64,000 nucleotides of DNA, from the NCBI GenBank assembly GCA_005116895.1, contig SWDO01000018.1, positions 88,157 to 152,156 on the forward strand, in the 5' to 3' direction. Position numbers and translations under genes: made by a program. The stretch is from Nitrospira sp. (GTDB lineage Bacteria > Nitrospirota > Nitrospiria > Nitrospirales > Nitrospiraceae). How positions within the stretch are numbered: position 1 is the first letter of the stretch; each line of letters begins with the position of its first letter. This document shows, in pieces, positions 1 through 64,000 of this stretch. The notes under the pieces were generated by a model, which searched no databases, was not told where the DNA came from, and saw nothing but the letters and a program-made list of their open reading frames with translations.

Positions 1-530
1 TTCTTCCAGCGCGCGAAGTACCGGCCCGGCATCCAGCCCTTCGTCAACATACCGCTCTTCATTCCATATGTCAGCGTAGCGGCCAGCGTTGCCCCCGGCT
101 TGGCGAGCAGGCGGAGCGCCCTCAACAGGCGAGTCGCTTCTGTTTTGGGAAGATGGATCAAGGAGACCGCAGCCCAGACGCCGTCGAAACTCGCGGCTCG
201 GAACAGCAGCTCACGTATATCGGCGCGTACGAGGGGAAACGACGGAATCGCCTCGCGTGCAACACGGAGGAATGCCGCCGTCAGATCCATCCTCACGACT
301 CGATATCCCTCGCGCCGCAATACCTGCGCGTCCTGCCCGCCGCCGCATCCAAGATCGACCACCACCGCTCCGCGCGAGAGACAGGCCATCCACTCCTTCT
401 GCAAAGCGGAAGACCACTTGCGCCGAGCCGTCCATCGTTTGGGAAAAGTCGACGCGCCTTCTTCATAGACCTTGATGGTCGGCGCGACAATGTGACTTGT
501 GGTATGGTGCTGAGGTTTGTGGAGGGTCAT
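1..530 (-). CDS. Class I SAM-dependent methyltransferase, C-terminus cut by window edge
   Basis: The reverse frame is open from an ATG at 530..528 to the left edge, so about 176 codons are visible and the C-terminus is missing. Residues 56-65 read VVVDLGCGGG, the SAM-binding motif I of Rossmann-fold methyltransferases. An acidic segment (VRADIREL) and a later SLIHLPK segment follow at the spacing expected for motifs II-IV. The substrate cannot be told from this. The start codon lies 4 bp from the divergent ATG of the next gene at 535. No good ribosome-binding site precedes it, so a start further inside is possible. The family call is firm; the exact start is not. Confidence 0.8.
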   Translation of the reverse strand, partial: MTLHKPQHHTTSHIVAPTIKVYEEGASTFPKRWTARRKWSSALQKEWMACLSRGAVVVDLGCGGGQDAQVLRREGYRVVRMDLTAAFLRVAREAIPSFPLVRADIRELLFRAASFDGVWAAVSLIHLPKTEATRLLRALRLLAKPGATLAATLTYGMKSGMLTKGWMPGRYFARWK

Positions 531-534
531 TCAG

Positions 535-855
535 ATGACGACACGAATAGGTCAGTACTGGTTGAGTGCTTCCGCTCTGCTCATTAGTTCACTCCTCACC
601 ACTTCAGTTTCGGCGGCGGCTGATCCGCCCTGCGACAAGTATCCGACCGCCAAACAATCACGATGTACCGAGATCTGGAAAGAACTCTACAAGGAAGACG
701 GACCGATCATCGCCCAATTTGGACTCGATCAGCAAAAACGGCGCGATGAAGGGAAGATCAACGCGCAGCAACATCTCGCCGAGAATATGACCTTTATCAA
801 ACAATCCACCGACAAGCGAATCGAGCGCCTCAATGAGCGTATGACCAGAGAGTAG
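535..855 (+). CDS. Small secreted hypothetical protein
   Basis: A 106-residue protein. I chose the ATG at 535 over an in-frame ATG at 517 because a GGAGGG ribosome-binding site sits just before it and because MTTRIGQYW starts a clean signal peptide: short basic N-region, hydrophobic stretch, and a cut after SVSAAA. The mature part is charged and helical with two cysteines (residues about 33 and 44) and ends in a likely coiled coil. I do not recognise a family. It is probably periplasmic. It diverges from the methyltransferase gene at 530, so each gene's promoter must lie inside the other. Confidence 0.65.
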   Translation: MTTRIGQYWLSASALLISSLLTTSVSAAADPPCDKYPTAKQSRCTEIWKELYKEDGPIIAQFGLDQQKRRDEGKINAQQHLAENMTFIKQSTDKRIERLNERMTRE

Positions 856-858
856 TGC

Positions 859-1500
859 TCATACACGAACAAACTGATTTGATTCTTTTTCGAGACCAAT
901 TTCGGTGTCCGGCCCATGACCAGTGACCACCGTGGTGGCCTCATCGAGGGTGTAGAGTCGCTCACGAATCGACTTCTCGATGGTCTCAAAGTTGCCGCCC
1001 CATAAGTCGGTCCGACCGATGCTGCCCCGGAAGAGCGTGTCCCCGGCCAACAGAAGTTGGTCATTCGGCACATGAAAACTCATCGAGCCAGGGGTATGGC
1101 CTGGTGTATGGAGCGCCACGATCAGCACCTGCCCCAGCATCACCTTTTCTTCATCCGTAAGCCAATGGTCAGGAGCCAGAGCCGGCACATACGAGACTCC
1201 AAAAACCCGACATTGAAGTTCGAGGTTGTTCCACAGTTGGAGATCGTCCTGATGCAGACAAATCGTCGCACCGATTGCCCTCTTGATCTCGCTGGACGCC
1301 AGAAAGTGATCGAGATGGGCATGCGTATGCAAGATATGGCTGACGGTGAGCCCCAGTTGCTGCACTTCCTGGAGAATTCGCTCCGGTGCACCGCCTGGAT
1401 CGATGATGACTGCTTGTTTCGTGACCGGATCACCGATGATCGAGCAGTTACAGCCGAGGGGTGGGACCGAGAAGGTCTTCCGAATCAAGGCAGTCTTCAT
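859..1500 (-). CDS. MBL-fold metallo-hydrolase, glyoxalase II-like
   Basis: A 213-residue metallo-beta-lactamase-fold protein. The zinc motif HTHAHLDH is at about residues 58-65, followed by HTPGHTPGS (third metal histidine), GDTLF (bridging aspartate) and GHGPDT near the end. The length matches the short YcbL-like glyoxalase II relatives, which hydrolyse thioesters such as S-lactoylglutathione. Without the C-terminal helical domain of classic GloB the true substrate is open. It converges with the secreted-protein gene ending at 855, with only 3 bp between stops. The fold is certain; the substrate is inferred. Confidence 0.88.
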   Translation of the reverse strand: MKTALIRKTFSVPPLGCNCSIIGDPVTKQAVIIDPGGAPERILQEVQQLGLTVSHILHTHAHLDHFLASSEIKRAIGATICLHQDDLQLWNNLELQCRVFGVSYVPALAPDHWLTDEEKVMLGQVLIVALHTPGHTPGSMSFHVPNDQLLLAGDTLFRGSIGRTDLWGGNFETIEKSIRERLYTLDEATTVVTGHGPDTEIGLEKESNQFVRV

Positions 1501-1874
1501 ACGGGCATGCTACAGTCCAACAAGCTGGAAGCGCAAGCGAGCAGGCCATGAATCCACCATGGTTAGTGGGGCCAAGACACCGCCCTGTATTCCAATAGGA
1601 CCAATTGGATCTGAGACGTGGGAAATTCGCCCTCAATGATCCGGTCATACGGACGATAATCCTCTGCTATAGGATACGGAGCAGTCTGTTCTCGTTCCAT
1701 CGCCGTCGACAACCGCATGAAAAGCAAGGGCAACAACGACAGGATGCGTGCGACCGTGCCGTTCACCCGAACAGCATGTCGGTGAATCGCTGGAACGGTC
1801 ACAAATCGGATATCACATGGACAAGTTCATCAGAAGTGTAGATAATCCACCCAGTAAATTGGGAGGACGCTCGC
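1501..1874. other. Intergenic region, no supported gene
   Basis: Only short overlapping frames of 66-79 codons occur on both strands. None has a convincing ribosome-binding site, signal peptide or family motif. I see no strong hairpin or promoter. The promoters of the divergent genes at 1500 and 1875 must lie here. Confidence 0.5.
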
Positions 1875-2585
1875 GTGCGCAATGAATCGCTACTTGTTCG
1901 ATGGTCATTACAGGTCGGGTCTCTCTTGGTCTTGGCAGCCTTTGGATGTACTCCGGATGAAAGCCCATTCCGCGCCGAAAACGAAGTACTCAAGAGACAG
2001 GTCCTCAAACAAGAGTCCCTCCTGAGCTCTTTACAGGATGGGAGCAAGGTCATGCAGCAGCAAATCGATCTGCTCAATCAAGAAATCCGGGACGCCAAGA
2101 GCACGACGGAAGCCGCGAAGGCGGACGCCAAACACCAAACCGAGCAACTGGAACTGCAGCTGGCTGAAACCAGGAGGATGATTGCCACGCAGATGACGGA
2201 ATCCCTCAAAGTCGAGGAGAAAGGCGCCCAGTCCGATACGCTCCCTCGGCCTATGCCGACCGTGGCCAAAGTCGTTGAGGATGCACTGGCACGTAACGGA
2301 TACCACTTGAAAGTCAGCGTCAAAACCGATCAACGGGCCGTCTATGTGACGGAGCGCAAGATCTCCAACCCGGCCTCGCTCGAAGTGACGGGCTCACGAA
2401 ATCAATACCTCATTTCTCTTCAAGCGCTTCCTGACAGCCTGACAAAGCTCGGCGTGAAGGCAGAATTTGAACGAGTCGCACAGGGGGGGCGCATCTTAAC
2501 CGTCAGCCACGAAGAAACGAGCGAAATCGAACGCCGCCTCATCAACGAAATCAACAAGGCACTCGAAAGTCCAGCCAAGACATAA
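1875..2585 (+). CDS. Coiled-coil lipoprotein, hypothetical
   Basis: A 236-residue protein starting at GTG 1875, with GGGAGG eight bases upstream. Residues about 12-25 are hydrophobic and end in a lipobox-like AAFGC, so lipid anchoring at Cys25 is likely. Residues about 35-100 are heptad-rich with many Q, E, K and L, a long coiled coil. The C-terminal half (about 120-225) is a compact alpha/beta region of unknown family. It precedes an AAA+ ATPase gene and an NlpC-like lipoprotein gene on the same strand, so a joint envelope role is possible but unproven. Confidence 0.7.
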   Translation: MRNESLLVRWSLQVGSLLVLAAFGCTPDESPFRAENEVLKRQVLKQESLLSSLQDGSKVMQQQIDLLNQEIRDAKSTTEAAKADAKHQTEQLELQLAETRRMIATQMTESLKVEEKGAQSDTLPRPMPTVAKVVEDALARNGYHLKVSVKTDQRAVYVTERKISNPASLEVTGSRNQYLISLQALPDSLTKLGVKAEFERVAQGGRILTVSHEETSEIERRLINEINKALESPAKT

Positions 2586-2660
2586 GCCTTCGACAAGCGC
2601 CAGGTGACAATCATCCGTTTTCTTGGTCCGGTCGAGGCCTCGTGCTAGCATTGCCCTCCG

Positions 2661-4220
2661 ATGGCTCTCTCGACCAGCGTGCACGATCTCCGTACTCTCA
2701 TTCGCTCCTCCCATCCTCTCGTCGTCATTGAAACGGTGGAGGAGGAGCGGGTCCTGGCCTTACTACAATCGGTGACCGCACAAGAGCGCATGCCGCTTTT
2801 CGAGTGGTCCATCACGAGAGGGCTCACCCGCGCCGATGAGGGCGCAACCCTCAGTAAGATGACCGCAACCCCCTTGGCGGTCCTCCAGCACCTTCATGGG
2901 TTGACTGTGGAAGCGGTGTTTTGGCTCAAGGATCTCGGACCGCACCTGCAAGATCCCGCTGTCTGCCGACAGCTTCGAGAGGTGTCAGCTCTCTACAGCC
3001 GATCACGAGCCACCTGCGTGCTGACCGGTCAGCCGATCTCACTCCCAATGGACCTGGACAAAATCGCGGTGCGACTCGAGCTGAAACTGCCGGATCGAGA
3101 CGAACTTCACTCCATGCTACGGGGCCTGCTCCAATCGCTGAAATCTCGAACGCCCGCTCGCCCACGCTCGACAACGCTTGTGCACAGTATGCTCACCTCG
3201 ATCAGCGAGACCAAGGCAGCCGACAACGGCCCCACAACCCAGGCGTCCGATGCGATCCTCCGCGCCTTACAGGGGATGACGCTCCATCAAGCTCGTCAGG
3301 TCATGGCCCAATGCATCGTGGAACACGGCTCTCTCTCTCCCGGGGATGTTCAAACCATCCTGCAACGTAAGGTGCAGGCGATCAAGGACGGCGGCCTCTT
3401 AGAATACTATCCCTTGGAGGATAATCGGTTTGAGTTGGGAGGCTTCACCAATCTGAAGTCCTGGCTGGATCGCGCCCAAGTCGGGTTTACCGCCGAAGCC
3501 AAAGCGCTCAATCTCACCCCGCCTCGCGGCATTATGTTGGTGGGGGTGCCGGGTTGCGGTAAGTCGCTCGCCGCCAAGGCCATCGCACGGGAATGGAAAC
3601 TTCCGCTTTTAAAACTCGATGCCGGCCGGTTATTCGACAAATTCATCGGCGAATCGGAAAAGAATTTCCGCAAGGCGATTGAAATGGCGGAATCCTTGTC
3701 CCCGATTGTCCTCTGGATCGATGAAATCGAAAAAGCAATGGTCGCAGGCGGAGGAAGCGGCGACGCCGATGCAGGGTTGAGCCGCCGACTCTTCGGCGCC
3801 TTTCTCACGTGGCTGCAGGAAAAAAAGCAGGACGTATTCGTCGTCGCCACAGCCAATAATCTGTCGTCATTGCCGCCCGAACTCCTGCGCAAAGGGCGAT
3901 TCGATGAGATCTTTTTCGTCGATCTGCCAGACCATATCGAACGGGAATCCATCTGGAAGATTCACCTGGGCCTCCGGAAGCAGGACAGCAAGACGTTCGA
4001 CCTGAGCAAGATCGTCAGCGCAAGCGACGGCTTCAGCGGCTCGGAAATCGAACAGGCGGTGGTCGCGGCCCTCTATCGAGCGCTGCATCAAAAAACTCCG
4101 CTCACGACCGCCCTGCTCATCGAAGAATTGACCCAGACGGTTCCGCTTTCAGTCACCCGGCATGAAGACATCGATGCGCTTCGGCAGACCGCTCAAGGCC
4201 GATTTGTGAACGTGCGGTAA
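2661..4220 (+). CDS. AAA+ ATPase, Ycf46-like
   Basis: A 519-residue protein. The N-terminal about 240 residues form the divergent domain found in Ycf46-type ATPases. A canonical AAA+ module follows: Walker A GVPGCGKS (about 294-301), a pore-like region FDKFIGESE, Walker B VLWIDEIEK, sensor 1 VVATANN and an arginine-finger segment LRKGRFDE. Ycf46 relatives in cyanobacteria are linked to inorganic-carbon and stress responses, but the biochemical substrate is unknown. The next gene begins 6 bp after the stop, so the two are translated from one message. No protease domain is attached, so it is not FtsH itself. Confidence 0.87.
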   Translation: MALSTSVHDLRTLIRSSHPLVVIETVEEERVLALLQSVTAQERMPLFEWSITRGLTRADEGATLSKMTATPLAVLQHLHGLTVEAVFWLKDLGPHLQDPAVCRQLREVSALYSRSRATCVLTGQPISLPMDLDKIAVRLELKLPDRDELHSMLRGLLQSLKSRTPARPRSTTLVHSMLTSISETKAADNGPTTQASDAILRALQGMTLHQARQVMAQCIVEHGSLSPGDVQTILQRKVQAIKDGGLLEYYPLEDNRFELGGFTNLKSWLDRAQVGFTAEAKALNLTPPRGIMLVGVPGCGKSLAAKAIAREWKLPLLKLDAGRLFDKFIGESEKNFRKAIEMAESLSPIVLWIDEIEKAMVAGGGSGDADAGLSRRLFGAFLTWLQEKKQDVFVVATANNLSSLPPELLRKGRFDEIFFVDLPDHIERESIWKIHLGLRKQDSKTFDLSKIVSASDGFSGSEIEQAVVAALYRALHQKTPLTTALLIEELTQTVPLSVTRHEDIDALRQTAQGRFVNVR

Positions 4221-4226
4221 CCACCG

Positions 4227-5054
4227 ATGCCATTCGTTTTGATCATAGCTGTTCTTGCGATCACTACTCTCGTGGGCTGCACCAAGCCGGTTCAGACGCT
4301 GAAGCGAGCAATCATTACGCCCTCACTTTCAGCAATCAAGATGGAACCTCGTGACGTACCTGTAGCGCCCCAGCCTGATCCCAGATCAGGCCCAGGGAGT
4401 CACCCAACATCCTTCATGACATCGCGCCCCAGCCGATTAGCCATCGTCGAGTCTGCGGCACGGCTCGTCGGAGCGCGGGCCATTGCAAGCCAGGGCAAGC
4501 GGATCGCCTACGACTGTGCGGGAGTGACCCGTGCCATCTTCCTGGAGCACGGGATCGATCTGTATCGTGGAACCTTCAATGATCCAAAAGGGAACGGCGT
4601 TCGACTCATTCACAACCATGTGCGTCAACACGGTACCCTTCATCGAGGATCGAATGTCAACCCAGGCGATCTCGTGTTTTTCGACAATACATGGGATTTC
4701 AACGGAGATGGCAAGTTAAACGATCCTCTGACCCATGTGGGAGTCGTCGAGCGGCTGGAACCAGATGGCACCGTGATCTTCATCAGTCGCGTTGCCAACG
4801 CCATCGAGCGCTACCGTATGAACCTGGACCAGCCGCATGTCCATAAAACCGCCCAAGGCCTGGTGCTCAACGACTATATCCGGCGCAAACACCCAACCGA
4901 TCCGGAGAACGCAGCCCGTCTGACCGGTGAACTATTTTCGTTCTACGGGAACCTTCTCAGCCCGCAGAAACATATGTCCTCGGAAGGAACGGGTGTTCAG
5001 AATCCGAACCAGCGGCAGGCTGCTGTCTCCCTGTCCTCAGAATTACCCGAATAA
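4227..5054 (+). CDS. NlpC/P60-like lipoprotein, probable cell-wall peptidase
   Basis: A 275-residue protein with an N-terminal hydrophobic helix and lipobox TLVGC (Cys18), predicting a lipoprotein. After a proline-rich linker, residues about 70-210 carry the papain-like signature: YDCAGVTR supplies the catalytic cysteine, PGDLVFF follows, and THVGVVE supplies the histidine, as in NlpC/P60 and CHAP amidases. Such enzymes cut peptide crosslinks of peptidoglycan. The tail after residue 225 is low complexity. It begins 6 bp after the AAA+ ATPase gene. The fold is well supported; substrate specificity is inferred. Confidence 0.78.
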   Translation: MPFVLIIAVLAITTLVGCTKPVQTLKRAIITPSLSAIKMEPRDVPVAPQPDPRSGPGSHPTSFMTSRPSRLAIVESAARLVGARAIASQGKRIAYDCAGVTRAIFLEHGIDLYRGTFNDPKGNGVRLIHNHVRQHGTLHRGSNVNPGDLVFFDNTWDFNGDGKLNDPLTHVGVVERLEPDGTVIFISRVANAIERYRMNLDQPHVHKTAQGLVLNDYIRRKHPTDPENAARLTGELFSFYGNLLSPQKHMSSEGTGVQNPNQRQAAVSLSSELPE

Positions 5055-5261
5055 TGACGCTGACTTCTGGCACGCCACAGAGCCTACTCGGCTCGGATGA
5101 TAGCGATGAGCATCTGCCCCCAAGTAACCCATCGCCATGCCCCCTGTTGCAACTACAGAACAAACCGCTGATCTCCGATAAGAGCATATAACGTGATTGA
5201 CTCTTCACACATGAAGGCCCCTGAGTCCCTATTTTCTCATTGACCTGTTAGGATTATTCAT

Positions 5262-5693
5262 ATGGCTCTCTCATCGAAACAGACACAGATTCGAGAAACC
5301 AACCCGCTTAGGAGAACCTTGGCGGATGTTCGGTACGGACTCTTAGGGTTGCATAAGGCCCTGATCGTCGCCGAACAGCTGACCTATGAGCGCATTTACG
5401 GTCGAGTGGACAGCACCGGCCAACTCTTACAGTTGGTGATGAACGACCCGTGGTTTACCTGGCTGCATCCGCTTTCCAACATGGTGGTCCGTATCGATGA
5501 ATTGCTCGATGGGAACGACCAATTGAGGGTTGACGATGTGGCGGTCCTGTTAACCGAGGTGCGGGCGCTCATTCGCCCCTCGGAACTCGGTGATGGATAT
5601 GAGCGAAGTTACTATGAGGCGCTGCAGCGCGCGCCCGACGTCGTTCTTGCACACTGCGAAATGAAGAAGTTACTGACACTGCCCGCTCTGTAG
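5262..5693 (+). CDS. Hypothetical protein, 143 residues
   Basis: It starts at ATG 5262. The protein is all-helical and soluble-looking with no signal peptide. It contains YGLLGLHKALI early and HPLSNMVVRIDELL in the middle, and I do not recognise a family. A very strong hairpin (5714..5765) lies just behind the stop and may end transcription. The spacing from the upstream gene (about 200 bp) suggests its own promoter. Confidence 0.65.
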   Translation: MALSSKQTQIRETNPLRRTLADVRYGLLGLHKALIVAEQLTYERIYGRVDSTGQLLQLVMNDPWFTWLHPLSNMVVRIDELLDGNDQLRVDDVAVLLTEVRALIRPSELGDGYERSYYEALQRAPDVVLAHCEMKKLLTLPAL

Positions 5694-5713
5694 AACCTAT
5701 TGCCATTCGACGG

Positions 5714-5765
5714 AAAGCACGTACAGGCTGTCGGCCCGTTAGGGCCGACAGCCTGTACGTGCTTT
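5714..5765. terminator. Perfect 24-bp inverted repeat with 4-base loop
   Basis: Bases 5714-5737 (starting AAAGCACGTACAGGCTG) are exactly complementary to 5742-5765, with loop GTTA. It lies 20 bases after the stop codon of the gene ending at 5693. One arm starts with AAAG and the other ends in CTTT, but there is no long T run, so it is not a textbook intrinsic terminator. It could stop transcription or protect the 3' end of the mRNA. The perfect match suggests a recent or selected structure. Confidence 0.8.
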
Positions 5766-5913
5766 AGCTTCCCGACAAAGCATCCACGGCAAGATCACCC
5801 CCGCTCGACAAGGGAACTGCATCAACACCATCGGCTTTCTCTGAAGACGTCCGGTTCGGTCTGTTGCAAGATGCTCTATGGGTAGGCGACACTCAACTAG
5901 CCCTACGAACGGA

Positions 5914-6552
5914 ATGCCGATGCTTTCTACCACCAAATCCACCACGCTCGTGCTTGTGATCCTAGTTTCCCTGGGTTCAAGTCCTGCCTTCGCACAAGTT
6001 CGCCAGATCGATGTCTTAATCACGGTCGTCAAAGACAGAGTCGTTGCGCTCCCAGGAGGTGGCAGTCCTGTCGAGGAACCATTAGGGGTCAATGAAACAC
6101 TCGTCACCACGGCGGCTCAGGGACCAGCCGGCTTTGCCCAGACCACCCGCCGACTCTTAGGCTTTTCTTCCGGCTTACGTCGATGGACAGAGGTGCAGCT
6201 AGGCGTTGAAGAGCAGGTTGAACAACATCATGTACTGCCACGCCTGCTTGTGGTGCAGACCAACCGGCGAGTCCATGGGTTTCAAGAGAGTCGTGGCCAT
6301 TGGTTCAGCGATGCGTTGGGGCCGAATGAAACCGTCAAACAACTGCAGGGTCGCGGCCATGTCATCGTTGTGATTACCTCTGAGCGAGCCCTGGTGTTTT
6401 CCGCGTTCACCGGAGGTTTCTTTGCCATGCGCTGGTCGGCACACGAACAGATACAATCAATCGACCAGACCAACGACGTGACCGTGATTCGCACCACAAC
6501 ACGCCAACTGGCCTTTCGCTCGCAAACAGGCGGCTGGACAGAATTGAGATAG
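5914..6552 (+). CDS. Exported hypothetical protein
   Basis: About 212 residues. I prefer ATG 5914 (or 5920) over the upstream in-frame ATG 5878, because only from there does a proper signal peptide begin: basic start, hydrophobic VLVILVSLG, cut after AFA. The mature part has repeating strand-turn units (for example LLVVQTNRRVHGF, VIVVITSERALVF, TVIRTTTRQLAFR) that resemble WD40- or propeller-like blades, but no named family is evident. It converges with a membrane-protein gene, the stops being 14 bp apart. Probably periplasmic. Confidence 0.68.
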   Translation: MPMLSTTKSTTLVLVILVSLGSSPAFAQVRQIDVLITVVKDRVVALPGGGSPVEEPLGVNETLVTTAAQGPAGFAQTTRRLLGFSSGLRRWTEVQLGVEEQVEQHHVLPRLLVVQTNRRVHGFQESRGHWFSDALGPNETVKQLQGRGHVIVVITSERALVFSAFTGGFFAMRWSAHEQIQSIDQTNDVTVIRTTTRQLAFRSQTGGWTELR

Positions 6553-6565
6553 GACCGATTCGGTT

Positions 6566-7018
6566 TCACCGATCAGGGCAAGCACCTCGCCGCCACAGAT
6601 ATCCGGCAAAGACCGTCGCACTCAATACAGAGAATAGGAGCAGAACGAGACAGCCGACCGCCAACACGCCCGCCCAGGGAGCCGCATACCCATGATAGAT
6701 GACCGACACCGGTTGGTCAGTCATTGGACTGAAATGCGAGAGCCACCCAAGTCCTAGACCAAGCACTCCGACCATCACCCAGAACCGTGGTCCGACGCGG
6801 CCTGACCTATAGAGCCGCACACCAAGTCCCATCCCACCCAGGATAATGGTTGCCACGCCGATGAACCCGACCGACTGCTCGTCAATCGGCCAGTGAAAGT
6901 CACCACGTAGGATATGGTCGACCAGATGCAGCACGTTCAGAATGGCGATAAGACCGAGAAACCGGAGCAGACGAGGGTCTGGTATGGAGAGGCCACGATA
7001 CTCAGAGACGTTCTTCAT
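6566..7018 (-). CDS. Four-helix integral membrane protein, hypothetical
   Basis: A 150-residue protein with four hydrophobic helices (about 18-34, 50-68, 78-95 and 115-142). Helix one carries histidines in NVLHLVDHILRGDFHW. No family is recognised. Its first codons overlap the end of the DUF5069-like gene by 17 bp, a sign of translational coupling. It is probably an inner-membrane protein made together with that gene. Confidence 0.65.
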   Translation of the reverse strand: MKNVSEYRGLSIPDPRLLRFLGLIAILNVLHLVDHILRGDFHWPIDEQSVGFIGVATIILGGMGLGVRLYRSGRVGPRFWVMVGVLGLGLGWLSHFSPMTDQPVSVIYHGYAAPWAGVLAVGCLVLLLFSVLSATVFAGYLWRRGACPDR

Positions 7019-7439
7019 CTAGTTCGATCACATCTACCCAGGTCGCTACCGAAGGAAGGGCACCGACCGCCACGCCGCGCTTCGTCGCGACGTCTTGAAG
7101 TCGGCCTTGGAACCGCTGATGAGCCGCCTCATCGTTTGGGCCGGACGCAAGCAGCCCTTGCGACCATTGCGTAATCTCCTGATCGGCTGGCTTCCGACCA
7201 TTCGCCTTTACCCAAACGAGCAACTCCTCATCCGTCCCACCGGCTAATACCCGTTGCTCAAACGCCTTTGCATCGATCCCGAGGAAATCGACCAGATATT
7301 GATCAAACCCAACCGTGATGTAGTTGTAATCTTGAATCTGCCCTTGGCTCCGCAGCCTGATCTTGTCGATAAATCGCCCGAGATGAGCAATGCCGCCCAG
7401 AAGAACTTTATGACTGCGGGAAAAAATTTTCCGCGCCAT
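7002..7439 (-). CDS. DUF5069-like protein
   Basis: A 145-residue soluble protein starting at ATG 7439, with AGGAGAAACGAAC upstream as ribosome-binding site. It resembles DUF5069 members in its length and in segments such as IAHLGRFIDKIR near the start, YITVGFDQYLVDFLGI in the middle and DEELLVWVKANGRKP. The family has no known function. It is the first gene of a two-gene unit with the membrane protein at 6566..7018. Confidence 0.7.
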   Translation of the reverse strand: MARKIFSRSHKVLLGGIAHLGRFIDKIRLRSQGQIQDYNYITVGFDQYLVDFLGIDAKAFEQRVLAGGTDEELLVWVKANGRKPADQEITQWSQGLLASGPNDEAAHQRFQGRLQDVATKRGVAVGALPSVATWVDVIELDEERL

Positions 7440-7588
7440 TGTTCGTTTCTCCTAGTTGAAGATGCACCACACAATACAAGTATGAAACTAGTCGCGTCCA
7501 GCAGGAATCAGAGGAAGAAAAATTGTACAGTCAATGCGTTTAAGTTTTTCCCGGCACTGCCGATAGAGGCACTAGCAGTGAGGTGAAC

Positions 7589-7954
7589 ATGCAGCTCCGA
7601 TGTAGTCCTCGAAAATATGTCCGGTACCCTGCCAGCGTCCAGACCGACAGCGGAGCGGGTGAGGGAACGCTCTTTGATATCTCCCCAACGGGATGCCGCA
7701 TGCAAAGCAACGCGACCCTGACTCCAGGAAGCTACCTCGCCCTGCACATCGAGGCTCCTGAAACAGACGCTCTGCTTGCCGTCGAACTCTCCATCGTGCG
7801 CTGGCACAAAGACAACCAATTCGGAATCGAGTTTCTCCGATACGCACAGGGAGTCCGTGAGCACTTCATCGAGCTGGTCGAAGACTGCAGAGCTCCTGCT
7901 ATGTCGAACCAATCTGTTGAAGCAGAATCGGCGCTCAGCACCGTCTCCGCCTAA
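7589..7954 (+). CDS. PilZ-domain protein
   Basis: About 121 residues; the start is ATG 7589 or GTG 7583. The N-terminal RKYVRYP resembles the RxxxR c-di-GMP-binding motif of PilZ domains. The second motif region DISPTGCRM matches the usual [D/N]xSxxG pattern, and the strand order fits. A short non-conserved tail follows residue 105. PilZ proteins sense cyclic di-GMP and adjust motility or secretion. No partner is adjacent, although pilT lies 29 kb away. The family is clear; nucleotide binding is likely but unproven. Confidence 0.82.
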   Translation: MQLRCSPRKYVRYPASVQTDSGAGEGTLFDISPTGCRMQSNATLTPGSYLALHIEAPETDALLAVELSIVRWHKDNQFGIEFLRYAQGVREHFIELVEDCRAPAMSNQSVEAESALSTVSA

Positions 7955-7989
7955 ACGCTATCTCCCTGGATCTACCCCCCTTTAGTCCC

Positions 7990-8478
7990 CTACACAGCCT
8001 TATTGAGCTTCAAATCATAGCCGCCCTTCACAACTGCTCCCATCGCCCCATCCGCCTTTTGCTCCGTGTACTCGATCTCAATTTTCCCGAAACTCAACGA
8101 CGCCTGATCCGTTGGAATGAGGTCCGATCCAACAGCCCCACCCTGCTGATAGGAAGACACTAAACAGTCGCTGAACGTGATTTTGTAGTACTCCTGCTGT
8201 CCCTCGCCTGCCTTTCTCGCCACGAGCGTCGCATTCTTCAACCGTTCGCCGGTGGCACAGGCCTGAAAGAGTTTCGGCGAGGCCTTGCTGAGCTTCGTCG
8301 TGAAATGAAAATCTTGTGCCGAGAACTTTCCCCCGCCCCCACCGCCGGAGAAATGCTCACCACCCGTTTGCGTGCCCCCAAACGACCATGAATCCAGCTG
8401 AATGTCTCCCTTGTGCTTCAAATCATTGCTCTCGCCCTCAATCCCCGCGATCTTGAGAAAATAATCAACAGCCGCCAT
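7990..8478 (-). CDS. hcp: Hcp-family protein (type VI secretion tube), orphan
   Basis: A 162-residue protein of Hcp length and pattern: start MAAVDYFLKIAGIEGES, DSWSFGGTQTG, a glycine run (residues about 44-50) in the loop, FTTKLSKASPKLFQACATGE and KITFSDCLVSSY. Hcp hexamers form the inner tube of type VI systems and can act as chaperone or carrier. The ribosome-binding site AGGAGGG is strong. No other T6SS gene (vipA/B, clpV, tssJKLM, vgrG) occurs in this window, so it either serves a locus elsewhere or is a secreted orphan. The neighbour is a trypsin-like protein. Confidence 0.87.
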   Translation of the reverse strand: MAAVDYFLKIAGIEGESNDLKHKGDIQLDSWSFGGTQTGGEHFSGGGGGGKFSAQDFHFTTKLSKASPKLFQACATGERLKNATLVARKAGEGQQEYYKITFSDCLVSSYQQGGAVGSDLIPTDQASLSFGKIEIEYTEQKADGAMGAVVKGGYDLKLNKAV

Positions 8479-8661
8479 GATAGCCCTCCTCTGGCCTTTT
8501 GAATGTGGTCGGACGGGAGACAGGCTACGTTTCTGGACGGAACGCTGTCAACAAGGGAGATAATTGTGGGTGAAATCAATGGTTCTTGGAGGCTTTCCGA
8601 TGCAGATTCAGAAGTGTTGATCAAACAATGAACCCGACCTTATTTGACTCTCCTAGGCAGC

Positions 8662-9417
8662 CTACTCAACAAGTTGACCATCCATCGCAATATAGTGGGC
8701 CGGTCGTGCGAACAGCAGCGACAGTGATGGTTCCCACTCGTAAATGAACGCGACGAGTTCAAGCCGCTCGACTGGTGGTGCAGGCACTAAGCGGAACACA
8801 GGCCCACCACTGAAACCTCCCATGTCGGCATTGCCAATGCTCTGTCCTTCAAATACTTGATGAAAGTTTTCCCAGTCGATGCGAAGTTTCAGGTTTTCTG
8901 AGGTAACCGAGATAGGGGTTCCTGCGAACCATTGGAAAGGAATATCTGCGGTCGTTTCATGCTCTACCCGGAGCGCTCCAGGGTAGCCACCATAGAGTAC
9001 AACGTCGCTCGCAGAGGCTTCGCGTGATGGCCAGGTTACCGATGTATAGGGAGCTGCGCCTGCAGCAGCCACGATGACCTCGGATACATCAAAGGTAGCC
9101 AGGTCGAGAACCGTGTTTTCCGCAATGAGTCGGGTTTCTGGATTTATCAGGACCCCTCCGAACTGGCAACGGATATCAGGTTGTGCAGCCTTTGCGATGA
9201 GGTAGCCGTTAAACACATGACGAGCTGTAACACCAACCAGGCGCTTGCCTGTCTGCAGGAAACAGACCGTACCATTGCGATGGATGCGATACTTGCCTTC
9301 TGCGTCAATGCCGTGCCACCAGAAGGGAACACATGTTGACCTTATGATATTACGGAGCGCGGGTAAGTACCCGGCACATTCCATTTGGTCTAGCGAAGCA
9401 CGAGTGTTTGCATCCAT
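8662..9417 (-). CDS. Trypsin-like serine protease domain protein
   Basis: About 251 residues from ATG 9417; an in-frame GTG at 9450 would add 11 residues. The order of the trypsin triad is visible: TARHVF (histidine), an aspartate in LDLATFD, and GGFSGGPVF with the nucleophile serine in GxSGG context. There is no signal peptide, so it is probably cytoplasmic. That is unusual for HtrA-type enzymes and closer to the trypsin-like modules of defence or signalling proteins. The stretch 8.6-10 kb looks less GC-rich than its surroundings, which hints at acquisition. Activity is inferred. Confidence 0.72.
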   Translation of the reverse strand: MDANTRASLDQMECAGYLPALRNIIRSTCVPFWWHGIDAEGKYRIHRNGTVCFLQTGKRLVGVTARHVFNGYLIAKAAQPDIRCQFGGVLINPETRLIAENTVLDLATFDVSEVIVAAAGAAPYTSVTWPSREASASDVVLYGGYPGALRVEHETTADIPFQWFAGTPISVTSENLKLRIDWENFHQVFEGQSIGNADMGGFSGGPVFRLVPAPPVERLELVAFIYEWEPSLSLLFARPAHYIAMDGQLVE

Positions 9418-9567
9418 GAAGCTTACAGCATCACTCTGACGGCTAGGCACCTAACACTTGCTTTGATACGCGGCACTTAGCCGCGCACTAAGCACTGCGA
9501 CGTAACAAAGAACCGTGCGTGGGCAGCGTGCTGGTCATCACTCTTGAGAGTCCGCTCGAACAACGGA

Positions 9568-10014
9568 TTAGACGGACCATAGCTCATGTACTCCCTTCCT
9601 CCCCAACAGCCATGCTCGCCTAAAGGTGTGCCTCCACGATCTCAGGTAAGGCACCACGGTGAGAATGATCACATTATCTGGAGTAATGATGCGCCCATTC
9701 GTGTAGCAAAGCAGTTCAATAGGAAGATTTGTCGTATATTTGCGCCGAAGTTTCTTCGAAATAATTCGAGGCGATGGATCTGAGGTACGGATGTACGCCT
9801 CCGATCGCACAGCTATTGCCTTTGCAAGATTCGGATCGCAGAGCTCAACGAGTTCGAATGCGATTGGCCCGTCTGTGGCATGAACGCATCGAAGATCGGG
9901 CTCGGGAGGATCGCGCTTCTCGATGCTGCTCGCCTCGATAGGCAGATCGACAGCTTCTAGAAAACGAATGAAAGCTTTGATCTCGTCGGCACCTTTCACT
10001 TGTTCGCACTGCAT
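9568..10014 (-). CDS. Hypothetical protein with possible PD-(D/E)XK nuclease-like core
   Basis: A 148-residue protein. Residues about 33-60 read KRDPPEPDLRC, then GPIAFELVEL: an aspartate after a proline-rich turn, followed by E-x-V-E on the next strand. This is the usual layout of PD-(D/E)XK restriction-like folds found in many small hypothetical proteins. The basic C-terminal part (SWRHTFRRAWLLGRKG) could contact nucleic acid. No family name is assigned. It lies upstream of the trypsin-like gene on the same strand, with 150 bp between. The nuclease idea is a pattern-based guess. Confidence 0.55.
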   Translation of the reverse strand: MQCEQVKGADEIKAFIRFLEAVDLPIEASSIEKRDPPEPDLRCVHATDGPIAFELVELCDPNLAKAIAVRSEAYIRTSDPSPRIISKKLRRKYTTNLPIELLCYTNGRIITPDNVIILTVVPYLRSWRHTFRRAWLLGRKGVHELWSV

Positions 10015-10130
10015 ACATGTCAGACCAGCTAACTCGAACCTATCTCAAAACCGTTTTGGGTCGTTCGGGGCAAAACAGGAGTAAGGCTACTTTTGGAATC
10101 AAGGATTGTCAACGATGCGAGGGGCATCGA

Positions 10131-10245
10131 GGCTACTTCAAACAGCCTTCAACGACGCCGCAACGAATGGGAGCCCGAGGCGTACGGCTCTAGATACATT
10201 GCGGGTCGGGCGATGCGAGCACGCAGTTGGAGTCTTTTAACGGCC
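10131..10245. repeat. Degenerate copy of the GTAC-core intergenic element
   Basis: It begins GGCTACTTCAAACAGCC, carries the core GAGGCGTACGG...TACATTGCGGG and GCGATGCGAGCACG, and ends near TCTTTTAACGGCC. The same order of blocks occurs at 54961..55080, 58490..58606 and 59434..59550. Its right end overlaps the stop codon of gltD. This copy is the most diverged. Confidence 0.5.
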
Positions 10246-11670
10246 GCTTTTTGAAGACTTCCCCGCTTGCAGATACTGATTGATCCCAGCCGCCATCCTG
10301 CGCCCTTCGGCGATCGCCCAGACGATGAGTGAGGCGCCGCGTTTGGTGTCGCCGCCGGCGAAGACACCGTCGAGGTTGCTCATGAAGTTCTCGTCTACTG
10401 ATACCGCTCCTCGGGCATCATACTTCACGCCCAGGCTGTCGAGCAGGCCGCTCTTGACGGGGCCGGTGAACCCCATGGCCAGCAACACCAGATCAGCGTG
10501 TATCTCGAACTCGCTCCCAGGCATCGGTTCAAACTTGCCGTTTTCAAACTTAACCCGATTGGCATGGAGTTTTGTGACGTGGCCATCATGGCCGGTAAAT
10601 TTCGTGGTGGACACACTCCATTGCCGGTCACAGCCTTCTTCATGGGCGTGGGATGTACGCAGTTGCATCGGCCAGAGCGGCCACGGTGTGGATGCAGCCC
10701 GCTGCGGTGGCGGTTCCGGCAGCAACTCGAATTGATGGGCTTCGACGCAGCCTTGGCGGTGCGCGGTGCCGAGACAGTCGGACCCCGTATCGCCGCCGCC
10801 GATGATGATCACCCGCTTGCCCTTTGCGGTGAATGGTTCATCACTAAACTGAATGCCTGCCGTCCGCTTATTCTGCTGGGTAAGATAGTCCATCGCGAGA
10901 TGCACACCCTTCAGTTCACGTCCCGGGATTGGCAACTCGCGGGCCTGCTCGGCGCCCATCGTCAATCCCACCGCATCAAACTGTTGGCGCAACTGTTCGC
11001 CGGTGATATCCTTGCCGACGGCGACGCTGGTTTGGAACTTCACCCCTTCGGCCTTCATCTGTTCCAACCGTCTGTCGATGACCCACTTCTCCATTTTGAA
11101 GTCGGGAATGCCGTAGCGAAGCAGGCCCCCGATCCGATCGGATTTTTCGAAGACCGTCACCTCATGGCCGGCCCGAGCCAGTTGCTGCGCAGCAGCCAAC
11201 CCCGCCGGACCGGAACCGACAATCGCTACGGTCTTGCCGGTCTGAATAACTGGTAGGACCGGTGTCACGAAGCCTTCGTTGAAGCCACGGTCGACGATGT
11301 TCCATTCGAGAATGCGGATGGACACCGGATCTTCGTTGATACCCAGCACACAGGCCCCTTCGCAGGGCGCCGGGCAGAGCCGTCCCGTAAATTCGGGAAA
11401 GTTGTTGGTCGTGTGCAGCGCTTTCAGTGCATCGTTCCAACGTCCACGATAGACAAGATCGTTCCATTCGGGGATCAAATTCACGACCGGACAACCGGTG
11501 TTCCCTTGGCAAAACGGCACACCGCAGTCCATGCAGCGCGCACCCTGGGTCTTCAGCTTGTCCTCGGAGATCGGTTCGTACATCTCCTTCCAATCGAGCA
11601 CACGCAGTTCGATCGGTTTGCGCTTCGGGCCCTCACGGGCGTACTTTATAAAACCTTTTGGATCACCCAT
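10237..11670 (-). CDS. gltD: Glutamate synthase (NADPH) small subunit
   Basis: 477 residues from ATG 11670 (MGDPKGFIKY); the longer frame to 11715 reads into a repeat. The N-terminal domain has the two [4Fe-4S] cysteine clusters (CMDCGVPFCQGNTGCPV and CPAPCEGACVLG). Next come the FAD fold (VGSGPAGLAAAQQLARAGH), the NAD(P) fold (IIGGGDTGSDCLGTA) and the closing FAGGDTKRGASLIVWAI. It passes electrons from NADPH to the large subunit, which makes two glutamates from glutamine and 2-oxoglutarate. It appears intact. It follows gltB with a 100-bp gap holding a repeat hairpin. Confidence 0.95.
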   Translation of the reverse strand: MGDPKGFIKYAREGPKRKPIELRVLDWKEMYEPISEDKLKTQGARCMDCGVPFCQGNTGCPVVNLIPEWNDLVYRGRWNDALKALHTTNNFPEFTGRLCPAPCEGACVLGINEDPVSIRILEWNIVDRGFNEGFVTPVLPVIQTGKTVAIVGSGPAGLAAAQQLARAGHEVTVFEKSDRIGGLLRYGIPDFKMEKWVIDRRLEQMKAEGVKFQTSVAVGKDITGEQLRQQFDAVGLTMGAEQARELPIPGRELKGVHLAMDYLTQQNKRTAGIQFSDEPFTAKGKRVIIIGGGDTGSDCLGTAHRQGCVEAHQFELLPEPPPQRAASTPWPLWPMQLRTSHAHEEGCDRQWSVSTTKFTGHDGHVTKLHANRVKFENGKFEPMPGSEFEIHADLVLLAMGFTGPVKSGLLDSLGVKYDARGAVSVDENFMSNLDGVFAGGDTKRGASLIVWAIAEGRRMAAGINQYLQAGKSSKSGR

Positions 11671-11680
11671 CTTTTCCCTA

Positions 11681-11768
11681 GTGCTGAGAGCTGAGGACTG
11701 AGGACTGAGTGCCAAAACATGAACATGGATTCATCCTCTTAGACCTCAGTCCTCGTTACTCAGTCCTG
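11681..11768. repeat. Intergenic hairpin built from repeated word CTGAGGACTGAG
   Basis: The left arm (about 11690-11710) repeats CTGAGGA. The right arm (about 11743-11768) carries the complement, CCTCAGTCCTCGTTACTCAGTCC. It sits between gltB and gltD on their template. The word is different from the words at the other such hairpins in this window, but the design is the same. Confidence 0.7.
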
Positions 11769-11770
11769 CT

Positions 11771-14700
11771 TTAGTGGACTGCACTCGCCTTCCGCTTCCG
11801 TTCTTCCATCACACGCTTGTAATCGACCGGCATGACCTTGACGAACTTCGGCAAGGTGGCCTCGAACGCATCGAGTACATGCTTGGCCTTACGACTCCCC
11901 GTATACATAAAATGCTTGGTGATCAACCCGTGGAGCAGTTGCTTGTCTTCCTTCGTCGTCACCGGCTCCAGTTCGACCATCCCGGTGTTACAACGGCTCT
12001 GGAATGACCCGGCATCGTCCAGCACGAACGCCACTCCCCCGGACATGCCTGCCGCGAAGTTCCGGCCGGTCCTTCCGCACCGAGCAGCGTCGCGATGACC
12101 ACGTCGCGACCGGTCTTGATCTGACCATCCGTTTCAACACGGATGCGTCCACGAAGATCATTGAGGACCAGCGTCTGATGAGTTTCCGCCAGCCCCAGCT
12201 CCCAAGGAATTCCGGCATATTTGATCGACGACAATGGTGACGCACCCGTGCCGCCCGAATCGCCGCTGATGAGCACCTTGTCCGCATGGGCCTTGGCAAC
12301 ACCGGCTGCGACCGTGCCAACGCCGACCTCCGCCACCAGTTTCACGGAGACCCCGGCATCTGGATTGGAATTCTTGAGGTCGAAGATCAGCTGGGCTAAA
12401 TCCTCGATCGAATAGATGTCGTGATGCGGCGGCGGCGAAATCAGTTGCACGCCCGGCGTGGCATACCGGAAGCGCGCGATGTTTTCGTCCACCTTGTGCC
12501 CCGGCAATTGACCGCCCTCTCCAGGCTTGGCTCCCTGTGCCATCTTGATCTGCAATTCCCGCGCGTTCACGAGATAATGCGCCGTGACTCCGAATCGGGC
12601 CGACGCCACCTGTTTGATATAGCTGTTCTTTGAATCGCCGTTCGGCAAGGGTTTGAACCGCTCGGGATCTTCGCCACCTTCCCCAGTGTTGCTCTTGCCG
12701 CCGAGCCGGTTCATCGCGATCGCCAGCGTTTCGTGCGCTTCTTTGCTGATCGAGCCGAAGGACATCGCGCCGGTGTTGAAGCGCTTCACGATGTCTTTGG
12801 CCGGCTCCACTTCCTCAATCGGAATCGGCTGGGGCGCAAACTTGAAATCAAGGAGGCCGCGCAGGTTCGATCGCCGCTTGCTCTCGTCATTCACAATCTG
12901 CGCGAATTCAGCGTAGGTCTTCGGGTCGTTCGAACGGCTGGCATGCTGCAGTTTGTAGATCGTCTCCGGGTTCCAGTTGTGGTGCTCACCCTGGATGCGG
13001 TAGTGGATTTCACCACCGAAATCAAGTTGGCGGATCGCTGCAGGCTCATAGGCAGTGCGGTGTCGGCGTAGCGTTTCTTCCCCCACTTCGCGAATGCCGA
13101 CCCCTTCCACGCGCGACGGGGTCTCGGTAAAGTACCGATCGATCAGTTCGCGACTCAACCCGATCGCCTCGAAGATCTGCGCCCCGCAGTAGGACTGCAC
13201 CGTAGAAATCCCCATTTTCGAGAAGATCTTGAGCAAGCCCTTATTGATGGCCTTGATGAATTTCCCTTCCGCCGTCTGCGCATCGAGTCCTTCCGGCAGA
13301 TAGTGATCGCGCTCCATGTCGACGAGCGACTCGAACACCAGATACGGGTTGATGGTCCCGGCACCATAGCCGAGCAAACAGGCAAACTGATGCACATCGC
13401 GAGGCTCGCCCGTTTCGAGAATCAAGCCCACTTCAGTTCGCGTACACTCCCGAACCAGGTGATGATGGACGGCGGAGATACCGAGCAAACTTGGGATCGG
13501 GGCCCACTGCTCATCGACGCCACGATCACTCAAAATGAGAAACTTGTAGCCTTCCTTAATCGCCTGCGAGGCTTGCTGGCACAGCTCGTCGACCGCCTCG
13601 CCAAGCCCATCGGGCCCTTCGGCGACGCGGAACAACATACGGAGGGTCTTGCTCTTGAAATGCGGGTCGGAAATGCCTCTGATTTTTTGCAGATCGGCGT
13701 TCGTAAGAATCGGCTGCTGCACCTTGATACGGCGGCACGATTCGGGCGATTCGTCCATCAAGTTCGGCTTCGGACCGATGTTGGTCACGAGCGACATGAC
13801 AAGCTGTTCGCGGATCGGATCGATGGGGGGATTCGTCACCTGCGCAAAGAGCTGCTTGAAATATTTGAACAGCAGCTGCGGCCGATCGGACAGCACCGCC
13901 AACGGGGTATCGGTGCCCATCGACGAGAGTGCTTCTTCGCCCGTCATGATCATCGGCGTGATGACCATTTTGAGTTCTTCGACCGTATAGCCGAAGGCTT
14001 GCTGCCGCTGGCGAATCGTCGGGTGGTCGGGCTGTGGAACATTCAGCGGCTCCGGCAACTCATCCAACGAGACACCGTACTGCATCACCCAACTGCGATA
14101 GGGTTTGCGGCCCACAATATCGGCCTTAATCTCTTCATCATCGATGATGCGGCCCTGCACCGTGTCGACGAGGAACATGCGGCCCGGTTGGAGCCGGCCC
14201 TTCATGCGGATCTCTTTTGCTTCAGCCGGCAAGACCCCGGCCTCGGATGCCAGGACCACGAGACCGTCGGTCGTCACTTGATAGCGGCAAGGACGCAGCC
14301 CGTTCCGGTCCAACGTCGCACCGATCATTTTGCCATCGGTAAAGCAGACAGCCGCCGGCCCGTCCCACGGCTCCATCATTGCCGCGTGATACTGGTAAAA
14401 GCCCCGACGATCCAAATCCATTTGGGCATTCGCCACCCAGGGCTCTGGAATCAACATCATCATGGCATGGGCGAGCGAACGGCCCCCGAGCAGCAGAAAT
14501 TCGAGGGTATTGTCGAGACAGGCCGAGTCACTTTGATCCTCCGAGACGATCGGGAACAGCTTCTCCATGTCCTTCCCGAACAGCTCGGAATGAAGACGTC
14601 CCTGGCGAGCCTTCATCCAATTGACGTTCCCCTTCAGCGTATTGATCTCTCCGTTGTGGCACACATATCGATAGGGATGGGCCCTCGGCCAGGTGGGAAA

Positions 14701-15414
14701 GGTATTCGTACTGAAGCGTGAGTGCACCAAGGCCAGCGCGCTGACCATCCGTTCATCGGTGAGGTCTGGGTAGTACGCCGCCATTTGATGCGGCAACAGC
14801 AACCCCTTATAGACGATGGTGCTGGCCGACAGGCTGGAGACATAGAAGTGTTCCCGCCCTTGAATGGCCGACTCCGCCACGGCCTTTTCAATCCGCTTGC
14901 GAGTCACATACAGTTTTCGCTCAAATTGGGCTTCGTTGAAGGCATCTCGCGCGATGAAGATCTGCCGCATGAATGGCTCGGTCGTGCGCGCTTGCGCGCC
15001 GATCCGGTCGCTTTTGACCGGCACATCGCGCCAACCGAGCAGACGCAAGCCTTCTTCCACAAGAATCTCGGTGAACAGCCTCTCGCACAACCGTCGAGCC
15101 TCTGCAGTAGGCGGGAGAAACAGCTGGCCCACTCCGTACTCGCCAATATCCGGCAATGACACGCCGACATCCCCCGCGACCCGCTTCAGGAATGTGTGCG
15201 GGACTTGCAAAAGAATACCTGCTCCGTCTCCCGTACAGGAATCAGCGCCTTGCGCTCCGCGGTGGGTCAGATTCTCTAAGACTTGAAGCCCTTTACGGAC
15301 AATGTCATGGGATTTCTTCCCTTTGATATTGACGACAAAGCCGATCCCACAGGAGTCCTTCTCGTGCCGAGGATCATAGAGCCCTTGCTGGCGGGGAAAC
15401 CCAGGAATATTCAT
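11771..15414 (-). pseudogene. gltB: Glutamate synthase large subunit with internal deletion and frameshift
   Basis: The main frame (15414 down to about 12075) encodes the class II amidotransferase domain ([14 protein letters not shown], where the catalytic cysteine follows processing), the central domain and most of the FMN domain up to [13 protein letters not shown]. There the frame jumps. The true C-terminal end ([19 protein letters not shown] to the stop at 11771) is in another frame. Comparing with the E. coli protein from memory, about 260 residues are missing between LGAE and RNFAAG. The loss covers the three cysteines of the [3Fe-4S] cluster and most of the GXGXG beta-helix. Electron transfer from GltD would fail. 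An assembly or sequencing artefact is possible. The family assignment is certain. Confidence 0.88.
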
Positions 15415-15632
15415 GTACCTATCTCGTTAAAAGACTGAGAGTTTTTCCTATGTATGGAATGAAGTACGCGAGAAACTTGGGGTGGGTTGCCCCCTCTAGC
15501 GCTCAGGGTGAACGTCACCCCATTGTTACGATGGGACCTTACTGGATGGGTCATTCCTCTGTCAAGATTGCGGCAGTCTATACCTCTTTCATTTGCTTGA
15601 CTTTATTTCCTCGGCTGCCATACCATCCGCGC

Positions 15633-16637
15633 ATGGCACAAAGTCCAGCGATCGCAACCCTGCACAGTATGTCGGATGTGTGGGATGCTTACCGTGGTGA
15701 ACTGGACGGAGTGGAAGATCGAGTCAGGGGAAACCTCGACTCTAGCGTGACCCTAGTCAATACGGTCGCCGCCCATATCTTGAGCGGTGGCGGCAAACGC
15801 ATCAGACCCCTGTTGCTCCTCCTGTCGGCTCGCCTTTGCGGCTATCCCGGCGCCGAGCATCATCAGCTCGGCAGCATCGTGGAATTCATCCACACCGCAA
15901 CCCTGTTACACGACGATGTCGTCGATGACGCCGATCTCAGAAGAGGCAGAAGAGCCGCGCGTAAGGTCTGGGGCAACCAGATCAGCATTCTCGTCGGCGA
16001 CTACCTCTATACGAAGGCCATGTGCAAAGTCGTTGAGTTCCAGAATCAAGGTATCAATGAAGTTCTGGCCGAGGCATGCAATAAAATGGCGGAAGGGGAA
16101 GTCCTTCAGCTGTACTATAACGGCAATCCCTCAATGCCGGAACTGGAGTATATCAAGATCGTCGAACATAAGACCGCCGGCCTGATTGCAGCAGCGTGCC
16201 GCATGGGTGCCATTCTGGCCGAGGCATCTGAAACCCAACAGGAAGCGCTGTTTCGCTTCGGACAATACCTCGGCATCGCCTTTCAAGTCGCCGACGATAC
16301 CTTAGACTACATCGCAAACGGCGAGTCGCTCGGCAAAACGATCGGGCAAGATCTCCGGCAGGGAAAAGCAACGCTGCCGCTGCTGCATCTGTTGCAACAG
16401 TGCTCGGAGCAAGACCGCCAAATGATCAAAGACCGAATGGAGACCCGGACGCTCAGCACGTCCGATCTTGAGCGCATCCTGTTCCTCATGGCCGATTTCG
16501 GTTCAATCACCTATGCGATGGATCGCGCGAGCGCCTATATCGCCGCCGCCAAACATGAGCTTGAACGCTTCGACGATAGTACCGCACGCCGTGCGATGTC
16601 AGTCGCCGCTGATTACATGATTACCCGCGACCGATAG
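15633..16637 (+). CDS. Polyprenyl diphosphate synthase
   Basis: 334 residues from ATG 15633; the frame is open back to 15450 but that part is not conserved-looking. The first aspartate-rich motif is LLHDDVVDDAD (about 90-100) and the second is QVADDTLDY (about 220). GGGKRIRP marks the allylic and IPP binding site. The enzyme condenses IPP onto allylic diphosphate to make a long chain (octaprenyl to decaprenyl type), probably for the menaquinone side chain. Product length cannot be read from sequence by eye. It diverges from gltB. Confidence 0.92.
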   Translation: MAQSPAIATLHSMSDVWDAYRGELDGVEDRVRGNLDSSVTLVNTVAAHILSGGGKRIRPLLLLLSARLCGYPGAEHHQLGSIVEFIHTATLLHDDVVDDADLRRGRRAARKVWGNQISILVGDYLYTKAMCKVVEFQNQGINEVLAEACNKMAEGEVLQLYYNGNPSMPELEYIKIVEHKTAGLIAAACRMGAILAEASETQQEALFRFGQYLGIAFQVADDTLDYIANGESLGKTIGQDLRQGKATLPLLHLLQQCSEQDRQMIKDRMETRTLSTSDLERILFLMADFGSITYAMDRASAYIAAAKHELERFDDSTARRAMSVAADYMITRDR

Positions 16638-16766
16638 TCGTCTTCCCACCAGCTGGAAGAACGCTGGGCCGTGAAAGCGGCACAGCGTAGGACGAAAGGA
16701 TCCCACTCTCTCCTGTAACCATCAAACCGTCGTCGCGCTGTCACGACATTAACCAAGGGGTTGTTC

Positions 16767-18089
16767 ATGTCACAGATTTTCCCATTCCAGGGCATGCTAT
16801 ACGATCAAACACTCGTGGGTACCATCAAGGATGTGGTCGCTCCGCCGTACGATATTATCGACACGAATGGGCAGAAGCGACTTCACGATCGCCATCCCCA
16901 CAATATTATTCGAATGGAATTAGGGCTCGACCAGACCGGGGACAGCCCCGCCCAGAACCGGTACACCCGCGCAGCGGCAACACTACAGACCTGGCTCAAC
17001 AAGGGGATCCTGAAGCGCGACGCGCGGCCAGCCGTCTACTATCACACGATTGAATACACCCCTCTCTATTCAGCTCCCGATGCTCCGAAGAAAGTGCTTC
17101 GTGGATTTCTGGCGCTGGCAAAGCTGGAGGCGCTCGACTCCGGACATATCTACCCTCATGAGAACACACGTGCCGCGGCAAAGACCGACCGCCTGAATCT
17201 GATCGAAGCCTGCCGTTCAAACTTCAGCCCGATCTGGTCCCTCTACTCTGATCCGCTCGGTGCCATCATCCAACTTCTGGACACCGCAACAAAGGGCACG
17301 CCGGCGCGCTACGACTTTCAAGACGATGCTGGATGTCGAGAATGCTTGTGGACCGTGACCGACGAGACGGTACTGAAACAGGTGACCGATGCGATGCACA
17401 GCAAGCCGTTGTTCATCGCGGATGGCCACCATCGCTATGAAACGGCGTTGAACTATCAAAAGCTCCGGCGACAGCAGGCGGGTCCTCAAACAGGTCTGCA
17501 ACCCTACGACTCGGTGCTCATGCTGCTGACCCCGCTTGAAGATCCAGGATTGACGGTCCTACCGACGCACCGCGTTGCGACCACCCCCTTGCCGTCTTCG
17601 GACCAGATCAAGACAGTATTGGGCGACGTGTTTGAGCTTCGAGAATTCCCCTTTAACGCATCGACACAAGATCACACACGCTCACAATTCCTGGCTAGCT
17701 TGCGGACTGAGGGAAAGAATGCCCCGGTGTTTGGGCTGACGCGTCAAGGCGACAACCGCTACGTCACCCTCACCCTGAAGCCGGCCCATCGACCTTCTAT
17801 TCAGGCCTCACCTCGAGCCAAACTCGACGTCTCCCTGCTGCAGCAACTGATCGTGACCAAGCTCTGTCCAACGCAGCAGGAACAAGAAGCCATTCTGTAC
17901 ACCAAAGATGACCATGAAGCCCTGGACTGGGTGGTCAACGGAACAGGGACCGCCGCATTCCTGCTCAACGCGACGAAGGTCAGTGAAGTGCAAGCGGTCG
18001 CAGCTGCGGGGGAGCGGATGCCGCACAAATCGACGTACTTTTACCCGAAGCCGTTGACGGGGCTCGTCATCAACGTCATGAACGGGTAG
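16767..18089 (+). CDS. DUF1015 family protein
   Basis: 440 residues from ATG 16767; an in-frame TTG at 16761 adds two codons. Family hallmarks are PFQGMLYD, VVAPPYDIID near residues 25-35, IYPHENTR, FIADGHHRYETAL in the middle and KSTYFYPKPLTGLVI at the end. DUF1015 proteins are widespread in anaerobes and deep-branching bacteria. Some lie beside D-3-phosphoglycerate dehydrogenase or serine genes, but no reaction is established. The gene is followed at 95 bp by an NtrC-type regulator. Confidence 0.9.
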   Translation: MSQIFPFQGMLYDQTLVGTIKDVVAPPYDIIDTNGQKRLHDRHPHNIIRMELGLDQTGDSPAQNRYTRAAATLQTWLNKGILKRDARPAVYYHTIEYTPLYSAPDAPKKVLRGFLALAKLEALDSGHIYPHENTRAAAKTDRLNLIEACRSNFSPIWSLYSDPLGAIIQLLDTATKGTPARYDFQDDAGCRECLWTVTDETVLKQVTDAMHSKPLFIADGHHRYETALNYQKLRRQQAGPQTGLQPYDSVLMLLTPLEDPGLTVLPTHRVATTPLPSSDQIKTVLGDVFELREFPFNASTQDHTRSQFLASLRTEGKNAPVFGLTRQGDNRYVTLTLKPAHRPSIQASPRAKLDVSLLQQLIVTKLCPTQQEQEAILYTKDDHEALDWVVNGTGTAAFLLNATKVSEVQAVAAAGERMPHKSTYFYPKPLTGLVINVMNG

Positions 18090-18184
18090 GTGGAGATGTC
18101 TCTCGCATCGCCGCTCGTCAATGGCATAACGACTTCCTGGCCGATTCGGCCCTGGCGGGCGACCGAAGACAGAGGATTATTCCG

Positions 18185-19546
18185 ATGAACGCCAAAATTC
18201 TTATTGTCGACGATGACCCCGACATCATCATGATGCTTGAGGACCGGCTCCATGCTTCCGGATACGAGACCGTCGCGGCCACCGAGGGACAACAGGCGCT
18301 TGACCACATCGTTCACGAGTCTCCCCAGCTGATCCTCCTGGACCTTACATTGCCCAACGTGTCGGGACTTGACGTCCTCAAGCGTCTGTCCCAGATCAAA
18401 CCGTCTGAAAATATTCCCGTCATCGTCATGACCGCGCATGGCTCGGTTGAAGCCGCGGTGGAGGCCATGAAGGAAGGGGCCTACGACTTTCTGACCAAAC
18501 CTCTCGATAAAGACCACCTGTTGATCGTCATTCGCAAAGCCTTGGAGCGGGATGCGCTGCGACACCAGGTCGCCTATCTCCGGTCTGAAGTCGACGGCCG
18601 TTACGCCTCCATCGTCGGCAACAGCCCGTCCGTCAAGTCTGTCGTGGAAGCGGCACAACGAGCCGCCAAATCCGATGCGAGCGTGTTACTCCTCGGCGAA
18701 AGCGGGACCGGCAAGGAACTCTTCGCTCGCTCGATCCATCAATGGAGCCATCGGGGTGCCATGCCGCTCATCGTCATCAACTGCGTTGCCTTGACGGAGA
18801 CGCTGCTGGAGAATGAGCTATTCGGACACGAGCGAGGAGCGTTCACCGGGGCCGACCGACAGCAGAAGGGCAAGCTGGAAATGGCTGACGGGGGTACCGT
18901 CTTCCTGGACGAGATCGGAGACATGCCCCTTCCGTTGCAAGCGAAGTTGTTACGTGTCCTGCAAGACCGTGAGTTTCAGCGTGTTGGCGGCTCCAAGACC
19001 GTCTCAGTCAACATTCGTATCATTGCGGCCACGAACAAGGACCTCCGACAGGCCGTGCGAGCAGGCCAGTTCCGCGAAGATCTCTATTTTCGACTCAACG
19101 TCGTGACCCTGACCCTGCCGCCGCTTCGCGAACGATCAGGGGATGTCCCGGCCCTGGCCCAGTTCTTTTTGGATCGGCATACGAGAGATGCAAAACGACC
19201 AGGCATGGCGCTGAGCGCGACTGCAATCGAGGCCTTGACCCGCTATCCGTGGCCGGGGAATATTCGAGAACTGGACAATGTGATCGCGCGCGCCGTCGTC
19301 TTGAGCCCGAAAGACACCATTGAACCGGAGATGTTGGCGCTCCTGGCAGAGGACGCCATCTTCGGTCGAAGCGAAGACGATTCACTGCCATATCTGAACC
19401 TGCCTTACCATGAATCGATGGAACACCACAGCCGCTACATCATCGCGCGCGCGATGGAACTGGCCGAAGGCAATCAGACAAAAGCCGCCGACTCGCTCAA
19501 GCTCCAGCGAACCTATCTGGCGCGGTTACTCAAACAGCAAAAATAG
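18185..19546 (+). CDS. Sigma-54-dependent response regulator, NtrC family
   Basis: 453 residues with three domains. Receiver (1-120): acidic pair near residue 10, phospho-acceptor in LILLDLTLP near residue 57 and the lysine in FLTKPLDK. AAA+ activator (about 140-380): Walker A LGESGTGKE, the sigma-54 contact loop GAFTGAD, Walker B VFLDEIGDM and RFREDLYFRLNV. The C-terminal Fis-like helix-turn-helix is NQTKAADSLKLQRTYL. No sensor kinase gene is adjacent, so the partner is elsewhere. Its targets would have -24/-12 promoters, none of which I could identify with confidence here. Confidence 0.95.
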   Translation: MNAKILIVDDDPDIIMMLEDRLHASGYETVAATEGQQALDHIVHESPQLILLDLTLPNVSGLDVLKRLSQIKPSENIPVIVMTAHGSVEAAVEAMKEGAYDFLTKPLDKDHLLIVIRKALERDALRHQVAYLRSEVDGRYASIVGNSPSVKSVVEAAQRAAKSDASVLLLGESGTGKELFARSIHQWSHRGAMPLIVINCVALTETLLENELFGHERGAFTGADRQQKGKLEMADGGTVFLDEIGDMPLPLQAKLLRVLQDREFQRVGGSKTVSVNIRIIAATNKDLRQAVRAGQFREDLYFRLNVVTLTLPPLRERSGDVPALAQFFLDRHTRDAKRPGMALSATAIEALTRYPWPGNIRELDNVIARAVVLSPKDTIEPEMLALLAEDAIFGRSEDDSLPYLNLPYHESMEHHSRYIIARAMELAEGNQTKAADSLKLQRTYLARLLKQQK

Positions 19547-19595
19547 GCGAGACGAGGTGACCGGTCGACGAGGGTTCCGACCAAGGCAAGCCAGT

Positions 19596-20357
19596 CTAGG
19601 TGAGCGGCACGCGCGATTCGGCTGGCTGACGAGCTTCCAAACGAATCCGTCCCGCTCGGACATCCCGTTCCGCCTGCGCATAGCGCTCGGCCGTGCCGAT
19701 GTCCGACCAATAGCCCTGCAGATCATACCCGAACACCGACTCTCCTTGCTCGATGGCCCTCACATAGGGATCGATGATCGAGGAGGTCACTCCTTTCGGC
19801 ACCTGCCGGAGCAACCGAGGGTGCAAGATGTGAATCCCGGCGAACATGCGCGACATTGTGGGAACGGAATCCGCAAGCCCTTTTCCAGTTATGCGCAGGA
19901 TCTTCCTCTCCTTCTCTCCCACTTCAACCAGCCCCCACCGGGCAGCATCCGAATCTTCCCGGAGCACCAAGGTTGCCGCCGCGTGGCTGGTGCGGTGAAA
20001 ATCACAGAGCGCCTCAAGGTCCAATTCCACCAGCGTATCCCCATTGAGAATCAACACGGGCTCTCCCGAAAAATGAGGCTCCGCCTGTTTGATTCCACCG
20101 CCGGTGCCCAGAATGACCGGCTCATGCGAATAGATGATGCGCATCCCAAATTTCGAACCCGTACCCAAGGCCTGTTCGATCATCGGCCCCAGATGATGTA
20201 GATTGATCACGACCTGACGGAACCCATGCCGCCTCAGCAGCAGGAGGTTCCAGACGATGAGCGGCACCCCACCGACCGGCAGCAACGGCTTAGGAATGGT
20301 ATACGTCAGCGGTCTCAGGCGAGTGCCAAGACCAGCCGCAAGAATCATGGCTTTCAT
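19596..20357 (-). CDS. murU: Sugar-1-phosphate nucleotidyltransferase, MurU-like
   Basis: A 253-residue nucleotidyltransferase. The N-terminal signature LAAGLGTRLRPLT and KPLLPVGGVP bind nucleotide and sugar phosphate; GTGGGIKQA and LILNGDTLVELD supply the metal aspartate. The length and the neighbour (an AmgK-like kinase gene upstream on the same strand) match MurU, which makes UDP-MurNAc from MurNAc-1-phosphate in peptidoglycan recycling. A mannose- or glucose-1-phosphate transferase is the alternative. It converges with the NtrC-type gene. Confidence 0.83.
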   Translation of the reverse strand: MKAMILAAGLGTRLRPLTYTIPKPLLPVGGVPLIVWNLLLLRRHGFRQVVINLHHLGPMIEQALGTGSKFGMRIIYSHEPVILGTGGGIKQAEPHFSGEPVLILNGDTLVELDLEALCDFHRTSHAAATLVLREDSDAARWGLVEVGEKERKILRITGKGLADSVPTMSRMFAGIHILHPRLLRQVPKGVTSSIIDPYVRAIEQGESVFGYDLQGYWSDIGTAERYAQAERDVRAGRIRLEARQPAESRVPLT

Positions 20358-20365
20358 GAAGTTCC

Positions 20366-20449
20366 GTGAGGCGTACGGGGTAACGCGTGAGGAGCGAAGA
20401 GCAATTGAGTGATTCGTCGTCTCCTCACCCCTAACTCCTTACCCTTCAC
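20366..20449. repeat. Intergenic hairpin from repeated word GTGAGG / CTCAC
   Basis: The left arm (20366-20393) is GTGAGGCGTACGGGG and onward to GTGAGGAG. The right arm (20421-20449) is CTCCTCACCCCTAACTCC and onward to CCCTTCAC, largely its reverse complement. It fills the gap between murU and amgK almost exactly, ending 4 bp from the amgK stop. Confidence 0.65.
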
Positions 20450-20452
20450 CGG

Positions 20453-21556
20453 TTATTGCAATTCAGGCACATACGGTGTGAGGTGCCTTCGGAGTGTATC
20501 CAGCTCCGGATGTTTTTCAAGATTGCGCCTGACGTAGCTCAAGACGCGAGGGATATCAGCTAAGAATTTCGAGTTGCCTTTGACCCGATCGATGTAGACA
20601 AACCGGCCGGCTGCCTTCAGATTGCGCTGAATACTCGTCAGATCAAACAGCCGTCGAAACGCGGCACGATTGGTCCAGACAAAGCGCTGTTCAGCCAGCT
20701 GATCGAGGTAGTACCCCACCAAATCGTCAACAAGGGCTTCGTCGAGTCGAATGTAGGCATCCCGTAAGAGTGAGGCCAGATCGTAGGTTGCCGGTCCCAT
20801 CAACGCATCCTGAAAGTCGATTACGCCAAGCCGCAACCCGTCAACCATCAAATTACGAGAGTGATAATCACGATGCGTAAAGACGCGCGGTTGTCCGGCG
20901 AGGAGTTCCGCGATTCCTTCGAACTCCCGTCTGATTGCCGTGGCGTCCTCCTCAGGCAACGGGCTGCCGCGCCGCGCCACAATTCCATACTCAAGAAAAT
21001 GCTCGAACTCCCACATCAGCAAGGGCACATCAAAACTGCGGTGAAACGCCAGGCACCCAGGATCAGCCGGAGTCGTGGCGTTGACCTGCATCTGCACCAG
21101 GATATTGATGGCCTGTTTATACCGTGACTCCACGCTCGGCGCATCCGCCTGGTTGACGGCCTCCGCTAATGTCACATCTCCGAAATCTTCCAGATAGAGC
21201 AGCCCTGAGGATTGATCATAGTAGTGGAGTACAGGAACCGGCACCTTTGCTTTAGCCAGATGCGACATGATGTTGATGAACGGTAGTTCCGAGATCTGGT
21301 GGATCCCGCCACTGACCGCCTCTTCAGACTGTTTGAAACCTTCCGGCTCAGCCAACTGCATCACGATCACAGCATGTGGTGGCCCGCCGGAAACGGTGGC
21401 TCGATAGTAGCGCCGATTGGAAGCATCGCCTGCCAATGGCGTCAGAGCCTTTAAGACGAGGCCGGGAGAAAGACGAGTCTCGACGGTCTGCGCGATGAGA
21501 GTTTGATCGGGAGGAGACAGGGGAATGAGGGGAGGAAGAGAATTCACAGTAGACAT
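20453..21556 (-). CDS. amgK: Amino-sugar kinase, AmgK-like
   Basis: 367 residues from ATG 21556 (MSTVNSLPP); the frame is open further up but unsupported. It has an aminoglycoside-phosphotransferase fold: catalytic loop FTHRDYHSRNLMV and metal-binding VIDFQDALMGPATYDLASL. AmgK phosphorylates anomeric MurNAc (and GlcNAc), and MurU then forms UDP-MurNAc, bypassing de novo MurA-MurB. The adjacent murU-like gene supports this reading strongly. Confidence 0.84.
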   Translation of the reverse strand: MSTVNSLPPLIPLSPPDQTLIAQTVETRLSPGLVLKALTPLAGDASNRRYYRATVSGGPPHAVIVMQLAEPEGFKQSEEAVSGGIHQISELPFINIMSHLAKAKVPVPVLHYYDQSSGLLYLEDFGDVTLAEAVNQADAPSVESRYKQAINILVQMQVNATTPADPGCLAFHRSFDVPLLMWEFEHFLEYGIVARRGSPLPEEDATAIRREFEGIAELLAGQPRVFTHRDYHSRNLMVDGLRLGVIDFQDALMGPATYDLASLLRDAYIRLDEALVDDLVGYYLDQLAEQRFVWTNRAAFRRLFDLTSIQRNLKAAGRFVYIDRVKGNSKFLADIPRVLSYVRRNLEKHPELDTLRRHLTPYVPELQ

Positions 21557-21785
21557 ACGAGTCGTATTATAACCACGAGGTCTCCGCTTGTCACGAAGAC
21601 CACCGGAAAACACCTGAGAAGATCGACTGCGCGCACAGAGAACCGGCAAGGAGTTTCCCGCTCAAGATCACAAGCATTTACTCTGGGCTGCCACCCACCC
21701 CGGAGCCTCTGCGTCCTAATCACGCCGTTTCTCGCCGTTGCCCGTGGCGATGCCCACACAGGTCTGGATCTTGACGCGTGAAATA

Positions 21786-22232
21786 CTACGGAAGGATGAC
21801 GCCACTCTTGGGCACGAGTTCTTCATCCTTACACACAAGAGGAGCAGTCCCGGCCATCCCCTTGCACAAATGGGCCAGCGCACCCTGTGCCCGCAAGCGG
21901 GCGTCCTTGTGATACCCGGACTCGCCAGCCTCAACCGCTTCCTCCAGTTTGACGATGGCTTCTTTGGGCGCCCCGGTCTGCCGTGCCTGATCCAATGCCG
22001 CCTTGAGTTTCACCGTAGCCTTCCGATGCTGCCGGTAATCAGCGCCCCAGAACCTACCTGTCCACTCCGGCTGCTCATAGGCAGTCGATCGTTTCCCGTT
22101 GCCGGGATACGGACTCAAGTCCTTGACGGCCTCCGTGGTCAGGGTAATGACCTCGTCGTCTGCCGCGCAGACCGGCACGAAACTTCCCAACAGCATGACG
22201 ATCAATGGGATAGCCCATAAACATGATTTCAT
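21786..22232 (-). CDS. Small secreted helical protein
   Basis: 148 residues from ATG 22232, chosen because GGAGGAG stands just before it and a signal peptide begins there (MKSCLWAIPLIVMLLG, cut after VCA). The mature part ends in a helical hairpin (HRKATVKLKAALDQA ... AIVKLEEAVEAGESGYHKDA) with several histidines, loosely like SmbP-type metal-binding proteins; this resemblance is weak. Upstream the reading frame is open in frame into the remnant of a chemotaxis receptor, so an automatic caller would fuse the two. Confidence 0.66.
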   Translation of the reverse strand: MKSCLWAIPLIVMLLGSFVPVCAADDEVITLTTEAVKDLSPYPGNGKRSTAYEQPEWTGRFWGADYRQHRKATVKLKAALDQARQTGAPKEAIVKLEEAVEAGESGYHKDARLRAQGALAHLCKGMAGTAPLVCKDEELVPKSGVILP

Positions 22233-23755
22233 GATCTCCTCCGCCACATCATGATGTGCCAAAGCAGCACGATACTGGATAACGGTGTAGACCGAAGAAG
22301 CCTGTTCGCTCGTCCGCTGGGAGAGGTCCTCATTGCCCTTGGTGATCTGCTCCGCCCCGGACGAGACCCCGTCGACCGCGTCCCGCACGGTGGCGATGGT
22401 GCTGCTCAGATTCGTCAGCGCCGCGTTGATGCTGCTCTTCATCTTCTCCAGTTCGCCCTGGTAGGTCCCTGCCATCGCGTGGGTCAAGTCGCCCTGCGCC
22501 ATGGCACCGAGCGATTGCTGGGCCTCGGCCATGCAGGCTTCCAACTCGGCTTGCGCTTTTTTCTGCGCCGTGATGTCGGTCGCAAATTTCACCACCTTGT
22601 ACACCTTGCCGTTGGCATCGAGGATCGGATTATAGGAGGCCTGAATCCACACGTCCTTCCCACCCTTGCCGATCCGTCGATAGACGCCGGCATCGAACTC
22701 CCCCCGGTTCAGCTTCTGCCAGAACGCCGCGTACTCGCTACTGCTCGTGTAGGCCGAGTCGCAGAACATCCGGTGGTGTTGCCCCTTGATCTCTCCCAGC
22801 TGATACCCCAGTGTCGCCAGAAAATTGTCATTCGCCGTCTGCACCGTCCCGTCCAGGTTGAACTCGATGACGGCTTGTGCCTTGCCGATGGCGTCAGTAA
22901 TCCCATTAATTTCAGCCGCCTGCGCTTTCGCCTGCTGCATCATCGTCTGCAGCTCTCCAGAGGCCTTCTGCAGGGCATCTCCCATCTGGTTGAACGCATT
23001 GGCCAGAGTTCCTATTTCGTCTTGTGTCATGACACTGGACCGCGCCGAAAGATTCCCCCCGCCCAAGGCCTGTGCCGTAACCAGGACATTTCCCAAATTC
23101 CTTGCCATGAACCGCGCGACCAGCCAGCCGAATAGGAGACTCAGCGCGATACCGCCCACACAGGACGCAATCAGGACGTTTTGCGCAGTCATAAAGGTAG
23201 CAAGAGAGTTCTCATATTTGTCCTGCGCGATCTGTCTCTTGATCGCAACAAGATTGTTGATCGACTCCACCACCGCCTTGTACTTCTTCGCCCCCTCGCC
23301 CTTCATCACAACAACGGCCTCATCCTGGTTGCCGGCTATCACGAGCTTCAACACCTGTCCCTCGCGCACCGCACGGTACTCGCCCAACGCCACCACAAAT
23401 TCTTCATAGGCTTTTTTTACCTGGGGGGATACGATCGACTGTTCGAAGTTCTGCGTAGCTCGTCGGTTTTGGTTTTGATCTCCTCGATCTTCGTGAGCGC
23501 CTGCTGGCGATCGGCGGAGTCTCGGGTCAGCACCGCCTGGATCACCCACGATCTGACTTGATGCACCAGGCCGCGCAACTCGGTGATCTCCATCAGCGGC
23601 TTCAACTGCACATTGTTCACGTTTTCGATATTGTCACGCATCACTCCGGCGGTGTTGAGCCCAACGCCCACCAGCCCAGCCATGATGGCGCCCGTGAAGG
23701 CAAATCCCATCATGAGTTTCGTCACGGTCTTTTGATTGCCAAACCACGTCACCAT
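22233..23755 (-). pseudogene. Methyl-accepting chemotaxis protein, frameshifted and truncated
   Basis: It starts at ATG 23755 with GGAGGG upstream. Domains in order: first membrane helix (about 10-32), four-helix sensor, second membrane helix (LIASCVGGIALSLLFGWLV), HAMP and a PAS domain (VIEFNLDGTVQTANDNFLATLGY). There are two lesions. Near 23448-23456 one base is missing, so the first 100 residues are in a different frame from the rest. After EDLSQRTSEQASS (about 22291) the receptor signature is replaced by unrelated sequence that reads in frame into the next gene. The hairpin that binds CheA/CheW is therefore absent. It is non-functional as a classic receptor. Confidence 0.85.
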
Positions 23756-24273
23756 GCTCCCTCCATAATTTGAGTCGACCACTCAAACCGATACCGTCGC
23801 TCGGCACAACAGCGTCGCGCCGTCAGATGAGACACCGGGAAATCCCGCCCCTCAATCTATGTCCACACCCACACACTCAACAGCAAAATAAAAGACGCTG
23901 TCCCGATGCCTTCTCACGAAAGCCAGGACTGCGCCTTCCACTCGCAGGTCTTGCTCCTGCTCGTTCAGGCGGTTTGAGCCGGCCGCTCAAACCGATAGGG
24001 ATTGCCTTGCCTGATACTCAATCGGCAGAATATGGGATAACTGAAGTGAGGGAAACCCATGCACGCGACAAACCACGGAATGGTGTCGGAGATAACGCTA
24101 GCCCGTATGCCTCAGTTTGAAAAGCTCAAGATCCCGAGCGCTGGCTAATAGCCCACCTGCAACGATGTACGGATGAACCTGAAAGCAGCCGTGAGTCTCG
24201 CAGACGCTCAATTTCCCTAGCCTGCGAGGCTTCTCATCGCCAGCTCTCTCATCCTTGCTCAGGCTGACGGTGT
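23756..24273. other. Spacer with repeated hairpin TTTGAG-N7-CTCAAACCGATA
   Basis: There is no supported gene; a 116-codon frame here is low complexity and repeats the peptide SRPLKPI because the DNA repeats. Two copies of a small hairpin occur at about 23768-23792 (TTTGAGTCGACCACTCAAACCGATA) and 23970-23996 (GGTTTGAGCCGGCCGCTCAAACCGATA). The second is nearly a perfect palindrome. They may be promoter operators of the receptor gene or remnants of a small repeat. Confidence 0.5.
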
Positions 24274-24690
24274 CTATGACGTCTTATGCGGAGAGAAGCG
24301 TACCGGCTTTGCGCGCGCGACAGTAGCCTGCGTGATTCGGCTGAGTCCTACCGCACCTAATGTGGCTCCGACCGTATCGGCCAGCCAATCGAGCCAATTC
24401 GAATCTCGAAATGGAACGAACGCCTGATGAACCTCATCGCTTATCCCATACAAGGAGGCCAGAAGGATGGCTGCCGGAATCGCTTGTTGTCTCCACACAT
24501 CATGTCCACTTCCACGAAGAGCCCGGTAGCACAGCGCACCGAATACCGCGTACTCGACGGCATGCAAGACCTTATCACTGAAATGCGTGACGAACGGCAC
24601 CTGCTCTTCCGGATGCGACTGCGCGGATAAATAAAAAATAAGCCCGGCGTATCCGCACACCGGCGCCCAATATCGAAGAAAGGTCACCAT
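24274..24690 (-). CDS. VanZ-like membrane protein
   Basis: 138 residues with about four membrane helices. The VanZ pattern is visible: YWAPVCGYAGLIFYLSAQSHP, DKVLHAVEYAVFGALCYRAL and SDEVHQAFVPFRDSNWLDWLADTVGATLG. VanZ was first seen in teicoplanin resistance, but most relatives are envelope proteins of unknown role. There are 98 bp to the divergent GH57 gene. Confidence 0.85.
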   Translation of the reverse strand: MVTFLRYWAPVCGYAGLIFYLSAQSHPEEQVPFVTHFSDKVLHAVEYAVFGALCYRALRGSGHDVWRQQAIPAAILLASLYGISDEVHQAFVPFRDSNWLDWLADTVGATLGAVGLSRITQATVARAKPVRFSPHKTS

Positions 24691-24789
24691 CTCAACTCCT
24701 CGTGCAAGATTCCATCACAAATCCGCCTGCAGATTGCATGCTCATACCCCCTATGACATACTCGCCAGAATGAAGGGGAATCAGCATCA

Positions 24790-26991
24790 ATGAAGCATGT
24801 CCACGTATGTTTTCTGTGGCATATGCACCAGCCCTATTACACCGATCCGGTGGCCGGATCGGCCAGCATGCCATGGGTGCGCCTGCATGCGACCAAGGCC
24901 TATTACGATATGGCCTATCTGTTGGAGAAATTCCCAGGTGTCAGCGCCACGTTCAATTTTACGCCGTCCCTCCTCTTGCAGTTACAAGAGATCGGTAGCG
25001 GGAAGATCCTCGATCTGTTTCTCGAACATGCCCAACGCCCAGCGGCAAACCTCACCCTTGAAGAAAAAGCCTTTCTGGTCCGTCATTTCTTTTCAGCTAA
25101 TTGGGCGACGATGGTGCGCCCCTACCCACGATACCATGAGTTGCTGGTAAAACGCGGACTGGACGTGCCGGGGCATGATCTCCACCGCGTTGCCCGTCAA
25201 TTCTCCACACAAGAGCTGCTGGACCTCCAAATCTGGCACAACCTCGCCTGGTTCGGATATGGCACCGTTCAACAATATCCTCGTCTGGCTGCGCTGCGCC
25301 AGAAAAATCGCGGCTTCACCGAGGACGATAAGCAAGAAGTATTGGACCTGCAACGTCTGGCCGTGCGAGAAATCGTCCCGCTATACCGACGACTCTTGGA
25401 GCGGGGGCAAGTCGAACTGACGACGACACCTTTCTATCATCCGATTCTTCCACTGGTGATCGACACCGATATCAACCGGCGGGCCAGGCCGGACCTTCCC
25501 TTGCCCGCTCGTTTTCATGCTCCGGAAGATGCCGCAGCCCAACTGCAGCAGGCCGTCGCATATCATCAGTCCACTTTCGGCCAGGCTCCGACCGGCTTGT
25601 GGCCGTCCGAGGGATCGGTGTGTCCCGAGATGCTTCCTCTGATCCATCAGACCGGCCTTAGCTGGTTTGCCACAGACGAGGGCATCCTCGCACGCTCCCT
25701 AGGAATGTGCGGCCGCCCATGGCATCGGCAAGCCGCGCTCTATCAACCCTATCGCATCGGTGAACCTGAACATTCATTGACCGTACTGTTCCGCGACCGC
25801 GAGATCTCAGATGCATTCGGATTCGTCTACCACAAGACGACGCCCGAATCCGCCGCTGAGGATGTCCTGCGGCGGCTGCGGGGCATTGTCCACGATACAC
25901 CGCAAGAAAAGATCGTCATACCCATCATCCTGGACGGTGAAAATCCGTGGGAACACTATCACGACGGCGGGGAGCAGTTCCTGTCTCTCCTGTACGAAGC
26001 CTTCACCAACCACGAACTGGATCACGATGGACAGGTCCTGGTCCAGGCCTCCACCATGTCGGATGCGATGACTGCCGTGCAACCCACACAACAGCTGCCC
26101 TGCCTCCATTCAGGCTCCTGGATCAATTCTGACTACAAGATCTGGATCGGGCACTACGAAGACAATCGAGGGTGGGATCTCCTCGGTCATACCCGTACAC
26201 AGCTGGTGAATCTCGCACAGAGTCTTCCGCCTGACCGCGCACACGCGGCATGGCAAGAACTCTACGCCGCCGAAGGAAGCGACTGGTTCTGGTGGTACGG
26301 CGATGATTTCGATACCGACTTTAAACCCGAATTCGACCGCCTCTTCCGCACCCATCTTCGGAATGTCTGGACGCATATGGGCATCCCGCCCCCCGATCAA
26401 CTGAATACTCCGATCTGCACGAGAGCCATCGCCTCCGAATCCGATTCAGTCCAACAGCCGCTCGTCCTGCTGCATCCCACAATCGACGGCATCGTGACCG
26501 ACTTTTTCGAATGGCGTGGCGCCGGGAGCATCAACACCCAGCCCCCGCTTGGAGCCATGTGGAAAGCCGATGGACTCTTCACGGCGATCCAATTCGGTTG
26601 GACCTCACATCAACTCGTGATGAGATTCGACCCGGACGAAACGAGTACAACACGACAGGGCCTCGACGTTGATATTCGGGTGCAAGGGCCTCAATGTACT
26701 GTTCAGCTGACATTTGCGCTGACCTCGCCAGGCCCAGAGGCGTTTCTCTTGTCTCGCCAAACCCAGGCAGATGCCTGGCAAGAGATCGGCTCCTATCGGT
26801 CAATCAAGGCCCACACTATTCTGGAGTTGGCCGTCCCTTGGAAAGAGCTGTGCCTGGAACAAGGACATACGATCCAGATGTCGATCATCGTGCGAGAACA
26901 CGGCCTCGAGGTCGCTCGCTATCCTGGCCATCATCCGGCCGTCCTGACCGTACCTGGGCCGGAATTTGAGGCCGAACTGTGGAGAGTGTGA
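24790..26991 (+). CDS. Glycoside hydrolase family 57 protein
   Basis: 733 residues. The N-terminal LWHMHQPYY is the first GH57 conserved region, WPSEGSVC carries the likely nucleophile glutamate (about residue 277), and ILDGENPWEHYHDGG carries the acid aspartate region. GH57 enzymes are retaining alpha-amylases, 4-alpha-glucanotransferases or branching enzymes. The C-terminal 200 residues form a beta-rich domain seen in the longer amylopullulanase-like members. It is the first gene of a unit with galT, which suggests glycogen or maltodextrin turnover. There is no signal peptide, so it is cytoplasmic. Confidence 0.9.
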   Translation: MKHVHVCFLWHMHQPYYTDPVAGSASMPWVRLHATKAYYDMAYLLEKFPGVSATFNFTPSLLLQLQEIGSGKILDLFLEHAQRPAANLTLEEKAFLVRHFFSANWATMVRPYPRYHELLVKRGLDVPGHDLHRVARQFSTQELLDLQIWHNLAWFGYGTVQQYPRLAALRQKNRGFTEDDKQEVLDLQRLAVREIVPLYRRLLERGQVELTTTPFYHPILPLVIDTDINRRARPDLPLPARFHAPEDAAAQLQQAVAYHQSTFGQAPTGLWPSEGSVCPEMLPLIHQTGLSWFATDEGILARSLGMCGRPWHRQAALYQPYRIGEPEHSLTVLFRDREISDAFGFVYHKTTPESAAEDVLRRLRGIVHDTPQEKIVIPIILDGENPWEHYHDGGEQFLSLLYEAFTNHELDHDGQVLVQASTMSDAMTAVQPTQQLPCLHSGSWINSDYKIWIGHYEDNRGWDLLGHTRTQLVNLAQSLPPDRAHAAWQELYAAEGSDWFWWYGDDFDTDFKPEFDRLFRTHLRNVWTHMGIPPPDQLNTPICTRAIASESDSVQQPLVLLHPTIDGIVTDFFEWRGAGSINTQPPLGAMWKADGLFTAIQFGWTSHQLVMRFDPDETSTTRQGLDVDIRVQGPQCTVQLTFALTSPGPEAFLLSRQTQADAWQEIGSYRSIKAHTILELAVPWKELCLEQGHTIQMSIIVREHGLEVARYPGHHPAVLTVPGPEFEAELWRV

Positions 26992-27007
26992 TCATGGAGG
27001 AGAAGAG

Positions 27008-28012
27008 ATGCCAGATCTAAGACGTGACCCCGTTGTGGGCCGCTGGGTGATTATTTCCACTGAGCGCAGGGGTCGTCCACATGACTTTATCAACCTCCAA
27101 CCGGCCCGACCGATTTCGACGACCCTCTGTCCATTTTGCCCGGGACAGGAACGGCTTACGCCGAAAGAAATCATGGCCTATCGACCGCAGCCGAGTGGAC
27201 CCAATTCTCCCAATTGGACCGTACGCGTCGTCCCGAATAAATTTCCTGCGCTGCAAGTTGAAGGTGACATGGGTCGCGAGGGGATCGGACTCTACGACCG
27301 CATGAACGGCGTGGGCGCCCACGAAGTCATCATCGAAACGCCCACCCATGTCGAGGGCCTCGCCGATCTTCCGATCAAGAAGATCGAGGACGTGCTGTGG
27401 GCCTATCGAGACCGAATGATCGACCTTCGAAAAGACATTCGATTCCGCTACATTCTCATTTTCAAGAACCACGGCGCATCCGCCGGCGCCACTCTGGAAC
27501 ACAGCCATTCTCAACTCATCGCCCTGCCGATCGTCCCGACCAACGTGCAGGAGGAGCTGGACGGATGCCGCACGCACTATCAGCAGAAAGAGCGTTGCAT
27601 CTACTGCGATATCCTCCGGCAGGATCTCTCGGAAGGAGATCGCATTGTCGCCGAAAATCCGGAGTTCCTCTGCGTCACACCCTTCGCGCCACGATTTCCG
27701 TTCGAAATGTGGATTCTTCCCAAGCGCCACGCGGCCTATTTTGAGGAGAGCCAGAAGTCGCAGTTCGAGTTTCTCGCCCCGATCCTTTCGGAGTCGTTGC
27801 GCCGTATGGACAAAGTGCTCGCTCGCCCCTCATACAACTTCATCCTCCACAGTTCTCCCCTGCATGAGAAAACCGGCGAGTACTACCATTGGCACCTGGA
27901 GATTATCCCCAAACTGACGCAAGTGGCCGGCTTCGAATGGGGCACCGGCTTCTACATCAATCCGGTGTCACCGGAAGAAGCCGCGACGTTCCTCCGCGAA
28001 GCAGGAGTCTAA
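27008..28012 (+). CDS. galT: Galactose-1-phosphate uridylyltransferase family
   Basis: 334 residues from ATG 27008, preceded by GGAGGAGAAG. Zinc ligands CPFCPG (about 41) and CIYCDI; active-site HSHSQ within LEHSHSQLIALP, where the middle histidine becomes uridylylated; a later HWHLEIIP. It exchanges UMP between UDP-glucose and galactose-1-phosphate. In organisms that do not use galactose, relatives act as ADP-glucose phosphorylase-like enzymes. Its coupling to GH57 makes a glycogen-linked role plausible. It lies 16 bp behind GH57, and the next gene starts right at its stop. Confidence 0.9.
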   Translation: MPDLRRDPVVGRWVIISTERRGRPHDFINLQPARPISTTLCPFCPGQERLTPKEIMAYRPQPSGPNSPNWTVRVVPNKFPALQVEGDMGREGIGLYDRMNGVGAHEVIIETPTHVEGLADLPIKKIEDVLWAYRDRMIDLRKDIRFRYILIFKNHGASAGATLEHSHSQLIALPIVPTNVQEELDGCRTHYQQKERCIYCDILRQDLSEGDRIVAENPEFLCVTPFAPRFPFEMWILPKRHAAYFEESQKSQFEFLAPILSESLRRMDKVLARPSYNFILHSSPLHEKTGEYYHWHLEIIPKLTQVAGFEWGTGFYINPVSPEEAATFLREAGV

Positions 28013-29137
28013 GTGCCGGCCCGCTTTCGCATCGAAGATCCCACGCTTGCGGGAGCACTGCGCAAGATTGAGCACCTCGTTCGCCGCGCCGGTGGGAGAA
28101 CATGGCTGGTCGGCGGCTCGGTCCGTGATCTGGTGCTCGGTCAACAGCCACGGGATTTGGACCTCGAAGTGACGGGTCTGCCGCCCGGCCAAGTCCATGC
28201 ACTGCTGACTGAGCACTTCTCTGTGCAATTCGTTGGGAAAACATTCGCGGTCTTCAAGCTGCAAGGCCTGCCGATCGATGTGTCCATTCCCTCCCGTATG
28301 CGCACTGACGACACCTCCCTCCCCGGCTTGCTGAGACAAGCCGACCCCAACATGCCGATTGATGAGGCGCTGGCACGACGAGACTTCACCATCAACGCAA
28401 TGGCCTGGGATCCGGACACCATGGAGCTTCGCGATCCCTTCAACGGTCGCGGCGACCTCGATGCGCGGATCTTGCGCCACGCGTCAAACCGATTCGCCGA
28501 AGATCCTCTACGCGTCTTGCGTGGCATGCAGCTGACCGCCCGTTTTGAGCTCACGGTCGCGCCGGAAACCGTGGCCCTGTGCCAGACACTTTCCCAGGAA
28601 GATCACCCAAGCGAGCGTCTGTGGGAAGAATGGAAGAAGCTGCTCCTGCAAGGACGCAAGCCATCGCTGGGATTGCAGTTCTTACGTCACTGCGGCTGGC
28701 TCCGTTTCTATCCGGAGCTCGCAGCCCTTGAAGGCTGTCCACAAGATCCCATCTGGCACCCGGAAGGCGACGTCTGGATCCACACACTCCACTGCCTGGA
28801 CTGGTTCGCTGCGGAACGCACGGGTGATGAGCCGGATGACCTGGCCGTTGGGTTGGGTGTCCTCTGCCACGACTTCGGCAAACCGGCCACGACCAAAGAG
28901 GAAGATGGACACGTCACCTCGCGAGGACATGAATCGGAAGGGGCAGGCCCGACACAACGTTTTCTTGAGCGATTGACCAACCAGCACAGCCTGATCGAGG
29001 AGGTGGTCCCACTGGTATGTTGCCATCTTCGTCCTCGTGCCCTGCATGACGCCAACGCTTCGGACAGCGCAGTCCGCCGATTGGCAAGGCACTGCAGCCG
29101 CATCCGCCTGCCCTTCAGTCTCCGCATGGCTCGTTAG
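28013..29137 (+). CDS. CCA tRNA nucleotidyltransferase / poly(A) polymerase family, short C-terminus
   Basis: 374 residues from GTG 28013, immediately behind the galT stop. The class II head is complete: WLVGGSVRDLVLG, the metal pair PRDLDLEVTG, and RRDFTINAMA, followed by the arm (FAEDPLRVLRGMQLTARF) and an HD domain (HTLHCLDW, LCHDFGKP, GHESEG). It stops soon after the HD domain at LRMAR, while relatives with this domain order usually run tens of residues longer. The tRNA-Arg gene begins 41 bp later. A small insertion or deletion near 29134 may have cut the tail. Catalytic parts are present, so activity is possible. Confidence 0.84.
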   Translation: MPARFRIEDPTLAGALRKIEHLVRRAGGRTWLVGGSVRDLVLGQQPRDLDLEVTGLPPGQVHALLTEHFSVQFVGKTFAVFKLQGLPIDVSIPSRMRTDDTSLPGLLRQADPNMPIDEALARRDFTINAMAWDPDTMELRDPFNGRGDLDARILRHASNRFAEDPLRVLRGMQLTARFELTVAPETVALCQTLSQEDHPSERLWEEWKKLLLQGRKPSLGLQFLRHCGWLRFYPELAALEGCPQDPIWHPEGDVWIHTLHCLDWFAAERTGDEPDDLAVGLGVLCHDFGKPATTKEEDGHVTSRGHESEGAGPTQRFLERLTNQHSLIEEVVPLVCCHLRPRALHDANASDSAVRRLARHCSRIRLPFSLRMAR

Positions 29138-29178
29138 AGCGTGACGCGTGGGGCCCGGTGAAACGGTGCTTCTCCTAC

Positions 29179-29254
29179 GCGCCCGTAGCTCAATGGATAG
29201 AGCATCTGACTACGGATCAGAAGGTTACAGGTTCAAGTCCTGTCGGGCGCACCA
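29179..29254 (+). tRNA. tRNA-Arg(ACG)
   Basis: A cloverleaf can be drawn: acceptor GCGCCCG pairs with CGGGCGC; D arm GCTCAATGGATAGAGC; anticodon stem TCTGA/TCAGA around loop CTACGGA, giving anticodon ACG; T arm ACAGGTTCAAGTCCTGT; discriminator A followed by encoded CCA. Length 76 with CCA. Just behind, CCACAC/GTGTGG (29252-29271) can form a small hairpin. Confidence 0.96.
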
Positions 29255-29453
29255 CACCGCACTTCGTGTGGGCCGCGGGCTATTCAGGCGAAACCTCTCC
29301 ATGTTGATGCCTGCGGATAAACACCTCCAGTAGTCTTCATTCAATTCTGATCACTCGCTCGTGCCGGAAGCCTATCCAACCGAGCCGTTCCCTTGTCACC
29401 GGATAGATAAACCACGCTGCCCTACACGGTCGGTATGAGCGTTCGTTCCCGGC

Positions 29454-30725
29454 TCAACTCCGTGTCGCTGCTCGGGCAAGCAGTTCCTTTTGCAAAGCTT
29501 CGATATCGGCCTTTGCGCCCAACGCGAGCTCCTCCACCTTGCGTTCACTCTCCGGCCCAGGGACATGGGAAAACTCATGGCAGTCTTCATACGCCTGTTC
29601 AGTCGTACCTGTGGCTTTGATGATCATACCGGCGATGACCCCGCCAACGGTTGCCGTGGCAAGCGTCATCGCGATGCCCACAAGTTGAACCCCAACAACA
29701 CCAGGCACCACGACAATCGCGATCAATCCACCCAATAGCCCCGGCATCCCATGCAGATTGTGCACGCCGCAGGTATCGACCAGTTTGATCTTGGATTCCA
29801 GCATCGGCTGAATAAACACATACCCAATGACCGACAAGGCACCGGCAAGCAATCCGATCCCAAATGCGCCAGTGGGACTCACGAGATTACAGGTCGAGCC
29901 GATAGAGACTCCTCCCGCCAGCGCGGCATTGGCCATATCCACCATTGAGGTTTTCCCATGATGAAAACGTGTGCTGAGGAAATAGGTGGCAAGCGTGGCC
30001 CCGCTCAGGGCAAGGATCGTATTCACGATGGTTTGAGGCATTTGCTCGAACGGCACAATCGCAGTCGCAAAGCTCGGCCAAAATAACCACAGGACCATGG
30101 ACCCCAGCATCGCGAACCGGTCGGACGTCGGATCAGATTCAATTGGCTGACTCCGCTGCGCGGCAGTCGTCAGCACCAGAGATGCGGCCAATCCGAAATA
30201 GGCGCCGAATGCATGGATGACAATCGATCCAGCCGAATCCTGAAACCCTTTCGTCAGCCCCGAACCATTGTCCAACACCAAATATTCGTTCAGCGCATAG
30301 AGTGGCACCAACAACAACGTGAGTAACGCGTACTGAAACACCCGCAAGCGTCCGAGCACCGCCCCCATCGCGATCAACGCCGTCGCCACCGAAAACTCAG
30401 CCAGCATCAGAGTCTCGACCGAATGGGCCTGGATCGAATGCCCCACCACTCCGTTCGCACGCAACAACATGTACAGCGGTATCCCCGTTGCGACGACGAG
30501 ATAGGTGCCGGTCGTGGCACCGAACCCATACCGTCGGACGAAGACCATGAGAAAGCCGAACCCGACGACCAGCATGGCCAGGATGTGAATCGAGTAGTTA
30601 TATTGCGCGACCAGGCGCGCTTCATTGACGGCACCAGCCGGCTCTTCGGCACCGACCAAACTCGTGAGGCACAAGAGAAACAGACTTGCTGCGCTGAGCA
30701 TCGGCACACAGAAGCGGTTCTGCAT
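29454..30725 (-). CDS. Rh-type ammonium transporter
   Basis: 423 residues from ATG 30725, with AAGGAGGACTC upstream; the longer frame is unsupported. A signal peptide-like first helix (cut after VGA) is followed by 11 membrane helices. Rh rather than Amt features are visible: LWLFWPSFATAIVPFEQM and DTCGVHNLHGMPG, plus IVIHAFGAYFGL, which together supply the two pore histidines. It closely resembles the Rh50 protein of Nitrosomonas europaea as I remember it. It conducts NH3/NH4+ across the inner membrane with low affinity and high flux. No glnK gene is adjacent. The soluble tail is short and helical. Confidence 0.93.
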   Translation of the reverse strand: MQNRFCVPMLSAASLFLLCLTSLVGAEEPAGAVNEARLVAQYNYSIHILAMLVVGFGFLMVFVRRYGFGATTGTYLVVATGIPLYMLLRANGVVGHSIQAHSVETLMLAEFSVATALIAMGAVLGRLRVFQYALLTLLLVPLYALNEYLVLDNGSGLTKGFQDSAGSIVIHAFGAYFGLAASLVLTTAAQRSQPIESDPTSDRFAMLGSMVLWLFWPSFATAIVPFEQMPQTIVNTILALSGATLATYFLSTRFHHGKTSMVDMANAALAGGVSIGSTCNLVSPTGAFGIGLLAGALSVIGYVFIQPMLESKIKLVDTCGVHNLHGMPGLLGGLIAIVVVPGVVGVQLVGIAMTLATATVGGVIAGMIIKATGTTEQAYEDCHEFSHVPGPESERKVEELALGAKADIEALQKELLARAATRS

Positions 30726-30773
30726 TGAGTCCTCCTTGGACAGTAGGAGTGAATGGGGGGATCTAGGGGTGGC

Positions 30774-30804
30774 AGTGTACTCCACTGGCAAGCGCTCTTG
30801 TCAA
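30774..30804 (-). promoter_or_regulatory. Possible sigma-70 promoter of the Rh transporter gene
   Basis: On the minus strand TTGACA (30804-30799) is followed after 19 bases by TACACT (30779-30774), some 48 bases before the ATG. The -35 box is perfect, but the spacing is long and the -10 box is moderate. Weak prediction. Confidence 0.3.
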
Positions 30805-31169
30805 ACCCCACCTAAGGCTTACTCACGGGACCAATAACCAAGATGCAGCGTCAATAAGTCAGCGAGGAATGAGGAACAATGCTGAAGTAGGCGATAAACC
30901 ATGCGAAGTGCCTGCTTCTCAAGCAAGATCTGCAGCACACACCCCACCCTCGCTATTCCTGCCACCGGCTCGGCATCCGCCATGACCTGGGGAAAAGGAC
31001 ACCGGTTTACTTGTCTGAAATGAGCGACACATTCAAAGGGTGGCATGCGACGGCTATTCGTAACATTCGCAGGTGGGGTACTCGCGGAGTACCCAACTTT
31101 CAAGGGCGCATCACTCCTTTCCCTCTGTACAAACCGGGCCTCGATCTCGCTCCATTTTTTATAGCACGC

Positions 31170-31197
31170 TAGACAGCAGGGCTTCCCTGAGTATAAT
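31170..31197 (+). promoter_or_regulatory. Sigma-70-type promoter of the FlgO/CsgG-like gene
   Basis: TAGACA (31170-31175), a 16-base spacer, then a perfect TATAAT (31192-31197). The first ATG lies only 11 bases after the -10 box, so the transcript would have almost no leader. Either translation is nearly leaderless or the second ATG at 31215 is used. Confidence 0.55.
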
Positions 31198-31208
31198 GAC
31201 ATCAGTTC

Positions 31209-32177
31209 ATGCCTATGATTAGACTTCTGGTACTACTCGTCGGTCTCCTGACACTCTTCTCTCATCCAACCTCGTCGTGGGCTGGGACGAAGTATGAGGA
31301 GGGCCTCAAGCAATTGGCGGACGGGGTGGCTGAAGGAGCCGCCAAGGCAAAAAAGCAGCGCTTGGCGTTTCTCGACTTCACCGATGGAAAAGGGGAATCG
31401 ACTCCGATGGGACAGTTCCTGGCCGAGGAACTCGGAACACAGATCATGGTAGCCGGTGAATTGACGGTGGTGGATCGCGCCCTTGCGTACTCGACCCTGA
31501 AGAAGCTCCACGTTGATCACATCGACTCGGCCCACGCAAAGACCCTGCAGCAGGCGGCCAAAGCGATACGCGCTGACCTGTTTGTAGGCGGCGTCATCCT
31601 CGACACGCCCGATGGCCTACAGGTCACTGTACGGCTCATTACCCCGTCGAATGCCCAGCCGATCCGCGCGATACGAGGGATGCTGCCCAAAGCCGGCCCC
31701 TTGAACGTGTTCTTTAAGAAAGAGGAACCTCCGCAACCGATCACGAGCATCAACAGTCCTAAAGAGGCTCCGACGCAGGTCGGTTTAGGGACCTACCGGA
31801 ACGAGTACTATGAAATGGTGGTCCGATCGATCGAACTGCAGGCCAACCGAGCCAAGGTGGATCTCACCATCGAAAACCTTTCCCGACGCGATCTGAAGCT
31901 CCTCTGTCGATTACAGGAGACACTCCTGAAGGACGAACAGGGAACGGCTTGGCATCAAGGCGTTGGGGACAATCGAGAAGGGCTGTGTACCCATGGCATC
32001 GAACTCTCCCCTCGCCGGAAGGAACGGGCCGTCCTGACCTTCACCGGCTCATCGGAGACAGCAGCCACACAATTCACACTTCATTTTAGCGAAACGTTAC
32101 CTCGGCGAGACGCCTCCTTCGTCATCGATGGACTAAAAGTTGGCTCGCCGTCGGAATCTACGCTGACGACACCGTAA
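31209..32177 (+). CDS. Exported FlgO/CsgG-like domain protein
   Basis: 322 residues; the start is ATG 31209 (31215 is equally possible). A signal peptide ([14 protein letters not shown], cut after SWA) is followed by an alpha/beta domain with [25 protein letters not shown] and ELTVVDRA, and by the [12 protein letters not shown] region. This order resembles FlgO or the nucleotide-free CsgG-like fold of outer-membrane-associated proteins. The C-terminal half is beta-rich and unfamiliar. It is likely periplasmic or outer-membrane bound. First gene of a tight three-gene unit with thiD. Confidence 0.72.
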
Positions 32178-32187
32178 AGGATCGCTC

Positions 32188-32988
32188 ATGTCGAAGACCT
32201 TGAAACAAGTACTTACCATCGCCGGCTCGGATTCTGGCGGAGGCGCGGGTATCCAAGCTGATATCAAAGCCATGTCCGCCAACGGGGTGTTCGCCATGTC
32301 CGTCATCACGGCGATCACAGCCCAAAATACCGAAGAAGTGACGGATGTCTTCGAGTTGCCGCCGGCCATCATCGCCTCGCAACTCGACGCGGTCTTCGAC
32401 GATTTCGACGTCGCTGCCGTGAAAACCGGGATGTTGTCCTCGGCGGCCATCGTCGAAGTCGTCGTGAGAATGCTGACACCTCAGCACGTGACCAACCTGG
32501 TCGTGGATCCGGTGATGATTTCCAAGAGCGGTCATGCTCTCTTACGACCGGACGCGGTCGAAGCAGTCAAGACCACGCTGTTGCCGCTCGCATTGGTCGT
32601 GACCCCGAACGTCCATGAGGCGCAGCAGCTGTCGGGTATTGAGGTTGCCTCGTTGGCCGATGCTCGGCGAGCCGCCAAGGTCATTCATGGCTTCGGATGC
32701 AAGTATGTGCTGATCAAAGGCGGCCATCTCCTCACTGAACGGGCGACGGATCTGCTCTACGACGGACGATTTTTTAATATCTTGAAGGGGGAGTTCATCG
32801 AGACCCGCCATACGCATGGCACCGGCTGTACGTTTGCCTCCGCGCTGGCGGCGCATCTGGCACGAGGGCAATCCGTCCTCGATGCGGCACAAGCGGCCAA
32901 GTCGTACGTTACCGAAGCGATCCGTCATGGACTGGCAATCGGCCACGGACAAGGTCCCACGGATCATTTTTATTTCCTCGAGCGGTAA
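32188..32988 (+). CDS. thiD: Hydroxymethylpyrimidine (phosphate) kinase
   Basis: A 266-residue ribokinase-fold protein. Substrate loop [17 protein letters not shown] at the N-terminus, DPVMISKSG in the middle, VTPNVHEAQ, and the anion hole [12 protein letters not shown] with the catalytic aspartate position replaced in the usual ThiD manner (cysteine in GTGC). It phosphorylates HMP-P to HMP-PP for joining to thiazole phosphate. It lies 10 bp behind the CsgG-like gene and 10 bp before the next gene. Together with thiC and thi4 in this window it belongs to the thiamin route. Confidence 0.95.
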
Positions 32989-32998
32989 CAGCGCACCC

Positions 32999-34324
32999 AT
33001 GTTGGCACGTCCCTACCCCCCCCTCTCGTTTTGCTTCACCGGCCTTGGCTGGCTGATGGTGTCCTCGATTCTCGGCCTGGCGATTCTTGTCGGACTGATT
33101 CGTGGCACTCCGCTACCGTCATGGGTCCGGATGCTGCATGTCCATGCAGTCTTGGTCGGTGGTGTGGCCCAGATTATTCTCGGTGGATTTCTCCTGCTCA
33201 TCTCTCCGTCGAGCTTGGGAAACCGAAAAGGCGCGGACTCGCATCCCATTGCATTCTGGGCGATGAACAGCGGCTTAGTCGGGATGCTCATGGGGTTCTG
33301 GCTGCATCAAGACACTATCGTAGCCGTCGCCGGTTTGGTGGTCATGGCCGCCTGTTGCTCCGTCATCTCTACCCTGTGGAACCGCGCGCGTCGGATGTGG
33401 ACATCCTCACTGAGCCAGGCCTGGTTCTACGCCCTGGCTCTCCTAGGCCTTGTCGGCGGTTCGGCCTGTGGGGAGATCCTGGCGTTTGGGCTTATGCCGC
33501 AATCCCCTGGCTATGTGCGACTCGCGCACATTCACCTGGTGGTGCTCGGCTTTGTGGTACTGGCCATCATGGGCATGATGCACCATCTCCTCCCGACAAT
33601 CTGGAGCCGCCCTTTCGTGAGCCCCACGCTCGCACAGACAGCGATAGTCTTGATGCCGCTCGGCGTGGCTGTCTTGATCGGCGGATTCCTGAACTCATCA
33701 GTCCCGGTTGAAATGGTCGCTGGCGCCATGCTCTTCACGGGTGGGATTCTCTGGATCGGCAATCTGCTTGGAACCTGGCGCGCCTCGACCCACACCGGTA
33801 GCGCCGCCTCGGACCATCTTTTAGTCAGTACCTTCTTTCTCCTGTTCACCATCATCCTCGGTGTGCTTGTTGGAGCGAATAGCCTCTCGAGTCCCCCGCG
33901 GCTGCCGTACGGCAGACTCCACCTCGTCGCCTATACACACATGACGTTCGTCGGCTTCATCGTGAATGCCATCATGGGCGCGTGCTCCTACTTCATTCCT
34001 ATCACCCTCGCAGCTGATCGTGTCCCCAATACCAAGAAGCGCGGGCCGTATCGTGATCAACTCAACACGATCATGAATCGCTGGAGCACCGTTCAAATTG
34101 CCGCACTCAGTCTAGGAACTATGGGGCTTGGCCTCTTGGCCGCACTCACGTGGAATGTGCCGCTGACCTCCATCTACGTCCATATTGCAACCTGGACGAG
34201 CCTGGGCCTCCTCATGACCGGCTTGGTTCTCTTTTCAGTCAAGCTGACCTCGATCATCGCCAAGAAACCGGACACACTCCGGACAGCACAGACCTCCAGC
34301 GACGAACTGAAACTCACGGCCTGA
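32999..34324 (+). CDS. Heme-copper oxidase subunit I-like membrane protein
   Basis: 441 residues from ATG 32999, with about 12 membrane helices. Conserved-looking histidines lie in or near helices: MLHVHAVLVGG, LAHIHLVVLGF, MMHHLLP and VAYTHMTFVGF. This spacing resembles CcoN/NorB relatives that bind heme, but the full set of CuB ligands is not obvious, so enzymatic oxygen or NO reduction is not assured. No subunit II or cytochrome c gene is adjacent. It may act as an orphan heme protein or quinol-linked module. Gap to thiD only 10 bp. Confidence 0.7.
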   Translation: MLARPYPPLSFCFTGLGWLMVSSILGLAILVGLIRGTPLPSWVRMLHVHAVLVGGVAQIILGGFLLLISPSSLGNRKGADSHPIAFWAMNSGLVGMLMGFWLHQDTIVAVAGLVVMAACCSVISTLWNRARRMWTSSLSQAWFYALALLGLVGGSACGEILAFGLMPQSPGYVRLAHIHLVVLGFVVLAIMGMMHHLLPTIWSRPFVSPTLAQTAIVLMPLGVAVLIGGFLNSSVPVEMVAGAMLFTGGILWIGNLLGTWRASTHTGSAASDHLLVSTFFLLFTIILGVLVGANSLSSPPRLPYGRLHLVAYTHMTFVGFIVNAIMGACSYFIPITLAADRVPNTKKRGPYRDQLNTIMNRWSTVQIAALSLGTMGLGLLAALTWNVPLTSIYVHIATWTSLGLLMTGLVLFSVKLTSIIAKKPDTLRTAQTSSDELKLTA

Positions 34325-34358
34325 ACGTCCGGCCAGGCCGACCCTCTTCCTGATCTCA

Positions 34359-34553
34359 GCCCACATTATTCATGACGGTTCGTCGCGAAATCGCGCAGTT
34401 GCCAGTCGAGACGGGCAAGCGGAGCCGTGAAGGACGGAGGCATACTTGAAGCAGTATGTCGAGGGACTGAACGGCGAGCACGCCCGCCGATAGGCTTGTC
34501 GTAGCGGCGAATCCGCGATTGCAGCAGAAGCGTTCATGAATAATGTGGGCTAC
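34359..34553. repeat. ~195-bp palindromic-ended intergenic element
   Basis: The ends are inverted copies: AGCCCACATTATTCATGACG on the left and CGTTCATGAATAATGTGGGC on the right, 18 of about 20 bases pairing. Inner arms AAATCGCG / CGCGATT also pair. The core has GAGGCATACTTGAAGCAGTATGTCGAGG, a short stem that resembles the GTAC core of the other elements. No protein is credible in it. It lies just before the hydrolase gene at 34579, so that gene's promoter may lie in the element. Confidence 0.75.
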
Positions 34554-34578
34554 CACCGACTCTGATACAATCCCTCCC

Positions 34579-35355
34579 ATGGAAGAACGGTTCTCATTTC
34601 TCGATCCTCAGGGTCATCAGGTCGCCGCCATCTTGACCGTCCCTGACGGAGGAACAGACAAGATAGCCATCCTGTGTCACGGGTTTCTTTCATCAAAAAC
34701 CAGCGCGACGAACAATGCACTGACCCGCATGCTGATCGACCAAGGCATCGCCACCTTTCGCTTCGACTTCTTCGGCCAGGGGGAGAGCGAAGGCCCGTTC
34801 GAACAGATCACCGTCAGCTTGGCGGTTGAACAGGCACAGAAATCGGTCGATCTCATGAGAGAGCGCAGCTATCGACACATCGGCCTGATGGGATCAAGTT
34901 TCGGTGGTCTGGTTGCGACTCTGACTGCGTCGCAACGAACGGACTTGGCCTGTCTCGCCCTGAAATGTCCCGTCGTCGACTTCGCAGAGGAGCTACGACT
35001 TGAATTCGGGGATGACGGAATGGCGCAATGGAAGGCAACCGACACGATTCCGAACATTATGGGCGGCTCCGACCGAATCGCCCTCCACTATGCCTTTTAT
35101 GAAGATGCACTCCGGCAGATCGCCTACGTCCCAGCGCAATCGATCACGGCTCCGACCGTCATTGTGCAAGGCGATCAAGACGAGCATGTCCCGCTCCATC
35201 AAAGCCAACAGCTCTACCAGGCGCTACAGATCAAGAAACATTTCGAGCTGTTGCCAGGTGCCGACCATCAGTTCACGAAGGGGACGGACTTCACGAGGAT
35301 GACTCACACCATTGCCGATTGGCTGATTCACCACCTCTCGACCACTCACCCCTGA
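34579..35355 (+). CDS. Alpha/beta hydrolase (serine esterase/acylhydrolase type)
   Basis: 258 residues from ATG 34579; the longer frame starts inside the repeat element. Oxyanion region CHGFLSSK, nucleophile elbow GSSFGG (serine about residue 106), acid in VQGDQDEHVP and histidine in GADHQF, in the right order. Family members include feruloyl-esterase-like and S-formylglutathione-like hydrolases; the substrate is open. No signal peptide; cytoplasmic. It stands alone, followed by a convergent gene. Confidence 0.85.
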   Translation: MEERFSFLDPQGHQVAAILTVPDGGTDKIAILCHGFLSSKTSATNNALTRMLIDQGIATFRFDFFGQGESEGPFEQITVSLAVEQAQKSVDLMRERSYRHIGLMGSSFGGLVATLTASQRTDLACLALKCPVVDFAEELRLEFGDDGMAQWKATDTIPNIMGGSDRIALHYAFYEDALRQIAYVPAQSITAPTVIVQGDQDEHVPLHQSQQLYQALQIKKHFELLPGADHQFTKGTDFTRMTHTIADWLIHHLSTTHP

Positions 35356-35364
35356 CGAAATGTC

Positions 35365-36231
35365 TCAAGGGTGCTGAATTTCTTGGAGCTCAAACTGCTT
35401 TGGAAGTAGGACGGGCAGAATCACGCCTATCGGATCGCCACGCTTGATCGTCGTGGGCTTGTGCAACTGTAACAGGAAATTGGCGGTGAAGGCTTCGTAG
35501 TCTGGCAACCAGGCATACTGATTCGGCGTGCGCTTATACTCCTGCGTCTTGATACCCTCCCAGACAGCAAACGTCCGGTCCGGGTGATGATAGAAGTGGT
35601 TGGGGAGATCCTTCATCATCAAGCCGACATGTTTGGGGTAGTACAGTCGGACCCCACAACAGAGCTTGGGATACCCGCTGTTCAGAATCAAATCAACGTA
35701 CATGCCGGAAAAGGTCTTGTAACCGAGCAGTCGCTCTTCCTGCGCGATCGGCGGCGATTGCCACTGAACCCCTGATGCCGTACGGCGTAATTTGATATCG
35801 GCCGGACAACGAATAAGCCAGCCGTAGTTGCCCACGGTCCGGACCGGCCCACAGTCGTCCGGCAACACCTTGTATCCACCGGCAGCCAGCGTCCGTTGCT
35901 CATCCAGCGTCATCTGACTCAACATCGGCCGGTGAGGATGAAAATCCAACTTCAGCCGTTCCGGCGGAAAGGCAGTGGAGTATTCTCGCTCCCAATAGAT
36001 GACAATCTTGTCAGCCCCCTCATCCGATGTGGAAGCTTCTACGGATTCTTTTTCCATGGACGATGACAATAATCGAATGAGCCAAGTTTGCACAAGGGGC
36101 TCATCGACAGAATTCCTGAGGGTTCGCTTGGACAGTCTCGTTTTCACAGAGTATACCCTCCTCAACTTTTTACCCATTCCTTCCGAAGAAGCTGTATCGC
36201 TCTGCGGGTGATGTGCTGCCTTCTGGACCAA
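35365..36231 (-). CDS. Hypothetical protein, possibly DUF6065-like
   Basis: Up to 288 residues; ATG 36231 is the longest start, and ATG 36177 (MGKKLRRVYSV) is equally good. Soluble, with no signal peptide. Around residues 75-110 is a YSTAFPPERLKLDFHPHRP block, later GNYGWLIRCPADIKL and GYKTFSGMYVDLILN, and near the end a beta-rich KRGDPIGVILPVLLPKQ. That order reminds me of DUF6065-type proteins, often seen near peptide-modifying enzymes, but the match is from memory and weak. The stop lies 9 bp from the convergent hydrolase stop. Confidence 0.55.
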   Translation of the reverse strand: MVQKAAHHPQSDTASSEGMGKKLRRVYSVKTRLSKRTLRNSVDEPLVQTWLIRLLSSSMEKESVEASTSDEGADKIVIYWEREYSTAFPPERLKLDFHPHRPMLSQMTLDEQRTLAAGGYKVLPDDCGPVRTVGNYGWLIRCPADIKLRRTASGVQWQSPPIAQEERLLGYKTFSGMYVDLILNSGYPKLCCGVRLYYPKHVGLMMKDLPNHFYHHPDRTFAVWEGIKTQEYKRTPNQYAWLPDYEAFTANFLLQLHKPTTIKRGDPIGVILPVLLPKQFELQEIQHP

Positions 36232-36389
36232 CTGGCAGAAACGGTGCTGCGTGTGTCTTGAGTCGCGGGATGGAGATTCCCGCCTGGCACTACTGAGACC
36301 ACACTGAGAAGGCTAGGATCCACGTTTTACTTATTGGTCTGCCAGCACACGTATCATGGCAGGGCGGAGCGTAAGGAGACGCGTGAACA

Positions 36390-37469
36390 ATGCCGAAAAT
36401 CGATGAACTCTTTCGCATGATGATCGACCACGGGGCGTCGGACCTTCATCTGATTGCAGGACAAGTCCCGACCTTTCGCATCAACGGTGAATTGGAACGC
36501 CTGCCGGAGACTGCGGTGCTCGACAACCAAGGACTCCATGACCTGCTCTATGAGATCACACCGAGTCCGAAGAAGGAAGTGTTCGAGTCGACGGGCGACG
36601 TGGACTTCGGGTATGAGATCCCAGGAATAGCCCGCTTCCGTTCCAATTTCTTCAACCACAAATACGGGATGGGGGCAGTGTTTCGGAAGATTCCCACCAC
36701 CATCCTCTCTGCCGAGGCGCTGGGTCTTCCGCCCGTGCTCACACGCGCCGCGATGTTGCGGAAAGGGCTGGTGCTCGTCACAGGCCCCACCGGGAGCGGA
36801 AAGTCGACGACGTTAGCGGCGATGGTCGACTATGCGAATAGCCATCGAAAAGATCACATTCTGACCATCGAAGATCCGATCGAGTTCGTCCACCAAAGCA
36901 AGAACTGCATCGTTAACCACCGAGAGATCGGTTTGCACACCGTCACATTCGGCTCGGCTCTGCGGGGAGCTCTCCGGGAGGATCCGGATATTATTCTCGT
37001 CGGCGAAATGCGAGACCTAGAAACCATTGCATTGGCGGTGGAGGCGGCAGCAACCGGGCATTTGGTGTTCGGAACGCTGCACACGGAGAACGCCGCCAAG
37101 ACCGTCGACCGCATCATCGAAGTTTTTCCAGCCTCGGAGCAGTCACAGATTCGCAACACCCTGTCCACGGCGCTCCGCGTCGTGGTCGCGCAGAACCTCT
37201 TCAAGCGAATCGATCAGAAAGGGCGGTGTGCCGCACTGGAGATTTTGGTCTGCACCCCGGCCGTCAGCAATCTCATCCGGGACGCCAAAACGGTCCAGAT
37301 CGCCTCACAGATGCAGACCGGGAAGAACGTCGGCATGCAGACCCTAGATGACGCGATTCAGGATCTCCTCACGAAGAAATGGATTTCGCCCGAGGAAGCG
37401 TACGAGAAATGTATCGACAAGAATCGATTCGCCAAACTCCTCAAAACCCCGCCGGACGCGCTGCAGTAG
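36390..37469 (+). CDS. pilT: Type IV pilus retraction ATPase
   Basis: 359 residues. N-terminal PAS-like domain with ASDLHLIAGQVPTFRINGEL, Walker A TGPTGSGKST (about 132-141), Asp box LTIEDPIEFVH, Walker B IILVGEMRDLETI, His box TGHLVFGTLHT. The C-terminal helix AVSNLIRDAKTVQI matches the AIRNLIRE retraction motif of PilT. The hexamer disassembles pili for twitching. No pilus genes are adjacent. Confidence 0.95.
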   Translation: MPKIDELFRMMIDHGASDLHLIAGQVPTFRINGELERLPETAVLDNQGLHDLLYEITPSPKKEVFESTGDVDFGYEIPGIARFRSNFFNHKYGMGAVFRKIPTTILSAEALGLPPVLTRAAMLRKGLVLVTGPTGSGKSTTLAAMVDYANSHRKDHILTIEDPIEFVHQSKNCIVNHREIGLHTVTFGSALRGALREDPDIILVGEMRDLETIALAVEAAATGHLVFGTLHTENAAKTVDRIIEVFPASEQSQIRNTLSTALRVVVAQNLFKRIDQKGRCAALEILVCTPAVSNLIRDAKTVQIASQMQTGKNVGMQTLDDAIQDLLTKKWISPEEAYEKCIDKNRFAKLLKTPPDALQ

Positions 37470-37925
37470 ACCCATGCAAGGTCGTGATGAACCTCACCTG
37501 GTCATTGAAATTGTTCTCTGCCCCCTATTCATTCTCGGGAAAATGAAAAGGTCGCCGTAGGAGTCTGCATGCCCTGCTGGCTGACCATACCACTAGGTCA
37601 TCTCATTCGCTGGAAGTTATGAGCAGTGGAATATTGGGCGTCATGATCAAAGTAACATCTCCCGATACCTTTTCCTTCGCTGAGCTTAGACTTCCTTTTT
37701 GCTCAACAAAACTCTGATGAGAGGTGCATAGTTTATATCGAGTTCCTGTAATAACCTCTCGCTTTCTAGCGGCATTGAGACATCGGGAAGACTCTCAACT
37801 TGCCAAGCTCGGAGAAAGCCGGAAAAGATCATCATAGTTTCCGAAGCGAGATAGCCAAGACGTTCGATAAATTGTTTTGCTACCCTTCGGCCCGCCTGTG
37901 ATTTCAGATTCCATTCGGGAATGGC

Positions 37926-38449
37926 TAAAGTGGACCCCAAATTCGAGACACCGGTTTAAGCTGTTGTCCTAGGAGGATAATGGCATGAGTGACGGCAAGA
38001 AGCGCACGGTGCACAGCGCGGAGTTCAAGGCGAAGGTTGGGATGGAAGCGGTGCGAGGAGTGAAGACGCTCAACGAGATTGGACAGCAGTACGGAGTCCA
38101 TCCAGTGGTCGTGGGGCAGTGGAAGAAGGAGCTCATTGAGAGGGCGGCCACGGTCGAACGGCTGTGGCGCAGCGTCAAGTACGAGGAGGTGTATCTGAAG
38201 GGCTACGGCACGGTCACCGAGCTGACCCTTGGCCTGGTGGAATATTTTGCGTTCTACAACGGAGAGCGCCCGCACCAGTCCCTGGACAACCGGACGCCGA
38301 ACACGGTGTATGCCGATGGTCAGGGCGGCGGGGCAAGGATCCCCGATCATGTCGGCGTCAGAACAGGGCAGCGCTGCTCCGCTGCGATTGAAACGATGGG
38401 CGTAGCTTAAACTCGGATGACATCTGTCTTGACAGAGGGGTCCACTTTA
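37926..38449 (+). mobile_element. Internally deleted IS3-family element
   Basis: Terminal inverted repeats TAAAGTGGACCCC (37926-37938) and GGGTCCACTTTA (38438-38449), flanked by a 3-bp duplication GGC on each side. The length of 524 bp is less than half of a complete IS3-family element. Inside, orfA and the end of orfB are fused in one frame; the middle, including most of the DDE core, is gone. It can move only with a transposase supplied by a full copy elsewhere. Confidence 0.9.
37985..38410 (+). CDS. OrfA-OrfB fusion remnant of IS3-family transposase
   Basis: 141 codons from ATG 37985, preceded by AGGAGG. Residues 1-52 are the OrfA helix-turn-helix (SAEFKAKVGMEAVRG, LNEIGQQYGVHPVVVGQWK). 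From residue 55 the sequence is the OrfB C-terminus (VERLWRSVKYEEVYL, YFAFYNGERPHQSLDNRTP). The rest of the OrfB catalytic domain, with its two aspartates, is missing. The deletion kept the frame. The product could still bind the ends and act as an inhibitor; this is inference. Confidence 0.88.
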   Translation: MSDGKKRTVHSAEFKAKVGMEAVRGVKTLNEIGQQYGVHPVVVGQWKKELIERAATVERLWRSVKYEEVYLKGYGTVTELTLGLVEYFAFYNGERPHQSLDNRTPNTVYADGQGGGARIPDHVGVRTGQRCSAAIETMGVA

Positions 38450-38849
38450 GGCCTCCACGTTGTGAACTAATAGGTTTCTCTTTTCCAGATATTCCGACAG
38501 TAATCCATCGAGATCGACATCCACCTCATCTTTTCGCCGCAGTTTGGAAATAAAATACCCTAAAGTTTTTCGCTTTTCTTGCTGGTCCTGCGATTTAAGT
38601 TTTTCTAGAGTTAATGGATCGTCGTCCTGGATTACGAAGGTCATGCATGCTTTCAAAGCTTGCTCAGCAATTTGCGAAATGAGAATCACTTGGCCAATAA
38701 GCATGTATATCTCCTGCTTCTCGGCTTCCTCGGCATCGAAAGGCGGGCCATTTCCCGTTACCATTATGTTCTCCGCCTAACGTGATGTTAACCCACTAGT
38801 CACGTGCACCCCGTGGGCGCTGTACGGAAAAGAAAGGGAAAGAACAATC

Positions 38850-39206
38850 TCACCGAGACACGACCTTGAAGGTATCCCCAGCGAGAATCAGCCCCTCGGT
38901 GCCGTCTGAGAGCTTGACTTGGAACGCGTCAAAGTCCTTGCCCTGATAGACGCCAACGGTTCTTGCCGTATCACCTGCCGTCAGCGTGACGATGACGTGA
39001 CCTGGCTGAACGCCGGCACCGGCATTGTCAGGCGAAGGAGGGACCTGGTCCATGCTGTGGACTTCTGTTGGTTTCTCAATCACGAGAATGGCCTCACGAT
39101 TGTTGCACCCAACCGGAATTGTGACACTCAACGCTAATAGAGCGAATGCTGTGAGGTGATCACGGAATCGTCCTGAGATAGTGTTCAACCACATAATCCT
39201 TCGCAT
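38850..39206 (-). CDS. Small lipoprotein, hypothetical
   Basis: 118 residues. After a basic start (MRRIMWLNTISGRFRDH) comes a hydrophobic run (LTAFALLALSVTIP) with lipobox PVGC, so lipid anchoring at about Cys34 is likely. The mature part ends in a small beta domain (HVIVTLTAGDTARTVGVY, FQVKLSDGTEGLI) like an SH3-type barrel. Function unknown. It stands at the edge of an accessory stretch. Confidence 0.65.
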   Translation of the reverse strand: MRRIMWLNTISGRFRDHLTAFALLALSVTIPVGCNNREAILVIEKPTEVHSMDQVPPSPDNAGAGVQPGHVIVTLTAGDTARTVGVYQGKDFDAFQVKLSDGTEGLILAGDTFKVVSR

Positions 39207-39229
39207 CTCACTTCCTTTTCAGCCTCCAC

Positions 39230-39345
39230 TTAATAAATAATTCCGCCCACCACCCAATGTCGATCATCCGGGATGTCGATCAACAACCGGTGGAGACTCC
39301 TACGGGCTAACTGCGAACCGATTTCATCTTCGTGAAGGCGGCTCT
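39230..39345 (-). pseudogene. 3'-end remnant of a methyltransferase gene (partial duplicate)
   Basis: On the minus strand this stretch reads HEDEIGSQLARRSLHRLL, then IDIPDDRHWVVGGIIY and a stop. It matches the last 36 codons of the methyltransferase at 40042..40710 at about four of five bases by eye. One base is missing near 39333 relative to that gene, and no 5' part exists. Together the two copies bracket the BrnT/BrnA-like pair. Confidence 0.82.
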
Positions 39346-39422
39346 ACCGGAGGTAGGATTCCGACATATTGATGACAACTTCTCAAGAAGATGACCAAAG
39401 AAACATCTGGCCACGCTGTAGG

Positions 39423-39695
39423 CTATGCAGCCGATCGTTTCCGATGTGCTGACTTTTTGGTGGAGCGTTGAAATGACTGAGTTGACTTGCCAGCCGCGTC
39501 ACACAAGACCCGCAAGGCTCGGTTCACGGAGGCCGAATCAGGAAATACTTTTGCCAAGTCTGGATCGACTAGCACAAGATTTGTTCCCGTCATGGCTTGC
39601 TTATAGTATTTTCCGCGCACAGCCTTTCTCAGCTTGGTCAAATCGTACTCTGGTCGAAGGTCGTCTTTCACGGCTTTAGAAGAAACCTTCCGCAT
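39423..39695 (-). CDS. BrnA-like antitoxin
   Basis: 90 residues from ATG 39695, overlapping the end of the toxin gene by 20 bp. The segment LRPEYDLTKLRKAVRGKYYK and a central DLAKVFPDSASVNRALRVL helix are typical of the antitoxin partner of BrnT toxins (ribbon-helix-helix-like DNA binders). The order toxin then antitoxin is that of BrnTA. The tail is basic and lysine-rich. The pair is likely autoregulated by the complex. Confidence 0.8.
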   Translation of the reverse strand: MRKVSSKAVKDDLRPEYDLTKLRKAVRGKYYKQAMTGTNLVLVDPDLAKVFPDSASVNRALRVLCDAAGKSTQSFQRSTKKSAHRKRSAA

Positions 39696-39954
39696 ACTGT
39701 CGCCTTTCTGTAAGAGTTGCTTTTCTCGCACTTATAATTCGAATCCGCTTTCCGCGATCACAATGTGAAATGAACAACACGCGACCCGATCTCGATAGAC
39801 CAACGGTAAGCTCTCGGGGTTCATCATCTGAGTGGTCTGGGTCTTCAAAGGTTAGTGCGTTGATATCTTGAAATACCGTAGCTGCCTCCTCAAAAGAGAT
39901 GCCGTGCTTCCGTCGGTTTGCTTCAGCCTTCTTGGGATCCCACTCATAAGTCAC
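39676..39954 (-). CDS. brnT: BrnT family toxin
   Basis: 92 residues. The BrnT pattern is clear: YEWDPKKAEANRRKHGISFEEA at the start, EDPDHSDDEPRELTVG in the middle and RIRIISARKATLTERRQY at the end. BrnT is an RNase-like toxin of RelE fold that blocks translation. It is co-transcribed with the overlapping antitoxin gene. The pair lies between two copies of a methyltransferase gene end, as if acquired. Confidence 0.9.
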   Translation of the reverse strand: MTYEWDPKKAEANRRKHGISFEEAATVFQDINALTFEDPDHSDDEPRELTVGLSRSGRVLFISHCDRGKRIRIISARKATLTERRQYAEGFF

Positions 39955-40041
39955 GCTCTAGGTTAGCATGTTTCAAAAGCCTGAGCGAATAGTCGACTAG
40001 AAAGTCGAAGAACAATATGATCTGTGTGCGTATCGTCCGGC

Positions 40042-40710
40042 TTAATAAATGATCCCCCCGACGACCCAATGCCGGTCGTCCGGAATGTCGATCAGCAATC
40101 GTGTGAGATTCATGCGGGCCAACTGGGACCCGATTTCATCCTCCGTGAAAGCGGCGATCAGGGAATTGTAAAAATCACGGCGTAAAATGTCCGGCTCATT
40201 GGCCGCGTACTGATCGACAATGGCCTGTGCTGCTTCCGGCGAGTCAGGACGGAGCAGATCCATCACCAACACCGGTGCCCCAGGCTTCACCAACTGGCGA
40301 AGCTTCTGCCAGAACTGCAACGGGTTCGGAAGGTGATGAAGCAGACTATTGGAAATCGCAGCGTCGACGATTCTGGCGCCGGCAACCTCTTCATACCGTT
40401 CGCACCGCAACGCAATGCGGTCTGCCAATCCGGCCCGTTTTACTGCCTGTTCTCCCAACTGGATCATCGGCGTCGAGGCATCGATGCCGATCACCTGGCA
40501 GGCTGGATACAGGTTGGCGAATCGAATTGGAATGTCGCCTGGACCGCAGCCGAGATCCAGAACACGTCCCTGCGAAAACTCAGGAAAATATTCCTGAAAG
40601 CGATCGACGAATCCTTGATTCTCTTCTGCGAAATCAGCAGATGCGTACGCCTCTGCTTGCTTCGGGTCGTCCATGAGTTCTGGCTCAAGTACTCGATCCA
40701 TCATCTGCAC
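40042..40710 (-). CDS. Class I SAM-dependent methyltransferase
   Basis: 222 residues. Motif I is RVLDLGCGPGDIP (about 49-61), followed by VIGIDASTPMIQLGE and an AISNSLLHHLPNP segment at motif IV; the C-terminal strands end WVVGGIIY. The substrate is not known; the fold resembles small-molecule methyltransferases. Its 3' end has a second degenerate copy 0.8 kb downstream (39230..39345). Confidence 0.85.
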   Translation of the reverse strand: MQMMDRVLEPELMDDPKQAEAYASADFAEENQGFVDRFQEYFPEFSQGRVLDLGCGPGDIPIRFANLYPACQVIGIDASTPMIQLGEQAVKRAGLADRIALRCERYEEVAGARIVDAAISNSLLHHLPNPLQFWQKLRQLVKPGAPVLVMDLLRPDSPEAAQAIVDQYAANEPDILRRDFYNSLIAAFTEDEIGSQLARMNLTRLLIDIPDDRHWVVGGIIY

Positions 40711-40745
40711 CCTTCGTCGTTCGTGAAGCGTATCTCGTTCTCTCG

Positions 40746-40871
40746 ATCATGAGTTCCAAGTCTCAAGTTCAAAGTTTCAAGTTGTGCAGAAACCTAAAAC
40801 TTGAAACCTCAAACATGAAACTCGAAACCGTTGACCGACGCGCTTCACGCTTCACGAAATACGCTTCACGA
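40746..40871. repeat. Hairpin of repeated AAGTTTCAAGTT word plus CGCTTCACG repeats
   Basis: The left arm (40751-40783) has CAAGTCTCAAGTTCAAAGTTTCAAGTT. The right arm (40791-40823) has AAAACTTGAAACCTCAAAC, its partial complement. From 40839 the word CGCTTCACG appears three times, the last copy overlapping the stop codon of the MOSC gene. Confidence 0.7.
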
Positions 40872-41345
40872 TTCCATTGCTACTGCATCTCCCGGCCGTA
40901 CCACACCACCACGCAGCACTTTCGCGTAGACCCGGCTCCACCCTGGGTTCACTTTCTGGGACATGCGAGAGAAATCCTCATCGCGAAACCAACGTCCATT
41001 GTGGCTGCAGGGCGTCGTATAGCTCGTCAGCTCCAGTTGGACCTCCGGGCCGATGGTTAACCTGACGCCAGGACGCACCTGGTCCCAGTCCAATCCTGAC
41101 ACAGTAAGATTTTCTCCAGAGGAGCCTGGATCAATCGGATGACCTTCTTCTTGTAGTTGCTCAATCCGTTCAAGCGAATACACACAGACGGCACGGTCAG
41201 GCCCGCCATGGAACTTGAGATTCCGCTGGCGATCGCCATCTACTCCTTTGTGACTCACCGTCGCTTCCAACACGGGAAGCTTCGGAACCCCACCATCGGA
41301 GACGTTGATCTGATGTACATATGGATAGGGTGGCCTATTCAACAT
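40866..41345 (-). CDS. MOSC domain protein
   Basis: 159 residues. The MOSC fold is shown by GVDGDRQRNLKFHGGPDRAVCVYSLE, GSSGENLTVSGLDW and the conserved cysteine in TTPCSHNGRWF. The domain occurs at the C-terminus of molybdenum cofactor sulfurase and in YiiM-type molybdoenzymes and binds Moco-linked sulfur. This short form stands alone. It overlaps the end of prmA by 7 bp, hence co-translated. Confidence 0.88.
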   Translation of the reverse strand: MLNRPPYPYVHQINVSDGGVPKLPVLEATVSHKGVDGDRQRNLKFHGGPDRAVCVYSLERIEQLQEEGHPIDPGSSGENLTVSGLDWDQVRPGVRLTIGPEVQLELTSYTTPCSHNGRWFRDEDFSRMSQKVNPGWSRVYAKVLRGGVVRPGDAVAMES

Positions 41346-42223
41346 CGTGAGATCTCTCCATCGCAGGATTCCGGCCTGAGGAATTTCATCGCCACCCAGC
41401 CTTCGTCTTCACGCCGTTCCAAACACGCGAGACCGAGACTGGACAACCGATCCATAATCTCAGTTTGTTGTTCGACCAGAATGCCGGAGACCAAGATGCT
41501 CACCCCGCCCAGGGCAGAACAGGCCAAATCATCTGCGAGGTTCAAGACCGTCTGCCGATCAAGATTGGCCAGTACCAGATCAGCCGTTGTCCGTCTGCCT
41601 TGCGGCAGATCAGCCAACGTACCGCACAAGACTTCAATCCGATCCGCCAAGCCATTTAGCTCGACATACTCTTTCGCACAATCGACCGCAACAGAATCAA
41701 TCTCGACTCCAATGGCGGAGGCTGCGCCCAGCTTGACCGCAGCCATCGCCAGAATCGCGCTCCCAGCCCCCACATCCAAAATATGTTCACCCCCTCGAAT
41801 ATCTGTTTGCAGCCACTCCAGCAACATACGCGTGGTCGCATGGTGGCCGGTGCCGAAGGCTTGCTTCGGGTCCAGCACGATCTCGATGTCTTGTGGACCC
41901 AACACGACCGGCTCCCAGCTCGGGCGAATCACCAATCGACCGATGCGAAGCGGCTTCACCGAACGAGTCCATGCCTCATTCCAATCCTGAGAGGGCACTC
42001 GCTGCACCGAGAGAGGGATCGCCCTGCTCGACTGCACGAGATCTGCAAGAACTGACTGTACTGAAGCCAGCTTTTCGTCATTCCATTGGTCTTCCGCCCA
42101 ATAGAGATGAACCACTCCTTCATCTTCCCAGGCGCCCTGAACGGCAGCATCATCGAGCCTGCTCAATAACTCGCCGGCATCAAGGCGTTCCTGGATACAG
42201 ATATCAACCCAATGGTCGGACAT
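41339..42223 (-). CDS. prmA: Ribosomal protein L11 methyltransferase
   Basis: 294 residues from ATG 42223 (MSDHWVDICIQ); the upstream frame runs into a repeat. PrmA hallmarks: an N-terminal substrate domain, then DPKQAFGTGHHATTRMLLEWL (about 143-163), motif I LDVGAGSAILAMAA and LVLANLDRQTVLNL with N-L-D in place of the usual N-I-L. It trimethylates lysines and the N-terminus of L11. The MOSC gene follows in the same transcript. Confidence 0.9.
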   Translation of the reverse strand: MSDHWVDICIQERLDAGELLSRLDDAAVQGAWEDEGVVHLYWAEDQWNDEKLASVQSVLADLVQSSRAIPLSVQRVPSQDWNEAWTRSVKPLRIGRLVIRPSWEPVVLGPQDIEIVLDPKQAFGTGHHATTRMLLEWLQTDIRGGEHILDVGAGSAILAMAAVKLGAASAIGVEIDSVAVDCAKEYVELNGLADRIEVLCGTLADLPQGRRTTADLVLANLDRQTVLNLADDLACSALGGVSILVSGILVEQQTEIMDRLSSLGLACLERREDEGWVAMKFLRPESCDGEISRC

Positions 42224-42240
42224 GTCACTCCGTAACGGAA

Positions 42241-42333
42241 TTTGTTGATCTGATGAGATGATCTGTTGATTTGGATCTTTTGCAGATTCTGAATTCAACA
42301 GATCGACGGGTCAACAGATCAACAGATACTCAG
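42241..42333. repeat. Hairpin of repeated word ATCTGTTGAT / ATCAACAGAT
   Basis: The left arm (about 42243-42276) carries TGTTGATCTGATGAGATGATCTGTTGAT. The right arm (about 42294-42328) carries CAACAGATCGACGGGTCAACAGATCAACAGAT, the complement repeated. It lies between the divergent prmA and MutS-like genes, so it also overlaps their promoters. Confidence 0.7.
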
Positions 42334-42379
42334 ATTGTTATTTGACGTCCCCCGTCCGTTCCCAGTAAGGTCGCCTGTT

Positions 42380-44212
42380 ATGACACGCTCCCGCACGGTT
42401 CAGCTCGAAACGGCGGTCCGGCGAACAGATCGCCTGATCGCTCAAGGCACCCAGGTCAGCGCGACCTTCACGCGCTGGCGACTGGCTATTTTCCTCATCG
42501 GCCTCATCGGCACCGTGACCCTCTATAAGCTCGATTGGTATCACAGCGGCAATCTATCCGTCGGCGTGTTCCTAGCAATCTTCATCACAGTCGCTGCGTA
42601 TCATAACAGGGTGGAAACCGGGATTCATCGGCTTCGACAATGGAAGCAGATCAAACTGGCTCATCGTGCACGCATCGCCTTGGATTGGGCGGCCATTCCG
42701 CCAAGACCCGGCGAATCTCCGACAGCTCACCCCTACGCCATTGACCTCGATCTCGTTGGAACTCATTCCTTGGCACATCTCCTCGACACCACCGTCTCGG
42801 ACCATGGCCGAGAGCGCTTGCACAGCTGGTTGCTGAACCAACCCCCTCCCCCTTCACAGTGGGAGACACGGCAGTCGTTGGTGAAGGAACTGGCACCTCG
42901 CTCTTTATTCCGGGATCGCTTGACCCTTGAGGCCAAACTGACAGGAGAACAGGAAATCAACGGCAGGCGGCTGGCCGCTGTGCTTGAACACCCAGTCGGT
43001 CTGCCCAACCTGAATGTGCTGCTGGTCATCCAGAGCCTCTTCGCCTGCACCACGATCGTCCTCGCATCGGCCACATTATTCGGCCAGCTTCCTGGGTATT
43101 GGATGTTTTCATTCGCAGCCTATGCACTGATCTACTTCATGACCGATCAAGGGGAAGAGCTCCTGGAACATGCGGTCGGCCTGCACCATGAGACCGAACG
43201 GCTTGCCATCGTCCTGGGCTACCTTGAGCGACAGGCTCGGCGACAAAGCACCGCCCTCGCCTCGGTCTGTGTAAATCTGACAGGGGGAGCCAGTCCCACC
43301 CTGCATCTCAAACAGGCCGCACGGACGCTTCATGCGATCAGCATCAAGGCCCATCCCCTTGTCCATTTGGCCGTCAACGCGTTATGCCCATGGGATCTCT
43401 GGTTCACTCGACAACTGATTCACGCCCAGCGCGAGATCAAGCATGCGCTCCCGCAGTGGTTGGACTGCCTGGCAGAAGTCGAAGCAGCATCGGCTCTGGG
43501 AACCTTTGCCTCTCTCCATCCCGATTACGCATGGCCGACGCCCATCATCTCAACCGGTGAGCAGAACGGCGCAGCAGCCGTTCTGCAGGCCACTCACCTT
43601 GGCCATCCACTCCTCTCTACAACGAGCCGTATCGCAAACGATGTTGGTCTAACCGGACTCGGCTCGATCCATCTGATCACGGGCTCGAATATGTCGGGCA
43701 AGAGTACGTTCCTGCGAACGATCGGCATCAATCTCTGCCTGGCGCAAGCTGGAGGGCCGGTCTGCGCACAGTCGTTTACATGGACCTGGAGCCGCCTGGC
43801 CTGCTGCATTCGTGTCGATGATTCACTCGACGCCGGCCTTTCGTTTTTCTACGCTGAAGTCAAACGACTGAAGACCATTCTCGATGCCACCAAGGAACGC
43901 ACCGCGCCACCGGTGCTGTTCCTGATCGACGAGATCTTCAAAGGCACCAACAATCGAGAGCGGCTCATCGGCAGCCGTGCCTACATCACCGCACTGTCGC
44001 AAGGACACGGCTTCGGCCTCGTGAGCACCCATGATCTGGAGCTGGCGGATCTGGAGCAAGCCGTCCCCGGCTTGCTCAATGCCCACTTTCAAGAAACTGT
44101 CTCGGCCGGCGCACTGGAGTTCGATTACCGAGTCAGACCGGGCCCCTGCCCCACGACGAACGCCCTGCGGATTATGGAGCTGGAAGGATTGCCTATTCCC
44201 CCGGCTCCTTAA
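42380..44212 (+). CDS. Membrane-anchored MutS-family ATPase
   Basis: 610 residues from ATG 42380. Residues about 38-55 and 62-80 are two membrane helices, with a second pair near 225-240 and 255-270. The C-terminal MutS ATPase domain is intact: Walker A TGSNMSGKSTFLRT (about 437-450), CIRVDDSLDAGLSFFYAE, Walker B VLFLIDEIFKGTNN and LVSTHDLELADL. Mismatch-recognition domains are absent. Such MutS-like membrane proteins are known as domain architectures, but their substrate is unknown. The LplT-Aas fusion gene follows after 23 bp. Confidence 0.83.
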   Translation: MTRSRTVQLETAVRRTDRLIAQGTQVSATFTRWRLAIFLIGLIGTVTLYKLDWYHSGNLSVGVFLAIFITVAAYHNRVETGIHRLRQWKQIKLAHRARIALDWAAIPPRPGESPTAHPYAIDLDLVGTHSLAHLLDTTVSDHGRERLHSWLLNQPPPPSQWETRQSLVKELAPRSLFRDRLTLEAKLTGEQEINGRRLAAVLEHPVGLPNLNVLLVIQSLFACTTIVLASATLFGQLPGYWMFSFAAYALIYFMTDQGEELLEHAVGLHHETERLAIVLGYLERQARRQSTALASVCVNLTGGASPTLHLKQAARTLHAISIKAHPLVHLAVNALCPWDLWFTRQLIHAQREIKHALPQWLDCLAEVEAASALGTFASLHPDYAWPTPIISTGEQNGAAAVLQATHLGHPLLSTTSRIANDVGLTGLGSIHLITGSNMSGKSTFLRTIGINLCLAQAGGPVCAQSFTWTWSRLACCIRVDDSLDAGLSFFYAEVKRLKTILDATKERTAPPVLFLIDEIFKGTNNRERLIGSRAYITALSQGHGFGLVSTHDLELADLEQAVPGLLNAHFQETVSAGALEFDYRVRPGPCPTTNALRIMELEGLPIPPAP

Positions 44213-44235
44213 ATCAGGCACAATACCCCTCACGG

Positions 44236-47200
44236 ATGACCACCTCAGCCGGGCCTGAACCCCAGTCTTGCTCCCATCCCCTGCGCGGCCTCCTGATTGC
44301 GCAATTCTGCGGGGCATTCAACGACAACGCCTGGAAGCTGATGGTCGCGTTGCTCGCGATACGGCAAGCCACTGTCGGTCTAGCGCCAGGCCCCGAACTG
44401 GAGACCGTTGCCCAGACGCAAACGGCCATGGCATTCGTCATTTTCACGCTGCCGTTGATGCTCTTGTCTCTTGTCGGAGGCACATTGGCCGATCGCGTCA
44501 GTAAGCGGACGGTCATCATCTCGATCAAAGTGGTCGAGGTTTTTCTCATGGCCGCCGGCACTGCCGCCCTCTGGCTGAATCCAGCCGGAGGAATCTTACC
44601 CTTGATCGTCTTATGCGGCATGGGCGTGCATAGCGCACTCTTTAGCCCATCAAAGTACGGCATTCTTCCAGAATTGATCCCCCATGAACGGCTCGCTGCC
44701 GGCAATGGGTTGTTGGAGATGTGGACCTTCGCCGCGATCCTGACTGGAACCGCCGCCGGAGGCTTCCTCTTGCAAGCAGCCGGGGATCACATCTGGCTCG
44801 CTCCGCTCGCATTGACCGGACTCTCAGTCATCGGCCTCACGACCGCCTTTGGTATTCCACCGGTGTCAGCAGCCCGCCACGCTGGAGGCGTGGGAGCCAC
44901 CATCCAAGGCGCTTGGGCCGCGATTCAGTCCGAACGGATGCTGCGCATGGCCATCCCCATGGAAATCCTCTTCTGGACGGTGGCGAGCCTGTTCGGTCAA
45001 AACTTGCTGGTCTATGCAAAGGCCGTCTTGCATCTGTCCGATGCGATGTCGGGCCTTCCGCTGACCGTGTTATCGGTGGGTATCGGCATCGGCGCGATGC
45101 TGGTCGGACGGATTTCGAAGAACCGCGTAGAGTACGGGCTGATTCCCTTGGGCGCGATGGGCGTCTTTCTGACCTTGCTCTTGCTCGGCGTTCTGACACC
45201 GCCGTTGTCCGGAACATTTCTCATGATGGTTGCCCTGGGCATTTCCAGTTCATTCATCTTTGTTCCCTTGAATGCCATTCTCCAATGGAAATCTCCACCC
45301 GATCGGCGCGGCGCCGTCATATCGTTCTCCAACACCTGTGTCTTCACCGGTATCTTGCTGGGGTCACTGGCCGGTGGGTCCCTCGCCAGTGTCGGTGTCT
45401 CGACGACCGGCATTTTCTTGGCTGCCGCCGCCATGACCCTGGCCGGTATCGCATGGGCCCTCTGGCTGTTGCCCGATACATTACTTCGCTTGGTGCTGAT
45501 CATCCTCACCAATACCCTGTATCGTCTCCGCATCATCGGCGAGACTCATGTACCAAAATCCGGTGGCGCACTCCTCGTCCCCAATCACGTCTCCTTTATC
45601 GACGGCTTTCTCCTAATCGCCAGCGTGGATCGCCCCGTGCGATTTGTCGTCGACGCTCAGTATGCCGACCAGCCGATCTTCAGACCCTTCATGAAAGCGC
45701 TCGGGGTCATTCCCATTTCCTCGCACGGGGGCTTGCGAGTGATCTTACGGGCGCTCCGCGATGCGGGTGCGGCCATCGACAAGGGAGAACTCGTCTGCAT
45801 TTTTCCTGAAGGCCAGATCACGCGCACCGGCACACTGTTGCCATTTCGACGGGGTTTCGAACGGGTCGTGCAGGGACGGACGGCCCCCATCATTCCAGTC
45901 CACCTCGACCGTGTGTGGGGCAGCATCTTCAGCTTCAATCGCAGGCGCTTTCTCTGGAAGATACCGGAACATCTTCCTTATCCTGTCACCGTGTCGTTCG
46001 GCACACCGCTACCGCCAAGTACGACCATCCACGAACTGCGCGCGAAGATCCGAGCGCTCGGCGAAGCGGCCTGGCAACTCCGGAAATCGCATCGCCAGCC
46101 GCTCCATCGTGAATTCATCCGCTCGATGCGCCGCTATCCGTTCCGCTTCGCCATGGCTGACCAGAACCGTCCGCGAGTCTCGGCCCTCCAGGCCCTGATC
46201 GGATCGATTGTCTTGGCCAGAACCCTGCGACCCCATTGGGACAGGCAAGACCGGGTGGGCGTGCTGCTGCCACCGACTGTCGCCGGTGCGCTAGTGAACG
46301 TAGCTGCTCCGCTGTGTGGCAAAACCATCGTGAACTTGAATTACACCGTGGGAAAAGCAGGGCTGGAGGCAGCGGTACGTCTTGCCGGCCTACGCACGAT
46401 CGTCACCAGCCGTACGTTCATCGAGAAAGCCAAACTCGAATTACCCGACGGACCATCAGTGATCTGGCTCGAAGACGTCGCCAAGACGATTGGGACAGGC
46501 ATAAAAGTGACGGCCGCCCTGCTGGCACTCTTTGCTCCTTGCCGTCTTATCGAACGAGCCTGCGGGCAAACAACCCTACTCACGCCCGATAGTCTGGCGA
46601 CCATCATCTTCAGCAGCGGCAGCACCGGAGAGCCCAAAGGCGTCATGCTCTCCCATTTCAGCGTCGACTCCAACACTCAGGGCGCGACACAAGTGCTCCA
46701 TCTCTATCAGGACGAACGTGTTCTCGGCATTCTGCCGTTCTTCCATTCTTTCGGATACATGGTGTTTTGGTTCGTCATGTTCAACAACGCGACGATGATC
46801 TTTCACCCTTCTCCGCTCGACGTGGCGGCCATCGGCGAACTGATCAGAAAATATCGCATCACCTTCCTCGTCACAACACCGACGTTCTTACAGCTCTATT
46901 CCCGTCGTTGTACCCCTGAACAATTTAGTTCGGTACGGGTGATCCTCACCGGTGCTGAAAAACTGCAGGCGCGACTCGCCCAGGCGATCGAAGATACGTT
47001 CGGAGTCGGACCGATCGAAGGCTACGGAGTGACGGAATGCGCCCCTGTCATTGCCGTCAATTGCCCGGACTTCCGCGCAGCCGGCTATTATCAACCGGCT
47101 TCACGACGTGGAACTGTGGGTCAGCCACTTCCTGGTGTATCGGTACAGATTGTCGATCCTGATAATTACACGCCACTCCCGGCAGGCACACCGGGCATGT

Positions 47201-47679
47201 TGCTCGTGAAGGGACCGAATGTGATGAATGGCTATCTTGGGCGCGAAGATCTGACCGCTCAGGTCATACGGGATGGCTGGTATATTACCGGTGACATCGC
47301 CACCCTGGATGAAGAGGGATTTTTAACGATTACCGACCGGCTGTCTCGGTTTTCAAAAATCGGTGGCGAGATGGTCCCCCACGGCAAAGTCGAAGAAGCC
47401 CTGCAACAGGCTGCTGAAGCTGACACACAAGTCTTTGCCGTAACCGGGTTACCCGATGAGAAAAAGGGAGAGCGTCTCGCAGTCCTCCATACCCTGGAAG
47501 AATCCCGCATTCCCAGCGTCCTGGAAAAGCTCTCAGCCAGCGGCCTGCCTAATTTGTTCATTCCTGGAAAGCACCAGTTCGTCAAGGTCGATGCGTTACC
47601 GGTTCTTGGGACCGGCAAACTTGATTTACGAGGCGTGAAGCGCATTGCGGCGGAGCGACTCTCTTCGCGTGAAACGTGA
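44236..47679 (+). CDS. Fusion of MFS lysophospholipid flippase, acyltransferase and acyl-ACP synthetase (LplT-Aas)
   Basis: 1147 residues. Part one (about 1-420) is a 12-helix MFS domain like LplT, with FCGAFNDNAWKLM and LADRVSKRTVI. Part two (about 430-640) is a PlsC-type acyltransferase with NHVSFIDG (H-x4-D) and FPEGQITRTG. Part three (about 640-1147) is an AMP-forming ligase with IIFSSGSTGEPKGV (about 788), YGVTECAP and WYITGDIATLDEEGF. E. coli uses two proteins for the same steps: LplT imports lysophospholipid and Aas reacylates it with acyl-ACP. The triple fusion is complete in frame. It follows the MutS-like gene by 23 bp. Confidence 0.92.
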   Translation: MTTSAGPEPQSCSHPLRGLLIAQFCGAFNDNAWKLMVALLAIRQATVGLAPGPELETVAQTQTAMAFVIFTLPLMLLSLVGGTLADRVSKRTVIISIKVVEVFLMAAGTAALWLNPAGGILPLIVLCGMGVHSALFSPSKYGILPELIPHERLAAGNGLLEMWTFAAILTGTAAGGFLLQAAGDHIWLAPLALTGLSVIGLTTAFGIPPVSAARHAGGVGATIQGAWAAIQSERMLRMAIPMEILFWTVASLFGQNLLVYAKAVLHLSDAMSGLPLTVLSVGIGIGAMLVGRISKNRVEYGLIPLGAMGVFLTLLLLGVLTPPLSGTFLMMVALGISSSFIFVPLNAILQWKSPPDRRGAVISFSNTCVFTGILLGSLAGGSLASVGVSTTGIFLAAAAMTLAGIAWALWLLPDTLLRLVLIILTNTLYRLRIIGETHVPKSGGALLVPNHVSFIDGFLLIASVDRPVRFVVDAQYADQPIFRPFMKALGVIPISSHGGLRVILRALRDAGAAIDKGELVCIFPEGQITRTGTLLPFRRGFERVVQGRTAPIIPVHLDRVWGSIFSFNRRRFLWKIPEHLPYPVTVSFGTPLPPSTTIHELRAKIRALGEAAWQLRKSHRQPLHREFIRSMRRYPFRFAMADQNRPRVSALQALIGSIVLARTLRPHWDRQDRVGVLLPPTVAGALVNVAAPLCGKTIVNLNYTVGKAGLEAAVRLAGLRTIVTSRTFIEKAKLELPDGPSVIWLEDVAKTIGTGIKVTAALLALFAPCRLIERACGQTTLLTPDSLATIIFSSGSTGEPKGVMLSHFSVDSNTQGATQVLHLYQDERVLGILPFFHSFGYMVFWFVMFNNATMIFHPSPLDVAAIGELIRKYRITFLVTTPTFLQLYSRRCTPEQFSSVRVILTGAEKLQARLAQAIEDTFGVGPIEGYGVTECAPVIAVNCPDFRAAGYYQPASRRGTVGQPLPGVSVQIVDPDNYTPLPAGTPGMLLVKGPNVMNGYLGREDLTAQVIRDGWYITGDIATLDEEGFLTITDRLSRFSKIGGEMVPHGKVEEALQQAAEADTQVFAVTGLPDEKKGERLAVLHTLEESRIPSVLEKLSASGLPNLFIPGKHQFVKVDALPVLGTGKLDLRGVKRIAAERLSSRET

Positions 47680-47805
47680 AACGTATCTCAGAAGAAAAAG
47701 GACTCGGCTACCAGGGCAGAGCGCCGACCGATGACTTATTCCAAACAACGCGTCACGAAAGACGCTCGCCTCGCTGAGCGGGCGAAGCGGGCTTCACGAG
47801 ATACG
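47664..47805. repeat. Hairpin of repeated word GTGAAACGTGAAACG, right arm inside the next gene
   Basis: The left arm CGCGTGAAACGTGAAACGTATCTC (about 47666-47689) overlaps the stop of the fusion gene. The right arm GCTTCACGAGATACG (47791-47805) and an earlier CGCGTCACGAAAGACG lie in the first codons of the amidohydrolase gene. The words belong to the same CACG/GAAACG type as at 40839-40871. Confidence 0.6.
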
Positions 47806-48798
47806 GTTCAAAAATCCCTGATCGATTGCCACGTCCATCTCGCGGCGTTACCGGATGGCGACAATGGGTGCTTCATCTCGCCGAAACTCCTTCGAAGTCC
47901 GCTCTTTTGCTTCCTGCTGTGGAAACATGATCTCTCACCGACAGAGCCACGGGAGGCCAATCAGCGATATCTGGAGCACCTCCTCACGGAGTTACGCGCC
48001 TCTCAACATGTCTCACAGGTGGTGCTGCTCGGCATGGACGGGTTCTACGACCAGACCGGCCTACTCAATCGCCAGCATACGGACTTTCTCGTCAGCAACG
48101 ACTACGTCTTCAAAACCGTGCAGGCCCATCCCGATGTTTTTCTCGCCGGCCCTTCGATCAATCCGCAGCGTGAAGATGCGATAGATGAAGTCCACCGTTG
48201 CGCCGATGCTGGAGCTGTCTTGATCAAAGTCTTACCGAACGCCCAGCACTTCAACCCGGCTGACCAGAAGTACAAACCGTTCTACCGTGCACTGGCCCAG
48301 AGAAAGTTGCCGTTTCTCAGCCATGTCGGCTACGAGTTCAGTCTGATCGGTAAGGATCAATCACTCGGCGATCCTGATCGACTTCGCCTGGCATTAGACG
48401 AAGGTGTCACCGTCATCGCCGCCCATGCCTGCAGCTACGGTCTGATGTTGCATGAGAAGTTTCTGCCCACTTTTCAAGAGCTCGCGCGGCGCTATCCGCA
48501 CTTCTACGCCGATATTTCGGCCCTCACCCAACCCCATCGACTGAAAATGTTGCTGCATCTCAGACATTACCCAGAGCTTCATTCACGCCTCCTCTTCGGA
48601 ACAGATTACCCGTTGTCCGTCTTTCACATGGCTGCCTGGGGCCGTGTCGGCCTTGGCACGTTATGGAACATGATCCGCACACGAAACCGCTTCGATCGGC
48701 AAGTTGAGGTCTGTAACGGGCTCCGTCTTGGTTTTCGCTCACTCGGAGACATACTGCCGCATTCACAAATTTCCAGGTCGACGCACAATGAATCGTGA
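47731..48798 (+). CDS. Amidohydrolase-family (TIM-barrel metal-dependent hydrolase)
   Basis: 355 residues from the only good in-frame ATG at 47731. Metal-binding DCHVHLAAL (about 33-41), HVGYEF, HACSYG and FGTDYPLS are the four ligand regions of amidohydrolase_2 enzymes (decarboxylases and lactonases). The first about 28 residues are translated repeat sequence and not conserved-looking, so the true start might be later. The stop overlaps the start of the sigma factor gene by 11 bp. Confidence 0.82.
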   Translation: MTYSKQRVTKDARLAERAKRASRDTVQKSLIDCHVHLAALPDGDNGCFISPKLLRSPLFCFLLWKHDLSPTEPREANQRYLEHLLTELRASQHVSQVVLLGMDGFYDQTGLLNRQHTDFLVSNDYVFKTVQAHPDVFLAGPSINPQREDAIDEVHRCADAGAVLIKVLPNAQHFNPADQKYKPFYRALAQRKLPFLSHVGYEFSLIGKDQSLGDPDRLRLALDEGVTVIAAHACSYGLMLHEKFLPTFQELARRYPHFYADISALTQPHRLKMLLHLRHYPELHSRLLFGTDYPLSVFHMAAWGRVGLGTLWNMIRTRNRFDRQVEVCNGLRLGFRSLGDILPHSQISRSTHNES

Positions 48799-49438
48799 TC
48801 AGATACTGGCCACCCTTCGCGAAAGGATCCTCGCCTTCGCGACATCACGAGTATCGAGGGACCATGCTGAGGACCTGACCCAAGACACAATGACCATTCT
48901 GCATGAGAAGTATCCACTGGTGAGCGAATTGACTGAGCTCGTCCCCCTAGCCTTTCAGGTGTTGAGGTACAAGATGCTGGATGCCCATCGAAAGGCTCTG
49001 CGTCGTGGTGAGTATAATCAAGAAATCGTTGAGGATCTGCCTCTCGCCGATACGGTCGAGGATCCCGTGACGCAACTCGATCAGAAGCAGCGCGTCGATC
49101 GACTGCTGGCCGCCGTTGCACAACTCGACGAACGTTGCCGGGAACCCTTCAGATGGAAGCTGGAAGGGAAAAACTTCCCGGAGATTCAGACATTGATGGG
49201 TCAGACTTCAATCAATACGGTCTACACGTGGGACTTGCGGTGTAGAAAACAGCTGGACACGATTGGTGACAGCTTCTCTGCGGAAACAAAAACGGCCGTC
49301 CTCCCGATGGAGAACAGCCGTTTCCGTTGCACCGAGTCCGGTGTATCCTACGGGCTGACAGAGATTCGATCTTTGATCAGATCAAACGTTTCTTTTGGAA
49401 CCACGTTTTTCGCCACCAATTCGCCCTTCACGCGATAG
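48788..49438 (+). CDS. ECF-type RNA polymerase sigma factor
   Basis: 216 residues from ATG 48788. Region 2 helix is SRDHAEDLTQDTMTILHEKY and LVPLAFQVLRYKMLDAHRK; region 4 is AQLDERCREPFRWKLEGKNFPEIQTLMG, with the recognition helix and INTVYTWDLRCRKQL. After about residue 160 the sequence leaves the family: it reads through a hairpin and then antisense of the gene at 49348, so the last about 55 residues are probably an accidental extension. No anti-sigma gene is adjacent. It overlaps the amidohydrolase gene by 11 bp. Confidence 0.82.
   Translation: MNRDQILATLRERILAFATSRVSRDHAEDLTQDTMTILHEKYPLVSELTELVPLAFQVLRYKMLDAHRKALRRGEYNQEIVEDLPLADTVEDPVTQLDQKQRVDRLLAAVAQLDERCREPFRWKLEGKNFPEIQTLMGQTSINTVYTWDLRCRKQLDTIGDSFSAETKTAVLPMENSRFRCTESGVSYGLTEIRSLIRSNVSFGTTFFATNSPFTR
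49284..49323 (-). terminator. Intrinsic terminator of the HHH lipoprotein gene
   Basis: On the minus strand AAACGGCTGTTCTCC pairs with GGAGGACGGCCGTTT (G-U pairs included) across a 4-base loop, followed by TTGTTT. It is 24 bases behind the stop at 49348 and lies inside the sigma factor frame. Confidence 0.82.
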
Positions 49439-50034
49439 GGGCGATTGCTCACGATGCGATCGGCCTCGTCCTGCTTCAGGCCGAGAAAGAGAATCATGTC
49501 GTTTGCCGAAACCTTATTAATATTCATCGCCGCCGATGCAGCGACGGGAGCAACCGTCGCGGTTCCGGATGGAGCCTGGCTTGGTGTCAGTGTCGCTGTT
49601 TGAGCAGCCGCCCCGGCATGAGAACGATCCTTGAGCTCCTTTTGATACCGCGCGACCAATGATTTCAGCGTGTCATTATGACGTTTCACATCCTGATATT
49701 CCTGCCGCACATTCTTATTCTGCGCTGATAACGCCTTGACTTTATCCTCAAGTTCTTTGGTTCGTCCCTCGCTCGTGCCTCGCTCCGCATCACGTCCGTG
49801 CTCTATGCGCTGGAGTTCATCACGAGCCGCTTGCGCCTCATTGCCGAACTTCACGTTCAGTTCCTTGAGGGTTCGGACCTGTTGTTCCATGGCGCCCTTC
49901 TGTTGGCGAGTCTTCTCCAGTTCCATCTTGACGTTGTCTGCCTCGGCCAACGCGCCTTGGTACTTCTTGTTGGATACGCAGCCCGTGGCCAACACCGCCC
50001 CAACCAACACCATCGCCGTCCACTCGCGTCTCAT
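49348..50034 (-). CDS. Coiled-coil lipoprotein with helix-hairpin-helix domain
   Basis: 228 residues. Signal peptide with lipobox LATGC (Cys19). Residues about 35-135 are a long coiled coil. The C-terminal region (INKVSANDMILFLGLKQDEADRIVSNRPYR) is a ComEA-type helix-hairpin-helix unit, usually DNA-binding. A lipid-anchored HHH protein could take part in DNA uptake or envelope binding; this is inference. It has its own terminator at 49284..49323. Confidence 0.8.
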   Translation of the reverse strand: MRREWTAMVLVGAVLATGCVSNKKYQGALAEADNVKMELEKTRQQKGAMEQQVRTLKELNVKFGNEAQAARDELQRIEHGRDAERGTSEGRTKELEDKVKALSAQNKNVRQEYQDVKRHNDTLKSLVARYQKELKDRSHAGAAAQTATLTPSQAPSGTATVAPVAASAAMNINKVSANDMILFLGLKQDEADRIVSNRPYRVKGELVAKNVVPKETFDLIKDRISVSP

Positions 50035-50314
50035 GCGATCCTCCCTCCATCAAATCTTACGGCTTGCCCGAGCATCATATTGAACATTCCGCCGACCCGG
50101 CTGAGACCGTAGTTCTTGCGGTTTCTTTCCTTGTGTGTATGCCAACATCCCAGCATTGTCAACATATTTGCCGTTGTAGGAATTGGTTTGGGTCAGACCT
50201 GACAACCATCTGCCGCTTGACGGATTGTCGTCGCTCTGTGATCATCCCCCACATTCTATCAGTGATGGCCGTGATGATTGAAACCGCTCACTTACTATTT
50301 GACGTGGGGTACGC

Positions 50315-51190
50315 ATGAACGAATGGGGCCCAATGCTCGCCGTGATACTGGGGATCGTCGAAGGACTCACAGAGTTTCTTCCCGTCTCATCCACGGGACA
50401 TCTTATTTTGGTTGGCCACGCCCTCGGCTTCACCGGTGACGTCGCTGCCAACGCAGAAATCTCCATCCAACTGGGTGCAATTTTGGCCGTGATCGTCTTT
50501 GAACGCGAGAAAATCGGCCGGCTGCTGTCCGGCGCATGGCAGGAGCAGAAGGCCTTGCGTGCAACCTCGGCAAACCAGCCTCCCACCGCATGGTCCGACC
50601 GCATCAAGGACTCGATGCGGAATCATCCCAACGTATGGTTCTTACTGGGACTCGGGATTGCCTTTTTGCCCGCGGCCATACTTGGCCTGTTGGCTCACGG
50701 GTGGATCAAGTCGCATTTGTTCACTCCTCTGACGGTGGCTTTAACGTCGATCCTGGGCGGCATTATCATCCTCATCGTGGAAGCGACGAAACGGACCACC
50801 CATGCCAAGAGTCTGGATCAGGTGTCGGCTGTCCATGCCTTCTGGATCGGGCTGGCACAATGCGCTTCCCTTATCCCCGGCATGTCTCGCTCCGGCTCAA
50901 CGATCATCGGAGGCCTGCTCGCCGGACTCGACCGAAAAGTGGCCACAGAATACTCTTTCTTTCTCGCGCTCCCGACCATCATCGCCGCGACAGTCTACGA
51001 AACATGGAAAGCACGAGGGGCATTTACCGATCAGGATTATATGGCGCTCGGCCTCGGCATGCTCATCTCATTTTTGGTGGCCTGGGCCGTCATCGCCGTC
51101 TTCCTGACCTATGTCCAACGGCATACCTTGCGAGTCTTTGCGTACTATCGTATTATTCTCGGAATTGTGGTCATGTTGGTCGTCCGCTGA
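50315..51190 (+). CDS. uppP: Undecaprenyl-diphosphatase
   Basis: A 291-residue polytopic protein of the BacA/UppP family. Signature EGLTEFLPVSSTGHLIL (about 15-31) and PGMSRSGSTIIGGL in the second half; both line the active site facing the periplasm. It recycles undecaprenyl diphosphate to the monophosphate for wall synthesis and gives bacitracin resistance. There are 280 bp of empty DNA before it. The DUF2024 gene follows 12 bp later. Confidence 0.95.
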   Translation: MNEWGPMLAVILGIVEGLTEFLPVSSTGHLILVGHALGFTGDVAANAEISIQLGAILAVIVFEREKIGRLLSGAWQEQKALRATSANQPPTAWSDRIKDSMRNHPNVWFLLGLGIAFLPAAILGLLAHGWIKSHLFTPLTVALTSILGGIIILIVEATKRTTHAKSLDQVSAVHAFWIGLAQCASLIPGMSRSGSTIIGGLLAGLDRKVATEYSFFLALPTIIAATVYETWKARGAFTDQDYMALGLGMLISFLVAWAVIAVFLTYVQRHTLRVFAYYRIILGIVVMLVVR

Positions 51191-51202
51191 AAGGAGTTGT
51201 GC

Positions 51203-51463
51203 ATGTCTTCGGATACGATTCACGTCTACGACACTTGGATCAACGGCAAGAGCGGTCGCATTCACTTCGATGTCATGACGACGGATGAAGTCACCGCCCT
51301 CAAACTTGCCAAGGAGTACCTGGTGAGCATCGGGGAACCGACTGCGACGATCACCACGAGGGAGTGCCAATTCTGTCACAGTGAACCGCTGGTCATGTTT
51401 ACGGCGGAGCAGCAAAAGCAAGTCAAGGAACAGGGCGGATTTATCGTTCGCATGCCAGCCTGA
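51203..51463 (+). CDS. DUF2024 family protein
   Basis: 86 residues from ATG 51203. The pattern IHVYDTWINGKSGRIHFDVMTTDE and ECQFCHSEPLVMFTAEQQK is typical of DUF2024, with a CxxC-like pair. Small soluble protein of unknown function. It is likely cotranscribed with uppP. A strong hairpin (51478..51533) follows. Confidence 0.8.
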   Translation: MSSDTIHVYDTWINGKSGRIHFDVMTTDEVTALKLAKEYLVSIGEPTATITTRECQFCHSEPLVMFTAEQQKQVKEQGGFIVRMPA

Positions 51464-51477
51464 TTCCCGGTTCGTCG

Positions 51478-51533
51478 TGTTGAATGTTGAATTGTGAGTG
51501 AGCGATCGACACTCACAATATCAACACCACAAC
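51478..51533. terminator. Hairpin between convergent genes, repeated word GTTGAAT
   Basis: TGTTGAATGTTGAATTGTGAGTG pairs with CACTCACAATATCAACAC, loop about AGCGATCGA. It lies between the stops of the DUF2024 gene and lspA and could end transcription from both sides. The arms repeat GTTGAAT, the same style as the other word hairpins. Confidence 0.7.
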
Positions 51534-51544
51534 TCTTGATTGAA

Positions 51545-52060
51545 TTAACGTACCGAGGATATTTCTGACTCGGCAGGAGGATCTGCCTGTTTTTCGAAGG
51601 CAAAGTGAATGATGAGGAAAATGACCCCAATGGTGATCGCGGAATCCGCGACGTTGAAGGCGGGCCAGTGGTAGGTTTCAATGTAGACATCTAGGAAATC
51701 GATCACCTCGCCAAAGCGAAGCCGATCGATCAAATTGCCGATCGCCCCGCCCAATATTCCCGCGACACTGATACGACCCACCCAATCTTCCTCCGGCATC
51801 CGCAGCAAAATCGTACCCAGCAACCCAAGGGCAAAAATCGAGGTCAGGCCGAAGAACACCATCCGGAATGCGTTGCTGCTCCCGGCCAAGAGACCGAACG
51901 CCGCTCCAGGATTCCGAATATAGGTGAGACTGAAGAGGTTGGGAATGACTGGAATCGATTCATGCAACCGCATCATGTGCATGACCTGCTGCTTGGTCAG
52001 CTGATCGAGAAGAATAATGCCGCCGGTCACCGAAGCAAGTGCGAGATTGCGAAGACTCAC
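51545..52060 (-). CDS. lspA: Lipoprotein signal peptidase (signal peptidase II)
   Basis: 171 residues with four membrane helices. Signature [10 protein letters not shown], then [19 protein letters not shown] and [11 protein letters not shown], the last two supplying the catalytic aspartates. It cleaves prolipoproteins, of which this window has several. The start overlaps the stop of ileS by 4 bp. Confidence 0.96.
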
Positions 52061-54864
52061 CGGACAGCCTCCACACAGCGATCACACAGCGTCGGATGGG
52101 TCGCATCTTTGCCGACCGCTTCTCGATAGTTCCAACAACGTTCGCATTTCGGAGCATCCGACCTCTCAACCGTGATCCGAATATCCACAGGTCCCATCTC
52201 TGCCTGCTTCACAGTCACCCGCGACACGATAAAAATTGCACTAAGATCTCCGCCATACGCCGTCAAAAATCGATAGGCCTCGGATCCTGCCTCGATCTGA
52301 ACATGCGCTTCAAGCGACGACCCGATCACCTTATCTCGGCGTTGGATTTCCAAGTCCCCCTGAACACGGGATCGATAGGCCAGTAGCGTTTCCCACCGAG
52401 CCGTGAGTTCTTCATCTCGCCAGGCAGGCTCGCCTTCAGGAAACGAGGCGAGGTGCACACTCGTCGCGTCCTTGCGCACCGCATCCGGCAACATGCGCCA
52501 AATCTCCTCGGCAGTAAAACTTAGAATCGGCGCCATGAGTTTCGCCAGGGTCACGGTAATTTCACACAGAACAGTCTGGGCCCCTCGCCGCAGTGGAGCG
52601 TCGGCTCGGAAGGTATACAGTCGATCTTTCAGAATGTCGAGATACACAGCACTGAGATCCACCGAACAAAAGTTGTTCAAGGCATGGAAGATGGCGTGAA
52701 ACTCAAACTCTTCGTAGGCGCGGCGTACTTTCGTGATGAGTTCACCAAGTCGAGACAGCACCCATCGGTCCAACTCCGACAGGCGGTCATAGGGAACACG
52801 GTGTATCGCCGGATCGAAATCGTACAGATTGCTCAGCAAGAACCGAGACGTATTGCGAACCTTCCGGTACGCTTCGATCAAATGATTGAGAATTTCCTGC
52901 GAGATCCGTAGATCTTCCCGATAGTCTTGAGCCGCCACCCACAGACGGAGGATTTCAGCGCCCGACTGCTTGATGACGTCCTGTGGGGCAACGACATTTC
53001 CGGCCGACTTGGACATCTTCTTCCCCTGCCCATCGACAACAAAACCATGGGTCAGCACCGCCTGATAGGGCGCACGATGATCCGTGGTCACACCAGCAAG
53101 CAGCGCGCTATGGAACCAGCCCCGATGCTGATCGGACCCTTCAAGATACAAATCCGCCGGCCACCACTTCCGTGGTTTCAGAACAGCTGCAAAGCTGACC
53201 CCGGATTCAAACCACACATCCAGAATGTCATGCTCCTTCTCAAATGTTGTTCCTCCGCACTTCGGACAGGTTGTTCCTGTGGGTAACAGATCACGAGCCG
53301 CCCGTTCAAACCAGACATCCGCGCCCGTGGATTCCATCAACGCGGCAAGATGTTCGATGACGACCGGGTCAGCAAGCACATGGCGACACCCTTCGCAGGT
53401 AAAGCCTGGGATGGGCACACCCCACACACGTTGCCGCGAAAGACACCAGTCAGGCCGGTTGTCGATCATGCCGAAGATCCGATCACGGCCATAGGCTGGA
53501 ATCCATCGAACCCGCTCGATTTCCGCCAGGGCTTCCTTCCTCAATTCATTGGTCTCCATCGACACGAACCACTGCTCGGTCGCGCGAAAGATCACTGGAT
53601 TTTTACACCGCCAACAGTGGGGATACGAATGCCGGAGCGAGCCATGTCCGAGCAAACGCCCGTTCGCCTGGAGATACTCGACAATCTTCGGATTGGCCTT
53701 CAAGACTTGCTGTCCGGCGAACTCTGTGACGATAGAAGTAAACCGTCCACCGTTGTCCACCGGTGCGATAATTTCAAGACGCTCCCCTGTCGAGGCTTTG
53801 GCATTGTGATCGAGCACGAGCAGATAGTCTTCCATCCCGTGTCCCGGCGCAATGTGAACGCACCCTGTCCCTTGATCGAGCGTCACAAAATCGCCTAATA
53901 CGATTGGTGACAGACCGGTGGACAAGGGCCGTTGCGTCTCCAAGCCTTCGAATCCATCTCCGCCTTTTTTCACACCGACCACGCGATAGCGCTCGATCGC
54001 ACAAGCTTTCACCACGCTATCCAAAAGTTTTTCCGCCACAATCAGCAACTCATCGCCGACCTCAACAAAGGCATAGTCAAAATCTCGATGGAGGCAGACA
54101 GCCTGATTCGCCGGGAGCGTCCAGGGCGTGGTCGTCCAGATGACGACGGAGACCAACTTCATTCCTTCCGGAAAGGAGACACCAGGGAAGGTGCGGTTGA
54201 GAACGGTCGGCGATGTGACGACCGGAAACTTGACGTAGATCGACGGGGACGTATGGTCCTCGTACTCGACCTCCGCTTCCGCAAGCGCCGTCTGATCTTG
54301 CGTACACCAGAGCACCGGCTTGAGCCCCTTATAGACCCCCCCACGTTCGACAAATTTCCCGAATTCACGGATGATCGTGGCTTCATACCCAGGAGTCATT
54401 GTCAGATAGGGTTGATCCCATTCTCCCAACACCCCCAGCCGCTTGAATTCCTCTCGCTGCGTCTTCACAAACCGCTCGGCATAGTCGCGACAGAGTCTGC
54501 GGATCGCCACAACATCTAAGTCTTTCTTCTTGTCCCCCAACTCCTTCATGACTTGATGCTCGATGGGCAACCCATGGCAATCCCACCCCGGCACATAGGG
54601 TGCCTGAAAACCAGCCATCGTCTTTGACTTGACGATGATGTCTTTCAAAACCTTGTTCAGCGCGTGTCCGATATGGATGCGGCCATTGGCATAGGGAGGG
54701 CCATCGTGCAGCACATACCGAGGCCGTCCCTGCCCTTTCGCCTGAATCTGGTCATAGAGCTTCTGCTGCTCCCACCAGGCCAACATGTCAGGCTCCCGCT
54801 GCGGCAGATTGGCCTTCATGGGGAAATCGGTTTTCGGAAGGTTGAGCGTGGCTTTGTAATCCAT
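52057..54864 (-). CDS. ileS: Isoleucyl-tRNA synthetase
   Basis: 935 residues from ATG 54864; a TTG two codons earlier is less likely. The HIGH motif ([12 protein letters not shown]) is near residue 64, the KMSKS loop (KKMSKSAGN) near 605, the editing domain lies between, and the C-terminal zinc finger is CERCWNY ... CDRC. It charges tRNA-Ile and edits valine. No T-box or other leader structure was seen upstream. It is cotranscribed with lspA. Confidence 0.97.
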
Positions 54865-54960
54865 AGACAAAGGGATCCGAGTATTTACACGGTGATCATA
54901 CGGAATCGAGGGAATATACAGGAATGACTGGCGAGGTACTAGTCCTTACCCAATGTTGCA

Positions 54961-55080
54961 AAATCGTGAAAAACGTCTTCAGACAAAACCGCAGCGAGCG
55001 AGCATGCGAGACGTACCCTTGCGGTACATTAAGCTTGCGAACGACGTGAGAACACAGCGGGAAGCGTTTTTCATGACCCC
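54961..55080. repeat. GTAC-core intergenic element
   Basis: Ends TCGTGAAAAACG on the left and GCGTTTTTCATGA on the right are inverted copies. The middle has AACCGCAGCGAGCGAGCATGCGAGACGTACCCTTGCGGTACATTAAG and ACGACGTGAGAAC, matching the order of blocks in the copies at 58490 and 59434. It lies between nadA and ileS, 3 bp from the nadA stop. Confidence 0.75.
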
Positions 55081-55082
55081 GG

Positions 55083-56186
55083 CTAGCTGATAGCCATCAT
55101 GCGGTCCAAGGCGATCTTTGCCCAGTGCTTGTCGTCCTCTGGCACCACAATGTGGTTCACGACATGGCCTTCGGCAAGATTCTCCATCGCCCAGCAGAGA
55201 TGCGCCGCATCGATGCGGAACATCGTGGCGCACTGGCAGACCGTCGATGAGAGAAAGAACACTTTCTTATCGGTGAGTTCATGCTTTAATCGATTGACGA
55301 GATTCAGTTCCGTCCCAACCGCCCACGTCGTGCCGGCTGGTGCAGCGGTGACTGTGCGAATGATGAACTCGGTCGATCCGATAAGATCCGCCTTATTCAC
55401 GACATCTTCATGGCACTCAGGATGGACGATCACCTTGCCATCCGGATACTGTTTGCGGAAGTGATCCACATGGACCGGCTGAAACATTTGATGGACGCTA
55501 CAATGACCTTTCCACAAGATCAGTTTAGCCCGCTTAATGGCATCCTTCGTATTCCCGCCATTGGGTTGATAGGGGTCCCACACGATCATCTGCTCACGAG
55601 GAATCCCCATCTTGTTCGCCGTATTGCGGCCTAAATGCTCGTCGGGGAAAAAGAGGATCTTTTCGCGCCTGGCCCAAGACCACTCAATCACCGCTTTAGC
55701 ATTGGACGACGTGCAGGTGATCCCCCCATGCTCGCCACAAAACGCCTTAAGCACCGCCGCCGAATTGACATAGACCGCCGGCATCACAGTCTCTTCGACC
55801 GGCACCACACGTCCCAACGCTTCCCAACACTGGTCAACCTGTTCAATCGCGGCCATGTCGGCCATCGAGCAACCAGCAGCCATGTCTGGCAGGATCACTG
55901 TTTGTTGAGAACGGCTGAGGATGTCCGCCGTCTCGGCCATGAAATGCACGCCACAAAAAACAATGTGGGATCGCTCGGACCGTTCAGCGGCGAGCTTGGC
56001 CAGCAACAGCGAGTCTCCGCGAAAGTCGGCATGTTGAATGACTTCATCACGCTGGTAGTTATGGCCGAGGATCATCACGCGCTCACCAAGCACTTGCTTA
56101 GCCAACACCGTCCGGCGAAATAACTCCTCTGCCGACAACGTCTGGTACTCGGTGATTGGCCTGGGTAATGTCGCAGTAACCGTCAC
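55083..56186 (-). CDS. nadA: Quinolinate synthase A
   Basis: 367 residues from GTG 56186, chosen because GGAGGAAT stands right before it. The cluster-binding cysteines appear in VFCGVHFMAETADILS, ITCTSSNAKAVIEW and TVCQCATM; substrate segments are LGHNYQRDEVIQHADF, VHPECHEDVV and a KADLIGST. It condenses iminoaspartate with DHAP to quinolinate in NAD synthesis. Being oxygen-sensitive, it needs repair of its cluster. nadB and nadC are not in the window. It diverges from the thiC leader. Confidence 0.94.
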   Translation of the reverse strand: MTVTATLPRPITEYQTLSAEELFRRTVLAKQVLGERVMILGHNYQRDEVIQHADFRGDSLLLAKLAAERSERSHIVFCGVHFMAETADILSRSQQTVILPDMAAGCSMADMAAIEQVDQCWEALGRVVPVEETVMPAVYVNSAAVLKAFCGEHGGITCTSSNAKAVIEWSWARREKILFFPDEHLGRNTANKMGIPREQMIVWDPYQPNGGNTKDAIKRAKLILWKGHCSVHQMFQPVHVDHFRKQYPDGKVIVHPECHEDVVNKADLIGSTEFIIRTVTAAPAGTTWAVGTELNLVNRLKHELTDKKVFFLSSTVCQCATMFRIDAAHLCWAMENLAEGHVVNHIVVPEDDKHWAKIALDRMMAIS

Positions 56187-56354
56187 AATTATTCCTCCAC
56201 ACGTAAGGGAATTCATTCTACGATAGGCCCCTTCCACAATCAACGAATCGCCAATTGAGGAAAAGTCCTATGTCACCCGCCCAAATGGAGAGGGAACGGA
56301 ATGGGCCTAATAGCCGATTGACTTCGCGGTCTCGGAGTAATACGATCATCTACC

Positions 56355-56445
56355 TTAGCTAGGGGAGCCTTGAGGCTGAGAGTCCGAATGATCGGACGAC
56401 CCTCACAACCTGACCTGGGTAATACCAGCGTAGGGAAGCCGGACA
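56355..56445 (+). promoter_or_regulatory. TPP riboswitch (thi box)
   Basis: The thi-box consensus is nearly complete: AGGGGAGCCTTGAGGCTGAGAG, then a variable stem (TCCGAATGATCGGA), then GACCCTCACAACCTGACCTG, GGTAATACCAGCGTAGGGAAGC. It lies 126 bp before thiC and directly ahead of a terminator. TPP binding would favour the terminator and close thiC expression. Confidence 0.96.
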
Positions 56446-56467
56446 TCAACGGATCGCGTGAGGAATC

Positions 56468-58481
<2,014 letters not shown>

Positions 58482-58489
58482 AGGGAATA

Positions 58490-58606
58490 CGGCTGCTCAA
58501 AAGGCCCTCCGGCAAGGCCGCAGAAGAAATCAAACCGGAGGCGTACCATTCGGGGTAAGGATTTGGGCGAGCCGAGAGCGAAGCCAGAGGCCATTTTCAG
58601 CAGCCG
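58490..58606. repeat. GTAC-core intergenic element
   Basis: Ends CGGCTGCTCAAAAGGCC and GGCCATTTTCAGCAGCCG are inverted copies with few mismatches. Between them are GGCAAGGCCGCAGAAG and GGAGGCGTACCATTCGGGGTAAGG, then GCCGAGAGCGAAGCC. Located between thiC and thi4. The best preserved ends of the four copies. Confidence 0.8.
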
Positions 58607-58623
58607 TCGAGGGAGAGCTCAGC

Positions 58624-59427
58624 ATGGGAAAGCCAACACCAGCCCCGTTACGGGAACGCGACATCACCCGGCAGATTGCACGGGAATACTACAAAGAGTT
58701 CGATCAATTGATCGAAAGCGACGTCATCATCGTCGGCGCGGGACCATCAGGGCTTATTTGCGCGCACGACTTGGCCACGATGGGATTTCGCACGCTCCTC
58801 ATCGAGCAAAGCCTGGCTCTCGGGGGTGGATTCTGGTCCGGCGGGTATCTCATGAACAAGGCAACGATCTGCGAGCCGGCGAATGAAATCCTCGAAGAGG
58901 TCGGTGTCCCGTGCAAGAAAATCAAAGAATGCGAAGGCATGTACATGGTCGATCCCCCACATGCCACCGGTGCCCTGATCGCGGCTGCGTACAAAGCCGG
59001 CGCAAAGATCATGAACCTGACACGAGTGGTGGACTTGATCCTACGCAACGATAGCTCACTGGAAGGCGTTGTCGTCAACAGCACCACCGTCGAGATGGCG
59101 GGGCATGATATGATCCACGTCGATCCCATTGCCCTCGAGAGCAAGATCGTGGTGGATGCCACCGGCCATGATGCCGTGCTGGTCGAACTCCTTCACAAGC
59201 GGAATCTGTATAAGAAGGTGCCCGGAAACGGTGCCATGTGGGTCGCCCGATCTGAAGAAGAGGTGATGGACCGTACGGGAGAGGTGTATCCCAATTGCTT
59301 CGTTATCGGATTGGCTGTCGCTGCCGTATATGGCACCCCAAGAATGGGTCCCGCTTTCGGTTCAATGCTGTTGTCCGGACGATATGGCGCGGAATTGATT
59401 ACGAAGAAATTGAAACAGAAGTCATGA
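58624..59427 (+). CDS. thi4: THI4-type thiazole synthase (sulfide-dependent type likely)
   Basis: 267 residues from ATG 58624. FAD/NAD-binding VIIVGAGPSGLICAHDL (about 35-51), GGGFWSGGYLMNKATI, VDATGHD and GLAVAAVYGTPRMGPAFGSML. It builds ADP-thiazole carboxylate from NAD and glycine. In the eukaryotic suicide enzyme the sulfur-donor cysteine lies a few residues after TGHD; here that stretch (AVLVELLHKR) has no cysteine, as in archaeal-type enzymes that use free sulfide with iron. So a reusable catalyst is likely. thiG, thiH and thiS are not seen. Confidence 0.9.
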   Translation: MGKPTPAPLRERDITRQIAREYYKEFDQLIESDVIIVGAGPSGLICAHDLATMGFRTLLIEQSLALGGGFWSGGYLMNKATICEPANEILEEVGVPCKKIKECEGMYMVDPPHATGALIAAAYKAGAKIMNLTRVVDLILRNDSSLEGVVVNSTTVEMAGHDMIHVDPIALESKIVVDATGHDAVLVELLHKRNLYKKVPGNGAMWVARSEEEVMDRTGEVYPNCFVIGLAVAAVYGTPRMGPAFGSMLLSGRYGAELITKKLKQKS

Positions 59428-59433
59428 GCTGGA

Positions 59434-59550
59434 GCGGTAAGTTGTCAGCATGCAGCGCCACAGGGAATGCGAACCCAAAAGCGTACTTCCCAGTACGTTG
59501 AGGGGTTCGTACGAACGAGAACGACGCAGGGGACATTTTTCAACAGCCTG
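59434..59550. repeat. GTAC-core intergenic element
   Basis: The core AAAGCGTACTTCCCAGTACGTTGAGGGGTTCG and GAACGAGAACGACGCAGGGGACATTTTTCAACAGCC follows the same order as in the other copies; the left end is eroded. It ends 4 bp before the TPR gene start. The thi4 gene is thereby bracketed by two copies in the same direction. Confidence 0.75.
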
Positions 59551-59553
59551 ACT

Positions 59554-60069
59554 ATGGATATTCAAGATTTTTTAATCCAAGGCGAAGGGCGCGAGGAAGA
59601 CAAGCGCCAGGCGTGGGATCTCTTTCAGCAGGCCTATGAGCAACAAATGAAGCGAGAACTGGAAGAGGCCATCAACCTGTACAAAAAGTCACTGGCCACC
59701 CATCCCACGGCTGAGGCCTATACGTTTCTGGGATGGACCTACAGCTGGATGGGGCAGATTGACGAGGCAATTGAGGAATGTCACAAGGCCATCGCGCAGG
59801 ACCCTGACTTCGGCAACCCCTACAATGATATTGGCGCCTACTTGATCGAGAAGGGTGAATTCGACGAGGCCATTCCCTGGTTTCAGAAAGCGATACAGGC
59901 CAGGCGTTACGAGAATCCGGCCTATCCGCACCTGAATCTCGGCCGCGTGTATGAACGAAAAGGGAACTGGACGGAGGCCATCGACTCGTATAAAAAAGCG
60001 CTCGCCCTAGATCCAAACTACACGCTGGCCCGAAAAGCGCTCGGACGGTTAGTCAGCTCATTGAACTGA
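59554..60069 (+). CDS. Tetratricopeptide repeat protein
   Basis: 171 residues from ATG 59554; the longer frame reads through the repeat element. It has three to four TPR units, for example AEAYTFLGWTYSWMGQIDEAIEEC, NPYNDIGAYLIEKGEFDEAI and PHLNLGRVYERKGNWTEAIDSY, each with the conserved Gly/Ala/Pro spacing. No signal peptide. A cytoplasmic scaffold; partner unknown. A pseudo-receiver gene follows 7 bp later. Confidence 0.88.
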   Translation: MDIQDFLIQGEGREEDKRQAWDLFQQAYEQQMKRELEEAINLYKKSLATHPTAEAYTFLGWTYSWMGQIDEAIEECHKAIAQDPDFGNPYNDIGAYLIEKGEFDEAIPWFQKAIQARRYENPAYPHLNLGRVYERKGNWTEAIDSYKKALALDPNYTLARKALGRLVSSLN

Positions 60070-60075
60070 AATCAT

Positions 60076-60465
60076 ATGTCCATACCAAAAACCATTCTTG
60101 TCGCCATCACGGATCTGTTCTTCTACACCAAAGTCCGTGACGCACTCCGCCAACCGGACTACCAGCTTGACAAAGCACGGACGCAACAGGATATCGCCGA
60201 CAAAGCCCTGTCGGCGAACCCAAGCGTGATTATCTTCGACATGAACGACCTGACCCTGAACGCCTTTCAGGCGCTGGAAAAGCTGAAAGCCGATCCACAG
60301 TTGAAGGGCATTCCGACGCTTGCCTTTGCCAATCATGAAGAAGTCGATACGTGGAACCGGGCGAAAGCACTCGGCGTGACGAAGATCGTTTCCCGCAATG
60401 AGTTTTCAGCCAGAACGAGAGCGTTGGTCGAAGAGTTGATGGCCGGTCATGCCCTCAAGTCGTAA
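60076..60465 (+). CDS. Receiver-like domain protein (atypical)
   Basis: 129 residues shaped like a response regulator receiver: KTILVAITDLFFYTKVRDAL, VIIFDMNDLTLNAFQALEKLK with an aspartate at the usual place, TLAFANHEEVDTWNRAKALGV. The acidic pair at the start and the KP motif are missing, so it probably does not phosphorylate in the normal way. Likely a pseudo-receiver. Cotranscribed with the TPR gene. Confidence 0.72.
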   Translation: MSIPKTILVAITDLFFYTKVRDALRQPDYQLDKARTQQDIADKALSANPSVIIFDMNDLTLNAFQALEKLKADPQLKGIPTLAFANHEEVDTWNRAKALGVTKIVSRNEFSARTRALVEELMAGHALKS

Positions 60466-60533
60466 CGCCGGAACGTCCTCATCTCCGCTAACTTTCGACT
60501 TGAAGAGTTGTAGACTATTTTGCTGAACTGACT

Positions 60534-61625
60534 ATGAAACAATCTCGTCTTTACGCGCAACATGTCCAACTTGGAGCCACGTTTGAGGAAGTCACCGGTT
60601 GGGAAATACCGACCCACTATGGCGATGTCGCAGCCGAATATCGCGCCGTCCGCCAGGCAGTGGGGATCGCCGATCTCTCCCATCGTGGCAAACTCAGGGT
60701 GACAGGCGAGGATCGTATAAAGTGGCTGCAAAGCGTCATTAGCAACGACATCCTTTCCCTTCAACCAGGGCAAGGCCGCTACTCCAGCTTCTTGACCCAC
60801 AAAGGCAAGATGCTCACGTACTTCCGCCTGTACATGCAGACGGAAGCCGTCATGTTGGAAGACGTGGGCGAGATCGGGGACATCACGTTCCAGGCCCTAC
60901 GTAAATTCCTGCTCTACGGGGTCAAAGCCAAGATAGAAAAGTGTGCCGAGAGTTGGGGGCTGCTGTTGATCAGCGGACCAAAGGCTGCGCATGTGGTGCA
61001 ATCCGCGTTCGGCGTGGACGTCACGGACTTGAAGCCGGTCGATTTTGTCACGGCCCAGATCGGTGGACATCATGCGCTGGTGTTATGCACCGAAGAAACG
61101 GGAGAAGTGGATATCGAGGTGCTGCTTCCCGCGGATAGTCTCCTGACCGCGTGGACCGGTATCATGCAAGCCGGAGAGAAGTTCGGCATCAGGGCGATCG
61201 GCAACCACGCGCGTGAGGCCTTGCGTATCGAAGCCGGCATCCCGAAAGCCGGGCTGGATTTGAACGAAGAGATCGTCCCACCAGAAGCCAATCTTGAGGG
61301 TAAAGCGTTCAGCCTGAGCAAGGGCTGCTATCCAGGGCAAGAAGTCGTGGCACGCATGGATACCTATGGCAACGTACGCCGCAAGCTGGCGGGGCTGGTC
61401 CTTCACGATTCAGTTGTTCCATCTCATGGAGCTAAACTGTATAGCGGCGACCGTGAAGTGGGCTGGATCAGCAGTGCTGTCCGTTCCCCCCACCTCAACA
61501 AGGCCATTGCGTTTGGATTTCCTCTGCGCGACTTCAGTAAGCCGGGGACAGAACTGACTGTGGAATTCGAAGGTGGTAGACATCCAGCGACTATTCAAAC
61601 CCTCCCCTTCTACACCAAGCACTAA
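60534..61625 (+). CDS. ygfZ: Folate-binding protein YgfZ (GcvT family)
   Basis: 363 residues. The diagnostic KGCYPGQEVVARM is at about 262-274, with HRGKLRVTGEDRIKWLQ near the start and a GcvT-like C-terminal barrel. YgfZ uses tetrahydrofolate to help assemble or repair certain Fe-S proteins. That fits NadA, ThiC and GltB needs in this genome. It is not a glycine-cleavage T protein because of the KGC motif. Followed by a haemoglobin gene. Confidence 0.9.
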   Translation: MKQSRLYAQHVQLGATFEEVTGWEIPTHYGDVAAEYRAVRQAVGIADLSHRGKLRVTGEDRIKWLQSVISNDILSLQPGQGRYSSFLTHKGKMLTYFRLYMQTEAVMLEDVGEIGDITFQALRKFLLYGVKAKIEKCAESWGLLLISGPKAAHVVQSAFGVDVTDLKPVDFVTAQIGGHHALVLCTEETGEVDIEVLLPADSLLTAWTGIMQAGEKFGIRAIGNHAREALRIEAGIPKAGLDLNEEIVPPEANLEGKAFSLSKGCYPGQEVVARMDTYGNVRRKLAGLVLHDSVVPSHGAKLYSGDREVGWISSAVRSPHLNKAIAFGFPLRDFSKPGTELTVEFEGGRHPATIQTLPFYTKH

Positions 61626-61645
61626 CCTCATACCTCGCGAAGATC

Positions 61646-62065
61646 ATGTCCGTTGATGAACAGGCAGACAGCACACAAACCACTCCGTATCTGGCAGCGG
61701 GGGGCCTTGCGGGAATCACTCGTTTGGTGGACGAATTTTACGTCAATATGGATACCTTGCCGGAAGCCAAAACCATCAGAAACATGCACCCGGAGGATCT
61801 AACTGAATCACGGAAAAAGCTCACCTACTTCCTCAGTGGTTGGCTTGGGGGGCCACGGCTGTTTCAGCAACACTATGGACCGATCAGCATTCCTGGCGCT
61901 CATAAACGATTTCCCATAGGCTACGAAGAACGCGATGCCTGGTTACTCTGCATGCAACGAGCCCTTGCTGTTCAGCCATACAGTGACGAATTGAAAGACT
62001 ACCTCTTGGCAGCTCTCAGCATCCCAGCCGAACGAGTCAGGGAAGTGAACGCAGGGGAATTCTAG
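61646..62065 (+). CDS. Truncated haemoglobin, group II-like
   Basis: 139 residues. It has the 2-on-2 globin features AAGGLAGITRLVDEFYVNM at the start, FLSGWLGGPRLFQQHYG in the middle and the proximal histidine in HKRFPIGYEERDAWL. A trailing WL...R pattern fits group II. Such proteins bind O2 or NO and protect from nitrosative stress, which would suit a nitrifier. It stands 20 bp behind ygfZ. Confidence 0.9.
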   Translation: MSVDEQADSTQTTPYLAAGGLAGITRLVDEFYVNMDTLPEAKTIRNMHPEDLTESRKKLTYFLSGWLGGPRLFQQHYGPISIPGAHKRFPIGYEERDAWLLCMQRALAVQPYSDELKDYLLAALSIPAERVREVNAGEF

Positions 62066-62734
62066 GGTTACACACCCCCTATTTCATCCTAGCCGGTCCT
62101 TCTCTCTGTCCCTCTACATCCACGTTGGGATACATCTCTGAATCCTTCTGGATACAGGACCTTGAGCCTCATAAGGTCCGTCCGAGGAACTGGTACCCTT
62201 CAAAATCAACGCGATGAATGAAGAACTCTACCTACCCTGTCCAATTGTTCATGTGGCATTCTCCTTGCTGTAGCTGAGAATGGGAACGAATCGGATCATG
62301 ATTCACGGAACCAGATCGATTCGGCAAACCTGAGAGATGCGCAGAAAGCTGCAGACCTACTAGAGAGGAATAGGCTGTCAGTGAATCGGCGTTGTAAGGT
62401 GAGGACTGGTTCTAAATGGTTCACAAGATGAATTTCATTTCACAGAACTCTGCACCGCCTGGACTCACCACTTCGATCGGGTCGGAACTGAACTCGATCG
62501 GCTGCGAAGCCTGGATCGACGTGGCCCGGTTTGGTAGCAGAGAAAAATCGCTGTCAGCGGTCACTGCAGATCCCAGGGCCTCTCAAAGCTCCCTGAGAAA
62601 ATCGGTCGACGGTCTACGCAGGAGGACATGTGCCCCCTTGTTGTCGTTGAATTTGGACTCACTGATGAACTCGGGAACCGTACGGTAACTGGCTATCTGC
62701 AGCAAAAGCAAGGGCCTTGCGCAGTGAGGCTGGC
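62066..62734. other. Intergenic region, no supported gene
   Basis: The longest frame (62416..62688, 90 codons) has no family features and no ribosome-binding site. A small hairpin GGCTGGCC/GGCCTAGCC near 62727-62746 lies at the end of the phoD gene and may act as its terminator without a T run. Nothing else stands out. Confidence 0.5.
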
Positions 62735-64000
62735 CTACGGCCTAGCCGGCACGGCGTGAGAAAATCGCGTATTCCCGACCTCGTCAACCACTGCTACGGC
62801 AAACTTGTCCTTGGTAACCCGGACAAGACCGAAATTGTCGAAGCCCGACTCGTAATAGAGCTGGGTCGGATGCAGTCCATCATCTGTCGCGGTCAGCTTC
62901 CCATGCCGGGCAGACAATGGACCAGTGACATATTCATGAAAATCGATCACACCGTCCCGATCAGGATCATAGGCAGTGACCTGTGCGAGGTGTACATCGC
63001 CCGCCAGAAACACCACGTTCTTCAGTTTGTCGCTGAGAATCGTATCGACAATCACTTGCCGCTCCCGTTCAAAGCCCGTACCATCCGGCCCCCCTGCCCA
63101 ACCATCGTTGCCGGGCACCGTGGCGTCGCCACCCTTGGGAATCGAGAGCGGAACGGACGTCACGATCACTTTCCATGTCGCAGTGGATGTGCGCAACCCA
63201 TCGAGCAGCCACGCCAATTGCGTTGCTCCGAGCATGGTCTTGGCAGGACCATCTGGATCAGCATTGCGACTCCGGTATTGCCTGGTATCTAAAATGAAGA
63301 GTTCAAGATCGGCACCATACCGTACGCGTCGATACAGACGATGCGGATCGTCTACTGGAGAAGCGATGGGCCAGTACTCCCGCAACGCCTGCCGGCCGGA
63401 CGGCATCTGTTCCTCAAACGGCCCGGCAAAATTATTCCGAACCTCATGATCATCCCATACCACATACACCGGCGTGGTCTCCAAGAATTGACGCAGAGCC
63501 TCTGCACCACGTTGATAGCGATGGCGAGCCCGATAGGTCTGCAGCGTGGTCGCTTTGAAGTCGGCGCCCAGCTCGTTCGGCGGGGAGGGGCAGATATCAT
63601 CGCTGTAAATCGTATCGCCGAGGAAGAGAAAGAAGTCGGGATGTTGTCGGCGGATGATATCAAAAATCGGATACCCGCCGGCTCCTTGGCGACATCGCTT
63701 CTGACCACCGAGATCTCCGCTCCAGGCAAACGTCACCGCTGCAGAGGTCTTCTCATCCGGCAGCGTGGTGAATTCGCCCCTAGCCACAAGACTCGCAGGG
63801 AGCTGCCTTGTGGCTTGGTCGGCAGAGCCGACCAGGACATGATACCGATAGCGCGTGGCAGGGCTCAGACCTTCGAGTGGAATCGTCAGGGTATAGTCCC
63901 TCTCCGAGGTCGTTATGATGGACACCGTTCTCGACACAGGTGCCACGACCGTCGCAAGCTTCGAGGCCCGCTCCCATCCCGAGACCGTAGCCCACTCAAT
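62735..64000 (-). CDS. PhoD-like alkaline phosphatase/phosphodiesterase, N-terminus cut by window edge
   Basis: The reverse frame is open through the right edge (the first visible codons read IEWATVSGWERASK), so the start lies outside. An N-terminal fibronectin-like domain (YRYHVLVGS) is followed by the metallophosphoesterase core: WSGDLGGQ, LFLGDTIYSDD, YVVWDDHEVRNN and FLAGDVHLAQV, giving the iron and calcium ligands. About 421 codons are visible. PhoD enzymes are exported phosphodiesterases that release phosphate. Confidence 0.9.
   Translation of the reverse strand: MEWATVSGWERASKLATVVAPVSRTVSIITTSERDYTLTIPLEGLSPATRYRYHVLVGSADQATRQLPASLVARGEFTTLPDEKTSAAVTFAWSGDLGGQKRCRQGAGGYPIFDIIRRQHPDFFLFLGDTIYSDDICPSPPNELGADFKATTLQTYRARHRYQRGAEALRQFLETTPVYVVWDDHEVRNNFAGPFEEQMPSGRQALREYWPIASPVDDPHRLYRRVRYGADLELFILDTRQYRSRNADPDGPAKTMLGATQLAWLLDGLRTSTATWKVIVTSVPLSIPKGGDATVPGNDGWAGGPDGTGFERERQVIVDTILSDKLKNVVFLAGDVHLAQVTAYDPDRDGVIDFHEYVTGPLSARHGKLTATDDGLHPTQLYYESGFDNFGLVRVTKDKFAVAVVDEVGNTRFSHAVPARP

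Follow-up and report, generated by a model that had tools for sequence, protein, structure and literature searches.

Nitrospira genomes carry short intergenic stem-loops whose arms are arrays of degenerate seven-base words, and this is a real, genus-wide feature that combines a heptanucleotide stem-loop architecture with REP/MITE-like spread. The window considered here is the whole 64,000-nt stretch analysed (contig SWDO01000018.1, positions 88,157 to 152,156) of a 90%-complete Nitrospira sp. assembly, the source genome; other genomes are designated by G numbers. The stem-loops are read as REP/MITE-like palindromes with heptad arms that disperse as whole elements, are remodelled and persist behind stop codons, an explanation to which we give an even chance. 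It builds on their observed anatomy, dispersal, turnover and position, on two inversions and on heptad-sized indels.

Anatomy of the window hairpins

The initial annotation had described six word-built hairpins between genes, and a reading of the sequence found an imperfect inverted repeat with repeated arm words at all six places. Against 500 dinucleotide shuffles each, the inverted-repeat score gave p ≤ 0.002 at 11681, 20366, 40715 and 42241, p = 0.004 at 51478 and p = 0.036 at 47664. RNA folding z-scores were −4.1 (11681), −3.9 (20366), −4.4 (composite at 40715–40863), −5.5 (42241), −2.1 (47664) and −4.5 (51478). Five of the hairpins consist of 7-base words and one, at 42241, of 8-base words. 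The 7-nt unit was found, by arm or by array, at 11681, 20366, 40746 and 47664; at 51478 there are two 7-bp copies, and the period along the arm is not clear. No strand is assigned to the hairpins as wholes.

The heptad hairpin CTGAGGA/TCAGTCC (11683–11768; arm lag-7 match 0.55) is located between two minus-strand genes, 11959–15414, which is the glutamate synthase large subunit, and 10237–11670, a pyridine-nucleotide oxidoreductase that is probably the small subunit. The heptad hairpin GTGAGGC/GTAACGC (20366–20449; lag-7 0.56, lag-14 0.58) lies between two minus-strand genes, an APH-type kinase gene upstream (20453–21649) and a nucleotidyltransferase gene downstream (19596–20357), 3 nt behind the stop codon of the former and 8 nt from the start of the latter. 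The short hairpin at 51478–51533, with two GTTGAAT/TGTGAGT words, separates the convergent genes 51203–51463 and 51545–52060; many relatives have NNTGAGT-class hairpins in this gap, and both the word and the number of heptads vary across many species. The weakest of the six comprises the arms CGTGAAACGTGAAACGTATCTC / CTTCACGAGATACG (47664–47810), each made of only two or three words and separated by about 100 nt of loop; its GAGCGGGCGAAGCGGGCTTCACGAGATACG module was found again elsewhere in the source genome. Since this hairpin overlaps a called ORF start at 47731, the amidohydrolase gene probably begins further downstream.

The hairpin GATCTGTT/CAACAGAT (42240–42327) is an octad and not a heptad element, with a lag-8 match of 0.70 versus 0.15 at lag 7 and a TRF period of 8. 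It is flanked by the divergent prmA (41339–42223) and a MutS-domain gene (42335–44212), and it is present at the equivalent gap in loci L009, L049, L074 and L076. The related-looking hairpin TGATGATCTGACGATTTG occurs at C31:56551 of the source genome; together with the octad (42241–42333), it suggests that period 8 may be a second class.

Other features were seen alongside. At 5714–5765, a perfect 24-bp intergenic hairpin with A/T ends looks like a bidirectional terminator. An Rfam search of the window gave, above the gathering score, just one tRNA (29179–29251) and a TPP riboswitch (56351–56453, upstream of gene 56571–58481), and left the hairpins unmatched.

A seven-base periodicity in intergenic DNA

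The intergenic survey covered 210 kb from 80 Nitrospira loci, and runs of N at scaffold gaps were excluded from the count of tandem arrays. Period-7 arrays numbered 45; shuffled DNA gave 0.8, and coding DNA gave 1.9 once its length had been equalised. Apart from 14 and 21, every other period up to 25 had at most 11 arrays. Inverted repeats scoring at least 42 numbered 155 versus 8 in shuffles, so that the structures clearly exceed chance on both counts. The self-match of their arms was in excess at lag 7 (z 16), lag 14 (z 11) and lag 21 (z 6); these z-scores ignore the kinship of orthologous gaps, and the specificity to multiples of 7 therefore outweighs their size. The signal of lag autocorrelation across all intergenic DNA was weak, as miscalled coding DNA diluted it.

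The counts cover 0.86 Mb of the source genome, 0.4 Mb from each of G001 and G013, and the Nitrospira loci. In the 0.86 Mb of the source genome, 19 inverted repeats passed the lag-7 criterion, versus 0–3 at lags 5, 6 and 8–13. The heptad signal was absent from 200 kb of E. coli. Period-7 arrays and two heptad hairpins were present in 100 kb of Nostoc plasmids, and TGAGT arrays occur in a few plasmid records, Nostoc included.

Words and arms

A single design with varied words, common to Nitrospira genomes, had been proposed in the initial annotation, and it holds across the genus. The further claim that each place has its own word holds for the six window hairpins and fails genome-wide, where one word, GTTTCNN (equivalent to CAAGTTT), dominates, occurring in about 13 of the 19 clear hairpins of the source genome. 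Nitrospira genomes have word dialects. Arrays of three GTTTC words number 29 in G000, 47 in G004, 31 in G010 and 26 in G017, and none were found in G015, G078, G002, G018 and G051; arrays of three TGAGT words number 16 in G051, 6 in G018, 13 in G206 and 1 in the source genome.

Heptad words have a constant core of 3–5 nt, and their remaining positions are free. The polarity of each word is nearly constant (GTTTC 27:0, TGAGT 12:0, TGAGG 6:0, GTGAA 9:1). TGA/TCA content is raised 2.5–2.6 fold, which fits the idea that TGA words may be favoured for bringing stop codons in all frames; the 5′ arms of GTTTC hairpins contain no TGA-type words.

The word match between the two arms was 0.779 in register versus 0.760 with permuted words (46 hairpins), and that of GTTTC arms was 0.784 versus 0.777 against random family words (18 hairpins). 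Adjacent GTTTC words had identical NN positions in only 2 of 50 cases, versus 6.4 expected, so these words are not fresh duplications. The two arms resemble degenerate arrays that are independent of each other but for a shared core. The initial annotation had suggested a process that builds palindromes from local seeds; such copying was mostly not borne out by the arm matches, the fixed polarity and the conserved loop of the dispersed family described below.

Replication on the spot would be a way of making such hairpins: 7-nt slippage and template switching, invoked as in PMC8794818 and PMC8604942, would copy a seed to its inverted complement and later change its word. This origin is unlikely, because the arms do not copy each other heptad by heptad, adjacent words are not recent duplications, word polarity is fixed (27:0 and 12:0) and one family, loop included, is common to several genomes; turnover, considered further on, has several traits in its favour. 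An improbable alternative is a dedicated synthesis process, in which an enzyme with a step of 7 nt would add heptads whose core is fixed and whose other positions are free, oriented oppositely on either side of a loop. If true, it would account for the restriction of similarity between arms and between neighbouring heptads to the core, for the recurrence of period 7 in unrelated phyla and for the fixed polarity.

The constant core of 3–5 nt with other positions free, the fixed polarity and the 7-nt spacing would also suit arrays to which a nucleoid or RNA-binding protein attaches, one monomer per 7 nt. Similar proposals exist for IHF/HU in Geobacter metallireducens (PMC2700814) and for Csp proteins (PMC4679880). 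Binding arrays are conceivable at most, and hardly probable: the strong 3′-end position of the hairpins is not expected of nucleoid sites, and the cores differ between genomes, even within one orthologous gap, so that many proteins would be needed.

A dispersed composite element

The hairpin that had been placed at 40746–40871 belongs to a nested element that begins near 40715. In this composite (40715–40871; inverted-repeat score 63), outer CGTNNNN arrays, CGTCGTTCGTGAAGCGTATCTCGT / ACGCTTCACGCTTCACGAAATACG, enclose an inner element of GTTTCNN arrays. The inner part is composed, on the forward strand, of a 5′ array AGTTCCA AGTCTCA AGTTCAA AGTTTCA AGTT (40752–40783), a non-palindromic loop GTGCAGAAACCTAA (40784–40797), which is conserved across dispersed copies, and a 3′ array AACTTGA AACCTCA AACATGA AACTCGA AACC (40798–40829), both arrays being read from the sequence.

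A search with the composite element found at least 10 diverged copies in the source genome and matches in 57 of 79 genomes of the genus, with a very uneven distribution; it was not found in plasmid records. Alignment was possible for 26 copies, from the source genome and many other Nitrospira genomes, which have in common the conserved non-palindromic loop TTGTGCAGAAACC and a right shoulder CGTTGGCCGATACGCTTCACG. These copies differ by indels of 7 or 14 nt that are restricted to a single arm. Heptad hairpins outside the composite family are mostly without a common loop.

A second dispersed family was also noticed, with ends like AGGATGNTGAAAAAG...CCAGC and a middle of 70–100 nt. Its sites include C31:64898 of the source genome, where a 127-nt segment is present in one and absent in the other of the source genome and G013, and the G013 gaps matching C31:74532, 56551 and 137858. 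The window repeats 58489–58607 and 34358–34551 bear only a resemblance to this family.

Placement behind stop codons

Using gene calls from a simple purpose-written caller, 69 non-redundant heptad hairpins were assigned to 55 co-directional, 12 convergent and 2 divergent gaps. Of the settings named in the initial annotation, the divergent one (42241) is the exception: 18.1 hairpins would be expected in divergent gaps by length (p = 2.5e-7, a statistic that ignores kinship). The median distance is 9 nt from the stop codon and 25 nt to the start codon. Convergent gaps hold 12 heptad hairpins versus 10.6 expected, and 48 other inverted repeats versus 25.1. Eight GTTTC hairpins follow one another at C7:107.8–123.3 kb of the source genome, in gaps of chemotaxis/motility and T2SS/PilMN-like clusters, and many hairpins thus lie inside operons. 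Plain termination, already doubted in the initial annotation, is insufficient, as hairpins occur within operons, and convergent gaps are enriched for ordinary inverted repeats, which would be expected of terminators, but not for heptad hairpins.

A pattern scan of 40000–52500 gave no G+C-rich stem with a T run at the 40746, 42241 and 51478 stems, and an intrinsic terminator was rejected for these; two short terminator-pattern sites fall within the 47664 loop region.

Hairpins a median of 9 nt behind stops, within che/mot and T2SS operons, may be selected RNA elements that protect or process the 3′ ends of operon mRNAs, the word being free as long as the stem pairs. The avoidance of divergent gaps agrees with this, as does the convergent gap at 51478, which keeps a hairpin across many species while word and heptad number vary. 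Selection for an RNA role is nevertheless doubtful as the main explanation: many orthologous gaps are empty, including cheZ–motA and 40704–40866 (see below), copy number ranges from none to dozens among related genomes, and the free NN positions of the words are not kept paired.

Gain, replacement and inversion

The turnover of words in orthologous gaps was seen directly. The gap between 40042–40704 and 40866–41345 contains, depending on species, hairpins of GTGAAGC, TATGGCC, GCTGATG, TGAGTTN or AAGGTTGAGG words, or none; in several species, the 40704–40866 gap is about 25–30 nt long and the hairpin is absent.

G013 is 95.4% identical to the source genome over C31. The cheZ–motA gap measures 141 nt with a hairpin in the source genome versus 16 nt without one in G013, the flanking proteins being 98 and 99% identical; it is also 16 nt in G015. 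The gap at C7:118724 measures 123 nt versus 29 nt in G013 (flanking proteins 91 and 72% identical), and that at C30:49116 measures 103 nt versus 20–22 nt in more distant relatives (82–88%). At C31:85054, a GTAAGG-word hairpin of the source genome corresponds to a GTTTC-word hairpin in G013 and to a plain 37-nt gap in two other relatives; the GTAAGGAGTGAGG array of this site extends into codons of the upstream gene. In C31, 20 of 183 orthologous gaps differ by at least 20 nt between the source genome and G013, some of them through the second, unrelated dispersed family.

Presence and absence are thus seen at new hairpin sites, where neither a target-site duplication nor a clean boundary is visible, the whole short gap being replaced. 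For recently gained hairpins, the source genome contains no more than partial matches at other places, the best being 82% over 72 nt. This agrees with donors that are old, have diverged or lie in the part missing from the assembly, or with local synthesis.

Two inversions in place were found. Upstream of cheB, the loop reads GTTTTCCGACAAC in the source genome and GTTGTCGGAAAAC in G013, and the inner part of this gap scores 72 in reverse versus 65 forward. At C14:228163, a 96-bp element is inverted, at 96.9% identity, within 1786 bp collinear with G016 (92.9%), a more distant relative than G013. One case emerged from 4095 gap comparisons searched for inverted loops, the other from dispersed-family loci. 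Template switching between arms would be expected to yield such inversions as a by-product, and they are joined, on the side of replication on the spot, by the replacement of whole gaps instead of clean insertion, the heptad-sized indels, the array that enters the upstream codons at C31:85054 and the lack of close donors for new hairpins. Of the copying process envisaged in the initial annotation, replication-type remodelling does occur, as attested by the two inversions and the 7- or 14-nt indels; the copying of seeds is mostly unsupported.

Two further intergenic regions of the source genome differ from G013. C31:38808–38911 (L083) holds a 30-bp inverted repeat, about 98 nt in all, between convergent genes, and is a clean case of presence/absence, with a gap of 2 nt in G013. 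C31:243356–243900 (L094) is an intergenic region of about 530 nt; its first 80 nt are heptad-rich and hypervariable relative to G013, and the stretch beyond them, inspected in part, is strongly conserved and possibly corresponds to an uncalled gene or RNA, judging from this conservation.

Origin

According to the preferred explanation, dispersal of whole REP/MITE-like elements, the hairpins would be small palindromes of about 55–150 bp belonging to several families, (GTTTCNN)n, (TGAGTNN)n, (CGTNNNN)n and others, each with an inverted array opposite. Whole elements would be copied into new gaps, both within and between Nitrospira genomes; lacking a gene of their own, they would be non-autonomous and behave like REP/REPIN or MITE. 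Resident elements would gain or lose whole heptads and be inverted in place between their arms, via template switching or inverted-repeat recombination, and would later be lost or replaced by an element with another word. They would survive where they are least harmful, right behind stop codons, often in operons and rarely in promoter-only divergent gaps. Hairpins between cistrons would be expected in transcripts and may stabilise or process mRNA. Several results count against this explanation: gaps are replaced as a whole, with no target-site duplication or clean boundary seen, new hairpins have only partial matches in the source assembly, a mobilising gene was not found in the genomes surveyed, and most hairpins outside the composite family share no loop.

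REP/REPIN elements proper would be mobilised by a RAYT (Y1) transposase, and dispersed extragenic palindromes near gene 3′ ends, in lineage-specific families, are what they would leave. A mobilising gene was not found among 20 genomes, in which Y1/RAYT-type genes are scarce, in numbers that do not track hairpin copies: G015 has 5 Y1-type genes and no GTTTC arrays, whereas G004 has 1 and 47 arrays. In the source genome, no heptad hairpin adjoins either of the two Y1 copies, and no GTAG/CGTC tag was noticed in the alignment of 26 copies. A RAYT/Y1 mobiliser was rejected on the lack of flanking hairpins in the source genome and of correlation in the 20 genomes, which makes REP/REPIN proper highly improbable.

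Comparison with other repeat systems

The closest known system is the heptanucleotide stem of trnL P6b in Nostoc. The P6b region of the trnL (tRNA-Leu UAA) intron of Nostoc and Calothrix has a heptanucleotide stem-loop of class I (TDNGATT) or class II (NNTGAGT) (PMC4476775, PMC3488679, citing Costa et al. 2002). Whole-stem replacements have been inferred there, and the repeat classes are described as of unknown evolutionary origin (PMC4476775); a role in RNA was argued, with two words serving one job. As in P6b, the two arms of a Nitrospira hairpin are complementary arrays of degenerate 7-nt words, in which a core is constant and the other positions are free; the class II word is identical to a Nitrospira word, copy numbers differ in 7-nt steps and a whole stem can be swapped for another word at one site, in P6b several times independently. 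Unlike P6b, a single group I intron site, the Nitrospira hairpins occupy many intergenic sites per genome, behind stops and in another phylum, with more words, dispersed copies and in-place inversions; they share its architecture but are a different element.

REP, REPIN and BIME elements are likewise small extragenic palindromes, dispersed at the 3′ ends of genes or between cistrons, with lineage-specific amplification; the Nitrospira elements differ in their heptad arms and 7-nt length variation, and no linked RAYT was found in the source genome. Similarities also extend to MITEs and to the small dispersed repeats of cyanobacteria, reportedly treated by Elhai et al. in 2008: they are non-autonomous, about 100–150 bp long, have inverted arms and a shared inner sequence, and vary in presence between close genomes. 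At the Nitrospira gain sites, the gap is replaced and no target-site duplication is visible.

Direct repeats of the heptamer TAACTGA occur in Beggiatoaceae, Cyanobacteria and Bacteroidetes (PMC4679880), and tandem hepta- and octanucleotide families in Geobacter metallireducens (PMC2700814). Both are intergenic 7- or 8-nt repeats with family-specific words. TAACTGA arrays, unlike the Nitrospira hairpins, are one-sided, lie mostly upstream of start codons and are predicted not to fold (PMC4679880). The Geobacter classes are drawn as looping and switching strands, a likeness to the Nitrospira hairpins; the families are left as putative regulator binding sites, and turnover data were not found in the parts consulted. 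One hallmark of template switching between inverted repeats is an inverted spacer (PMC8604942), and the loop inversions at two Nitrospira loci are shared with hairpins made in this way (PMC8794818, PMC8604942); the other hallmark, arm homogenisation, was not seen in 46 Nitrospira hairpins. Recombination would equally yield spacer inversion.

The origin of heptanucleotide stems, that is, the source of their words and the replacement of whole stems, has so far been a puzzle at one Nostoc locus. Each Nitrospira genome supplies many natural replicates, and with word dialects between genomes and gaps that differ at 95% identity, birth, spread, inversion and loss become traceable. In these nitrifiers, palindromes quickly remodel short intergenic gaps, including those of core operons, and this remodelling matters for annotating the ends and starts of genes and for interpreting RNA-seq.
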